Origin: Beroe forskalii
Taxonomy: Eukaryota > Ctenophora > Nuda > Beroida > Beroidae
DNA length: 64,000 bases
Direction: 5' to 3'
Assembly (NCBI GenBank): GCA_011033025.1
Contig: WFMF01000271.1
Location: 124,001 to 188,000 of the forward strand
Of this stretch, positions 1 to 64,000 are shown piece after piece; the first letter of the stretch is position 1, and each line of letters opens with the position of its first letter. A program made the position numbers and the translations under genes. The notes under the pieces were generated by a model. That model worked only from the letters and a program-made list of their open reading frames with translations. It had not been told where the DNA came from and searched no databases.

Positions 1-672
1 GACGCCAGAGCCTTGCGTTTCTGTGTGTGATCTGCAACATCTCCCTCTGCAGATTCCGAGAATAATTCAATAAAGTCAGAATTAATTTCATTCGAAAATT
101 TTATGGGTAAATCAAGTAATGGGCATCATTAAATATTCTGCAGTACCATATAGCATATATTCGCAAGAATTCTGTTAAAATAACACCGAGCCTCCATTGC
201 GAATGATTTTGTTGAAATAACAGTCCTCCCTATGAAGACACAGTGGAATTTGATCTGAGGTTTGGCATGTAATATGAGAACATTTCACGTGCTGATAAGA
301 TGGGACTAAGATTGAGGCTTATAAAATGAAGAATACGCACCAGAATACCGAATTAACATGTTATCTGTTCATGGCAACCATATCCCTAGGGAATCAACTC
401 ACTGAAATTACCGTCCACTGACAATTCTCTGCGAATGTAAAGATGTGGATTCTTATTTCGATTAAAAGGGGATTCATAATTCATTAGGTGGATAAGAATT
501 TTGAAATTCTCTGGTAACTCTGAAGCTGGGTTTTCTCCATCGAGAAGTCCTCAAAGCAATCAATTTTGTTATACACATAATTCATCCCGTCTATCGTGAT
601 AATTTTTGGTGCGTAGCGCGCGCACTCAGTAATTGTGACATTATGTGGAAAATTGTACCAATCTCGTTAAAA
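1..672. other. no recognised gene; AT-rich left flank of element A
   Basis: AT-rich sequence without a long reading frame or recognisable repeat. The first ~60 bases, read on the minus strand, could be the start of an exon after a CTGCAG acceptor-like site, but too little is in the window to support it. Confidence 0.4.
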
Positions 673-686
673 GATGGACAGAGGCG

Positions 687-709
687 ATGTTTTACGCGAC
701 GTGGGACAA
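687..709 (+). repeat. element A left terminal inverted repeat
   Basis: 23 bp, perfect reverse complement of 9350-9372. It is followed at once by GTGGCAAAAAAGGGACAAAAG, the same wording as the start of each satellite unit, so the satellite may have grown out of the terminal repeat. Confidence 0.9.
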
Positions 710-3700
710 AAAAGTGGCAAAAAAGGGACAAAAGTCGCCTGAGGCGACGTGGGATTTTAAGGCCTCAAATGTGCTTAATATGAGTTGTTATGGTTAGATA
801 TCATGTTTAAGAGTTGCCAGGCCATCATAGGAGCCACGCCCAACCTTGGGCCACGCCCAACCTTGGGCCACGCCCAACCTTGGGCCACGCCCAAAAATCC
901 CATCTTTCCTGCCAATATGGTGGCAAAAAAGGGACAAGTGTGGACATGGCAATTTCAGCCGATAAATCACTCCAAATCATTTCATTTCGATCTTAAAAGT
1001 TAATTTAGGGTTCCTAGACACTAAATCAACCATTCACAGCCCGTGGCCACGCCCAGATTCCACGCCCCATAAATGCGCGAAAAGTCGCTAGCTGGGTGGC
1101 AAAAGGGACAAAAGTCGCCTGAGGCGACGTGGGATTTTAAGGCCTCAAATGTGCTTAATATGAGTTGTTATGGTTAGATATCATGTTTAAGAGTTGCCAG
1201 GCCATCATAGGAGCCACGCCCAACCTTGGGCCACGCCCAAAAATCCCATCTTTCCTGCCAATATGGTGGCAAAAAAGGGACAAGTGTGGACATGGCAATT
1301 TCAGCCGATAAATCACTCCAAATCATTTCATTTCGATCTTAAAAATTAATTTAGGGTTCCTAGAGACTAAATCAACCATTCACAGCCCGTGGCCACGCCC
1401 AGATTCCACGCCCCATAAATGCGCGAAAAGTCGCTAGCTGGGTGGCAAAAAAGGGACAAAAGTCGCCTGAGGCGACGTGGGATTTTAAGGCCTCAAATGT
1501 GCTTAATATGAGTTGTTATGGTTAGATATCATGTTTAAGAGTTGCCAGGCCATCATAGAAGCCACGCCCAACCTTGGGCTACGCCAAAAAATCCCATCTT
1601 TCCTGCCAATATGGTGGCAAAAAAGGGACAAGTGTGGACATGGCAATATCAGCCGATAAATCACTCCAAATCACTTCATTTCGATCTTAAAAGTTAATTT
1701 AGGGTTCCTAGACACTAAATCAACCATTCACAGCCCGTGGCCACGCCCAGATTCCACGCCCCATAAATGCGCGAAAAGTCGCTAGCTGGGTGGCAAAAAA
1801 GGGACAAAAGTCGCCTGAGGCGACGTGGGATTTTAAGGCTTCAAATGTGCTTAATATGAGTTGTTATGGTTAGATATCATGTTTAAGAGTTGCCAGGCCA
1901 TCATAGGAGCCACGCCCAACCTTGGGCCACGCCCAAAAATCCCATCTTTCCTGCAAATATGGTGGCAAAAAGGGACAAGTGTGGACATGGCAATTTCAGC
2001 CGATAAATCACTCCAAATCATTTCATTTCGATCTTAAAAGTTAATTTAGGTTCCTAGACACTAAATCAACCATTCACAGCCCGTGGCCACGCCCAGATTC
2101 CACGCCCCATAAATGCGCGAAAAGTCGCTAGCTGGGTGTGGGACAAAAGTCGCCTGAGGCGACGTGGGATTTTAAGGCCTCAAATGTGCTTAATATGAGT
2201 TGTTATGGTTAGATATCATGTTTAAGAGTTGCCAGGCCATCATAGGAGCCACGCCCAACCTTGGGCCACGCCCAAAATCCCATCTTTCCTGCCAATATGG
2301 TGGCAAAAAGGGACAAGTGTGGACATGGCAATTTCAGCCGATAAATCACTCCAAATCATTTCATTTCGATCTTAAAAATTAATTTAGGGTTCCTAGAGAC
2401 TAAATCAACCATTCACAGCCCGTGGCCACGCCCAGATTCCACGCCCCATAAATGCGCGAAAAGTCGCTAGCTGCGGCGTGGGGACAAAAGTCGCCTGAGG
2501 CGACGTGGGATTTTAAGGCCTCAAATGTGCTTAATATGAGTTGTTATGGTTAGATATCATGTTTAAGAGTTGCCAGGCCATCATAGGAGCCACGCCCAAC
2601 CTTGGGCCACGCCCAAAAAATCCCATCTTTCCTGCAAATATGGTGGCAAAAAGGGACAAGTGTGGACATGGCAATTTCAGCCGATAAATCACTCCAAATC
2701 ATTTCATTTCGATCTTAAAAGTTAATTTAGGGTTCCTAGACACTAAATCAACCATTCACAGCCCGTGGCCACGCCCAGATTCCACGCCCCATAAATGCGC
2801 GAAAAGTCGCTAGCTGGGTGGCAAAAAGGGACAAAAGTCGCCTGAGGCGACGTGGGATTTTAAGGCCTCAAATGTGCTTAATATGAGTTGTTATGGTTAG
2901 ATATCATGTTTAAGAGTTGCCAGGCCATCATAGGAGCCACGCCCAACCTTGGGCCACGCCCAAAAATCCCATCTTTCCTGCAAATATGGTGGCAAAAAGG
3001 GACAAGTGTGGACATGGCAATTTCAGCCGATAAATCACTCCAAATCATTTCATTTCGATCTTAAAAGTTAATTTAGGGGTTCCTAGACACTAAATCAACC
3101 ATTCACAGCCCGTGGCCACGCCCAGATTCCACGCCCCATAAATGCGCGAAAAGTCGCTAGCTGGGTGGCGTGGACAAAAGTCGCCTGAGGCGACGTGGGA
3201 TTTTATGGCCTCAATTGTGCTTGATATGAGTTGTTATGGTTAGATATCATGTTTAAGAGTTGCCAGGCCATCATAGGAGCCACGCCCAACCTTGGGCCAC
3301 GCCCAAAAATCCCATCTTTCCTGCCAATATGGTGGCAAAAGGGACAAGTGTGGACATGGCAATTTCAGCCGATAAATCACTCCAAATCATTTCATTTCGA
3401 TCTTAAAAGTTAATTTAGGGTTCCTAGACACTAAATCAACCATTCACAGCCCGTGGCCACGCCCAGATTCCACGCCCCATAAATGCGCGAAAAGTCGCTA
3501 GCTGGGTGGCAAAAAGGGACAAAAGTCGCCTGAGGCGACGTGGGATTTTAAGGCCTCAAATGTGCTTAATATGAGTTGTTATGGTTAGATATCATGTTTA
3601 AGAGTTGCCAGGCCATCATAGGAGCCACGCCCAACCTTGGGCCACGCCCAAAAATCCCATCTTTCCTGCCAATATGGTGGCAAAAAAGGGACAAGTGTGG

Positions 3701-6700
3701 ACATGGCAATTTCAGCCGATAAATCACTCCAAATCATTTCATTTCAATATTAAAGGCCAACTGATCATTTCAAGTTTTTCTACAAATGCTTGGAATAACA
3801 TCGTTCATATGAACCATTAAGATTCCGCATATTTTTAGTTTGCATATCTGGACAGAATTGCTGAAAATGGCACATTTAAGAACATGTTGTGACGTAGCAG
3901 GTGGGAGTTTATAGCTTGAAATTACAGGTAAAAATAATTTAGCTATCAAATGTTGGCTTAAGTACTAAAAAATGATAGTAATTAGAAATCGTAATATTTA
4001 TGTTTACTGATCCGAAAATTTGTTTGGATAAAGGATTGAATTACCGCATCGCGTCATCAGAAATTAATTACGACTTAACATGCACCAGCTACAGGCTCTG
4101 GAATGCGGCCCTTTTTACAGTAGTTTGTATTGTGATATCCTTGTTACATGTAGTGATATTTCAGCTTCCTATACTGAGCGCTGTGTGTACAATATATAAT
4201 GCCCGGACTTTGATACATATTATTGATATAGTGTCGGTTTGGCATCAATTATCTCAAAATTTTTTGTAATGATCAGTTGGCCTTTAAAAGTTAATTTAGG
4301 GTTCCTAGACACTAAATCAACCATTCACAGCCCGTGGCCACGCCCAGATTCCACGCCCCATAAATGCGCGAAAGTCGCCATACTGGGTGGCGTGGACAAA
4401 AGTCGCCTGAGGCGACGTGGGATTTAAGGCATATTGTGTTTTTAATATGAGTTGTTATGGTTAGATATCATGTTTAAGAGTTGCCAGGCCATCATAGGAG
4501 CCACGCCCAACCTTGGGCCACGCCCAAAATCCCATCTTTCCTGTAATATGGTGGCAAAAAGGGACAAGTGTGGACATGGAAATTTCAACCGATAAATCAC
4601 TCCAATTCATTTCATTTCGATCTTAAAAGTTAATTTAGGGTTCAGACACTAAATCAACCATTCACAGCCCGTGGCCACGCCCAGATTCCACGCCCCATAA
4701 ATGCGCGAAAAGTCGCTAGCTGGGTGGCAAAAGGGACAAAAGTCGCCTGAGGCGACGTGGGATTTTAAGGCCTCAAATGTGCTTAATATGAGTTGTTATG
4801 GTTAGATATCATGTTTAAGAGTTGCCAGGCCATCATAGGAGCCACGCCCAACCTTGGGCCACGCCCAAAAATCCCATCTTTCCTGCCAATATGGTGGCAA
4901 AAAGGGACAAGTGTGGACATGGCAATTTCAGCCGATAAATCACTCCAAATCATTTCATTTCGATCTTAAAAGTTAATTTAGGGTTCCTAGACACTAAATC
5001 AACCATTCACAGCCCGTGGCCACGCCCAGATTCCACGCCCCATAAATGCGCGAAAAGTCGCTAGCTGGGTGGCAAAAAAGGGACAAAAGTCGCCTGAGGC
5101 GACGTGGGATTTTAAGGCCTCAATTGTGCTTAATATGAGTTGTTATGGTTAGATATCATGTTTAAGAGTTGCCAGGCCATCATAGGAGCCACGCCCAACC
5201 TTGGGCCACGCCCAAAAATCCCATCTTTCCTGCCAATATGGTGGCAAAAAAGGGACAAGTGTGGACATGGCAATTTCAGCCGATAAATCACTCCAAATCA
5301 TTTCATTTCGATCTTAAAAGTTAATTTAGGGTTCCTAGACACTAAATCAACCATTCACAGCCCGTGGCCACGCCCAGATTCCACGCCCCATAAACGCGCG
5401 AAAAGTCGCTAACTGGGTGGCAAAAAAGGGACAAAAGTCGCCTGAGGCGACGTGGGATTTTAAGGCCTCAATTGTGCTTAATATGAGTTGTTATGGTTAG
5501 ATATCATGTTTAAGAGTTGCCAGGCCATCATAGGAGCCACGCCCAACCTTGGGCCACGCCCTAAAAATCCCATCTTTCCTGCCAAGATGGTGGCAAAAAA
5601 AGGACAAGTGTGGACATGGCAATTTCAGCCGATAAATCACTCCAAATCATTTCATTTCGATCTTAAAAGTTAATTTAGGGTTCCTAGACACTAAATCAAC
5701 CATTCACAGCCCGTGGCCACGCCCAGATTCCACGCCCCATAAATGCGCGAAAAGTCGCTAACTGGGTGGCAAAAAAGGGACAAAAGTCGCCTGAGGCGAC
5801 GTGGGATTTTAAGGCCTCAAATGTGCTTAATATGAGTTGTTATGGTTAGATATCATGTTTAAGAGTTGCCAGGCCATCATAGGAGCCACGCCCAACCTTG
5901 GGCCACGCCCAAAAATCCCATCTTTCCTGCCAATATGGTGGCAAAAGGGACAAGTGTGGACATGGAAATTTCAGCCGATAAATCACTCCAATTCATTTCA
6001 TTTCGATCTTAAAAGTTAATTTAGGGTTCCTAGACACTAAATCAACCATTCACAGCCCGTGGCCACGCCCAGATTCCACGCCCCATAAATGCGCGAAAAG
6101 TCGCTAACTGGGTGGCAAAAGGGACAAAAGTCGCCTGAGGCGACGTGGGATTTTAAGGCCTCAATTGTGCTTAATATGAGTTGTTATGGTTAGATATCAT
6201 GTTTAAGAGTTGCCAGGCCATCATAGGAGCCACGCCCAACCTTGGGCCACGCCCAAAAATCCCATCTTTCCTGCCAATATGGTGGCAAAAAAGGGACAAG
6301 TGTGGACATGGCAATTTCAGCCGATAAATCACTCCAAATCATTTCATTTCGATCTTAAAAGTTAATTTAGGGTTCCTAGAGACTAAATCAACCATTCACA
6401 GCCCGTGGCCACGCCCAGATTCCACGCCATCCTAGGAGCCACGCCCAAAAATCCAATCATTCCTGCCAATCAGTGGCAAAAAAGGGACAAGTGCAAACAT
6501 GGCGATTATGGCCGATAAATCACTCAAAATCATTTTCTTTTGATCATAAAAGTTATTTTAGGGTTTCTAGACACTAAATTAACTATTCCCAACCCTTGGC
6601 AATGCCCAGATTCCACGCCCCATAAATGCGCGAAAAGTCGCTAGCTGGGTGGCAAAAAAGGGACAAAAGTCGCCTGAGGTTACGTGGGATTTTAAGGCCC

Positions 6701-7000
6701 TCAAATGTTGATTTTGATGTTGTTATGGTAAGATATCATGCCAGGCCATCATAGAAGCCACACCCAACCTTTTGGGCCACGCCCAAAATCCCTATATTCG
6801 CCAATAAGGTGGCAAAATAACGGACAAGTGTTCATAAATCAGCCGATAACCACTCAAATCATTTCATTTGATCTTGGTTGAGTTAATTTATTGTTCCTAG
6901 ACACTCAATCAACCATTCCCAGCCCGTGGCCACGCCCAGATTAAATGCCCCCTAAATGTGCGAAAAGTCGCTAGCTGGTTGGCAAAAAAGGGAAAAATGT
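710..7000 (+). repeat. satellite array, element A left arm (~345-bp unit, forward)
   Basis: About 17 head-to-tail units of ~345 bp. Each carries the palindrome GTCGCCTGAGGCGAC, several CCACGCCC boxes, and the phrase CTAGACACTAAATCAACC. Units near the switch (6429-7000) are clearly more diverged. The first unit has an 18-bp subrepeat expanded three times at 834-892. Short open frames recur once per unit but are not conserved in length or start and are not genes. The arm carries the CCTTGGGCC variant rather than CCTTGAGCC. Confidence 0.95.
3754..4283. mobile_element. 530-bp piggyBac-like non-autonomous element inside the array
   Basis: The satellite is interrupted by 530 bp flanked by TTAA on both sides (3750-3753 and 4284-4287). 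The ends are inverted repeats beginning AGGCCAACTGATCATT. The uninterrupted satellite has a single TTAA at this point, so the insertion is clean. A TTAA duplication is the mark of piggyBac (and Kolobok) transposition. The 89-codon frame inside does not resemble a transposase. Confidence 0.8.
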
Positions 7001-7012
7001 CGCCTTAAAATC

Positions 7013-8545
7013 CCACGGCGCCTCAGGCGACTTTTGTCCCTTTTTTGCCACCCAGCTAGCGACTTTTCGCGCATTTATGGGGCGTGGAATCTGGGCGTGG
7101 TCACGGGCTGTGAATGGTTGATTTAGTCTCTAGGAACCCTAAATTAACTTTTAAGATCGAAATGAAATGATTTGGAGTGATTAATCGGCTGAAATTGCCA
7201 TGTCCACACTTGTCCTTCTTTTGCCACCATATTGGCAGGAAAGATGGGATTTTGGGCGTGGCTCAAGGTTAAGGGCTCCTATGATGGCCTGGCAACTCTA
7301 AACATGATATCTAACCATAACAACTCATATTAAGCCACGCCCGAGGCCTTAAATCCTACCGTCGCCTCAGGCGACTTTTTTGTCCCTTTTGCCACCCAGC
7401 TAGCGACTTTTCGCGCATTTATGGGGCGTGGCCACGGGCTGTGAATGGTTGATTTAGTGTCTAGGAACCCTAAATTAACTTTTAAGATCGAAATGAAATG
7501 ATTTGGAGTGATTAATATCGGCTGAAATTGCCATGTCCACACTTGTCCCTTTTTTTTGCCACCATATTGGCAGGAAAGATGGGATTTTTGGGCGTGGCTC
7601 AAGGTTAAGGGCTCATGATGGCCTGGCAACTCTTAAAACATGATATCTAACCATAACAACTCATATTAAGCACATTTGAGGCCTTAAAATCCCACGTCGC
7701 CTCAGGCGACTTTTTGTCCCTTTTTGCCACCCAGTTAGCGACTTTTCGCGCATTTATGGGGCGTGGAATCTGGGCGTGGCCACGGGCTGTGAATGGTTGA
7801 TTTAGTGTCTAGGAACCCTAAATTAACTTTTAAGATCGAAATGAAATGATTTGGAGTGATTTAGGGGCCATCCATAAAGGACGTCCGCAAAATTTCGGCC
7901 ATTTTAGACCCTTCCCTCCCCCCTTGTCCGCAAACGTCCGCATTTCAGAAACCCCTCCCCCTCCCAGGACGTCCGCATTTTTCTTAAAAATCTTTTGAGT
8001 CATCATTCTGGGCCCGAAATTTCACGATTTTCTAGTGAAATAAACGTCAAAACGACCGAAATTTCCATAAACTGCGGACGTCCGCATTTGGCCAAACACC
8101 CCCCTCCCCCCTATGTCTACAAACGTCCGCATTGGCCAGACTCCCCCCTCCCCCCTCGCTGCGGACGTCCTTTATGGATGGCCCCTTATCGGCTGAAATT
8201 GCCATGTCCACACTTGTCCCTTTTTGCCACCATATTGGCAGGAAAGATGGGATTTTTGGACGTGGCTCAAGGTTGGGCGTGGCTCCTATGATGGCCTGGC
8301 AACTCTTAAACATGATATCTAACCGTAACAACTCATATTAAGCACATTTGAGGCCTTAAAATCCCACGTCGCCTCAGGCGACTTTTGTCCCTTTTTTGTC
8401 ACACAGCTAGCTACTTTTCGCGCATTTATGGGGCTCGGAATCTGGGCGACGGGCGTGGCACGGGCTGGGAATGTCCCTCTTTTGCCACCACTTGTCCCTC
8501 TTTTGCCATCAGATTGGCAGGGAAAATGGGATTTTCGCTTTTCGG
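7013..8545 (-). repeat. satellite array, element A right arm (inverted)
   Basis: Units of the same satellite in reverse orientation (GTCGCCTCAGGCGACTTTTGTCCC reading on the plus strand). They carry the CTCAAGG (CCTTGAG in sense) variant, unlike the left arm. The last unit, 8385-8545, is degenerate. Confidence 0.92.
7864..8185. mobile_element. MITE with 3-bp TTA duplication (PIF/Harbinger-like)
   Basis: 322 bp with inverted ends GGGGCCATCCATAAAGGACG, inserted in a satellite unit between duplicated TTA at 7861-7863 and 8186-8188; removing it restores the normal GATTTATCGG of the unit. Pyrimidine-rich interior with repeated CGTCCGCA. A second copy in the opposite orientation lies at 23059-23348. 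Confidence 0.85.
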
Positions 8546-8599
8546 GTGTGGCTCATATCAAGCAAATTTGAGGTGTCAAAATCTTATGTTGCCTCGGGC

Positions 8600-9349
8600 C
8601 ACCTGACTCAGATTAACTGAATTTGGGTCAAAAGTTGCATATCGGCTTAATTTGATTATGGATATTGGATAAGTAGGTCCCTTTATATTTTTTTACATCT
8701 TGGCAGATCAATATGGGATTTGAGTTGCTTAGCAAGGTATGGCTTAGCAGCCATGGTGACCGACAAGGCAAAATATGTAGAAACGATATCTTAACAACGC
8801 ATTTGAGACCTATTTCCCCCATGAAACATTTGCCTTCATCTTTGCCTCTCGACTGGGAATGGTGCTTATTCTCAATTAACTTCAAATTAATGTCATCGTA
8901 ATACATAATACTTTGATAATGTATCCCATCTTCAGGCTGAAATTGAGGCTCTTCTCACCTTCAAATCGGGCAGTCAAAGTGGGGCCGAATTAAAGGCCTG
9001 ATTAAAGCATCTACCTACGCGATTACGAGATAATAGTTAGAACAAGAACAACAACTTTATAAAAATTCGAGTTACTGGAATTGTCTTAATGACCGGTTAT
9101 AATGGCTCGAAGATTAGAAGGCAATTTTAGACTTTGCTGATGAAAAGGTCGGCTGAATTCAAACAAATCAAAGACAATTGACAACTTTAGCAACTAACAA
9201 TGATTATGAACGTGTCAAACTAATTGATGTAAATCGCTTCAACGAGATAGTAAATCATTCACCATTTTGTGTGCGTTCATGGGAGGAAATTGCACATGTT
9301 CACGCGCGCGCGACGCGCGCATTTGGAGTGCCGAAATTTGCGGCGCGGC
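8600..9349 (+). other. element A subterminal 'edge' sequence
   Basis: Single-copy sequence between the right arm and the right terminus. It is repeated at 35480-36093 (element B, with a ~130-bp internal deletion near the end) and, reverse-complemented, at 45894-46430 (element C). Landmarks are the phrase CTTGGCAGATCAATATGGGA and the CGCGCGCG run at 9302-9321. Confidence 0.85.
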
Positions 9350-9372
9350 TTGTCCCACGTCGCGTAAAACAT
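9350..9372 (-). repeat. element A right terminal inverted repeat
   Basis: Perfect reverse complement of 687-709. The match to elements B (36094-36116, one mismatch) and C (45871-45893, perfect) continues outward to GTTCTG and then stops, marking the true end of the element. Confidence 0.9.
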
Positions 9373-9386
9373 GTTCTGGATGGACA

Positions 9387-11400
9387 TTTACGTAACCCGC
9401 TCAATAGCTTTTTGTTGACTCATGTGCGCGTCACGTACGTTTAAAATGTGATGATGAACGCTTTCAATTCAATCATACGTGAATCTCAATAAATTCAAAG
9501 CACGGTGAAAAATTTTCTCTATTTAATTTTAAGATTGCATTCAAACGATTATCGATTTTGAAAACTTCTATCGTTAATAAAAACGATGATTGTTTTCAGA
9601 AAGGATAATCGTTTTTAAACGAAAATCGCGCTATTCTCGATCGAGAATAACGCGATGATCAATGCAACTTTGAAATCTGATTTTTGGCGAAATTATCCAC
9701 AACGCGCGTATTATAAGACGAACTGTCAATCGTATATCACTAGGGCTCTGTATGTGCTCATGTCTTGCCATTGCCAGGCGTTGCCTGGCCCCCTCGCGCG
9801 CGCCCCGACTCGCAGAGTCGGGACGGGGTTCCCCTAACCAGGGGTGTCGCGTAACCAGGGCCCTGGTTAGGGCAAGGACGGGGCAGACAACGTCTGGCAA
9901 GTCTTGCCAGACGTAGACGTTGATTCAAAATTTGGCTGATTTAAAATATGGGCCAGATAACGTCTGGCAACTTATGACAGAGGAAATAGACGGCCAACTT
10001 TCATCGATTGTTTGTAACGATCGATTGGGCTCAACGGGAGGCTGTAATTTAAGAATCATGAACTAAGACGGACGCATTTCTGAAGGGGTTCAGATTGCTG
10101 ACAATTTCTGATGGCCTGACGCTTAGAAATGGGAAAATTGAGGGTACAAGATGACAAGAAAGCCTGCAACAAAACAGGTTGGTTCACACTTACTTTGGAA
10201 CATCGATTTAATAATTTCCAATTTCGATGAAATTTGATGCAATGAAATTCAATGCAAAATATTCCGTAAAACAATTTGGAAATTTCATCGAATTATTTAT
10301 CAACGTGCTCCATTGAACATTTTTTCGCGAAAAAGGAGCATTTCTACCCTTGTTCGTGGTCAGCAGTAGATCAAGGTGGCATGGCCAAGAGTTAAGGACC
10401 CAGCTCGTATAGGAAATTAATCCATTGGACCCGTCCACTGTAACCCTTGTTGCAAAATGCATAAAGTACTTTTTCAGTTATTGCAAAAATTTTCGTGCAG
10501 ATGTTGTCGAGTTTTTACTTGAAATTTTCCTGCAGCAACCGAATGCGATATCATCAATTTTGCTATTATTTTAAGATGTTTTGGGCGGTCGATCTCGATA
10601 GTACTAAGGATTCCTGAGGTAAAGAAGCTGTATATGGACCGTGTCCATTAACAAGTGAATAAAATCTGTGTAAACGTGGTGGCATTGTTGGCTGATTCAC
10701 TCAATTGGACTTTAATTTTATAAATTATCAGCAGAATTGGACAATGGGAGGCCTTGTGTTGGGCCAAAAAGAGAAAGGACGCAGTAATTTAATTTTAAAA
10801 GCAGAAATTAAAATTATGCCCACCATAATTTCATGCTGATGATCGTAATGTATTATTGATATGATACACCACACTCTAATTGCCCAGAACTAATTTTCCT
10901 CAGTTAAGACGAGTTTCACACAGTCGCCTGGGTTTAATTTTAAACATATATAACATTCTATGCCGTGCTAAATTTTATGTTCAAATATCACGTTCATTAT
11001 GTATTCAATATTATGTTTCATAGCGATGAAACCATTAAGCAACAATTCCAATTTTCAGCTTTCGGTAGGCAGAGCGCATAAATAGTTTTTAAGTTTATTG
11101 TATTGTATTGCAGCGACAAACCATTAAGTAATATGACGATACCGACAGTCGACACGTATCACGCTAAACTTGTCAAGTATACTTTTATTTGCGAGCTGAT
11201 TTATCTTCTCTACGAACTCGAATATTTCGAATCTTTTTGTTTCGTGCCAGTTAAATTCTCGGTCTTTAGCTGGTTACTGAGTTTGTTGTGTTTATGCGAC
11301 GTAACCATGGGAACAAGGTAATATGCACGTGCAACAATGAAACAAAACCTTCAGTCAATATCGACAAAGTTTTTTGAGTTCAATGTGATATTTATTCCAT
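9387..11400. other. intergenic, no recognised gene
   Basis: AT-rich flank beyond element A. It holds a near-perfect 32-bp palindrome at 9625-9656 (centre TTCTCGATCGAGAA) and one GC-rich MITE (9771-9900). I see nothing supported in 9970-11400. Confidence 0.5.
9771..9900. mobile_element. GC-rich MITE, copy 1
   Basis: 130 bp bounded by TTGCCAGGCGTTGCCTGG and CAGACAACGTCTGGCAA, with an internal CCCCGACTCGCAGAGTCGGG hairpin. The same ends and hairpin recur at 19194-19385 and 19526-19616, and a fragment near 36768-36820. GC content contrasts sharply with the AT-rich surroundings. Confidence 0.65.
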
Positions 11401-11424
11401 GTTGCCAGTGTGGCGCTAGTTAAT

Positions 11425-12102
11425 ATGGATACGTATTATAAGAATTTACGGAAGCGAATCAACCGCGAGGTGGCGTCTTATCAGAAGAGGAAAACCGTGA
11501 AATACTTCCAGTTCCCACAACGGCCCGTGACCCAAGGCCGCCCATTTCATGACGAAGACCAGACCGATCCGTTCATGTTCAGGACCAACACAAGGCTCTC
11601 ATTCAGACCCTTTAGCAGATACATTGACCGGATGAATGCAGGTTTAAAACGTTATACATTTTATAACGGAATTACGTCAACCATTTAAAAGCAAATCTTA
11701 AAACTTAACTATAAAACTTCACAATCACATCATACATTAAACCACAATACAAAAGTTATCACGCAACTGCAAATAACGATATATTTAAATTCAAAAACTG
11801 TAGTTAATTCTTGAAAGATATTTCTTGAAGTGTGTCTGTTTTTAAAGAAAATCACAACAGTACCCACAGAAAATTGATTACACCTTAGAAAATACCATAT
11901 AACCGTCTCCTTTGTAATTTCAGAACACAGGCCCAGAAAGCGGACTCACAAAAAGAAGTCTCTAGATCACCTGAACCCAGTACGATCTGTCCCACAGCTG
12001 TGTGACACGAGTAGTCTAGGACAGAACTACAAGTTCTTCAGACCGCAGAACTCATTGACTATGGGGGCGTCAGTACGAAACCCGGTGTTTATTTTGTACT
12101 GA
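11425..12102 (+). CDS. small basic protein of unknown function, two exons
   Basis: Exons 11425-11641 and 11924-12102 join in phase (GCA G / AACAC) to give a 131-residue protein ending ...NPVFILY. Donor is GTTTAA, acceptor TTTCAG. The chosen ATG follows an acceptor-like CCAG at 11404-11407, so there is probably a 5' non-coding exon, or a short coding one, upstream. The protein is rich in Arg, Lys and aromatic residues (KRKTVKYFQFPQRP, RPRKRTHKKKS), with no signal peptide or membrane segment visible. I do not recognise the family. It is convergent with mrps6, with 190 bp between the two stop codons. Intact splice sites and frame across both exons argue that it is real. Confidence 0.6.
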
Positions 12103-12292
12103 GGATCTACTTGTTTTTATTCTTATTTATATCTTAAACTCTACCAACATATTTTCTTCATGAACTAGATATGTCACTGTATAGGAACCTGGGATCCGAA
12201 GTGGGAGATCCATTAGTTTGATTATCAGATAAGTAGCTTGAACTGAATCTACCGATTATATGACTCTGGTTGAATCAGATCTTTTACGAAGT

Positions 12293-15200
12293 TCATGATT
12301 CCTTCGAGCTATGAGATTCTTCTGAAGGATCGTCCAAGAAACTATCAAAATTTCTGATATTGTTGGAATAAGCTGCCTCTTTTTCGTTTCGTTTTTCCCG
12401 GTAGTTACACCACAGCGGATGAGGGATGGGAGATGAAGCGAGTTTACACGAAATTGAGTTGTTGTTCAGTTCAGCAAACTCAGAAAGTTTGGGGAAAGTG
12501 TCCTCTTTTAGGATTGTGTCAACTGTAAATATCCTGAAATATTTTCTTTTTATTGTTGGAAGCAATGAAAATAATATTCATGAGGAAAATGTTGTTGTAT
12601 TATTAAACCCCGCACGGATATGGGTTCACTTTCCATCACAGCATTATCAACACAGCTTTTAAAGAACAACTCCAAGAGTAGTCTAGATACTAGATCACCA
12701 CTGACTTACGTTCCTTTCCAGATCTTGTCCACACCGCTTTCCGTTCTCATTTCCTGGTAATGAGGGAACTGCCGTGTCCCCAGACTTCCAATGTTCTTTA
12801 CCACACCCCCTTCGCTCCATATCACCTCACAAAACTGCCGTAGAACTCTCCTGTATCCTTCCTGAGGAGGGGAAAATAACATATCAGTGTTGTATCAGAC
12901 TATCAGATAGACAGGACAAGGATAATTTATTAACTGCACACCGATAATACTGACATGCCGAACAATAGTTAAAGATCAAATGGAATCCCGTGCATATTAT
13001 GGAATGTTAATACGAAGTTTGGAGTGGTTTTGAGTACTTTGGACTATTTAGAAACTATTTAGACGTGGCGACAATTTTTATTTCAATGTCGCCACCCATT
13101 TTGGGCCACGCCCATTTTTGGCACTTTGCGCATGGCCCAAAAATCGAAAAACTAGAATGAATCCCTGTATAGCCCATGTGTTACATCGATTTTATGGTAA
13201 ATTGACCCGAGAAACACGATGCAACCAACGTTTTTGCTCTCCGAGGTTCCTGTCAGGAGATAAGGTGACCACGCCCACTTTTTGGCCTTGTGCGAAGGCT
13301 GATTTTCGAGAGATATAACTTTCATGGAATGAGTACCATGTGATACATCAAACTTGTAGTTAATTGACCCGAGAAACACGATGCAACCCACTATTTTGCT
13401 CTCCGAGGCTCCTGTCAGCAGATAAGGTGACCACGCCCACTTTTTGGCCTTGCGCGAAGGCTGATTTTCGAGAGATATAACTTTCATGGAATGAGTGGTA
13501 TGCGATACATCAAATTTATGGTAAATCGACCTGAGAAACACGATGCAACCAACGATTTTTTACTCCTCGACTCTCGAGGCTCCTTTCAGGAAATAAGATG
13601 ACCACACCCACTTTACGGGCGCGTGTAATTTTTCAATGAAACCTATAAGAAACAAGAAACCAACCTTTTTGAAGTCCTGAACGGCCCTCTCATAGTCCTG
13701 AATGACCCTCTCACAGTCCTGAAAGACCCTATCATGTTCCTGAAAGACCCTTTCATAGTCCTGAACGACCCTATCACGTTCCTCAAAGACCCTATCACAG
13801 TCCTGAACGACCCTATCACGTTCCTGAAAGACCCTATCACAGTCCTGAACGACCCTCTCATAGTCCTGAATGACCCTTTCACAGTCCTGAACAACCCTCT
13901 CACAGTCCTGAAAGACCCTTTCACAGTCCTGAACGACCCTATCATGTTCCTGAACGACCCTATCACGGTCCTGAACGACCCTCTCGCAGTCCTGTACGAC
14001 CCTTTCGCAGTCCTAAACAACCCTTTCGCAGTCCTAAACAACCCTCTCACAGTCCTGAAAGACTCTTTCACAGTCCTGAACGACCCTATCATGTTCCTGA
14101 ACGACCCTTTCACAGTCCTGAACGACCCTATCACAGTCCTGTACGACGCTCTGAAGTCCTGAACGACCCTTGCACTCCCCTGAACGACCCTTGAAAGACC
14201 CTCTAATGCTCCTAAATGACTCTCTTACACTCCTGATTCCACTTACACACCTACGAGCAACCTTCATACACCCTCGCCCTATGAAGCTATGACATGCATT
14301 TGCAACCATATTGCGCTCATGATAAAACTCCTGAGAAACCCTCTCACACTCCTGAACAACCCTCTCACAGTCCTGGAAGATCATCTCACAGTCCTGAATG
14401 ACCCTCTTACAGTACTGCACGACCTTCTCACACTCCTGAACGATCTTCTCACAGTCTGAGCGATCCTTTCACAGTCCTGAACGACCCTCTCACAGTCCTC
14501 ACCAGTCAAACTTTCAAGATCGTTCAGGACTGTGAGAGGGTCGTTCAGGACTGTGAGAGGGGCGTTCAGGAATATGAGATGGTCGTGCAGGAGAGTGAGA
14601 GGGTCGTTCAGGACTGCGAGAGGGTAGTTCAGGACTTTGAGAGGGTCGTCAGGACTGTGAGAGGATCGTTCAGGAGTGTGAGAGGGTTGTTCAGGACTGT
14701 GAGAGGGTTGTTCAGGACTATGAAAGGGTTGTTCAGGACTGTGAGGGTTGTTCAGGAATGTGAGAGGTTCGTGCAGGAGTATGAGAAGATCGTTCAGGAC
14801 TGTGAGAGGGTTGTTTAGGACTGTGAGAGGGTTATTCAGGACTATGAAAGGGTTGTTCAGGACTGTGAGAGGGCCGTTCAGGACTGTGAGAGGGTTGTTT
14901 AGGACAGTAAGAGGGTCGTGCAGGAGTGTGAGAGGGTTATTCAGGACTATGAAAGGGTTGTTCAGGACTGTGAGAGGGCCGTTCAGGACTGTGAGAGGGT
15001 TGTTTAGGACAGTAAGAGGGTCGTGCAGGAGTGTGAGAGGGTTATTCAGGACTATGAAAGGGTTGTTCAGGACTGTGAGAGGGCGTTTAGGACTGTGAGA
15101 GGGTTGTTTAAGACTGTGAGAGGGTTGTTCAGGACTATGAAAGGGTTGTTCAGGAGTGTGCGAAGATCGTTCAGGACTGTGAGCGTGGTCACCTCATCTG

Positions 15201-16838
15201 CTAACAGGAGCCTCGGAGAGCAAAATAGTGGGTTGCATCGTGTTTCTCGGGTCAATTAACTACAAGTTTGATGTATCACATGGTATTCATTCCATGAAAG
15301 TTATATCTCTCGAAAATCAGCCTTTGCGCAAGGCCAAAAAGTGGGCGTGGTCACCTTATCTGCTGACAGGAGCCTCGGAGAGCAAAATAGTGGGCTGCAT
15401 CGTGTTTCTCGGGTCAATTAACTACAAGTTTGATGTATCACATGGTACTCATTCCATGAAAGTTATATCTCTCGAAAATCAGCCTTCGCGCAAGGCCAAA
15501 AAGTGGGCGTGGTCACCTTATCTCCTGACAGGAGCCTCGGAGAGCAAAATAGTGGGTTGCATTGTGTTTCTCGGGTCAATTTACTACAATATTGATGTAT
15601 CACATGGTACTCATTCCATGAAAGTTATATCTCTCGAAAATCAGCCTTTGCGCAAGGCCAAAGAGTGGGCGTGGTCACCTTATCTCCAGACAGGAACATC
15701 GGAGAGCAAAAACGTTGGTTGCATCGTGTTTCTCAGGTCAATTTACCATAAAATCGATGTAACACATGGGCTATATAGGGATTCATTCTAGTTTTTCGAT
15801 TTTTAAATATGCGCAAAGTGCCAAAAATGGGCGTGGCCCAAAATGGGTGGCAACATTGAAATAAAAATTGTCGCCACGTCTAAATAGTTTCTAAATAGTT
15901 CAGTAGTAAAAATTGTCTCAACTTCATTAACATATCATATGCAATGGATAGTCGACTATTGATTTTTGGATTGTTATCGTTTATTCATTTTTCTATTCTA
16001 CAATTGAAGCCGAGTCGTTTGAATGACGTTTGATTCGATGAACATTTGGAAATCGAAAACTGAAATTTTCAGTTTTCGATTTCCAGTGGTTCATTCGAGA
16101 ATAGCGGGCGTCTGTCGAACCTAGATTCCAAAATGACTCGGCTAACTACCGCCATAGAGTTGGTAGGTGGAATGAGTAAACGCATTGTAGTCAAAGATCA
16201 AATGGTCGATATCAAAATCCCGTGCATATGGAATGTTAATACGAAGTTGGGACTGGTTTTGGCTACTTTATGAATGGGACACGGTGCCGCATTTGGGCCA
16301 TTTAGAGGATTTCAGTGAAATCCTCTAAATGGCCCAAATTAAATGCGGCACCGTGTCCCATTCATAAAGTCCCGTCGATCGACGGAGCGCGCAGCACGCG
16401 CAAACGTGAATTGAAATTGTCTTCAAATAAAAGCCCCATTTTCAGAAGACCGTTTTGAGTGGCAAATTCGTGAACAAAAGCGGGAAACACGACCTTAATT
16501 TGCAACCTACCCCTCAAACATCACCAATTCTGTTAGGGATCCACTGGACCGCTTGATAAAAGAGATCAGGAATAGAAAATAAGAAACTGCTACGGAATTA
16601 CTGCCAATCATGGAGTCAACATGAATCGCCCTGGTGGTTCAAACCTTATTCTGGCCACGCAAAGAAAAACGAATCTCTACCATTACGAAGCAACCAATGA
16701 TGAAAAACTTCATAAAACTTGGTTGCAAAACTAATTTAGCATTTAACTCGGGGAAAATAGTTCAATTGAAATGTATAAAATGAAAAGACTTACTTTGTTG
16801 AGAACTTTGGTAGTCAGCAGCACTTCATGTTTAGGCAT
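12293..16838 (-). CDS. mrps6: mitochondrial small ribosomal subunit protein bS6m (MRPS6), three exons
   Basis: Exons (minus) 16794-16838, 12710-12861 and 12293-12533 join in frame into a ~145-residue protein. Exon 1 starts MPKHEVLLTTKVLNK, matching the MPRYELALIL start of the bS6 family. Exon 2 carries YRRVLRQFCEVIWSEGGVV and NIGSLGTRQFPHY, the second-strand and loop region (family: ...GAIVRDLENLGERALPYR). Exon 3 continues KGTIFTVDTIL, equivalent to the GGYFLVDFY strand, and ends with an acidic tail (FLDDPSEESHSSKES). bS6m binds 12S rRNA with bS18m in the mitoribosome platform. All donors (GTAAGT) and acceptors are canonical. Intron 1 (12862-16793) contains element D, the flanking direct repeats and the hairpin at 16265-16370. 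Identity rests on my memory of the family, without a search. Confidence 0.85.
12963..13040 (+). repeat. ~78-bp direct repeat, left copy flanking element D
   Basis: Nearly the same sequence (phrases AAAGATCAAATGG, TGGAATGTTAATACGAAG, TGGTTTTG) recurs in the same orientation at 16190-16268, just outside the other side of element D. Confidence 0.8.
13645..14510 (+). repeat. 21-bp minisatellite, element D left half
   Basis: About 40 copies of a 21-bp unit, diverged by point changes. Because 21 is divisible by 3, frames stay open and read as 7-residue repeats on either strand; these are not genes. Confidence 0.9.
14519..15185 (-). repeat. 21-bp minisatellite, element D right half (inverted)
   Basis: The same 21-bp unit in reverse orientation (GTTCAGGACTGTGAGAGGGTC). 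A higher-order duplication is visible, with a block of several units repeated from ~14835 to ~15080. Confidence 0.9.
16048..16084. repeat. 37-bp perfect hairpin
   Basis: GGAAATCGAAAACTGAAA pairs with its complement ending 16084. Weaker outer pairing (GCCGAGTC at ~16009, GACTCGGC at ~16135) suggests a small MITE of about 135 bp. Confidence 0.7.
16190..16268 (+). repeat. ~78-bp direct repeat, right copy flanking element D
   Basis: Partner of 12963-13040. It runs directly into the hairpin at 16265-16370. Confidence 0.8.
16265..16370. repeat. 106-bp almost perfect inverted repeat
   Basis: Starts ACTTTATGAATGGGACACGG and ends with its exact complement; the only interruptions are a few bases (TAAAT versus T) in the right arm and a short apex. 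A transcript would fold into a long dsRNA hairpin. It lies in mrps6 intron 1, close to exon 1, and most likely is a foldback MITE. Confidence 0.85.
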
Positions 16839-18364
16839 CCTCAAATTTGATTAGGTCATTAATTATTGATCCTATTGATGTAGTTCATGGAATTATGTAT
16901 AAGGCGATAAATTAGATAAGACATGGACTGATCAGCGTACAGCAATTCTGTACTGTGGTTAGTAGATAAAAATAACATATTTTCTTATGTTAGCCCCTTC
17001 ATAATAAATTGGCATAAGATCAGTTGAGTGAACTGGCTCCACACCAATCTGGTGCCAAGTGGAATTAATGATAGCGGGTCATTTGCAAATTGCAATGTAA
17101 ACTATTCAGGGTGGATCTAACAATGGATTTAAATGACAAGTACAGAGGTCAGTCATACTACTTACTTAAATACGACTTATAATTCAGCATTACTGCATTT
17201 CACTTCTATTCACTTCATTGGAATGAATTTACCTCAGCAATATTCACAATTTTATCTTTTTTTTTAGTTTTTAGTCCACACCCCTCTGTCTTTTATGATT
17301 GATACAGTTTGTGATACGTTCAGAGGATATACACACTACACAGGTCATAAATTAAGGCTATTAATAATACCCTGGCAATTTCACCCTGCAGAAATTGCGT
17401 ATAAAATTGAATACCGTCTCCCCACACAATTATGTCTTTTTTCTTAAATCGTGATAGCTTATCCGTCCTAATATTTTCCTACATCTCACCAGTAATTTCA
17501 CGAGTTATTCCAAGATCAGTGATCTCGTCAGCATGTGCTACACCTGCTTCTGTAGTCTATTGGCCCCTGTTTCCTTATTAAAATGTTATCGAATACGGAA
17601 GGTGAGTCCCAACTCCCATGAAGGTAAGTTCCAAGAGCGCCGAAAATTGCTAAAACATTTGGTTTTTGAACATTTTCCAAAAATGGGTACAACTATTTGT
17701 TAACCTAAAAATATCGCTCCTTACCTTTGTCACTTTATGTTGTATCATCATAAAATTTGCCTGATTCTCTTACCACTGAAGTCTGAACAATAAGGAATTA
17801 CCGCATAAGTAAGCTGATAAGGAATAAATACATGCGTGTTTGGCACCGGTTTGCCACGTGGACAAGGATTCATTATAAATAACAGAAGACTTTTCCTTAT
17901 GACGTTATGCTTTGACAATATTTCCCATGCGAAATACATGACCAATAAAACTGTTACATGACACTTCAATTCTCTACTCAAAGGTCACAAATACTCACAG
18001 GTCACAAATTCTAAGATAAACGTGCTGATTTTTGAATTTCTCGTTCCATTGAAAGTTGTTATTGAGTAGTGCCAAGTATATCGTCACCAGACCTTCGAAA
18101 ACGTTGCCAACCCGATCATAGGAACCAAAAGCTCTAGTCTCTGCATTTCATTAATTATCTGTGCCTATTTCAAATCGCTGAATTCGTTGGCTATTTCATT
18201 AAGATTTTAAGCGCCTATCAAGGAAAATAAAGGGTGCGGTGCCAATAGCTTATAAGTTTTCGCTCCAATTTTATTCGAAACGATTTGAATTTTTCCTGTG
18301 TTACTGTGTTGTAAAAGTGTATCGTCGATATTACATACATACATTTTGATACATTTTGAAGGGT
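16839..18364. other. intergenic, upstream of mrps6; no supported gene
   Basis: AT-rich. The mrps6 promoter should lie just above 16838, but I see no diagnostic element. A 77-codon minus-strand frame at 17748-17981 has a hydrophobic stretch but no recognisable homology, ATG or splice context. Confidence 0.4.
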
Positions 18365-18765
18365 TTAGCAGGGATCGCAGTTGGGATCAGTGATGTCCAC
18401 GTACTCCATCTCCTCGTTCACAGCTCCAGTCGAGTAAGGAGTTGCTGTTTGAGGTGTGTAACCCAACCGGTGGCTTATCCGGGTATTGTGCGAGGAAGTC
18501 TCCAAGGGCTACTTTGAATGCCTCTAAGGCTGTTGCAGAGTTGACTGATTTAGGAGTAAGTTCCAGAGACGAGCTGACTTTACCCCGAATGAGTTGTCGT
18601 AGGCTGTTGAGACTGAACGTTGTGCCTTGTAGTTGAATGGCAGGATCTTAGCCTGTATTCCAAGACGTTCATTACTGTAGAACTCAAACCAGTGCTATTT
18701 GGGGCCTTGTTCTGCAGGATCTTCCAAGTATGGATCATCGTGTATCGTTCACGTCTACGCTGATT
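18365..18765 (-). pseudogene. 3' fragment of a non-LTR retrotransposon (LINE) ORF2
   Basis: The minus strand encodes RRRERYTMIHTWKILQNKAP, then a frameshifted block with SARLWNLL / PKSVNSATALEAFK and LGDFLAQYPDKPPV, before a stop at 18365. This RRRERY...WKIL...LWN.LP..V...FK wording is typical of the C-terminal end of CR1/Jockey-type reverse transcriptase proteins. A missing base between LWNLL and PKSV breaks the frame, and the reverse transcriptase core is absent, so it is a 5'-truncated, inactive copy. Confidence 0.75.
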
Positions 18766-18769
18766 AATG

Positions 18770-19170
18770 GGGCCATTGGCACCAGTTAAAATTTAAATGG
18801 TTCCATTGGCACCCAATGGCGATTCGATCGCCAATGTTACCAATGCAATGGTGATAGCCGAAATGGTCAATGGTGATCGCCAAGGCCAATGGCATGGGCA
18901 TGGTGCAGGTGTTATTTCAGCCACCACCATTGGTACCAATGGATTTGTCTGACGTTGACAGACCCTATCGAGAATCAGCGCCGCGCGCGGCGCTGATTCT
19001 CATCGCGGCGCGGCTGGTGTCAGCGCGGCCCGGCGGCGGGTCATACATCGTACGCAGTACGACAACAATGGATCTCCATTGGTGCCATGGATCTCCATGG
19101 ATCTCCATCAGCGCGGGTCATACATCGTACGCAGTACGACAACAATGGATCTCCATTGGTGCCATTTAGT
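18770..19170. repeat. CCATTGG-rich repeat block with a 32-bp perfect palindrome
   Basis: CCATTGG/CCAATGG words recur many times. A ~48-bp segment beginning TCATACATCGTACGCAGTAC is directly repeated (from 19039 and from 19118). A perfect palindrome (GAGAATCAGCGCCGCG and complement) is at 18970-19001. Confidence 0.7.
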
Positions 19171-19178
19171 GGCGCCAT

Positions 19179-19317
19179 TTGCTAAACACGTATTTGCCAG
19201 ACGTTGCCTGGCCGGGCCTTCCTAAGCCCGCATAGGCGCATAGGTGTGTGTACGCGCGCGGCGCTTCCCTGGGGAAGCGCGCCGCGCAACGCAGACAGGG
19301 ATATACGTGTTTAGCAA
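19179..19317. mobile_element. 139-bp GC-rich MITE with 15-bp perfect TIRs
   Basis: TTGCTAAACACGTAT at 19179-19193 and its complement at 19303-19317. Inside is a GCGCTTCCCTGGGGAAGCGC hairpin. Related pieces occur at 36162, 36390-36495 and 36712. It overlaps the second MITE type at 19194-19385. Confidence 0.65.
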
Positions 19318-19616
19318 GGCCGGCCCCCTCGCGGCCTCGCGCGCGCCCCGACTCGCAGAGTCGGGGGGCAGACAACGTCTGGCAAACACGTATAATTATA
19401 ACCCTGTTATCGTCGCGCGCACACACCTATGCGGGCCCTTAGGAAATAGGAATGGCTGGCATCATTGGTGCTACCTCAGGGAATTTTAATTGGAAGCGCG
19501 CGCGCGCGCTTCCCTGAGGAAGCGTGGCCAGGCGTTGCCTGCCCCCGCCCCCCTCGCGCGCGCGCAGCGCGCGCCCCGACTCGCAGACAAAATATGGGGC
19601 AGACAACGTCTGGCAA
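19194..19616. mobile_element. cluster of GC-rich MITEs, copies 2 and 3
   Basis: Two copies (19194-19385 and 19526-19616) of the family also seen at 9771-9900: ends TTGCCAGACGTTGCCTG and CAGACAACGTCTGGCAA, with CGCGCGCCCCGACTCGCAG inside. The local GC spike makes short open frames that are not genes. Confidence 0.65.
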
Positions 19617-19639
19617 AGGAAGCGCGCTTAAGAAGGAAA

Positions 19640-21250
19640 TTTTCATTGAAAATATGTTGAACTTGATTGCTCATAGAATCGGATGAGGGGGACCCCATAG
19701 TGAAGCACTTGCTCTAACCAGATCCCTAGTTTTACGCGCGCGACACCACTGGTTAAGGGAAGTGAAGCACTAATTGCAAAAATGGATTCAAATCAGGTCT
19801 TCCCTTCAAGCTTTACTGCCAGTTTCGAGAATACAACATTGAAAATGAGTATATTTTTTCTCGTTTTTAGAAAAGTCCATTTGGTGATAACCACTTTCCT
19901 GAATTAGCAAAAAGTTTGATTTATTTTCAATTTGATTAAATAAATTATCAAAGGCATGGCATGCCTATTTGAGGCTAAACGTTTGCCCAATTTCTATGCT
20001 AAATATAAACATGTATTTTATGTTACTTTCAAACTGCATTATTGCAAACTTTCAATGGCAATTTTATTTAGTTATTGATGCCACTTGAATTGTATGTCTT
20101 AGAAAAAATATAGCTCACTTCATTGTGCACAATATTATCTTGTGTCTTCTGTAATTTTCCTTTCAAATTTATTGTAGGTCTTTGAGTACCAAGGCTTTTG
20201 AAATTCTAATGAGGGGCTTAAAAGAGCCAAATGTTTGTGTGCAGATCACTCAGTTACTCAAGATTTTGAGTGAAGTGTAAGATCAACTCAGGCAAAATTG
20301 CAAACTGAGAAATAAGTGATAAAGTGGATTTTCGAAGGTTTCCATGGGCTAAAATGGCCAAATAACTATGGCCAATTCACTTATAAATTAGTTTGCCCAT
20401 CAGTTTAGAACTACATGATAGGCAAAAGAAGTTTGAGGCTCATTACTCGAATAATGTGGTCATTATGGCCATTTTTCAGGCCCAAAATAGGCCAACTGCT
20501 ACTTTGGCACCTTGTGCTTTGCAACCAGGCCATAACTTGGCCTCTTTCATCCAATTTTGACAAACAAATACACTTAAAAGATCAGCTTGTTGAGACAAAT
20601 CGAACTCAATCAAAATCTAATCTCTATCTCTTACTAATAAAATTTCGATTTTTGGATGCCATTTTGCTCCAAGGCTTCACATTGTAATGTTATCTATTCT
20701 TTGAGATAATAATAATAATAATAATCACATGAGCAATGTTGGACCTATAGACTCAAGAACACCATCAAAATTTTGGTACATGCCATTGCCCTGGCCATAC
20801 TGGCCAGCTAATATCCGTGTTTTCCAATGTATGAGGGGTGAACTCTGCTTTAATCTGTTTTTATTTTTACTTGCAAATATCTTTAATGTGATCCTTCATG
20901 ATATCAAGTGAATGAGATATGAGTGAAATTAATATTCCATCTTCAGGATCTCCATGTGAATGTAAATCATCCTGAGTAAAATGAGGAAAAGGGTGAGGGT
21001 TGCAAATATGACAGGTTTTAGTCTGAGATTCCTCCAGTAATAGTGAAGCACAGCAGGTAGGTAGCATTTTTTGTCAGTCACTGTGGGGATTTTCTTCATA
21101 GTGGCCCTTGGGACTATCTAATTCCACATATTACCTATCTCAGGACTCAACTGAAGAATGGCCCCCATTAGTGGGTTAGCAAAAAATCCAATGTCTTATC
21201 TATAAAGGTGTATGGGGGTATGAGTATAATACAAACATAACAAAATACTG
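19640..21250. other. intergenic, no recognised gene
   Basis: AT-rich with no long frame or splice-supported exon. A short ATA microsatellite is at ~20706-20724. Confidence 0.45.
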
Positions 21251-21251
21251 C

Positions 21252-21635
21252 ATCCCTGATTCAAGTTGATCTAGCATGCTTCCATGCTAGCCAAACCGCT
21301 TGTGCCCCAGTAGGGGAATGGTTTGCAACCACTTTGCTAGCGTTGGTTCCATGATATGTAGTGTGGTGACCATGCTACGTAGCATGGTAGATTGTGCAAC
21401 ATTGGACATTTTTAATTGTTTATTACCCTTATTATCTGCCATGCTACATAGTGTGGTTTCACACTATGTAGCATAGAAGTTTTAGTGCTATACCACGCAA
21501 CATAACGTGGTTACATGCTACATACCATGGAACCATGCTAGCAAAGTGATTGCAAACTGTTCCAATACCAGGTCACAAGCCGTTTGCAAGCAGTCCAGCT
21601 TGTGTAGCACCATGCTAGACCAACTTGTCAGGGAT
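21252..21635. mobile_element. 384-bp foldback element
   Basis: Left end ATCCCTGATTCAAGTTGATC pairs with the right end (CTAGACCAACTTGTCAGGGAT). The arms continue through TTTGCAACCACTTTGCTAGC and its diverged complement, and the middle is rich in ATGCTACGTAGCAT-like palindromes. Directly downstream (21780-21910) a ~95-bp segment with TGATGTCAGAGATACATC is repeated twice. Confidence 0.7.
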
Positions 21636-22244
21636 ATCAGATGTGCAAGAGACTAAACTGTTAATTATACTTGGCATAAGCGGTTACTGTAAAGTTGTAA
21701 CGTTTCCCTGTCATCTGCGATGTAGATGTCCCATCAGCAGGTGGCAAAGGGAAACGGAGGGGCTGCGGCCCACTGTACCCCTCACAGCTTACAAAAGCAA
21801 TGTCTGGCTGATGTCAGAGATACATCAGACTGGTGTCAGTCCTGAAAGATAGTCATACATCTTGCTGATGTCAGTGACACTTCATACTGGTGTCAGACCT
21901 GAGAGATATTTTTGAGGAATGAAACAGTGCTGAACTTAATTTTAGGCAGGTTTGGCACAATTGGCACAATATGTATGCAAATAAATTATCGGTTTGTATC
22001 ATGAACCGAAAATTAATTCCAGCAAATGAAAAAAAAAATAAAATTATGGAGATAATTTCAGGTTTTGATTATCAGACTCTTGGAAAGCCTTATCTTGATT
22101 TTTTGACCTTCAATTATCAACTATAGTAGCCAGTATGATATTTCAATGCCACCACCAATTATTACTACTGTGATTTTGATACATTTCAGAGTATAATAAC
22201 ATACCAAATAAAATTAACCAGTTAATTACTCGTCAGCAAGGGCC

Positions 22245-25200
22245 ATGGGTGATTTTGCTTTAGATGAAACGGCTCTGCCTATGGCTAATGCTTATAATAA
22301 GCAGATTGAAGAGCAGGTATGTACAAACCACTTATTCTGTATAAATATTATTTTATAAATTCGACTAAGTATATAACTGTGGTGCATGCGATGAATCGAT
22401 TGTCAAAAAAGCCATTGCATGGTGCAGTGCAGCAGTGATCAAAAGAATCAGAATTCGCTATTTGCTACCGTAACATATCTGTTACTTAAATATCTGGTAC
22501 TTTTATTGATCAATACAAACAGTCAAGACATTATTTGCATGAGTCCATCCTGGCAATTCAAAGCAGTACTATCATAGCCTACAAAGGAGGGTGCCTGATA
22601 TTGATGACATTAAAAAATTAGCCCTGCATTTAGTTATTATTTCAATTCTACTTGTAGGGCAGGTTACTATTTTCAACTCCTTACAGGTAAAGTTGAAGGA
22701 CAGTGAGCTGTATGGGATTGATTCTGACATCAAGGAGAAAAGAGCTCGCGTGGAAGCTATGTCAGAGCACATGAAGAATGTGCAACAAGAACTGAGCATC
22801 ACCCAGAACCTTGTCGCTGCCAGGTTGAAGGAGATAGAGTCCGAGGACCATCTGAGGATGCTGTCAGAGAGGGAGCAGGGCAGGATCAATCTGCAGGTGA
22901 AGCGGAAGAATGTCGAGATTGGAGAGATAAAAGAAAGACAAAACACCCATGAGAACAACATGTTCAGGTACACTCAGAAGATCGAGCAGATCAAGCAACA
23001 GATGAAATGGAGTCAAAAGGTAATTACTAATGACTTTATGACCTTATCTTTTACTTAAGGGGCAATCCAATAAGGGTGTCCACAATGAAGGGGGAGTCTG
23101 GCCGATTCGGACGTTTGCGGACATAGGAAATTAGGGGCCAAGTGCAGACGCCCATGGTTACGGAAATTTTGGTCGATTTGACGGGTATTTCACTAGAAAA
23201 TTATGAAATTTTGTGCCCAAAATCGATGACTGAATATAGTTTTAGAGGGGGAAGGGAGGGGCTCATGGAATGCGGACGTTCGCGGACAAGGGGGAAGGAA
23301 GGGTCTAGAATGGTCGAAATTTTGCGGACGTCCTTAATGGATGACCCCTAAGATAATTTGGTCTTAAATTCACTATTTTTGTGATATGTAAGATTTTCAA
23401 AAACTTCTATTTTCATGATAGATACTAAAACACAAAACTCACTATCTCTTAATTTTCAGGAGCTAGAGGAGTGGCTAGAAGAAGCTTCTCATAGAGATGA
23501 AGATGCCATGACTCTCATGAAGTACACGAAGATTGATGACGCCAAAGTCAAGGTTTTACTTTTATGCAATCTATCTGTTTATCTATTTAATGATCAGTAG
23601 ATTGCACTGTGGAACTAACTTCTTGTTATCAAAGCAATAAAATCATGAGGTACGTCATTCTCCATCACATTCCCTCAGGAATTGACACTGAAACTGGAAA
23701 AGTTGACTGAGGAACGCGGGAAGAAGAACAAGATGCTAGAAAACGAAGTGACGAACACCCTGACTACACAGATATTTAGGATATTTCCCATGATTTTGTT
23801 AGGTCAACAAACTAAATTTTCAAATAGAGATTAGAGGTAGAGTACTTTAGCAACACGGATATCATCAGAACCTCAGTTTGAATGTATAAAGGAGTGTTGT
23901 AAAGTTTCAAGAGCATTTAATTAATGGTTGAATCTGGGTAAATCAGTGTTAATGCAAGGTGTTGTCTGAGTAAATTATTTGTACTGTTAAGTGATGTCAG
24001 GGTAAAGTAACGTCGGACGTGTAAAGTTGTGTCAGTGTATCGGTAAAAGTGGTGTCAGGGTAAAGCAGCGTCGGACGTGTAAAGTGGTGTCAGGGTATCG
24101 GTAAAAGTGGTGTCAGGGTAAAGTAGCGTCGGTTGTGTAAAGTGGTGTCAGGGTATCGGTAAAAGTTGTGTCGAGGTAAAAGTAGTGGTGTCATATCGGT
24201 GTGGTGTCAGGGTAAAGTAGCGTCGGATGTGTAAAGTGGTGTCAGGGTATCGGTAAAAGTGGTGTCAGGGTAAAGTAGCGTCGGATGTTTAAAGTGGTGT
24301 CAGGGTATCGGTAAAAGTGGTGTCAGGGTAAAGTAGCGTCGGATGTGTAAAGTGGTGTCAGGGTATCGGTAAAAGTGGTGTCAGGGTAAAGTAGCGTCGG
24401 ATGTGTAAAGTGGTGTCAGGGTATCGGTAAAAGTGGTGTCAGGGTAAAGTAGCCTCGGATGTGTAAAGTGGTGTCAGGGTATCGGTAAAAGTGTCGTCAG
24501 GGTAAAGTAGCGTCGAATGTGTAAAGTGGTGTCACGGTATCGGTAAAAGTGGTGCCAGGGTAAAGTAGCGTCGGATGTGAATGGTAAAAGTGGTGTCTGG
24601 GTAAATAGTGTCAGATGTGTAAAGTGGTGTCGGGGTATCGGTAAAAGTGGTGTCAGGGTAAAGTAGCGTCGGTTATGTAAAGTGGTGTCAGGGTATCGGT
24701 AAAAGTGGTGCCAGGGTAAAGTAGCGTCGGGTGTGTAAAGTGGTATCAGGGTATCGGTAAAAGTGGTGCCAGGGTAATTAAGTAGCGTCGGTTATGTAAA
24801 GTGGTGTCAGGGTATCGGTAAAAGTGGTGTCAGGGTAAAGTAGCGTCGGATGTTTAAAGTGGTGTCAGGGTATCGGTGAAAGTGGTGTCAGGGTAAAGTA
24901 GTGTCAGTTATGTAAAGTGGTGTCAGGGTATCGGTAAAAGTGGTGTCAGGGTAAAGTAGCGTTAGATATGTAAAGTGGTGTCAGGGTATCGATAAAGTGG
25001 TGTCAGGGTAAAGTAGCGTCGGTTATGTAAAGTGGTGTCAGGGTATCGATAAAAGTGGTGTCAGGGTAAAGTAGCGTCGGATGTGTAAAGTGATGTCAGG
25101 GTATCGGCAAAAGTGGTGTCAGGGTAAAGTAGCGTCGGTTGTGTAAAGTGGTTTCAGGGTATCGGTTAAAGTGGTGTCAGGGCAAAATGGTTCATGGAAA

Positions 25201-26185
25201 GAGTGGTCTCAATGTAAAGTAACATCTGCACCCCAAATCCTCAAACTATAAAACGATGAAAGTTGCCCCTGAGTAGAAAAACTGAAGTAGTACTAGGGTA
25301 AAAAATTTTGCTTCATCACATCACTTTGTTTCAGATAGAGCTCGACAAGACCGCTGAGGCCTTCAGAAAAGCACATGATGAGAGAATGGAAGTTTTGGAA
25401 CAGTGGGAGAGTATCATCAGTGAGTATTTCCTTATCTTAGGTAGATTTTGAGCTAATTGAGCATTGAAAACTGCTTGTTGACTCTTTCTATTTCTGAATA
25501 GGTATATCACATTCTAATAAAATTGTCTTTAACGTTCCCTCCCTCTCCTCAGCTCAAATGCAGCACCGTGACGAGGAAATGGAGAAAGGAGCGGAAGAGT
25601 TACGGACCCTGAAGGAGCAGATCAAAGTCACGGAGAACCAGATGAAGGAGAAGCAGCAGTTTCTGGAGAGCGAGCAGGAAAACAATCACGAGAAGGAAAA
25701 GGTGGTCGACATCGCTGAGCGACAAGTTGCCAAGATCAGGATCGAGTATCAGGAGGCGGAGAACGCCAGGATCCAGTTCCGCGATGAGGTGCGTTGTTGG
25801 CTATATGCAAGGTGAACTGCAGTTCAAATGAAGTCGCAAAGTACTTCAAACGAATTCAAAAGGACAGGAGCTGACCTGGTATAAAGCCTTGCCTAGTCCT
25901 TTGAAGGTGACGAGGTTTGCTATATAATTATAATTGTCGATCTGAAATATCTGATGTAGCTTGATTTATTGGTGAAGTGCTTGTTCACGAAATACTGAAT
26001 TGACTCCACCGATCAGGATTGGGTGATCGATTGAATAATAAAGATTGAATAAGAGTTTATGATTATAGTGCATTTTTTCAGCTTGAAACTCTGAAGTACT
26101 GCACGGAACGAACCAATAACGATTTGGAGGTCCGAAGAGGGGAAGTGAATCACTTGAAGAAGGAAATAAAGGCAAGGGAGGAAAA
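22245..26185 (+). CDS. ccdc39: CCDC39, 5' part only (seven exons)
   Basis: Exons 22245-22316, 22687-23019, 23460-23552, 23679-23771, 25335-25419, 25553-25788 and 26082-26185 are all in phase. The product starts [20 protein letters not shown] and is an uninterrupted coiled coil. Diagnostic stretches are [31 protein letters not shown] and [18 protein letters not shown], colinear with vertebrate CCDC39 (FKNVKQELSITQ, LEAWLEESAHKDSDALTL, QLELDKAAQDFRKIHNER). CCDC39 with CCDC40 forms the 96-nm molecular ruler of motile-cilium axonemes. Only about the first 330 of ~940 residues are here; the last exon ends at GAA AA before a good GTAAGT donor, then element B begins. Intron 4 (23772-25334) is odd: coding colinearity needs it to start ATATTT, with no GT donor. 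Either a rare AT-AG intron or a lesion in a truncated copy. Confidence 0.92.
23059..23348. mobile_element. MITE with TAA duplication (second copy of the 7864-8185 family)
   Basis: 290 bp in CCDC39 intron 2, ends GGGGCAATCC and GGATGACCCC, flanked by TAA at 23056-23058 and 23349-23351. Interior repeats of GCGGACGT match the copy in element A in the opposite orientation. A 3-bp TWA duplication fits PIF/Harbinger. The short frame through it is not a gene. Confidence 0.85.
23993..25192 (+). repeat. 58-bp minisatellite in CCDC39 intron 4
   Basis: About 20 copies of a 58-bp unit made of two related halves (GTGTCAGGGTATCGGTAAAAGTG, 23 bp, and a 35-bp half with GTAAAGTAGCGTCGGATGTG). Point variants (GGATGTG, GGTTATG, GGTTGTG) are dispersed along the array. 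Confidence 0.9.
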
Positions 26186-26494
26186 GTAAGTTTCAAATAA
26201 GTTATTGTTCTGAGTCTCCCAGTACTTTGGTGGCAAAGTTTGAGCAGTTTTTGCCCTGATGACGAGAAATCTTATTCTCAAAATGTATCAGTAGAAAAGA
26301 GAATACACTTCATGGATACAATACATATCATCTGTACAGAAATACAAGTAAGCAAGAACAGGTTTGCTCCAGGTTTATAATAATTGCGTTAATATGCCTC
26401 TTGATATTATAAACGTGCGAGATATTGCACTAATATGTAAGAATATGCTTCTTGATGATGTTACAGTACAACCCTTCAAGACGACGTGGGACAA

Positions 26495-29400
26495 AAAAGG
26501 GACAAAAAAGGGACAAAAGTCGCTTGAGGCGACGCGGGATTTTAAGGCCTCAAATGTGCTAAAGCCGATAAATCACTCCAAAATCATTTCATTTCGATCT
26601 TAAAAGTTAATTTAGGGTTCCTAGAGACTAAATCAACCATTCACAGCCCGTGGCCACGCCCAGATTCCACGCCCCATAAATGCGCGAAAAGTCGCTAGCT
26701 GGGTGGCAAAAGGGACAAAAAGTCGCCTGAGGCGACGTGGGATTTTAAGGCCTCAAATGTGCTTAATATGAGTTGTTATGGTTAGATATCGTGTTTAAGA
26801 GTTGCCAGGCCATCATAGGAGCCACGCCCAAAAATCCCATCTTTCCTGCCAATATGGTGGCAAAAAGGGACAAGTGTGGACATGGAAATTTCAGCCGATA
26901 AATCACTCCAATTCATTTCATTTCGATCTTAAAAGTTAATTTAGGGTTCCTAGAGACTAAATCAACCATTCACAGCCCGTGGCCACGCCCAGATTCCACG
27001 CCCCATAAATGCGCGAAAAGTCGCTAACTGGGTGGCAAAAGGGACAAAAGTCGCCTGAGGCGACGTGGGATTTTAAGGCCTCAAATGTGCTTAATATGAG
27101 TTGTTATGGTTAGATATCATGTTTAAGAGTTGCCAGGCCATCATAGGAGCCACGCCCAACCTTGGGCCACGCCCAAAATCCCATCTTTCCTGCCAATATG
27201 GTGGCAAAAAAGGGACAAGTGTGGACATGGCAATTTCAGCCGATAAATCACTCCAAATCATTTCATTTCGATCTTAAAAGTTAATTTAGGGTTCCTAGAC
27301 ACTAAATCAACCATTCACAGCCCGTGGCCACGCCCAGATTCAACGCCCCATAAATGCGCGAAAAGTCGCTAGCTGGGTGGCAAAAAAGGGACAAAAAGTC
27401 GCCCGAGGCGACGTGGGATTTTAAGGCCTCAAATGTGCTTAATATAAGTTGTTATGGTTAGATATCATGATTAAGAGTTGCCAGGCCATCATAGGAGCCA
27501 CGCCCAACCTTGGGCCTCGCCCAAAAATCCCATCTTTCCTACCAATATGGTGGCAAAAAAGGGACAAGTGTGGACATGGCAATTTCAGCCGATAAATCAC
27601 TCCAAATCATTTCATTTCGATCTTAAAAGTTAATTTAGGGTTCCTAGACACTAAATCAACCATTCACAGCCCGTGGCCACGCCCAGATTCCACGCCCCAT
27701 AAATGCGCGAAAAGTCGCTAGCTGGGTGGCAAAAAGGGACAAAAGTCGCCTGAGGCGACGTGGGATTTTAAGGCCTCAAATGTGCTTAATATGAGTTGTT
27801 ATGGTTAGATATCATGTTTAAGAGTTGCCAGGCCATCATAGGAGCCACGCCCAACCTTGGGCCACGCCCAAAAATCCCATCTTTCCTGCCAATATGGTGG
27901 CAAAAGGGACAAGTGTGGACATGGAAATTTCAGCCGATAAATCACTCCAAATCATTTCATTTCGATCTTAAAAGTTAATTTAGGGTTCCTAGAGACTAAA
28001 TCAACCATTCACAGCCCGTGGCCACGCCCAGATTCCACGCCCCATAAATGCGCGAAAAGTCGCTAGCTGGGTGGCAAAAGGGACAAAAGTCGCCTGAGGC
28101 GACGTGGGATTTTAAGGCCTCAAATGTGCTTAATATGAGTTGTTATGGTTAGATATCATGTTTAAGAGTTGCCAGGCCATCATAGGAGCCACGCCCAACC
28201 TTGGGCCACGCCCAAAAATCCCATCTTTCCTGCCAATATGGTGGCAAAAAAGGGACAAGTGTGGACATGGCAATTTCAGCCGATAAATCACTCCAAATCA
28301 TTTCATTTCGATCTTAAAAGTTAATTTAGGGTTCCTAGAGACTAAATCAACCATTCACAGCCCGTGGCCACGCCCAGATTCCACGCCCCATAAATGCGCG
28401 AAAAGTCGCTAGCTGGGTGGCAAAAAGGGACAAAAGTCGCCTGAGGCGACGTGGGATTTTAAGGCCTCAAATGTGCTTAATATGAGTTGTTATGGTTAGA
28501 TATCATGTTTAAGAGTTGCCAGGCCATCATAGGAGCCACGCCCAACCTTGGGCCACGCCCAAAAATCCCATCTTTCCTGCCAATATGGTGGCAAAAGGGA
28601 CAAGTGTGGACATGGAAATTTCAGCCGATAAATCACTCCAAATTCATTTCATTTCGATCTTAAAAGTTAATTTAGGGTTCCTAGAGACTAAATCAACCAT
28701 TCACAGCCCGTGGCCACGCCCAGATTCCACGCCCCATAAATGCGCGAAAAGTCGCTAACTGGGTGGCAAAAAGGGACAAAAGTCGCCTGAGGCGACGTGG
28801 GATTTTAAGGCCTCAATTGTGCTTAATATGAGTTGTTATGGTTAGATATCATGTTTAAGAGTTGCCAGGCCATCATAGGAGCCACGCCCAACCTTGGGCC
28901 ACGCCCAAAAATCCCATCTTTCCTGCCAATATGGTGGCAAAAAAGGGACAAGTGTGGACATGGCAATTTCAGCCGATAAATCACTCCAAATCATTTCATT
29001 TCGATCTTAAAAGTTAATTTAGGGTTCCTAGAGACTAAATCAACCATTCACAGCCCGTGGCCACGCCCAGATTCCACGCCCCATAAATGCGCGAAAAGTC
29101 GCTAGCTGGGTGGCAAAAAAAGGGACAAAAGTCGCCTGAGGCGACGTGGGATTTTAAGGCCTCAAATGTGCTTAATATGAGTTGTTATGGTTAGATATCA
29201 TGTTTAAGAGTTGCCAGGCCATCATAGGAGCCACGCCCAACCTTGGGCCACGCCCAAAAATCCCATCTTTCCTGCCAATATGGTGGCAAAAAGGGACAAG
29301 TGTGGACATGGAAATTTCAGCCGATAAATCACTCCAAATTCATTTCATTTCGATCTTAAAAGTTAATTTAGGGTTCCTAGAGACTAAATCAACCATTCAC

Positions 29401-32400
29401 AGCCCGTGGCCACGCCCAGATTCCACGCCCCATAAATGCGCGAAAAGTCGCTAACTGGGTGGCAAAAGGGACAAAAGTCGCCTGAGGCGACGTGGGATTT
29501 TAAGGCCTCAAATGTGCTTAATATGAGTTGTTATGGTTAGATATCATGTTTAAGAGTTGCCAGGCCATCATAGGAGCCACGCCCAACCTTGGGCCACGCC
29601 CAAAAATCCCATCTTTCCTGCCAATATGGTGGCAAAAAGGGACAAGTGTGGACATGGCAATTTCAGCCGATAAATCACTCCAAATCATTTCATTTCGATC
29701 TTAAAAGTTAATTTAGGGTTCCTAGACACTAAATCAACCATTCACAGCCCGTGGCCACGCCCAGATTCCACGCCCCATAAATGCGCGAAAAGTCGCTAGC
29801 TGGGTGGCAAAAAAGGGACAAAAGTCGCCTGAGGCGACGTGGGATTTTAAGGCCTCAAATGTGCTTAATATGAGTTGTTATGGTTAGATATCATGTTTAA
29901 GAGTTGCCAGGCCATCATAGGAGCCACGCCCAACCTTGGGCCACGCCCAAAAATCCCATCTTTCCTGCCAATATGGTGGCAAAAAGGGACAAGTGTGGAC
30001 ATGGAAATTTCAGCCGATAAATCACTCCAATTCATTTCATTTCGATCTTAAAAGTTAATTTAGGGTTCCTAGAGACTAAATCAACCATTCACAGCCCGTG
30101 GCCACGCCCAGATTCCACGCCCCATAAATGCGCGAAAAGTCGCTAGCTGGGTGGCAAAAAAGGGACAAAAGTCGCCTGAGGCGACGTGGGATTTTAAGGC
30201 CTCAAATGTGCTTAATATGAGTTGTTATGGTTAGATATCATGTTTAAGAGTTGCCAGGCCATCATAGGAGCCACGCCCAACCTTGGGCCACGCCCAAAAA
30301 TCCCATCTTTCCTGCCAATATGGTGGCAAAAAAGGGACAAGTGTGGACATGGCAATTTCAGCCGATAAATCACTCCAAATCATTTCATTTCGATCTTAAA
30401 AGTTAATTTAGGGTTCCTAGACACTAAATCAACCATTCACAGCCCGTGGCCACGCCCAGATTCCACGCCCCATAAATGCGCGAAAAGTCGCTAACTGGGT
30501 GGCAAAAGGGACAAAAGTCGCCTGAGGCGACGTGGGATTTTAAGGCCTCAAATGTGCTTAATATGAGTTGTTATGGTTAGATATCATGTTTAAGAGTTGC
30601 CAGGCCATCATAGGAGCCACGCCCAACCTTGGGCCACGCCCAAAATCCCATCTTTCCTGCCAATATGGTGGCAAAAGGGACAAGTGTGGACATGGCAATT
30701 TCAGCCGATAAATCACTCCAAATCATTTCATTTCGATCTTAAAAGTTAATTTAGGGTTCCTAGAGACTAAATCAACCATTCACAGCCCGTGGCCACGCCC
30801 AGATTCCACGCCCCATAAATGCGCGAAAAGTCGCTAGCTGGGTGGCAAAAAGGGACAAAAGTCGCCTGAGGCGACGTGGGATTTTAAGGCCTCAAATGTG
30901 CTTAATATGAGTTGTTATGGTTAGATATCATGTTTAAGAGTTGCCAGGCCATCATAGGAGCCACGCCCAACCTTGGGCCACGCCCAAAAATCCCATCTTT
31001 CCTGCCAATATGGTGGCAAAAAGGGACAAGTGTGGACATGGCAATTTCAGCCGATAAATCACTCCAAATCATTTCATTTCGATCTTAAAAGTTAATTTAG
31101 GGTTCCTAGAGACTAAATCAACCATTCACAGCCCGTGGCCACGCCCAGATTCCACGCCCCATAAATGCGCGAAAAGTCGCTAACTGGGTGGCAAAAGGGA
31201 CAAAAAGTCGCCTGAGGCGACGTGGGATTTTAAGGCCTCAAATGTGCTTAATATGAGTTGTTATGGTTAGATATCATGTTTAAGAGTTGCCAGGCCATCA
31301 TAGGAGCCACGCCCAACCTTGGGCCACGCCCAAAATCCCATCTTTCCTGCCAATATGGTGGCAAAAAGGGACAAGTGTGGACATGGCAATTTCAGCCGAT
31401 AAATCACTCCAAATCATTTCATTTCGATCTTAAAAGTTAATTTAGGGTTCCTAGACACTAAATCAACCATTCACAGCCCGTGGCCACGCCCAGATTCCAC
31501 GCCCCATAAATGCGCGAAAAGTCGCTGAAATATGGGTGGCAAATGTGGGACAAAAAGTCGCCTGAGGCGACGTGGGATTTTAAGGCCTCAAATGTGCTTA
31601 ATATGAGTTGTTATGGTTAGATATCATGTTTAAGAGATCTTAAAAAGGAGGCCATCATAAATCAGCCATTCCCAACCTTGAGATTCCACGCCCAAAATCC
31701 CATCTTTCCTGCCAAAATGGTGAGGCGAAAGTTTGGACAAATGGAAATTTCAGCCGATAAATCACTCCAAATCATCCCATTCCGATCCAAAAGTTAATTT
31801 AGGGTTCCTAAACACTAAATCAACCATTCACAGCCATTCATAAGCCCATTCCAGATTCCGCCCCATAAATGCGCGAAAAGTCGCTAGCTGGGTGGCAAAG
31901 GACAAAAGTCGCCTGAGGCGACGTGGGATTTTAAGGCCTCAAATGTGCTTAATATGAGTTGTTATGGTTAGATATCATGTTTAAGAGTTGCCAGGCCATC
32001 ATAGGAGCCACGCCCAACCTTGGGCCACGCCCAAAATCCCATCTTTCCTGCCAATATGGTATGTGGACATGGAAATTTCAGCCGATAAATCACTCCAAAT
32101 CATTTCATTTCGATCTTAAAAGTTAATTTAGGGTTCCTAGACACTAAATCAACCATTCACAGCCCGTGGCCACGCCCAGATTCCACGCCCCATAAATGCG
32201 CGAAAAGTCGCTAGCTGGGTGGCAAAAGGGACAAAAGTCGCCTGAGGCGACGTGGGATTTTAAGGCCTCAAATGTGCTTAATATGAGTTGTTATGGTTAG
32301 ATATCATGTTTAAGAGTTGCCAGGCCATCATAGGAGCCACGCCCAAAAATCCAATCATTCCTGCCAATCAGTGGCAAAAAAGGGACAAGTGCAAACATGG

Positions 32401-32590
32401 CGATTTCGGCCGATAAATCACTCCAAATCATTTCATTTCGATCTTGAAAGTTAATTTATTGTTCCTAGACACTCAATCAACCATTCCCAGCCCGTGGCCA
32501 CGCCCAGATTACATGCCCCATAAATGTGCGAAAAGTCGCTAGCTGGTTGGCAAAAAAGGGAAAAATGTCGCCTGAGGCGACATGGGATTT
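26495..32590 (+). repeat. satellite array, element B left arm (forward)
   Basis: About 19 units of ~345 bp, most of them nearly identical, with the CCTTGGGCC variant. Units alternate between subtypes (GGCAATTTCAGCC with AATCATTTC versus GGAAATTTCAGCC with AATTCATTTC) from ~26870 to 30060, which suggests a ~690-bp higher-order period. Confidence 0.93.
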
Positions 32591-32599
32591 TAAGGCCTC

Positions 32600-35480
32600 A
32601 AATGTGTCTAGGAACCCTAAATTAACTTTTTTGATCGGAATAAAATGACTTGGAGTGATTTATCGGCTGAAATCGCCTTGTCCACACTTTTCCCTTTTTT
32701 GCCATTATATTGGCAATAAAGATGGGATTTGTGGGCGTGGCTCAAGGTTGGGCGTGGCTCCTATGATGGCCTGGCAACTCTTAAACATGATATCTAACCA
32801 TAACAAATCATATTAAGCATATTTGAGGCCTTAAAATCCCACGTCGCCTCAGGCGACTTTTGTCCCTTTTTGCCACCCAGCTAGCGACTTTTCGCGCATT
32901 TATGGGGCGTGGAATCTGGGCGTGGCCACGGGCTGTGAATGGTTGATTTAGTGTCTAGGAACCCTAAATTAACTTTTAAGATCGAAATGAAATGATTTGG
33001 AGTGATTTATCGGCTGAAATTTCCATGTCCACACTTGTCCCTTTTTTGCCACCATATTGGCAGGAAAGATGGGATTTTTGGGCGTGGCTCAAGGTTAACT
33101 GTGGCTCCTATGATGGCCTGGCAACTCTTAAACATGATATCTAACCATAAAAACTCATATCAAGCACATTTGAGGCCTTAAAATCCCATGTCGCCTCAGG
33201 CGACATTTGTCCCTTTTGCCATCCAGCTAGCGACTTTTCGCGCATTTATGGGGCGTGGAATCTGGGCGTGGCCACGGGCTGTGAATGGTTGATTAAGTGT
33301 CTAGGAACCCTAAATTAACTTTTAAGATCGAAATGAAATGATTTGGAATGATTTATCGGCTGAAATTGCCATGTCCACACTTGTCCCTTTTTTGCCACCA
33401 TATTGGCAGGAAAGATGGGATTTTTTGCGAGTGGCCCAAGGTTGATATGTGACCATAACAACTCATATTAAGCACATTTGAAGCCTTAAAATCCCACGTC
33501 GCCTCAGGCGACTTTTGTCCCTTTTTGCCACCCAGCTAGCGACTTTTCGCGCATTTATGGGGCGTGGAATCTGGGCGTGGCCACGGGCTGTGAATGGTTG
33601 ATTTAGTGTCTAGGAACCCTAAATTAACTTTTAAGATCGAAATGAAATGATTTGGAGTGATTTATCGGCTGAAATTGCCATGTCCACACTTGTCCCTTTT
33701 TGCCACCATATTGGCAGGAAAGATGGGATTTTTGGGCGTGGCTCAAGGTTGGGCGTGGCTCCTATGATGGCCTGGCAACTCTTAAACATGATATCTAACC
33801 ATAACAACTCATATCAAGCACATTTGAGGCCTTAAAATCCCACGTCGCCTCAGGCGACTTTTGTCCCTTTTTTGCCACCCAGCTAGCGACTTTTTCGCGC
33901 ATTTATGGGGCGTGGAATCTGGGCGTGGCCACGGGCTGTGAATGGTTGATTTAGTGTCTAGGAACCCTAAATTAACTTTTAAGATCGAAATGAAATGATT
34001 TGGAGTGATTTATCGGCTGAAATTGCCATGTCCACACTTGTCCCTTTTTTGCCACCATATTGGCAGGAAAGATGGGATTTTGGGCGTGGCTCAAGGTTGG
34101 GCGTGGCTCCTATGATGGCCTGGCAACTCTTAAACATGATATCTAACCATAACAACTCATATTAAGCACATTTGAGGCCTTAAAATCCCACGTCGCCTCA
34201 GGCGACTTTTTGTCCCTTTTTGCCACCCAGCTAGCGACTTTTCGCGCATTTATGGGGCGTGGAATCTGGGCGTGGCCACGGGCTGTGAATGGTTGATTTA
34301 GTGTCTAGGAACCCTAAATTAACTTTTAAGATCGAAATGAAATGATTTGGAGTGATTTATCGGCTGAAATTGCCATGTCCACACTTGTCCCTTTTTTGCC
34401 ACCATATTGGCAGGAAAGATGGGATTTTTGGGCGTGGCTCAAGGTTGGGCGTGGCTCCTATGATGGCCTGGCAACTCTTAAACATGATATCTAACCATAA
34501 CAACTCATATCAAGCACATTTGAGGCCTTAAAACCCACGTCACCTCAGGCGACTTTTGTCCCTTTTTGCCACCCAGCTAGCGACTTTTCGCGCATTTATG
34601 GGGCGTGGAATCTGGGCGTGGCCACGGGCTGTGAATGGTTGATTTAGTGTCTAGGAACCCTAAATTAACTTTTAAGATCGAAATGAAATGATTTGGAGTG
34701 ATTTATCGGCTGAAATTGCCATGTCCACACTTGTCCTTTTTTGCCACCATATTGGCAGGAAAGATGGGATTTTTGGGCGGGGCTCAAGGTTGGGCGTGGC
34801 TCCTATGATGGCCTGGCAACTCTTAAACATGATATCTAACCATAACAACTCATATTAAGCACATTTGAGGCCTTAAAATCCCACGTCGCCTCAGGCGACT
34901 TTTTGTCCCTTTTTGCCACCCAGTTAGCGACTTTTCGCGCATTTATGGGGCGTGGAATCTGGGCGTGGCCACGGGCTGTGAATGGTTGATTTAGTGTCTA
35001 GGAACCCTAAATTAACTTTTAAGATCGAAATGAAATGATTTGGAGTGATTTATCGGCTGAAATTGCCATGTCCACACTTGTCCCTTTTTTGCCACCATAT
35101 TGACAGGAAAGATGGGATTTTGGGCGTGGCCCAAGGTTGGGCATGGCTCCTATGATGGCATGGCAACTCTTAAACATGATATCTAACCATAACAACTCAT
35201 ATTAAGCATATTTGAGGCCTTAAAATCCCACGTCGCCTCAGGCGACTTTTGTCCCTTTTTTGTCACCCAGCTAGCTACTTTTCGCGCATTTATGGGGCTC
35301 GGAATCTGGGCGACGGGCGTGGCCACGGGCTGGGAATGTCCCTCTTTTGCCACCACTTGTCCCTCTTTTGCCATCAGATTGGCAGGGAAGATGGGATTTT
35401 CGCCTTTCGGGTGTGGCTCATATCAAGCAAATTTGAGTTGTCAAAATCTTATGTTGCCTCGGGCGACATTTTTCCCCTGT
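32600..35480 (-). repeat. satellite array, element B right arm (inverted)
   Basis: About 8 inverted units, mostly with the CCTTGAGCC (sense) variant. The last, degenerate unit (35240-35480) is the same as the last unit of element A (8390-8545), including the GGGCTCGGAATCTGGGCGAC variant. Confidence 0.92.
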
Positions 35481-36122
35481 TGCCACCTGACTCAGATTAA
35501 CTGAATCGGCTAAATTGGATTATGGATATTAGATAAGTAGGTCAGTTACTTTTTTACATCTTGGCAGATCAATATGGGATTTGAGTTGTTTAGCAAGGTA
35601 TGGCTTAGCAGCCATGGTGACCGACAAGGCAAAATATGTAGACACGATATCTTAACAACGCATTTGAGACCTATTTCCCCCTTGAAACATTTGCCTTCAT
35701 CTTTGCCTCTCGACTGGGAATGATGCTTATACTCAATTATTGTCAAATTACTGTCATCGTACATGATACTATGATAATGTATCCCATCTTCAGGCTGAAA
35801 TTGTGGCTATTCTCACCTTCGGATCGGGCAGTTAAAGTGGGGGCGATTTAAAGGCCATTAAAGCATCTACCTACGCGATTACGAGTTAATAGTTAAAACA
35901 AGAACTACAACTTTATAAAAATTCGAGTTACTGGAATCGTCTAAATGACTGGTTATAATGGCTCGAAGATTAGAAGGCAATTTTAGACTTTGGTTGGATG
36001 AAAAAGGTCGGCTGAATTCAAAACAAATCAAAGACAATTGACAAAGCAACTAACAAAGCAACTAACAATGATTATGAACTAGTGCGGCGCGGCTTGTCCC
36101 AAGTCGCGTAAAACATGTTCTG

Positions 36123-36850
36123 GTGGAAGTCACATTGCGCTCTCGCCATCCAGTCGGGCATTGCTAAACACGCATATCCCTGTTTGCGTTGCGGTTCCTC
36201 AGAACAGGAAGCGCGCGGCACGTACAAAGTACACATGTGTGCACACCTATGCGGGCTTAGGAAGTTATACGCGCCGCGCAACGCAAACATTGTCAGACGT
36301 TGTCTGACCCCTACGCCTTCGGCGGCCGCGCACGTCCGCCGAAGGCTTTCCGTCGACGGACGTCGCGTTTCCCGACTTTCCTAAGCCCTCTTGCTAAATA
36401 CGTAAAGCCCGCACAGGTGTGTGTGTGTGTGTGTGTGTGTTTACGCGCGCTTCCCTACAGAAGCGCGCCGCGCAACGCAAACAGTTGCTAAACAGGTATG
36501 TCTCCCATATAAACGGCTCTGAGTGACGTCACAGATCTAAACGTCAATTTTTCTGTATCCTAAACCAAACCATAGCCCTAACCTTAATCCTAACCCTAAC
36601 AAATCCTGACCCTAACCCTTGTTCTTAAAGCGCTAGGTGCGCTTAATTATATTTTTCTGAGTGACGTCATTGTCATAGATAATGAAGGCTCCTGTTTATA
36701 TGGGAGACTGACCGCTAAACACGTTTATCCCTGTGTGGCTCGCGTGGCGCGCTTCCAGCTTCCCCAGCAGCTTGCCAGCTTGTGTCCCGTGGGGACAACG
36801 TCTGACAAGGATGTACTATGTAGTATATACGTGTTTAACCTTAAAATTGA
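36123..36850. mobile_element. cluster of small TIR elements beside element B
   Basis: Several pieces. GCTAAACACG-type MITE fragments are at 36162, 36390-36495 and 36712. A (GT)n run is at 36417-36440. A 209-bp element with 15-bp TIRs GTCTCCCATATAAAC (36500-36514, 36694-36708) encloses telomere-like CCCTAA repeats (36575-36620) and two CTGAGTGACGTCA copies. A GGACAACGTCTG fragment of the GC-rich MITE is near 36800. No gene is seen. Confidence 0.6.
36575..36620. repeat. short interstitial telomere-like CCCTAA tract
   Basis: Irregular CCCTAAC/CCTTAATC words on the plus strand, i.e. TTAGGG on the other, the usual animal telomere unit. It is short and degenerate, inside a TIR-bounded element, so it is carried by a transposon and does not mark a chromosome end. 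Confidence 0.6.
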
Positions 36851-37093
36851 AGCGCCTAAAAGTTCAAAAAAGTAACCAAGCGTAGCGTCTCAAATTCAAA
36901 ATATCAAGACACCACGGATAGTGGATAGGCTGCGCCTATAAGAGGTAGAGACACCACGGTAAATGAGCATCAAAAATTGTTGCATTTTTTTAACTGCTTG
37001 CCAAAGTTATACCAGGTTAACCCAGTTTTCCTGTCAGTACCAGTAGTAATCTACCTTCCCTCCTTGTAACTTTGTAACATACCATCTCCGCAG

Positions 37094-40000
37094 CGGTAAA
37101 GCAGCGAATGCAGCAGTTCAAGTCCCGGTACACATCCAACTTAAACTGCGCTCAGTCCATGCTAGCCAAGGAAGGCGTCGGCTCTTTCTACAGGGCTTAC
37201 AGCACTCAGATCTGTATGAACGTGCCGCACCAGTGTATTCACTTCGCGTGTTACGAGTACTTCAAGAGGAAGCTAAATCCATCCAACGAATACAGGTTAG
37301 TCTAGGAGTTTTAAGGAACGTAACTCGTGGTGTTTGATTGGTATTACGTCCATACTTGATACAGCCATGAATTTGTCATTCGATGTCCTAAAATAATCCC
37401 AATTTGGAATTGCACTAAGTATTTCATGCTAAATGCTAATCCTTCCTTTTGAACTACCCAAATGACATCCCCATTACAAATCTAAACTAATTTATAATTC
37501 TAGTTAATTGTTCTAATAAATAATTCTATTACAGGCCGTCAGTTCACGTAGTGAGCGGGGCACTGGCCGGCGGTATAGCAGCAGCCGTCACTACACCCCT
37601 TGACGTGTGCAAGACTCTCCTCAACACTCAGCCACAGATATCAGGTTCAGAGGTACAGTTGCTGGGAATCGGACTGCAATATATAGGATGACATGCTACC
37701 ATATCACCCTCTACCATATGAACCTCTACCAGAATTAACATTTAATAGTTTTATTATGCGAATGTAGATTCACGAAGGCTGTACAGCGTTAATGGGGGTG
37801 GCAAGTTATGGGAGCCCCTGTATCCGTTTTGGATACACGGACTTCTCTTAAACCTGGTATACATCATAACAGAGTTAACCATACCCAGGCTCGCCCTACA
37901 CTTGGGCTAACCTCTAATCACGGGCTCCCCTATACACCGCTCCCCTTAATCTTGGGCTTACCCATTTCCCTTGGTCTCACCCCTAAACAAGGGATCGCCC
38001 ATAACAGACTCGCCCTTATCCTGGGCTATACCGCCTATGGCTCCCCCCTACCTGGGGCTTCTGGAATGCCTTGGGCTAACCCCCAAACACGGGATCAACC
38101 ATACCAGACCAACCCTTAGCCTGGGCTATACCGCATATGGCTTCACCCTACCTTGGGCTTCTGCAATGCCTTGGGCTAACCCCCAAACACGGGATCCACC
38201 ATACCAGACCAACCCTTATCCTGGGCTATACCGCATATGGCTCCACCCTACCTTGGGCTTCTGCAATGTCTTGGGCTAACCCCCAAACACGGGATCCACC
38301 ATACCAGACTACCCCTTATCCTGGGCTATACCGCATATGGCTCCACCCTACCTTGGGCTTCTGCAATGCCTTGGGCTAACCCCCAAACACGGGATCCACC
38401 ATATCAGACCAACCCTTATCCTGGGCTATACCAACTTGCAGGGAGCCCAAGTTGGTATGGGGGAGCCCAAGTTAGTATGGGGAAGCCCAAGTTGGTATGG
38501 GGGAGCCCAGTTAGTGCGGGGGAGCCCAGATAGTGCGGGGGAGCCCAAGTTAGTACGGGGGAGCCCAAGTTAGTACGGGGGAGCCCAAGTTAGTACGGGG
38601 GAGCCCAGATAGCACAGGGGAGCCCAAGTTGGTATGGGGGAGCCCTGATAGTACGGGGGAGCCCAAGTTGGTATGGGGGAGCCAAAGCTAGTATGGGGAA
38701 GCCCAAGTTGGTATGGGGGAGCCCAGTTAGTGCGGGGGAGCCCAGATAGTGCGGGGGAGCCCAAGTTAGTACGGGGGAGCCCAAGTTAGTACGGGGGAGC
38801 CCTGATAGCACGGGGGAGCCCAGATAGTACGGGGGAGCCCAAGTTGGTATGGGGGAGCCCAAGTTAGTACGGGGGAGCCCAAGTTGGTACGGGGAGCCCA
38901 AGTTGGTATGGGGGAGCCCAAGTTGGTAGGGGGAGCCCAAGTTGGTATGGGGGAGCCAAATAGAGGGGGGAGCCAAAGTTAATACGGGGGAGCCCGAGAT
39001 AACATAGGGGAGAGCCCGAGTAATAATGGGGGGGGCCCGAGTTATCAAGGGGGAGCCCAAGTTATCATGGAAAGCCCGAGTTAATATTGGGGGAGCCCGA
39101 GTTAATACTGGGGCGGAGCCCGAGTTAGTATAGGGGTAGCCCGAGTTTTTATGGGGTAGCCCGAGTTATCATGAGGCCGAGTTGATACGGGGGTAGTCGG
39201 GTTTTGATCATGGGGGAGCCCAACTAGGGGGGAGAGGGAATTGGGTGAGTGAATGGGGTGGCCCAATATAACGGAGGGGAGCCCATATTTAAAGCGAGGG
39301 GGAGCCCAAGGTAGGGTGGAGCCATATGCGGTATAGCCCAGGATAAGGGTTGGTCTGGTATGGTGGATCCCGTGTTTGGGGGTTAGCCCAAGGCATTGCA
39401 GAAGCCCAAGGTAGGGTGGAGCCATTTGCGGTATAGCCCAGGATAAGGGGTAGTCTGGTATGGTGGATCCCGTGTTTGGGGGTTAGCCCAAGACATTGCA
39501 GAAGCCCAAGGTAGGGTGGAGCCATATGCGGTATAGCCCAGGATAAGGGTTGGTCTGGTATGGTGGATCCCGTGTTTGGGGGTTAGCCCAAGGCATTGCA
39601 GAAGCCCAAGGTAGGGTGAAGCCATATGCGGTATAGCCCAGGCTAAGGGTTGGTCTGGTATGGTTGATCCCGTGTTTGGGGGTTAGCCCAAGGCATTCCA
39701 GAAGCCCCAGGTAGGGGGGAGCCATATGCGGTATAGTCCAGGATAAGGGCGAGTCTGGTATGGGCGACCCCTTGTTTAGGGGTGAGCCCAAGGGAAGTGG
39801 GTAAGCCCAAGATTAAGGGGAGCGGTCTATAGGGGAGCCCGTGATTAGAGGTTAGCCCAAGTGTAGGGCGAGCCTGGGTATGGTTAACTCTGTTATGATG
39901 TATACCAAGATTAAGGGGAGGCATTTTGGCTCCCCCATTGTCCGGTATACCAAACTTGCCACCCCCATTATAAGGTCACATTAGACCGATTTTAGCCTAT

Positions 40001-40200
40001 TTTAACCTAAATCATTTCAGATATCAGGTTCAGAGGTGGCCGTTACGCGCGGCATCATGAACGGCTTCAGTACGATACACCGAGTAGCGGGGTTCCGAGG
40101 GCTGTGGCAGGGGTGCCGCGCACGAGTGATAACCACCGCGCCATCTACCGGCATTTGCTGGTGCATATACGAGGCCTTCAAATACGGACTTTCGAGCTGA
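37094..40200 (+). CDS. mitoferrin (SLC25A28/37 type), 3' part (three exons)
   Basis: Exons 37094-37295, 37535 to ~37643 and ~40027-40200. The first begins mid-carrier with [10 protein letters not shown] (the PAEVVKQRMQ segment) and [17 protein letters not shown], equivalent to the family's TTQLTMNIPFQSIHF, which contains the MNIP iron-carrier motif. Exon 2 has the third carrier signature [13 protein letters not shown], and exon 3 ends [16 protein letters not shown]. Mitoferrin imports iron across the inner mitochondrial membrane. About the first 170 residues (first carrier repeat and half of the second) are absent; upstream is element B. The last intron is flanked by an exact 20-bp direct repeat, so the splice position is ambiguous; cutting at CAG/GTTCAG in both copies gives [16 protein letters not shown] with no residue lost or duplicated. 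Confidence 0.92.
37635..37654 (+). repeat. 20-bp exon-edge direct repeat, 5' copy
   Basis: CAGATATCAGGTTCAGAGGT at the 5' end of the last mitoferrin intron, exactly repeated at 40018-40037. Each copy contains AG-GT twice and can supply both splice sites. Confidence 0.95.
37792..39968. mobile_element. element E: 2.2 kb foldback element in the mitoferrin intron
   Basis: Ends are ATGGGGGTGGCAAGTT (37792-37807) and its exact complement (39953-39968), each flanked by TA, which fits a TA duplication as in Tc1/mariner. The arms are tandem copies of a ~100-bp unit (CTGGGCTATACCGCATATGG...), about five forward at 37940-38440 and five inverted at 39285-39800. The core (38435-39290) is a ~20-22-bp minisatellite, GGGAGCCCAAGTTGGTATGG. 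There is no transposase frame; the open frames inside are repeat translation. Confidence 0.85.
38435..39290 (+). repeat. ~20-22-bp GGGAGCCCAAGTT minisatellite, element E core
   Basis: About 40 variant units differing at GTTGGTATGG / GTTAGTACGG / GATAGTGCGG. Blocks of several units are duplicated (38440-38590 resembles 38690-38830). Confidence 0.9.
40018..40037 (+). repeat. 20-bp exon-edge direct repeat, 3' copy
   Basis: Exact copy of 37635-37654 at the 3' end of the intron, directly before GGCCGTTACG of the last exon. Confidence 0.95.
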
Positions 40201-41574
40201 TCATACCCAATTACAATTCCTAGGTATTTTGTAGATAGTCGATAGTAGTGTGTACAGGGTTATTGCAGACAAATAATGAGTAATTTTAGTACGAAAGTGT
40301 CCTCTTTTTCTTGGTTTAAAATCCTCTGATCTATCGACGAGAGCCACCGCGCAATGGAGTCCCTGAAGGATGGGTTATTCTTGTGGGATATAGGGGTTTT
40401 GGGCTAAATAGTATTTTAAGACGGGGGCAGCATTCTTGGGACGGAGGTTTAGGGGCAGAGGTCGTCTTGGGATGGAGGTAGAGGGGCAGGGGTCGGCTTG
40501 GATGGGGCAAAGGGATGAGGATCGTTGGAACGATGGTGAAGGAAACTGACTGCAACGAGTAGGATGTCCGGTGTGCTCTTTACAAAGACAGGTGGTTCCG
40601 TGGATGTCGCCGGTAGAAAAGAACCTTTATCTTTAAAACCTTTTCATATATCTGTCAAGATCTACTGCGAACCCTTTAAATTCATGATAATGTTTAATTT
40701 GGATTATGAGAGCAGCATACCGTTTAATCGTGATTTCAGAGTTAAACCTGAATTTGAATGGTGTTTTGTGTTTACCGTATTATTTTGGGTTTGCTAGTTC
40801 CAGTGAGAACTGCTCCCATTGAACAGCGAATACATTTTCCAGCCCCCAGAAATGTCAGACACATTTTAGGGCCCCTTTTAAGGCCAATGCTGTTGATCAA
40901 ACAATTATGCCCGCCAGCCATGATCCCTTGTATATTCAATTAGTATAATTAAAATCTAATTACTAGGATTGATGCTGTGTACTACTACTTACTAAAGAAA
41001 ATGTATTCGCTGTTGATGTAAGCTCGAAACATCAAAACCAGCGTCAAAATAGATAATCATTTGATTTAACAAAGTTGAACTAGGACTGATGTATTGTGAA
41101 ATGTTATTTGAGCAATGAATAATGCGAGTTTTATATATTTATTAGCAAAGAATTGTGTTGAATTAGGCAAAAACATCGTATCGATAGTCGAGTTTTTCAT
41201 TTTTGGTTACAAGCTGATTTGATTGGAAATAGGAAGAACACCGTGAAAATTTCATTGAATTTACTTCCCCGTCCCGTTTTCCTTCTTAAAATTGATACAA
41301 TTCAACCAAATCAGTACTAATACTAGTGATAAGTTATTTTATGGGGTTGTTTGTGACTTTGTGTTAATTTAATTTATGTTACTAAATCAACTTTTGTGAC
41401 CCTTTATGATACAACCCCATTTGAAACCGATATTGGACTTATATTTGTGGTTATATTTTACGGCTTACGCATTTCCATTTTAAGCCCAAGCACAGATAGG
41501 CTGATAGATTATATTAGGTCGTGCAGTTTTCTGGAATTGTAAACTGCAACTATATTAGAAGAAATTGTAACAGG

Positions 41575-41670
41575 GGCAGTTTGAACTGCAGTTTGCGCGT
41601 CTTTTATGTGCGCGGCTCAAGTCTGTACGCGCCGCACACAAAAGACAGGCAAACTGCAGTTCGCACTGCC
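41575..41670. repeat. 96-bp inverted repeat
   Basis: GGCAGTTTGAACTGCAGTTTGC pairs with GCAAACTGCAGTTCGCACTGCC; inner arms GCGTCTTTTATGTGCGCGGC and GCCGCACACAAAAGAC. Probably a MITE. Confidence 0.7.
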
Positions 41671-42266
41671 ATCGTAATCATGTAGCTGTGATTACGTCAT
41701 GAAACGTGGCAAATAATGAAATAATTGTGAGGTGGTGTTGAACTGTAGACAAACTCTATAATTGGACTGTGTAATCGAACTACCATCGTTTCGATTTGGT
41801 ATTACGTATGTATATTACGTATAAATTATTTGTTGGGAGACTCAAGCCTGCATTTTGGCAGGCTTCAGAACGTGAATTCTGTATCTTCTTTCAATTTACC
41901 ATCAGTTACCCTGATGTTTGTATTATTTAGAGCTGTCGTTTTATTGAGAATTGTCCTGGTTTGGGGGTGTGATTCGTAAATACTGAATAAACCACATCTG
42001 TCGTTAAAATGTACTAAAATAATAACATGTGGACGATCCCTAATTTATACACGTCTTAACTCCATAGTTTTATTGCAATTCAGCTCCCTAGCACAGGCAC
42101 CTTTGTCCTATAAGCCGACCCCGGTGCCTATTCAACAAATTTTGAATCTTTTACAAAAATCAAAGTTCAAAAGTAAAACAACGAGCTTTACACAAAATTG
42201 TTATATCTTCAAACTGATAAATTAAATTGACATGAAATTCACCAGTAAACAGTAAAGAATATAATG

Positions 42267-42446
42267 CCGTTGTGTCTCGACCTTAAGAGGTGCGGCATAT
42301 TACGCCGCGCTTGGGTACTTTTTGCGCCGCGTGATAGCGCCAAATTTGCTTTACAATATATTGTATAGGAAGCATATCTGCGCACTGTCACGCGCCGCAA
42401 AAAGGTCCTGTAATACGCCGCGCCTCAAAAGGTCGAGACAACACGG
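42267..42446. mobile_element. 180-bp MITE
   Basis: Ends CCGTTGTGTCTCGACCTT and AAGGTCGAGACAACACGG; GC-rich arms (ACGCCGCGC...GCGCGTGACAG type) around an AT-rich apex. Confidence 0.7.
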
Positions 42447-42953
42447 TGAACAGAATCATAGTTGAGTTCCAAAAAATCCGCATATGAAAAACTGAAGCAT
42501 AATGATATATTGGAAACAGTTATCAAATGCATTATGTGCCGATAACAATTTAAAAGTTGAAAAGATCTGCTTTTGATGGATCGTATAATGTATTTACATT
42601 TTGTCATTTAAGCTATGTCTAGTTACTTAGTTCATTAAGAGATAGATGAGCCAAGTGAGCTACCTACAAAGTAGGCCATATGGCCCTGATCACTTCAACT
42701 GATGCTCAGAGCCAATTAGTATCATTTATCATAGATAATTCATAACTATTTACTGCATCTCTATAATAACTATGTTATATTGTAATGAGTTCGCTCACAA
42801 ACTGCTCTTATTCGGCAGCTCTATACCTGTATACTCTTAATCAGCTTTGAAATGGGATCAAATGTCCATTTTAGAGCAAATTGTGAACGAAGAGTAACTC
42901 CTAAGAAAACTTGCGAGTTTCATTCTAAATTCTATAGGTACTGTGCACAACAT

Positions 42954-43352
42954 GAATCAGTTTCGGACCGAAAGTGCTGCGCGCAGATTTTGACCATTTC
43001 ACTCATAAATCCATTTGTGAATGTCCAATCGATACCAAAACTTGCATGGATACAGTTATACATTGCCACGTCTGAAAATTTCGAGATTTTCATCTTAAAA
43101 TGAAAAAGATATTGCAAAATTTAAATAAAGTCAGTTTCGGACCGAAACTGGCAGTTTCGGTCCGAAACTGGATATAAAATTCTACTATAGCTTGGTCATT
43201 TTTGGATGAAAATGCTTCAAATTTTCACAGACGCTGTCTTATGCCATGAACTGTGTCCATGCAAATTTTGGTATCGATTGGACTTTCACAAATGGTTTTA
43301 TGAGTGAAATGGTCAAAATTTGCGCGCAGCACTTTCGGTCCGAAACTGATTC
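42954..43352. mobile_element. 399-bp palindromic element
   Basis: GAATCAGTTTCGGACCGAAAG at the left pairs with the right end at 43352, and the arms match through ATTTTGACCATTTCACTCAT and the region around ATCGATACC. The apex holds three further copies of the 18-mer palindrome CAGTTTCGGACCGAAACTG (or its variant). Confidence 0.8.
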
Positions 43353-43565
43353 TATTGGTACGTTCTAATACATCCTTCAAAAACTTCAGAATATTCGTCA
43401 TTATACATTAAAATGGTATTTTACACTCGTAATATATCCCAAAACTTTATAATTCTGATTCCGCGAAAAAAAATCAAACATCACAATAAGTCCAATAACA
43501 ATAAATTTTAAATTTTGATTAGAAGTCCAGCATGAATTAGTTTAAACTATCGAACCAATAGACCT

Positions 43566-46500
43566 TTAGTAGTGATGTACAGTGTGCAACTGGGCTCCAA
43601 TCTGAAATATGTGTCTGGTGAGGGAGTTATTCAAATAAGTGCAATGCAAATTGGGATGTTTGTATGTATTGTACTCACAGTCCTTGCACACTTTTCCATT
43701 CTGAATAGCACAGCACAATAACAATTGACACACTAGCGAAGCAGTAAATTCTAAACAAATTAATGTAGGCATTCACCTGTAGCAGAAGTTTGATGCCCGG
43801 AAGAAAGGCCCCCACTTCACTAAAGTTAGCAGTCTGAGCTATTCGCGTGTGAATCTGCAGAGCCTGGTTGTAATCCTTTACACTCAGCGCTGAAAATGAC
43901 AAATGTAGAAAAAATGACATAAAATACACGCCTTACATTTCATTTTCAAAGCATTTAGCTTGGGATCTTTTTCAATTATACCAGATAGAAGTACGACGTG
44001 CATGAAATAATTCTGCTGACAGTTTTACCAACCTCCTGCAATGCTGTTCAATTCATTAACCACGGCATCAGATACACACTCGTATCTCAGCTTATCTTTC
44101 AGTGCTTCCAGTTTTGTTGAAACTTCCTCAAGCTTACGTCGGTGCGTCTGAAGATTATTATGTTTACACTTAGCCTTAGATGATTTAAACAATGAATAGA
44201 AAATGTCTACAAATGGGTCTAAATATGACGCGTATTAAAACATGAGTATCTGTCACAGTGACACAGTACATGATCTGTAACAGAGTGCATGGAACAAATT
44301 TAAACGAACATAAACGGCCCATCGTTACCTACTTTAAAGGAGTATGAAATAACTAGGGACTAGGGAGTATGGTTATAACTCACAGGGTTTTGAGAAGAGT
44401 TTTTACAGTCGGACACAGATGTTTCTAGAACAACCAGCATTGGCACATGGTGCTCTGGAACAGGCGGCTTCTCGACAGGAGCAGGCTGAAAATCAAATAT
44501 ACGGGTTTGGGAAGGGTATTAAATGTCACCACTTCGAATGGGCAAGAATCAATGGAATGATCCAATTGAAACGGCTCTTAATCGAGGATTATAAAATGTA
44601 CCTTTTAGCCACAAAATTGATGAATTTAAACCCTCATAAACTCAACTCACAGGGGCAGGGGCTGGTTCTGGAGCAGCCTGCATGTAAGCTCCAGGTTGCA
44701 TGTAGCCACCAGGCTGCTGCCCTCCGTACGGCTGCTGCTGTCCCTCAGTTGGTGGCTGCTGGCCACCATACCCAGGCTGTGGGTACTGTGGCTGTTGGTA
44801 GGTTGGCGGCATCGGCTGACCTGGATAGTTCGCTCCAGGCTGATTTGCTGGCGAATTCGGATCGATATCGACTGAAACACGGGGATAATCTCTGGATTTT
44901 AAATTAAGGTTATCGACGATAAAACAGTACCTTATTAACAACGGTACCTTATTTACAACGGTACCTTATTAACAACGGTACCTCATTAACAGCGGTACCT
45001 TATTAACTACGGTACCTCATTAACAACGGTACCTTTTCAACAACGGTACCTAATTAACAACGGCACCTTATTAACAACGGTACCTTATTAACAACGGTAC
45101 CTTATTAACCACGGTACCTTATTAACAACGGTACCTCATTAACAACGGTACATTACTAACAACGATTATTCCAACATTTTAACAACATCATTAATAACAA
45201 CAAATCAAGCAAGACAACTCGAACAAGAAAATGAAAACTGATCACCAGAGCTTCAGCACATGCCTTTATATATGATGGCTGACACCACTCGGTCGTCTAT
45301 GACGAACGGTGACGTATGCACATTCCGCATACCAACTTTATGACGTTGACACCACTCGGGACCCAATCAATCATGACGAATGAAGTTACGTACACATATC
45401 GAATCTATGACGTTGACACCACTCAACATCAAATCAATCATGAAGAATGAAGTTACGTACACATACCAACATCAAATCGAGCATGAAGAATAGCAACGTT
45501 TCAACATTGCAATGTGCACTATTTACATTTTTCATACCATGACCCTATGTATCTCTGTGACTTTGCTATTGGTACCTTATATATTGCGCCAAACTGTAAG
45601 CACCATTCCTGAATCGGATTCGGGAAAAAATAAACCGTTTGTTGTTTCAGTCAGGCAAGCGACAGTCTTGTCACGTTATAAGCTTAGCTTAACCGACCGA
45701 CCGATCGGTTGCATGGTGGAAATAGCATTGGGAATTGAAAACCGAATCTGCGCGCCGCGGACTCTTGTGAACTAAATGCTGAAATGCATGAAAAGAAAGA
45801 TCGCGCGCAACATCGAGTCCAGAGTGTCACGTCAGCAAAAAGTGTGCAATCACCAAATCAAATGCAGAACATGTTTTACGCGACGTGGGACAAGCCGCGC
45901 CGCAAATTTCGGCACTCCAAATGCGCGCATCGCGCGCGCGTGAACATGTGCAATTTCCTCCCATGAACGTACGCAAAATCGTGAATGATTTACTATCTTG
46001 TTGAAGCGATTTACATCAATTAGTTTGACTAGTTCATAATCATTGTTAGTTGCTTAAGTTGTCAATTGTCTTTGAATTGTTTTGAATTCAGCCGATTTTT
46101 TCATCCAACCAAAGTCTGAAATTGCCTTCTAATCTTCAAGCCATTATAACCGGTCATTTAGACGATTCCAGTAACACGAATTTTTATAAAGTTGTAGTTC
46201 TTGTTTTAATTTGTAATCACGAAGGTAGATGCTTTTAATGGCCTTTAAATCAACCGAGCCCACTTTAACTGCCCGATTTGAAGGTGAGAAGAGCCACAAT
46301 TTCAGCCTGAAGATGGGATACATTATCATAGTATCATGTACGATGAAAGTAATTTGACAATTATTGAGAATAAGCACCATTCCCAGTCGAGAGGCAAAGA
46401 TGAAAGCAAATGTTTCATGGGGGAATTAGCATATCTGAGTCAGGTGTGACAGGGGACAAATGTCGCCCGAGGCAACATCGGATTTTGAGGCTCAAATATG

Positions 46501-49500
46501 CTTGATATGAGCCACGCCCGAAAATCCCATCTTCCCTGCTTATCTGGTGGCAAAAGAGGGACAAGTGTGGACATGGCGATGTCAGCTGATAAATCACTCC
46601 AAATCATTTTATTCAGATCATAAACGTTAATTAAGGGATCCTAGACACTAAATCAACCATTCCCAACACGTGGCCACGCCCAGATTCCACGCCCCATAAA
46701 TGCGCGAAAAAGGGACAAAAGTTGCCTGAGGTGACATGGGATTTTAAGGCCTCAAATGTGCTTGATATGAGTTGTTATGGTTATGTATCATGTTTAAGAG
46801 TTGCCAGGCCATCATAGGAGCCACGCCCAACCTTGAGCCACGCCCAAAAATCCCATCTTTCCTGCCAATATGGTGGCAAAAGAGGGACTAGTGTGGACAT
46901 GGCAATTTCAGACGATAAATCACTCCAAATCATTTCATTTTGATCTTAAAAGTTAATTTAGGGTTCCTAGACACTAATTCAACCATTCCCAACCCGTGGC
47001 CACGCCCAGATTCCACGCCCCATAAATGCGCGAAAAGTCGCTAGCTGGGTGGCAAAAAGGGACAAAAGTCGCCTGAGGCGACGTGGGATTTTAAGGCCTC
47101 AAATGTGCTTGATATGAGTTGTTATGGTTAGATATCATGTTTAAGAGTTGCCAGGCCATCATAGAGCCACGCCCAACCTTGAGCCACGCCCAAAATCCCA
47201 TCTTTCCTGCCAATATGGTGGCAAAAGGGACAAGTGTGGACATGGCAATTTCAGCCGATAAATCACTCCAAATCATTTCATTTTGATCTTAAAAGTTAAT
47301 TTAGGGTTCCTAGACACTAAATCAACCATTCACAGCCCGTGGACACGCCCAGATTCCACGCCCCATAAATGCGCGAAAAGTCGCTAGCTGGGTGGCAAAA
47401 AAGGGACAAAAGTCGCCTGAGGCGACGTGGGATTTTAAGGCCTCAAATGTGCTTGATATGAGTTGTTATGGTTAGATATCATGTTTAAGAGTTGCCAGGC
47501 CATCATAGGAGCCACGCCCAACCTTGAGCCACGCCCAAAAATCCCATCTTTCCTGCCAATATGGTGGCAAAAAGGGACAAGTGTGGACATGGCAATTTCA
47601 GCCGATAAATCACTCCAAATCATTTTATTTTGATCATAAAAGTTATTTTAGGGTTTCTAGACACTAAATCAACCATTCCCAACCCGTGGCCACGCCCAGA
47701 TTCCACGCCCCATAAATGCGCGAAAAGTCGCTAGCTGGGTGGCAAAAAAGGGACAAAAGTCGCCTGAGGCGACGTGGGATTTTAAGGCCTCAAATGTGCT
47801 TGATATGAGTTGTTATGGTTAGATATCATGTTTAAGAGTTGCCAGGCCATCATAGGAGCCACGCCCAACCTAGAGCCACGCCCAAAAATCCCATCTTTCC
47901 TGCCAATATGGTGGCAAAAGAGGAACAAGTGTGGACATGGAAATTTCAGCCGAAAAATCACTCCAAATCATTTCATTTCGATCTTAAAAGTTAATTTAGG
48001 GTTCCTAGACACTAAATCAACCATTCACAGCCCGTGGCCACGCCCAGATTCCACGCCCCATAAATGCGCAAAAAGTCGCTAGCTGGGTGGCAAAAAAGGG
48101 ACAAAAGTCGCCTGAGGCGACGTGGGATTTTAAGGCCTCAAATGTGCTTGATATGAGTTTTTATGGTTAGATATCATGTTTAAGAGTTGCCAGGCCATCA
48201 TAGGAGCCACGCCCAACCTTGAGCCACGCCCAAAAATCCCATCTTTCCTGCCAATATGGTGGCAAAAAAGGACAAGTGTGGAAATGGCAATTTCACCCGC
48301 TAAATCACTCCAAATCATTTTATTTCGATCATAAAAGTTAAATTGAGGCACATGTCGCGACATTATATCAAGCACATTTGAGGCCACCCAGCTAGCGACT
48401 TTTCGCGCATTCATGGGGGCACGGGTGGAAATAAAAATTAACTTTTAAGATCTCAAAATGGTTGGCAGGAAAGATGGGATTTTTAGGCATGGCTCATGGT
48501 CGGGCGTGGCTCCTATGATGGCCTGGCAACTCTTAAACATGATATCTAACCATAAAAACTCATATCAAGCACATTTGAGGTCTTAAAATCCCACGTCGCC
48601 TCAGGCGACTTTTGTCCCTTTTTTGCCACCCAGCTAGCGACTTTTCGCGCATTTATGGGGCGTGGAATCTGGGCGTGGCCACGGGCTGTGAATGGTTGAT
48701 TTAGTGTCTAGGAACCCTAAATTAACTTTTAAGATCGAAATGAAATGATTTGGAGTGATTTTTCGGCTGAAATTGCCATGTCCACACTTGTCCCTTTTTC
48801 CACCATATTGGCAGGAAAGATGGGATTTTTGGGTGTGGCTCAAGGTTGGGTGTGGCTCCTATGATGGCCTGGCAACTCTGAAACATGATATCTAACCATA
48901 TCAAGCACATTTGAGGCCCTTAAATCCCACGTCGCCTCAGGCGACTTTTGTCCCTTTTTTGCCACCTAGCTAGCGACTTTTCGTGCATTTATGGGGCGTG
49001 TAATCTGGGCGTGGCCACGGGCTGTGGATGGTTGTTTTTGTGTCTAGAAACCCTAAAATAACTTTAATGATCTGAATAAAATGATTTTGAGTGATTTATC
49101 GACCGAAATCGCCATGTCTCCACTTGTCCCTATTTTGCCACCAGATTGGCAGGAAAGATGGGATTTTTGGGCGTGGCTCAAGGTTGGGCGTGGCTCCTAT
49201 GATGGCCTGGCAACTCTTAAACATGATATCTAACCATAAAAACTCATATCAAGCACATTTGAGGCCTTAAAATCCCACGTCGCCTCAGGCGACTTTTTGT
49301 CCCTTTTTGCCACCCAGCTAGCGACTTTTCGCGCATTTATGGGGCGTGGAATCTGGGCGTGGCCACGGGCTGTGAATGGTTGATTTAGTGTCTAGGAACC
49401 CTAAATTAACTTTTAAGATCGAAATGAAATGATTTGGAGTGATTTATCGGCTGAAATTGCCATGTCCACACTTGTCCCTTTTTGCCACCATATTGGCAGG

Positions 49501-52500
49501 AAAGATGGGATTTTTGGGCGTGGCTCAAGGTTGGGCGTGGCTCCTATGATGGCCTGGCAACTCTTAAACATGATATCTAACCATAAAAACTCATATCAAG
49601 CACATTTGAGGCCTTAAAATCCCACGTCGCCTCAGGCGACTTTTGTCCCTTTTTTGCCACCCAGCTAGCGACTTTTCGCGCATTTATGGGGCGTGGAATC
49701 TGGGCGTGGCCACGGGCTGTGAATGGTTGATTTAGTGTCTAGAAACCCTAAATTAACTTTTTAACATCGAAATGAAATGATTTGGAGTGATTTATCGGCT
49801 AAAATTGCCATGTCCACACTTGTCCCTTTTTGCCACCATATTGGCAGGAAAGATGGGATTTTTGGGCGTGGCTCAAGGTTGGGCGTGGCTCCTATGATGG
49901 CCTGGCAACTCTTAAACATGATATCTAACCATAAAAACTCATATCAAGCACATTTGAGGCCTTAAATCCCACGTCGCCTCAGGCGACTTTTGTCCCTTTT
50001 TGCCACCCAGCTAGCGACTTTTCGCGCATTTATGGGGCGTGGAATCTGGGCGTGGCCACGGGCTGTGAATGGTTGATTTAGTGTCTAGAACCCTAAATTA
50101 ACTTTTAACATCGAAATGAAATGATTTGGAGTGATTTATCGGCTGTTAAATTGCCATGTCCACACTTGCCCCTTTTTGCCACCATATTGGCAGGAAAGAT
50201 GGGATTTTTGGGCGTGGCTCAAGGTTGGGCGTGGCTCCTATGATGGCCTGGCAACTCTTAAACATGATATCTAACTATAACAACTCATATCAAGCACATT
50301 TGAGGCCTTAAAATCCCACGTCGCCTCAGGCGACTTTTTCCCGTTTTTGCCACCCAGCTAGCGACTTTTCGCGCATTTATTGGGCGTGGAATTTGGGCGT
50401 GGCCACGGGCTGTGAATGGTTGTTTTAGTGTGTAGGAACCCTAAATTAACTTTTAAGATCGAAATGCAATAATTTGGAGTGATTTTTCGGCTGAAATTGC
50501 CATGTCCACACTTGTCCCTTTTTTGCCACCATATTGGCAGGAAAGATGGTTTTTTGGGCGTGGCTCAAGGTTGGGCGTGGCTCCTAAGATGGCCTGGCAA
50601 CTCTTAAACATGATATCTAACCATAACAACTCATATCAAGCACATTTGAGGCCTTTAAATCCCACGTCGCCTCAGGCGACTTTTTGTCCTTTTTGCCACC
50701 CAGCTAGCGACTTTTTGCGCATTTATTGGGCGTGGAATCTGGGCGTGGCCACGGGCTGTGAATGATTGATTTAGTGTCTAGGAACCCTAAATTAACTTTT
50801 AAAGTTTTAAGATCGAAATGAAATGATTTGGAGTGATTTATCGGCTGAAATTGCCATGTCCACACTTGTCCCTTTTTTGCCACCATATTGGCAGGAAAGA
50901 TGGGATTTTTGGGCGTGGCTCAAGGTTGGGCGTGGCTCCTATGATGGCCTGGCAACTCTTAAACATGATATCTAACCATAAAACTCATATCAAGCACATT
51001 TGAGGCCTTAAAATCCCACGTCGCCTCAGGCGACTTTTGTCCCTTTTTTGCCACCCAGCTAGCGACTTTTCGCGCATTTATGGGGCGTGGAATCTGGGCG
51101 TGGCCACGGGCTGTGAATGGTTGATTTAGTGTCTAGGAACCCTAAATTAACTTTTAACATCGAAATGAAATGATTTGGAGTGATTTATCGGCTGAAATTG
51201 CCATGTCCACACTTGTCCCTTTTTTGCCACCATATTGGCAGGAAAGATGGGATTTTTGGGCGTGGCTCAAGGTTGGGCGTGGCTCCTATGATGGCCTGGC
51301 AACTCTTAAACATGATATCTAACCATAAAAACTCATATCAAGCACATTTGAGGTCTTAAATCCCACGTCGCCTCAGGCGACTTTTGTCCCTTTTTGCCAC
51401 CCAGCTAGCGACTTTTCGCGCATTTATGGGGCGTGGAATCTGGGCGTGGCCACGGGCTGTGAATGGTTGATTTAGTGTCTAGAACCCTAAATTAACTTTT
51501 TAACATCGAAATGAAATGATTGGGAGTGATATATCGGCTGAAATTGCCATGTCCACACTTGTCCCTTTTTTCCACCATATTGGCAGGAAAGATGGGATTT
51601 TTGGGCGTGGCTCAAGGTTGGGCGTGGCTCCTATGATGGCCTGGCAACTCTTAAACATGATATCTAACCATAAAAACTCATATCAAGCACATTTGAGGCC
51701 TTAAAATCCCACGTCGCCTCAGGCGACTTTTTGTCCCTTTTTGCCACCCAGCTAGCGACTTTTCGCGCATTTATGGGGCGTGGAATCTGGGCGTGGCCAC
51801 GGGCTGTGAATGGTTGATTTAGTGTCTAGGAACCCTAAATTAACTTTTAACATCGAAATGAAATGATTTGGAGTGATTTATCGGCTGAAATTGCCATGTC
51901 CACACTTGTCCCTTTTTGCCACCATATTGGCAGGAAAGATGGGATTTTTGGGCGTGGCTCAAGGTTGGGCGTGGCTCCTATGATGGCCTGGCAACTCTTA
52001 AACATGATATCTAACCATAAAAACTCATATCAAGCACATTTGAGGCCTTAAAATCCCACGTCGCCTCAGGCGACTTTTGTCCCTTTTTTGCCACCCAGCT
52101 AGCGACTTTTCGCGCATTTATGGGCCGTGGAATCTGGGCGTGGCCACGGGCTGTGAATGGTTGATTTAGTGTCTAGAAACCCTAAATTAACTTTTAACAT
52201 CGAAATGAAATGATTTGGAGTGATTTATCGGCTAAAATTGCCATGTCCACACTTGTCCTTTTTTGCCACCATATTGGCAGGAAAGATGGGATTTTTGGGC
52301 GTGGCTCAAGGTTGGGCGTGGCTCCTATGATGGCCTGGCAACTCTTAAACATGATATCTAACCATAAAAACTCATATCAAGCACATTTGAGGCCTTAAAA
52401 TCCCACGTCGCCTCAGGCGACTTTTGTCCTTTTTTGCCACCCAGCTAGCGACTTTTCGCGCATTTATGGGGCGTGGAATCTGGGCGTGGCCACGGGCTGT

Positions 52501-55500
52501 GAATGGTTGATTTAGTGTCTAGGAACCCTAAATTAACTTTTAACATCGAAATGAAATGATTTGGAGTGATTTATCGGCTAAAATTGCCATGTCCACACTT
52601 GTCCCTTTTTTGCCACCATATTGGCAGGAAAGATGGGATTTTTGGGCGTGGCTCAAGGTTGGGCGTGGCTCCTATGATGGCCTGGCAACTCTTAAACATT
52701 ATATCTAACCATAAAAACTCATATCAAGCACATTTGAGGCCTTAAAATCCCACGTCGCCTCAGGCGACTTTTGTCCCTTTTTTGCCACCCAGCTAGCGAC
52801 TTTTCGCGCATTTATGGGCCGTGGAATCTGGGCGTGGCCACGGGCTGTGAATGGTTGATTTAGTGTCTAGAACCCTAAATTAACTTTTAAGATCGAAATG
52901 AAATAATTTGGAGTGATTTATCGGCTGTTAAATTGCCATGTCCACACTTGTCCTTTTTGCCACCATATTGGCAGGAAAGATGGGATTTTTGGGCGTGGCT
53001 CAAGGTTGGGCGTGGCTCCTATGATGGCCTGGCAACTCTTAAACATGATATCTAACCATAAAAACTCGTATCAAGCCCATTTGAGGCCTTAAAATCCCAC
53101 GTCGCCTCAGGCGACTTTTGTCCCTTTTTTGCCACCCAGCTAGCGACTTTTCGCGCATTTATGGGGCGTGGAATCTGGGCGTGGCCAGGGGCTGTGAATG
53201 GTTGATTTAGTGTCTAGGAACCCTAAATTAACTTTTAACATCGAAATGAAATGATTGGGAGTGATTTATCGGCTAAAGTTGCCATGTCCACACTTGTCCC
53301 TTTTTTGCCACCATATTGGCAGGAAAGATGGGATTTTTGGGCGTGGCTCAAGGTTGGGCGTGGCTCCTATGATGGCCTGGCAACTCTTAAACATGATATC
53401 TAACCATAAGGTTATCTTTTGTGATGTCACCGATGGAGCAGTGGGGGCTTTCTTCTTCAGCATAGGAGGGTCGTTCCAAGCACCAGCAGGCCTTGATACT
53501 GGCTTTGAAAAAGTTAACCGTAAAATATTTAAAAAATCTTTCATGCAGGCAAATCAAACTACCCTTAAAGGCTGTTATCTCAGTCAATATTAGATATTAT
53601 CATCATTTCAAGTCTAGTACTTGTAGTGGGCGGGGCAGGAGCAGGTTCAGCAGGGAGTGAAGGTACGTAAGGGGTGAAGGAAGAGACATTAGATCCAGGG
53701 TAGCTCGTGGTAGAAGGTGGCACATAGGGTGGCTGAGTGTAGCCAGGGTAGGAGGAGGGTGGCGCGGTAGGAGGGGCGTTGGCACTGGGAGACAGTGGCG
53801 TGGGTGGCTGGGGCTCCTGGGGCTGGAACACGGGCGGCTTATACGCCACCTAACAGAGTAAGGGAGTTAGACGAACAATGAAATTGGAACAAGGCAAACA
53901 TCGATAAAATGAGCCTTTACCCAGAACTTGGTCCATCATAGAAAATCACTATTTCACAAGTTCCCGGACCTGCCCATAAATAGGATCACTTGTCAGACTA
54001 GCAACTAACCTTGCTAGGTGGGTTGTAGGACGCAGTACCACTGACTATATTAGCCGTTGGTGGCGGTGCCACTGGTGGGTATGTACTGTGTGTACTGGGC
54101 GTGTGTACATTGGGTGTATGTACACTGGGTGTATTCGGTGTGTACATGGTAGGTTGTGTATAGTTGGTGGTAGGGCGTCCTGGGTTGTACATGTTTGAAC
54201 TCGCACCAGAAGCCTGAAATAAGGACGATTTAAGTTCCATTTTCTTTGAAGTTATAAGGCATCTCGTTGGACGCTTTAAGAGGAAAATTCAGGAGTCATG
54301 ATCAAGTCACACTTCCATTTATGGTAAGATTCAAGCATAAACCATCGATCATCAATAAACCAATACGAAGATCTCTAATAATTCAAGATAACAGAAGTGA
54401 ACATCAATCACTAGAACTCACTACAGAGGACGCAGCAGAAGGAAGTCTAGTTCGTGTGAAGGGGGGTTGGGGACGGGGTAGGGTTGGGTCGTTTATAGAC
54501 ATGTGTAACTGGTATTTGAAATCAGCCGCAGCATCCTGTGGGCGAAACTTGAGTTATTTGAAAAGAAGCAATAGTAACTTAGTAAGATTGAGTTATGTGA
54601 TTTAAATGAGGATTTAGTTTGTTCCGATTGAAGACCATACAGTGACAACAGAATAAAATGACTCCGTATCCTGAAATCGAACCAGCACAATTACTGATTT
54701 AACTCCCGAGTAAAACAGGAAATCACGTACCTGTGGGGTTGCGGAGATGTAAGTGAGTGCGTTCACCAGTTTTCCCTGTTCTGCGAGTAGTTGCGAGTAC
54801 CGCATGAGGTTGCTGACCACCTTGCCTCCCTCCAGTGGCTGGTTGGAGCTGTTGGTGCTCTGCAAACACATCACCTTCTCTACCAATTCCTGGTAGGAGA
54901 GAAGGAGGTTATTTGCATGCTCAGCTGATTTGTACTGCGGTTATTATGTGGGTGTCTTGACCAGTGTTGGGGAGATTAAAATCTCTTAAAGCTCTGATGA
55001 TACTACCTATGATACCTATTTTACTACTTTGTCCACATTTTCGAGTATTCGTATGCATGAGGCCATGTAAGGGTATTACAGAAAAACTCAACGAAGGCAT
55101 GACCTTTACAATAACAAATCGGTTTGTTTAAATCGCGTGGATCTGCGGCTACATCTCCAACCTGTAGTTGGAGGGGCTGGTTCATGTCGTCTGAGCTGGT
55201 ATTCTGCCAGCACTCCATGAGCTGAGCTACATTGCCACTGCAAATGTAGCAGAGCGAGGCTTCCAAGTGGTACGACTCATCCGCACTCAGTCGCCCTGCC
55301 AACGTGTCTGGAAGGGGGGGGGGTTAGTATTGTTACTTTGTTAGGTTATTGTATGTCAGTGATCAAGATTTATTCAATGACTGTTTATTCAAGTGTTTAT
55401 TGTTTAGTGCTCTGAAACGTTTAAAAGTTTTAAACTTTACAAAACTACTAATAACAATCAAATTTGAGAATGCTCTGAAACGAGTTTCAAGGAATTCAAT

Positions 55501-58500
55501 TCACCCCTACTCTTCTACTGTAGTAACAGATCGAGATTGAATCGAATTGCTCGAACTTCTCATAAACTCATAAAGAGTATGTTTATCCATTGTTCAATAA
55601 ACTACGATGAATTCATTGTATTCGTTCTTGTGAAACTAACCACATAGATCGTTGAACTCGGTAGGTTTAGCATAGGATAGCAGTATAGCTAAAGCCTCCT
55701 TCCAATTTGACAACTCTACTTTCTCAACCAAATTTGACCACTTCTGTGAGATTATGCACGACAGCAGCTGAGGGTTGTGGTTCAGACTTCAGATCAAAAA
55801 GATAATTACACAATTTACACAATACCACACTATGTAAGTAGGAAAATAATAATAAGATGACATGAAATAATGAATCGAAATAGTAGAAATAAGGCAATGG
55901 ATTTAAATGAGGGGATTAAAAACTTCACAAAATCACAAGTTAAAAAGTATAAGATAATTAATTCAACTTACAGCCGCAGAAGGAGTAGTAGCCTGTCGGA
56001 AGTACTCTTGTTGTGTCTTCTGGAACAGCTCCCTACCTCCTGCCATAGCCACAGCTAGAGCATCCGCCATGCGACCTGCCTTCAGACACAGGTCCACCAC
56101 TACCTCAAACTGCCCTGAGAAACGTATCTAGATAAACATTGTGATGAAATTATTGCCCGGATCTTTTACGAGTACGCGGACTTTTCTTAATAAGTATAGT
56201 TTCTCATTAAATAATAGCAGGTAAAATTGACAGTAATTTGAATAGCATATATTTACCGAGTAACATAGCTCTGCTGATCAAACCGTCAACACTGTCACTC
56301 GTGTCAATAACGAGGCATTTCTCCTCAGCTTCAGTCTCAGTTGTGAGCTGAAACAGATCAGGACTATCAACCTGAACCATAAAGAACTTAAAGTATAGGT
56401 CAACTTAAACATCGACTTTTAAGGATTAAATTATTAAAAACCATGATCAGCAGACATGCAAAGCAGAGCCAAACTATTTCCATACTTCCATAGCTCGATA
56501 ATTTTTTCACTAATCGGCCATTTTCCTAGCTGCATTATATAAGTTAAAATATCGGGACAAGATAATATATTATAGGATAATCAAACACCCTTAGGATACG
56601 TTTATATGAATTATCACACGAGCGAAGCGAGTGTGATAATTCGAATTATTGCTCGAGCCGAAGGCGAGTGCAATAATTCCAATTATCACTCGAGCCGAAG
56701 GCGAGTGTGATAATTGATATAAACGTATCCTTAGGGTGTTTGATTAATCTATTATATAACGTGAGAAACGGGCGGAGATCTACAATGGTTTTTTCCAAAA
56801 AAAAGCAAATTTAGAACCTTTTAAATATAAAAACCCTTTGAGCTAGAGAGTAGAGGGCCTGAAATTGACTCATGAAAATATCAAGATTAGCCAGGAATTT
56901 TAGATTAGATGGTGAAGAGTTGCTATGTATATCTAAATTTGCCTTCAAAGTATGCATAAAACGTAAGTACGGAATCTTTAAAAACTTTGCTCATATCTTT
57001 TGTTTTGATTCAACTAGGTACTATAAAGTGATTGTCGATTGAAATGTGTAGCAACATCAAAAAAATTGAAAGATCATTTCTGTGTAAGTGTGTAACACCG
57101 TAACGGATGCACATTTATAGGCAAATTGTAGACTAGTAGTGAGGGTAAGTAGGTGCACGCCGCACGGCTCATATATCGACTACCGGGTATACATAAACTC
57201 ATGAAACCAAAACAAGATAACAAAATAAATGTATACACTGCTACACTGATGTATCCTAATGGAGTGAGAGCAAGTGGTCTTACTGGCACGTGGGTGCGCG
57301 GCTCATATAATGACCAACAAGTATACAAAAACTCGTGAAACCAAAACAAGATAATGTAATAAGTATACACTGATGTATCGTAATGGAGTGAGAGCAAGTG
57401 GTCTTTCTGGCACGTGGGTGCGCGGCTCATATTATGACAAACAAGGTATACATAAACTCATGAAACTAAAACAAGATAACGTAATACAAAAACACTGATG
57501 TATCGTAATGGAGTGAAAGCAAGTGATCTTACTGGCACGTGGGTGCGCGGCTCGTATACTGACAAACAAGTATACATAAACTCATGAAACCAAGACAAGA
57601 TAATGTGATATTATGTATACACTGGTATATTGATTTAGATCAAGTGGTCTTACTCCCTTACTGGCACGTGCGTGCGCGGCTCATATAATGACTAACGTGA
57701 ACGGTGAATGCTTAAACAAGATAACATAAGATGAATACACTGGTGTATCGTTATGGAGTGAGAGCATTGACTAAAAGTCAGATTAAAATGATTTTATATA
57801 GTGAATAAATACGAATCACAAAATTCTAAAGTTTTGATTTTTGGGGTGTGATAATTTTTCAAAGGTGTGATAACTGTTCTTTGAGGGGTGTGATAACTGT
57901 ACAGTTATCACACACCTGAAAAAATTATCACACCCCAAAATTTCGAAAATTTTAAAATCTTATGAAAATTATTAATTGACCCCTAAACTCCATTTTTGAA
58001 GCCGTTATATAACAAAAATTATCGGAGCAAGAATTATATAACGATCGTTATATAATAGTATTTAAATAACTCCTAACATAGTTTCATGACTCTGTTCATG
58101 ATAATCGATTTGAGTACTTAATTAGTATTCGATGTAAACATTAACCAGTAGCAGCACAATTGTTTCATTCTGTTCAAAAGTAGCTAATCAAGATACTAAA
58201 TTTAAACGTTGACACAATGTTATCATTTCATAAGTTTACCTTCTGATCATCTTTCACATCTTCTTGTTCAGATTCCTACAAAATTAGTAAATTTGTCGCC
58301 CATGATAGATTTACAGATTTACGAAGACAATATTTCAAGATAAATCGTTCTCTCACTACCCTGACATATCATGATATCCAGCAACATCCCCTGAGTTATT
58401 AAGTTAACTCCACTCACCCTTTATTCCACCTCACCCTATACTTAACTCTACCCACCCTTTACTTCACCCATCCTTTAGTCCACCTCACCTTGTCAGAGCT

Positions 58501-60582
58501 CTCAGCATCGCTCTTGTTGATGATGGCCGTATCGCTGTCCAGAACCAAGTCTCCCAGTGACTGCACCATTTCCTGAAGTTCCTCAGTCTTGTAGCCCAGC
58601 AACTCCAGATACCGCTGTCTGGGCTTACTGTCAAACGTCGACTGAAAGGTTTAGATTCAAGGGTTAGTGAGATGGGCTATTGATAAGTTACAAGTTGATG
58701 ACTCAAAAAAGTGGTATTTAAGATTAAGTGAAAAACAGAAATGAAAATATAATGATGATTCAGATAGATATCTGATGTTCAAAATTCACCGCATTAATTT
58801 CGACCCATGACTCCATGAAGGCCAAGGATAGGCTAATCCAAGACAGTAAGTCCTGAAAGAAGACACACCCAAGTTGTCGCCTACCTTGAGGAAGTTCCAT
58901 ATCTGTTGGTTGTCAGGATCCTCCCCACTGCTCACCACCTTCTCACAACAGAACTCCAGCAACGTATTCTCCTGTAACGCCTGCTCCAACTTCTCAGACC
59001 GCTCCAGCAGTTCCGGCTCCGTCATCACTTGGGATATCGTCACCTAGAGGAGAGGGTTTTACGCCATGAGCTCGTCACAACATTCTATTTTCTCACTGTT
59101 TCTGATGCTTTGCGAATCACCAGATAAAACAGGCATACCTGCGTCTGTATAAGTACTAAAAATTAAAATTTGTACATACAAAGTCCTACCTGTGAAGACA
59201 GAGAGTCGAAGGAGACGAGTTTGCCGCCGAATCCGAAAGAGACGCCGCAAGGTTTCATGAGCCACTTGGGCGCCTGACTCAGCAAGGGAATGTTCATGGG
59301 CAGAGACGGGGGTGGAGGGGCGGGAGCGAAGGGGTCACTGCTTTGTCGCACCTGGAGGGGGAGAAGCGGTGAATCGAATCTGATGGGAGTGGTACATTGG
59401 TACAACTTTTATAGTGAAATTAACAACTGATATGAATGGGTAGGAAGCTTTCGACTTTTCGAGCAAACTATAGCAGTATAGCATAATAGCATAATTATTG
59501 ATCTTGACTTCTTGTCACAGTTTCGTAGTTTCTGAAATAAGATGAAACGACCACACCCACCCGTTGTTGTTGCTGCTCTGGAGGTATCTCCTCGTGCCCT
59601 CCGAAGAGGGAGAAGACAGACAGTTTCCCGGAGAAGGAGGAGGAGGCTACCAGGTAGGGGTTCCGCGGGCACCACTCCATGTCAAACGTCCACTGACTGG
59701 GGGCGCTGAAATCCACCACTTTCTGAAACGATCAGGAATTGGTAAATTTTTGCAACAATAAATTTTTGCTAAAATTCCTAGGAAAACTCAGGTTTGTCGT
59801 TTTGAGGAGTTCTAAAGAAATTTCTTCAACAAGACTACTTCGATTACTCAATCAGCAACGCAGCAACAACCAACATTAGAACATTACGCCTTACCTCTCC
59901 GCCTGGAATGTGGGAGCTGTTTGGGTTCCAGCAGATCATGTGATCGTCCCGTCCACAGGTCAGGAACAGACTGCTGTCCCGGGGACACCACGACACCGTC
60001 TGGATACCTCTCTGATGCCCTTCCAACACCTGGAATAGAGACGAGAAAGTTATAGAACATGAACAGACCGAAAGAGTGGCATATTTTAAATCTGTCAATT
60101 CCTCACATATTTCTACACTATCAAGGATTACCACCTTACCATAGTAGGAGCGGTAGCGAATCTAAGGTCCCACATCTGAATGACAGGGTATCTATCCTCA
60201 TCAGAACAGGTTAACAGCTGGGTGGCTATGTCAGGGTGCCACACGATGCAACTACATCGCAGCCTGTTGGACGCGTCCGTCACCTGGTGAGGGAAATGTT
60301 AGGGAGTTCCGAATGATTCAAATAGTCATTGAATTTAGATTGATAATTTGATACGAGAAATTTTATCAAAATCAGTAGCTTTTGAACACCATGTGAAATT
60401 TCCTATCATCGTATCATTATCTATTCCATGGCTACTACTATTTTCTAACGCATTCCCACCTGTATGATGGGTTCGTTTTTACGGAGATCCCACACAATGG
60501 ACCGGGCAGAGTTGGGGTGGGCTGATGCCAGGATGTGCTCCACCTGCTGGTTCCACGCTAATCCCACCACGTCGTCTTCTGG
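43566..60582 (-). CDS. sec31: SEC31, COPII outer-coat protein (21 exons; N-terminus not in window)
   Basis: Exons, 5' to 3' on the minus strand: 60460-60582, 60140-60283, 59895-60029, 59561-59722, 59190-59351, 58885-59043, 58489-58641, 58240-58275, 56257-56371, 55972-56114, 55641-55767, 55162-55307, 54731-54889, 54010-54213, 53621-53849, ~53414-53498, 44651-44871, 44384-44485, 44033-44147, 43777-43889, 43566-43601; about 955 residues. Exons 1-4 are WD40 blades ([48 protein letters not shown]). Exon 5 has [19 protein letters not shown]; exons 9-13 form the alpha-solenoid ([35 protein letters not shown]); exons 14-18 are Pro-rich with AWNDPP, which binds SEC23-SAR1; exons 19-21 are the C-terminal helical domain ([19 protein letters not shown]). 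Compared with human SEC31A about 165 N-terminal residues are missing. Element C fills the intron between exons 16 and 17; the exon 16 donor is uncertain. SEC31 and SEC13 form the cage on ER-exit vesicles. Confidence 0.95.
44926..45164 (+). repeat. 17-bp minisatellite in a SEC31 intron
   Basis: About 14 copies of GGTACCTTATTAACAAC with single-base variants (CTTATT/CTCATT/CATTAC). Each unit contains a KpnI-like GGTACC palindrome. Confidence 0.9.
45283..45490 (+). repeat. ~70-bp direct repeats, three copies
   Basis: GACACCACTC followed by a variable stretch, ATGACGAATGAAGTTACGTA and CACATA recurs at ~45283, 45350 and 45415. Located in the SEC31 intron just outside element C. Confidence 0.7.
46460..48345 (+). 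repeat. satellite array, element C short arm
   Basis: About 6 units in plus orientation; the outermost (46460-46740) is the most diverged, as in the outer unit of A and B. Confidence 0.9.
48400..53409 (-). repeat. satellite array, element C long arm
   Basis: About 15 units in inverted orientation. Variants such as AACATCGAAATG versus AAGATCGAAATG and GGGCCGTGG versus GGGGCGTGG mark blocks of units copied together (49740-52900). Confidence 0.92.
56578..56746. mobile_element. 169-bp palindromic MITE in a SEC31 intron
   Basis: Ends TAATCAAACACCCTTAGGAT and its near-complement. Inside are three copies of a small module with CGAGCCGAAGGCGAGTG and flanking AATTATCAC / TGATAATT. Confidence 0.75.
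57150..57790 (+). repeat. ~127-bp tandem repeat, five copies, SEC31 intron
   Basis: Units contain CACGTGGGTGCGCGGCTCAT, ATAAACTCATGAAACCAAAA and ATGGAGTGAGAGCAAGTGG, spaced ~127 bp (57151, 57278, 57410, 57536, 57664). Open frames across it are not conserved. Confidence 0.85.
57841..57938. repeat. 98-bp inverted repeat of GTGTGATAA modules
   Basis: TTGGGGTGTGATAATTTTTC pairs with the end at 57938; the apex is AACTGTACAGTT. The same GTGTGATAATT word occurs in the MITE at 56578-56746. Confidence 0.75.
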
Positions 60583-61126
60583 CTGGGGAGGGTACAAGTG
60601 GGTTAGAACTTTAGACTTTTAGAAGAGGTGGTTTAGAAGGTAAGTAACTTATGTGACAGGGAAGCCATGATTTGGGCAATATTACTGAGTGAATTGATAG
60701 TTTTGGATAGTTGGTTAGAACATGAGGGTTTGAGAATCTTTTACTTGTTAAACGCGAATAGATTTATTGATTGCGTTTGTTTGAACTACCACCACATATC
60801 AGTATTCAGGTTCCAAGATCAAAATACAGAAAATTGAAGCACCAATATTGTTGACAACTGTTGGTTAATATTGATAGTATTTAACGACTTGTGAAAACAA
60901 TTTTATTGAATATGAAATGATTTGAAGGCCCACAAATTAAAATGTAAAATAGTCTGTAATATTAATTTTGTTTACAATTCTTTTCCTGGTAAATAAATTG
61001 AAAAAATAACCCCCTGTAGTTACTAAAGCAAAATGAATAAATTAAAATCGTATTCTGGGCCCTGTCGTTCCTCCTTCTCCAGGGCAGATATTATTAAAAA
61101 GGTTCAATGTAGTTGAGTGGGTGAAA
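60583..61126. other. AT-rich, no recognised exon
   Basis: The upstream WD40 exons of SEC31 should lie here or beyond, but neither strand shows a candidate. Confidence 0.45.
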
Positions 61127-61345
61127 CTACGTTGGTGGTGAAAGCCGAAGCTCTGTCACGGACGTTCCACATGTGGAGAGGGAAGATTTCTGTGTGCTCT
61201 GGTAAATGCCCTTGCACAAGTGGAAGAAGGAACCTTCTGCTCCAATCCCAGGAAACACTTCCAGAACAGCCTGAAAAGCACCTTGCTCATAGTCCGACAG
61301 GAAGGCCTCAGAACAATGTTGACTGAAACATCTGCCTGAAAAGGT
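61127..61345 (-). pseudogene. MULE-type transposase fragment
   Basis: The minus strand reads FLSDYEQGAFQAVLEVFPG, then EGSFFHLCKGIYQSTQK, up to a stop at 61127. This matches the core wording of the MULE transposase domain (DFE.A...A....FP...GCFFH..Q..WR..Q), including the Asp-Tyr-Glu and the FFH box; the usual Cys before FFH is Ser here. Only ~60 residues remain, with no start or zinc finger, so it is a relic. Confidence 0.6.
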
Positions 61346-61700
61346 GCAGATACGATTCCTTGCGTTTATTTGGTAGCAGAGGGTTCATGTTGCTTGACTC
61401 TACGTCTCAACTCAGTCGATAGTGCGACACCTGAACCCCCGTTCAAGCATGGGAGTTTACTGTGCCTATAGAGAGGATGGGATGTCAGGGGGTCAAATGT
61501 CACTTATAGACCTGGTCAAGCCGCGGATCAGTGCGTTTGATCTATGTTTATTCATCGGGGATGTATTGTCGGGGGTCAAATGTCGGCAATAATATAAAGT
61601 TTTAAAGATTTACAGTACTGTGTGTCGGGGGATGTAGTGTCGGGGGATGTAATGTCGGGGGATGTAATGTCGGGGGGTCAAGTGTCCCTTTACCGACGAA
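61346..61700. repeat. TGTCGGGGG-rich repeat block
   Basis: GTCGGGGGATGTAATGTCGG and GTCAGGGGGTCAAATGTC words recur between 61485 and 61690. No coding signal. Confidence 0.55.
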
Positions 61701-61778
61701 AATTGTCACGAGAGATGTTCTGACACTGTATAGACGTATAGATTACGAGATCTGTGGTAGCAGAAAGGCATTCGAAGA

Positions 61779-62833
61779 TCACCATTTAGCAATGTAAGTA
61801 TCGAAGTAAAATCTAAACTCAGGATCGTTGCTCTGATCATCTGAATCGTATTCAAAGACTGGTTCATCCTTACAACCGAGCTGCTTAGCCATTTTGTTCG
61901 CCAATTTGAAGACTTCAAACCGGGAAACCTCGGTAATACGACACTCCTCACAGCAACTGTCAGTATACTTGTAGCCAGAGTAATGCGAGCCACAGCCTAA
62001 GCAGTGAAGGGTAGTCCAACTCCCCACACACTCCCCGAACCCAGGACACTCGGTACAGTGGTGGTGACCTCGTCCCCAGTCCAACTCAGGCTGTCCTGAG
62101 CAGAGTCCTGTCAGGAAGTACTTACCCATCCCACTGCTACATCCACGAGCCCCCTGCTTCTCCTTATCACACCAAACAGTGGACCTACCCCCTCATGAAA
62201 CTCATCCCCACCGTAGTCTGCCTGTTTGAGAACATCTCTTAGTGTGGCATCTACCCGGTGCCTACATTCCATACCTCTACCCTGGAATACCACAGTGTCA
62301 AGGTCTGATGCAGTCTCCAACTTGTAATGACCATTGAGGATTCCAGCCATGGCGCAGTTACCTCTCCATCCAACTGGGTCTGGGAACCCAAGTTCCTCCA
62401 GTTTGCTGTACATCTTCTGCACGGCTGACAGTTCATTCCCGAACTCAGCATGGAAGAACTTGTCTATGTCAGACAGAGGCCAGGCATTCTCAGCATCTTC
62501 CTTCTCCTTTTCCGCGGCGTACTTGTCTCTCTTAGCTTGGTTCTTCCGATTAGTTTCTGCTCTGGCACTCTTGAGGACTACTTCAGCAGCTTCCGTCACC
62601 ACTTTGAACGTGGGGAACACACAGGGTTCAGTTACCCTAGCTCGACCCATTACACCTCCAGTGATGCATTTACAGGAAAAAGATCTCTTGTAAACTTGTA
62701 ACGAGGTGCTCGTTTTCTGCAGTTTTGTGAAGGTTTGGAGTCTTTAATATCGGAGTGAGATGGGGCTGAACTGGTAATAGGGACAGGTTGTGCTGGCTTT
62801 CTTCTTATCCGGGATAGAAGATCCATCGAGTCT
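61779..62833 (-). pseudogene. Cys-rich gene, copy 1, with frame breaks
   Basis: Three blocks in three frames. (i) 62833-62652: after an acceptor TTTTCCCAG, SMDLLSRIRRKPAQPV through CRKRAPRYKFTRDLF to a stop. (ii) 62650-62165: ATG overlapping that stop (TAATG), a basic/acidic helical stretch (RKNQAKRDKYAAEKEKED) and a Cys/His block (GMECRHRVDATLRDVLKQAD). (iii) ~62183-61779: WCDKEKQGARGCSSG, HCTECPGFGECVG, LHCLGCG, CCEECRI, then an acidic tail to ...DTYIAKW. Blocks ii-iii align end to end with the intact downstream paralogue (63467-64000) once the reading frame shifts by one base near 62185. The paired CxxC and HC motifs suggest zinc binding. Family not recognised; it may be a pseudogene, a sequence error or unusual splicing. 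Confidence 0.55.
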
Positions 62834-63466
62834 GGGAAAATTTAATTTATTAGATTCATGGATTTATATTAATATTATACTGTGCGATATATAAGCCCTC
62901 AAACACGGTGATGATTGAATGGAAATAATCAGAATTTTGAAGTGCCACTCTGGTTGATGATCAAAGTATGCTATTGTCAATGAATTACAAATGAACTCCA
63001 TGGTACCAAAAAAATATTAGATTATCAAGATTTCAGCAATGAAACTCTCAAACATTAAAGTAAAAAAGGGAAAACAATTAGAAACAAATTTGGATAGTTT
63101 TATAGATGAATATTTGAATACCGAATGAGTTTGCATTCGATATAGTCCAACATTATTATTATAAAAACAATTGACAAATTAACGTTAAGAAACCATCGTA
63201 ACTCGAGTCTCGAAGCAATGGACAAATGGTTTAAGAATGATAATCATTGATATTTAAAAATACTAGAAAATGTATAAAACCTGATGAAATAACTTACTAT
63301 AACATAGTTGGATAATTGATTTTTCAATACTTCAAGAATAAATTGAATCATTAAAATAGTACAATATGATAATAGATTACTATGATACGAAGTCCATTTT
63401 CCTCACATTCCTTTCCCTATTCTGTCCATTTTCCTCACATTCCTTTTCCTATTCTGTCCGTTGCTC
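62834..63466. other. AT-rich spacer or intron
   Basis: Low-complexity AT-rich sequence between the two Cys-rich copies; a CTTCCTATTCTGTCCATTTTCC-like direct repeat sits at ~63395-63460. No gene is seen. Confidence 0.45.
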
Positions 63467-64000
63467 TCAGATCCTATCCTCCTTTGGTACCCACCGAGCG
63501 TAGACATAAGCAGGATCCCCTTCCACATCACTGTCCTCCTCCAGTGTTGGTATCTCATCCCGACACCCATATCTGAAGACCATCATCCACTTGATAGAGT
63601 CATGGATGACGTACTGGTCGTCCTCATCTGGCACCCTGATCGAACAGAAGTCACACTCACCTCGGTCTAGATACTCCCCTTTCTTGAAGTAGTCCCTCAG
63701 CTGGAAGTCAATACCCAGGTCCCCATGTCCTCCACACTTGAAGCAATGCCTCCTCCGTTCCCCATCCCCAGCACACGAGCCAAATTCAGGGCAGTCCAAG
63801 CAGTGGTTGTGCTGGCTGTACAGACCAAACCAATCGTAGCCCTGATCACCCAGACAACTCCCCGACAGAAAGAGGCCCTTTCCCAGCTCACAACTTCCGT
63901 CTGCCTTGTACTTCTCACAGTGGATTCCTGAGGGTCCATCCCGGCAATGGTCGGGCTGGTGGAGCAACTGCCTGAGGGTAACTGACACTTCATGCCCGCA
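63467..64000 (-). CDS. Cys-rich protein, copy 2 (5' end beyond window)
   Basis: Open frame from the window edge to a stop at 63467, 177 codons, starting CGHEVSVTLRQLLHQPDHC. About 18 Cys in order: HCEKYKADGSCELG, SGSCLG, HCLDCPEFGSCAG, RHCFKCGGHG, ECDFCSI, then an acidic stretch (EEDSDVEGDP) and a short basic end. The CxxC pairs and interspersed His suggest several zinc ribbons or knuckles, intracellular since there is no signal peptide in view. It is a tandem paralogue of the broken copy at 61779-62833, with matching segments CxHxV.xTLRxxLxQxD and HCxxCPxFGxC. I do not recognise the family; function unknown. Confidence 0.7.
   Translation of the reverse strand, partial: CGHEVSVTLRQLLHQPDHCRDGPSGIHCEKYKADGSCELGKGLFLSGSCLGDQGYDWFGLYSQHNHCLDCPEFGSCAGDGERRRHCFKCGGHGDLGIDFQLRDYFKKGEYLDRGECDFCSIRVPDEDDQYVIHDSIKWMMVFRYGCRDEIPTLEEDSDVEGDPAYVYARWVPKEDRI

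Follow-up and report, generated by a model that had tools for sequence, protein, structure and literature searches.

A satellite DNA that very probably travels as the arms of foldback-type transposons in the genome of Beroe forskalii

The window, i.e. the whole 64-kb stretch of DNA that was analyzed, corresponds to positions 124001-188000 of contig C327 of the host genome (label G000), for which 216 Mb in 1134 contigs were searched. It contains element A, at positions 681-9378, and two further copies, with the following features.

673-680, no strand: left target-site duplication GATGGACA, same as 9379-9386
681-686, plus strand: hexamer GAGGCG at the left terminus, which the right hexamer does not repeat in inverted form
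687-709, plus strand: left copy of the core ATGTTTTACGCGACGTGGGACAA, with 0 expected in shuffles
725-6989, plus strand: forward satellite arm of 348-bp units, 14 of them near-full (TRF, blastn map, and unit count)
3754-4283, no strand: short inverted-repeat element nested in the forward arm, with TTAA on either side, interrupting the array (ends read)
7041-8535, minus strand: inverted satellite arm (blastn map)
7864-8185, no strand: second nested short inverted-repeat element, with TTA on either side, interrupting the array (ends read)
8536-9349, minus strand: unique right-hand block (comparison among copies)
9350-9378, minus strand: right copy of the core and right hexamer, CAGAAC when read inward (core match and flank test)
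9379-9386, no strand: right target-site duplication GATGGACA, same as 673-680
26480-36122, plus strand: second copy in the window, right end intact, left end truncated within the core
45865-53411, minus strand: third copy in the window, intact right end at 45865, left portion missing from a point within a satellite unit

The earlier note had described a satellite array with precise ends, and at element A this was confirmed. The 23-bp core is present in inverted orientation at the two ends with 23/23 bp identical, and the 8-bp duplication outside the element is exact. When a 20-bp core was searched for with up to three mismatches, it occurred four times in the window, vs 0.00 times expected from 100 shuffles. 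Because the terminal hexamers of element A, GAGGCG on the left and CAGAAC on the right, are different and not mutually inverted, the inverted core is subterminal. As assessed by TRF, the element contains 348-bp units at 867-3754 and 4284-6428, and inverted units of ~335 bp at 7002-7861. Other repeats are also found in the window. In a different foldback element at 13043-15899, tandem repeats of 162 bp and 21 bp form mirror images about ~14510, and the outer ends (ACTATTTAGAAACTATTTAGACGTGGCGAC) are perfectly inverted. In a third, at 37791-39969, repeats of 100 bp and 20 bp are mirrored, again with inverted outer ends (AATGGGGGTGGCAAGTT). Neither of the two has matching 8-bp flanks. A 58-bp minisatellite (AAGTGGTGTCAGGGTAAAGTAGCGTCGG...) of ~1.2 kb, at 23989-25186, lies where the sequence is strongly G-skewed.

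The ends of element A recur throughout the genome, in which the earlier note had proposed to search for them. Allowing up to three mismatches in 22 bases, the core of what we named family A gave 73 matches (37 forward and 36 reverse), vs one forward and no reverse match for the reversed core in the same genome. Forty-three of these ends begin with CATG (right type), 29 with GATG (left type), and one with TATG. There is one exception among the right-type ends, at C725:459904, which begins with CATG and leads into satellite. The hexamer GAGGCG directly precedes the core at 29 family-A ends, and at 24 ends of the related family B described below. The 73 ends include 15 facing left/right pairs, and the sequences of all 15 were examined. 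Exact 8-bp duplications flank nine of the 15, the match being exact at 8 bp and failing at every length of 9-12 bp, and when flanks were compared across pairs none of 210 combinations matched at 8/8 (the best had two mismatches). The proposal that other copies would carry such duplications therefore held for nine pairs and failed for six (L041, L042, L051, L044, L045/46, and L047). In L041 and L042, the right hexamer is altered. L051 combines a left end of A1 type with a right end of A2 type, part of a further end abuts its right flank, and from its sequence it looks like an A1/A2 chimera. In L044, which has a doubled left end, L045/46, and L047, both hexamers are intact and the flanks are unmatched.

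Two arrangements of ends were observed in addition. At G000:C203:771480-771540, two A2 elements (L040 and L041) lie side by side, the second beginning 1 bp past the duplication of the first. On contig C445, one left and one right end of A3 type (L074 and L075, at C445:27553 and C445:173676) are 146 kb apart with their bodies facing away from each other, and their flanks have the 8-mer CAACCTAT in common. This is most simply explained by two pieces that were broken at the element and put in the wrong order, and it may alternatively reflect a circle, a tandem duplication, or an alternative-ends transposition.

Family B was found with a right-end search allowing up to three mismatches, which gave 123 matches, about 100 of them listed. 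Its ends have GGGAC where family A has GCGAC. There are 26 exact right ends and 24 exact left ends, forming 17 facing pairs, 13 of which were tested for duplications (C351, C580, C980, and C1024 were left out). The 8-bp duplication is exact in 11 of the 13 and matches at 7/8 in the remaining two, and none of 156 cross-pair comparisons had fewer than three mismatches. When families A and B are combined, 20 of the 28 pairs tested have an exact 8-bp duplication, two more match at 7/8, and six have none. A third relative, C35, has a 325-bp repeat and inverted ends that show no difference in the 100 bp compared; its flanks show no duplication, the right flank being itself a short tandem repeat. As a separate observation, a broken coding-like stretch lies between the arms of one family-B element (L131, ~4900-5915; G000:C325). 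By eye we take it to resemble the end of a non-LTR reverse transcriptase, and a Pfam scan of three pieces of it gave no match.

Empty sites were searched for in the genome using as query the joined flanks of an insertion with one 8-mer kept, for 19 insertions (eight of family A and 11 of family B). In a first round with the eight family-A insertions, the best 40 of 553 candidates were scored. Matches that cross the junction at full length or nearly so were found for four of them, at least one each for L039 (99%) and L048 (97%) and at least 19 each for L049 and L052. In a second round, with longer flanks for A, L043, L050, and L053 and with the 11 family-B insertions, the best 40 of 436 candidates were scored. 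These included at least 11 full-length empty-site matches for C179, at least one for C325b, and only matches with length changes for C211. One empty site was aligned for each of the six clean cases. Each contains exactly one 8-mer and no element sequence at the junction, with 159/161, 155/160, 160/163, 156/161, 91/92, and 90/92 positions alike. These six empty sites are paralogous or allelic. For the other 13 insertions, none was found among the candidates scored; for A, L043, L050, and L053, the best 40 of 436 included nothing beyond the flanks of the insertions themselves, apart from one partial match for L050 that does not cross the junction. Empty sites, which the earlier note had proposed to look for in related individuals, were thus found in this genome for six of 19 insertions, each with a single 8-mer, and not for element A itself. 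Insertion of the element is shown by the duplications and the empty sites.

Long family-A copies consist, in order, of the left end, a satellite arm, an inverted satellite arm, a block of ~0.85 kb, and the right end, and the same order is seen in the two family-B copies that were read, with units of ~172 bp. The ends do not fall at random positions relative to the satellite, a possibility that the earlier note had raised against itself, since in 13 of the 15 family-A pairs the array begins 44-46 bp from the left end (the exceptions are L044 and L051). The number of near-full units per arm ranges from 1 to 24. The first 500 bp of the right blocks are 0.74-0.98 identical among the 15 copies compared, and a 16th right block, in L052, is interrupted by an insertion. 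When one family-A and one family-B right end were folded, the hairpins had z values of -1.75 and -2.03, which are not strong enough to build on.

Both families can be related through their units. In alignments to the family-B unit, the 348-bp unit scores 100 with its second half (maximum of 21.5 in 200 shuffles) and 70.5 with its first half (shuffle maximum 18.0), and the two halves align to each other with a score of 32.0 (shuffle maximum 24.5). The family-A unit can therefore be read as a dimer, now diverged, of monomers like the B unit. Unit identity is 0.960-0.962 within one arm and 0.946 between different A1 elements. The nearest neighbor of a monomer lies in the same element for 80 of 191 monomers, with 14% expected at random within the subfamily, and in another element for 111, suggesting that the arrays are partly homogenized in place and largely common to copies. 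The latter is as expected if arrays travel ready-made. We also considered a descent of units according to their position, counted from the left end, which is at best weak, since the mean difference in unit index is near random (5.8 vs 6.4 at random for A1, and 2.8 vs 3.4 for A2).

Could this be an ordinary satellite, spread by unequal exchange or extrachromosomal circles, with the ends and duplication of element A coincidental? Two of the three arrays in the window do lack an end, and the 111 monomers nearest to a unit of another element would also fit such spreading. It is nevertheless extremely improbable considering that exact duplications are found at 20 of 28 pairs and at none of the 210 and 156 cross pairs, that the distance from the left end to the array is fixed in 13 of 15 family-A pairs, and that the six clean empty sites are enough to refute it. 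Both families have the features of class II elements, i.e. inverted ends, a target duplication of constant length, and empty sites with one copy of the target, and that of foldback elements, i.e. long inverted arms of tandem repeats. We are therefore highly confident that element A represents a foldback-type transposon of class II, non-autonomous and with satellite DNA making up both of its long arms. The central claim of the earlier note, that the satellite moves within a foldback-type DNA transposon, is upheld by the genome-wide ends, the 8-bp duplications, the empty sites, and the fixed position of the ends; from the duplications and empty sites in particular, it follows that the satellite travels as the arms of the element.

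The ends and the satellite have a sequence signature in common. The family-A unit contains GTCGCC-TGA-GGCGAC, a palindrome of the inner end pentamer GCGAC. With a motif expression that was written after the sequences had been seen and admits no base other than G or C at the position tested, the palindromes agree with the end pentamer GCGAC in 130/134 cases for A1, 74/74 for A2, and 6/6 for A3; where the ends have GGGAC, the palindromes are GTCCC...GGGAC, in 13/13 cases for family B and 11/11 for C35. Elsewhere in the family-A satellite, GGGAC is frequent too (in A1, 439 GCGAC and 320 GGGAC), and the contrast between the two pentamers is therefore limited to the palindrome. A second position behaves less regularly. 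A1 satellites have GCGACGTGGGA in 128/133 cases, like A1 left ends; A2 satellites have ATGTCGCC in 158/158, with GCGACATG at A2 ends; and in A3 copies the satellites have GCGACATGGGA (7 cases), like A3 right ends. Among the 11 A1 right ends, six have GTGGGAC, four TTGGGAC, and one ATGGGAC, with GTGGGA in 128/133 satellites (the overlap of L045 and L046 is counted twice in the A1 motif counts). Co-variation at this GTG/ATG position is weakened, with 5/11 A1 right ends deviating from the satellite.

The co-variation of ends and satellite rests on three lineages, and across these three it fits amplified transposase-binding sites; concerted change of a duplicated sequence would give the same pattern. 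The binding-site reading has precedent because repeats inside the ends of Galileo bind transposase, in the experiments described in PMC3688188, and because the authors describing Tetris proposed that its TIR-220 repeats likewise do so (PMC4079207). Judging from the common motif and its co-variation, the arms here probably offer extra transposase-binding sites, by analogy with Galileo. There is a competing view in which the satellite is unimportant for movement, having arisen by duplication of terminal sequence, with gene conversion maintaining the similarity. For Tetris, a 37-bp match led the authors to infer an origin of this kind (PMC4079207), and L051 has both end types with no satellite match, although it has no duplication and looks chimeric. 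On the other side, the motif varies in step with the end across three families, and the Galileo repeats do bind transposase as described (PMC3688188). We regard an unimportant satellite as a serious possibility that falls a little short of probable. The strongest form of the binding-site reading, in which the satellite is an amplified recognition array whose units co-evolve with the ends under selection by the transposase, and in which an entire satellite lineage (172-bp monomer and 348-bp dimer) diversified inside transposons, is put forward only tentatively, as the sequences might suggest it.

The enzyme that would mobilize these elements was sought in the copies and in the genome. The earlier note had suggested that a full-length copy with a transposase between such ends might be found, and none turned up in the copies examined. 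ORF pieces judged by eye, from the non-satellite segments of the copies, the C35 relative, and one larger family-B copy, contained no transposase gene, nor did a Pfam scan of 18 longer ORF pieces from copies detect one; two more pieces in that scan, 20 in all, were host exons at C296. The sole Pfam match within a copy was VEGF_C, with an E value of 0.0063, below its cut-off. An 8-bp duplication had originally been taken to hint at the hAT or P superfamily. The right end of the element starts with CAG, as do many hAT ends, and hAT elements have the target consensus nTnnnnAn. Only two of the 21 duplications scored (the 20 pairs plus the C445 pair) fit this consensus, and the 21 have no target consensus of their own. 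A domain search of the genome gave 23 hAT matches, all at least 25 kb from listed ends or on contigs without one, leaving none within 10 kb. The P-type profile PF21787 gave no match in this genome or in any control genome, and neither did the KDZ (Zisupton) profile PF18758. The hint at hAT or P is not supported, and we consider an enzyme of either superfamily rather unlikely.

Mutator duplications span roughly 8-11 bp, usually 9, and have no consensus; those of families A and B show no consensus but are consistently 8 bp long. The genome contains 46 MULE matches, only one of which (on C296) is within 10 kb of listed ends. It was considered as a partner of the element and rejected. The satellite there ends at ~181143 and is followed, before the MULE, by a glutaminase exon (PF04960, E value 1.3e-17) and ankyrin exons. 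The MULE itself (L129, ~3291-4679) is a Phantom-like FLYWCH-MULE with a broken frame, within a perfect and unrelated 32-bp inverted repeat built of short GGTCATCTGGCCTAAC-like tandem motifs. Because host exons intervene and it has an inverted repeat of its own, it is a separate insertion. Among the enzymes considered we lean to a Mutator-type transposase (Phantom, with FLYWCH and MULE domains), since asymmetric terminal motifs are a feature of Tm1, whose description includes asymmetric 7-bp motifs lying beyond the inverted repeat, arms that contain repeats, and duplications of 8-10 bp that follow no consensus (PMC3169594). The 46 MULE matches, one of them a FLYWCH-MULE in a perfect inverted repeat, are in line with this assignment. 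The duplications, at 8 bp and not mostly 9, and the unrelated nature of the only nearby MULE are not, and we consider it plausible without being quite probable.

FB, Galileo, and TU had been named as the closest known plan. TU elements of sea urchins resemble element A in their foldback plan and 8-bp duplications, and differ in their arms, which consist of ~15-bp repeats rather than a 348-bp satellite. Helentrons and Helitrons are not known to have terminal inverted repeats or target duplications; families A and B have both, and are therefore not assigned to that group. Satellite-carrying Helentrons are, however, described in Crassostrea gigas, in which satellite-like arrays are dispersed by a mobile element, as here (PMC7492417). 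The nearest plan among the descriptions found is that of Tetris rather than TU, with Tetris and Galileo both close precedents. Tetris of Drosophila virilis, described together with DAIBAM, is likewise a non-autonomous foldback element with variable numbers of satellite-like tandem repeats in its arms, a short stretch common to the outer end and the repeat, and no transposase found by its authors (PMC4079207). By description rather than by sequence comparison, it differs in its repeat of ~220 bp (vs 348 and 172 bp here), its duplications of 8-10 bp (vs 8 bp), and a flanking domain in both inverted ends (PMC4079207), where the families here have such a block on the right only; a further difference is the arm of 24 near-full units seen here.

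Galileo, of the P superfamily, also has long, internally repetitive ends, one subfamily containing variable numbers of ~210-bp repeats (PMC3688188, PMC3573991). Its repeats are described as containing multiple transposase-binding sites (PMC3688188), and it has chimeric copies with unmatched flanks (PMC3573991), as are seen among family A. Its duplications are 7 bp and its transposase is of P type (PMC3688188, PMC3573991), in contrast to the 8 bp and the absence of any P match in our genome search. Tm1, a Mutator/foldback element of root-knot nematodes, resembles element A in the differing short terminal motifs outside its inverted repeat, the tandem motifs in its arms, and duplications without consensus (PMC3169594). 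Unlike element A, it is described with a ~14-bp motif and no satellite, mostly 9-bp duplications, and a known element encoding a putative transposase (PMC3169594), none being found in the copies examined here. No description of families A and B was found in the literature searched, subscription journals lying mostly outside it.

In the mechanism that we propose, a transposase encoded elsewhere would recognize both ends and excise the element, which would then reinsert at 8-bp staggered cuts, giving rise to the 8-bp duplications. The satellite would be carried along as part of the element. The widely varying number of units per arm could arise by unequal exchange or slippage, and the unit palindrome GTCGCC-TGA-GGCGAC, as a copy of the inner end motif, probably provides the arms with additional binding sites.

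Taken together, the duplications, the empty sites, and the related families within one genome document the spread of a satellite as transposon arms. Element A (14+2 units) and L040 (13+1) keep perfect duplications. Arrays of 14-16 units (~5-6 kb) with perfect duplications bear on the idea, put forward for Tetris, that transposition suffers when an array is large, unless these arrays grew after insertion. The co-variation of ends and satellite makes it possible to ask by a simple binding test why the arms of foldback elements turn repetitive, and if the satellite is indeed an amplified recognition array, transposition would drive satellite turnover.
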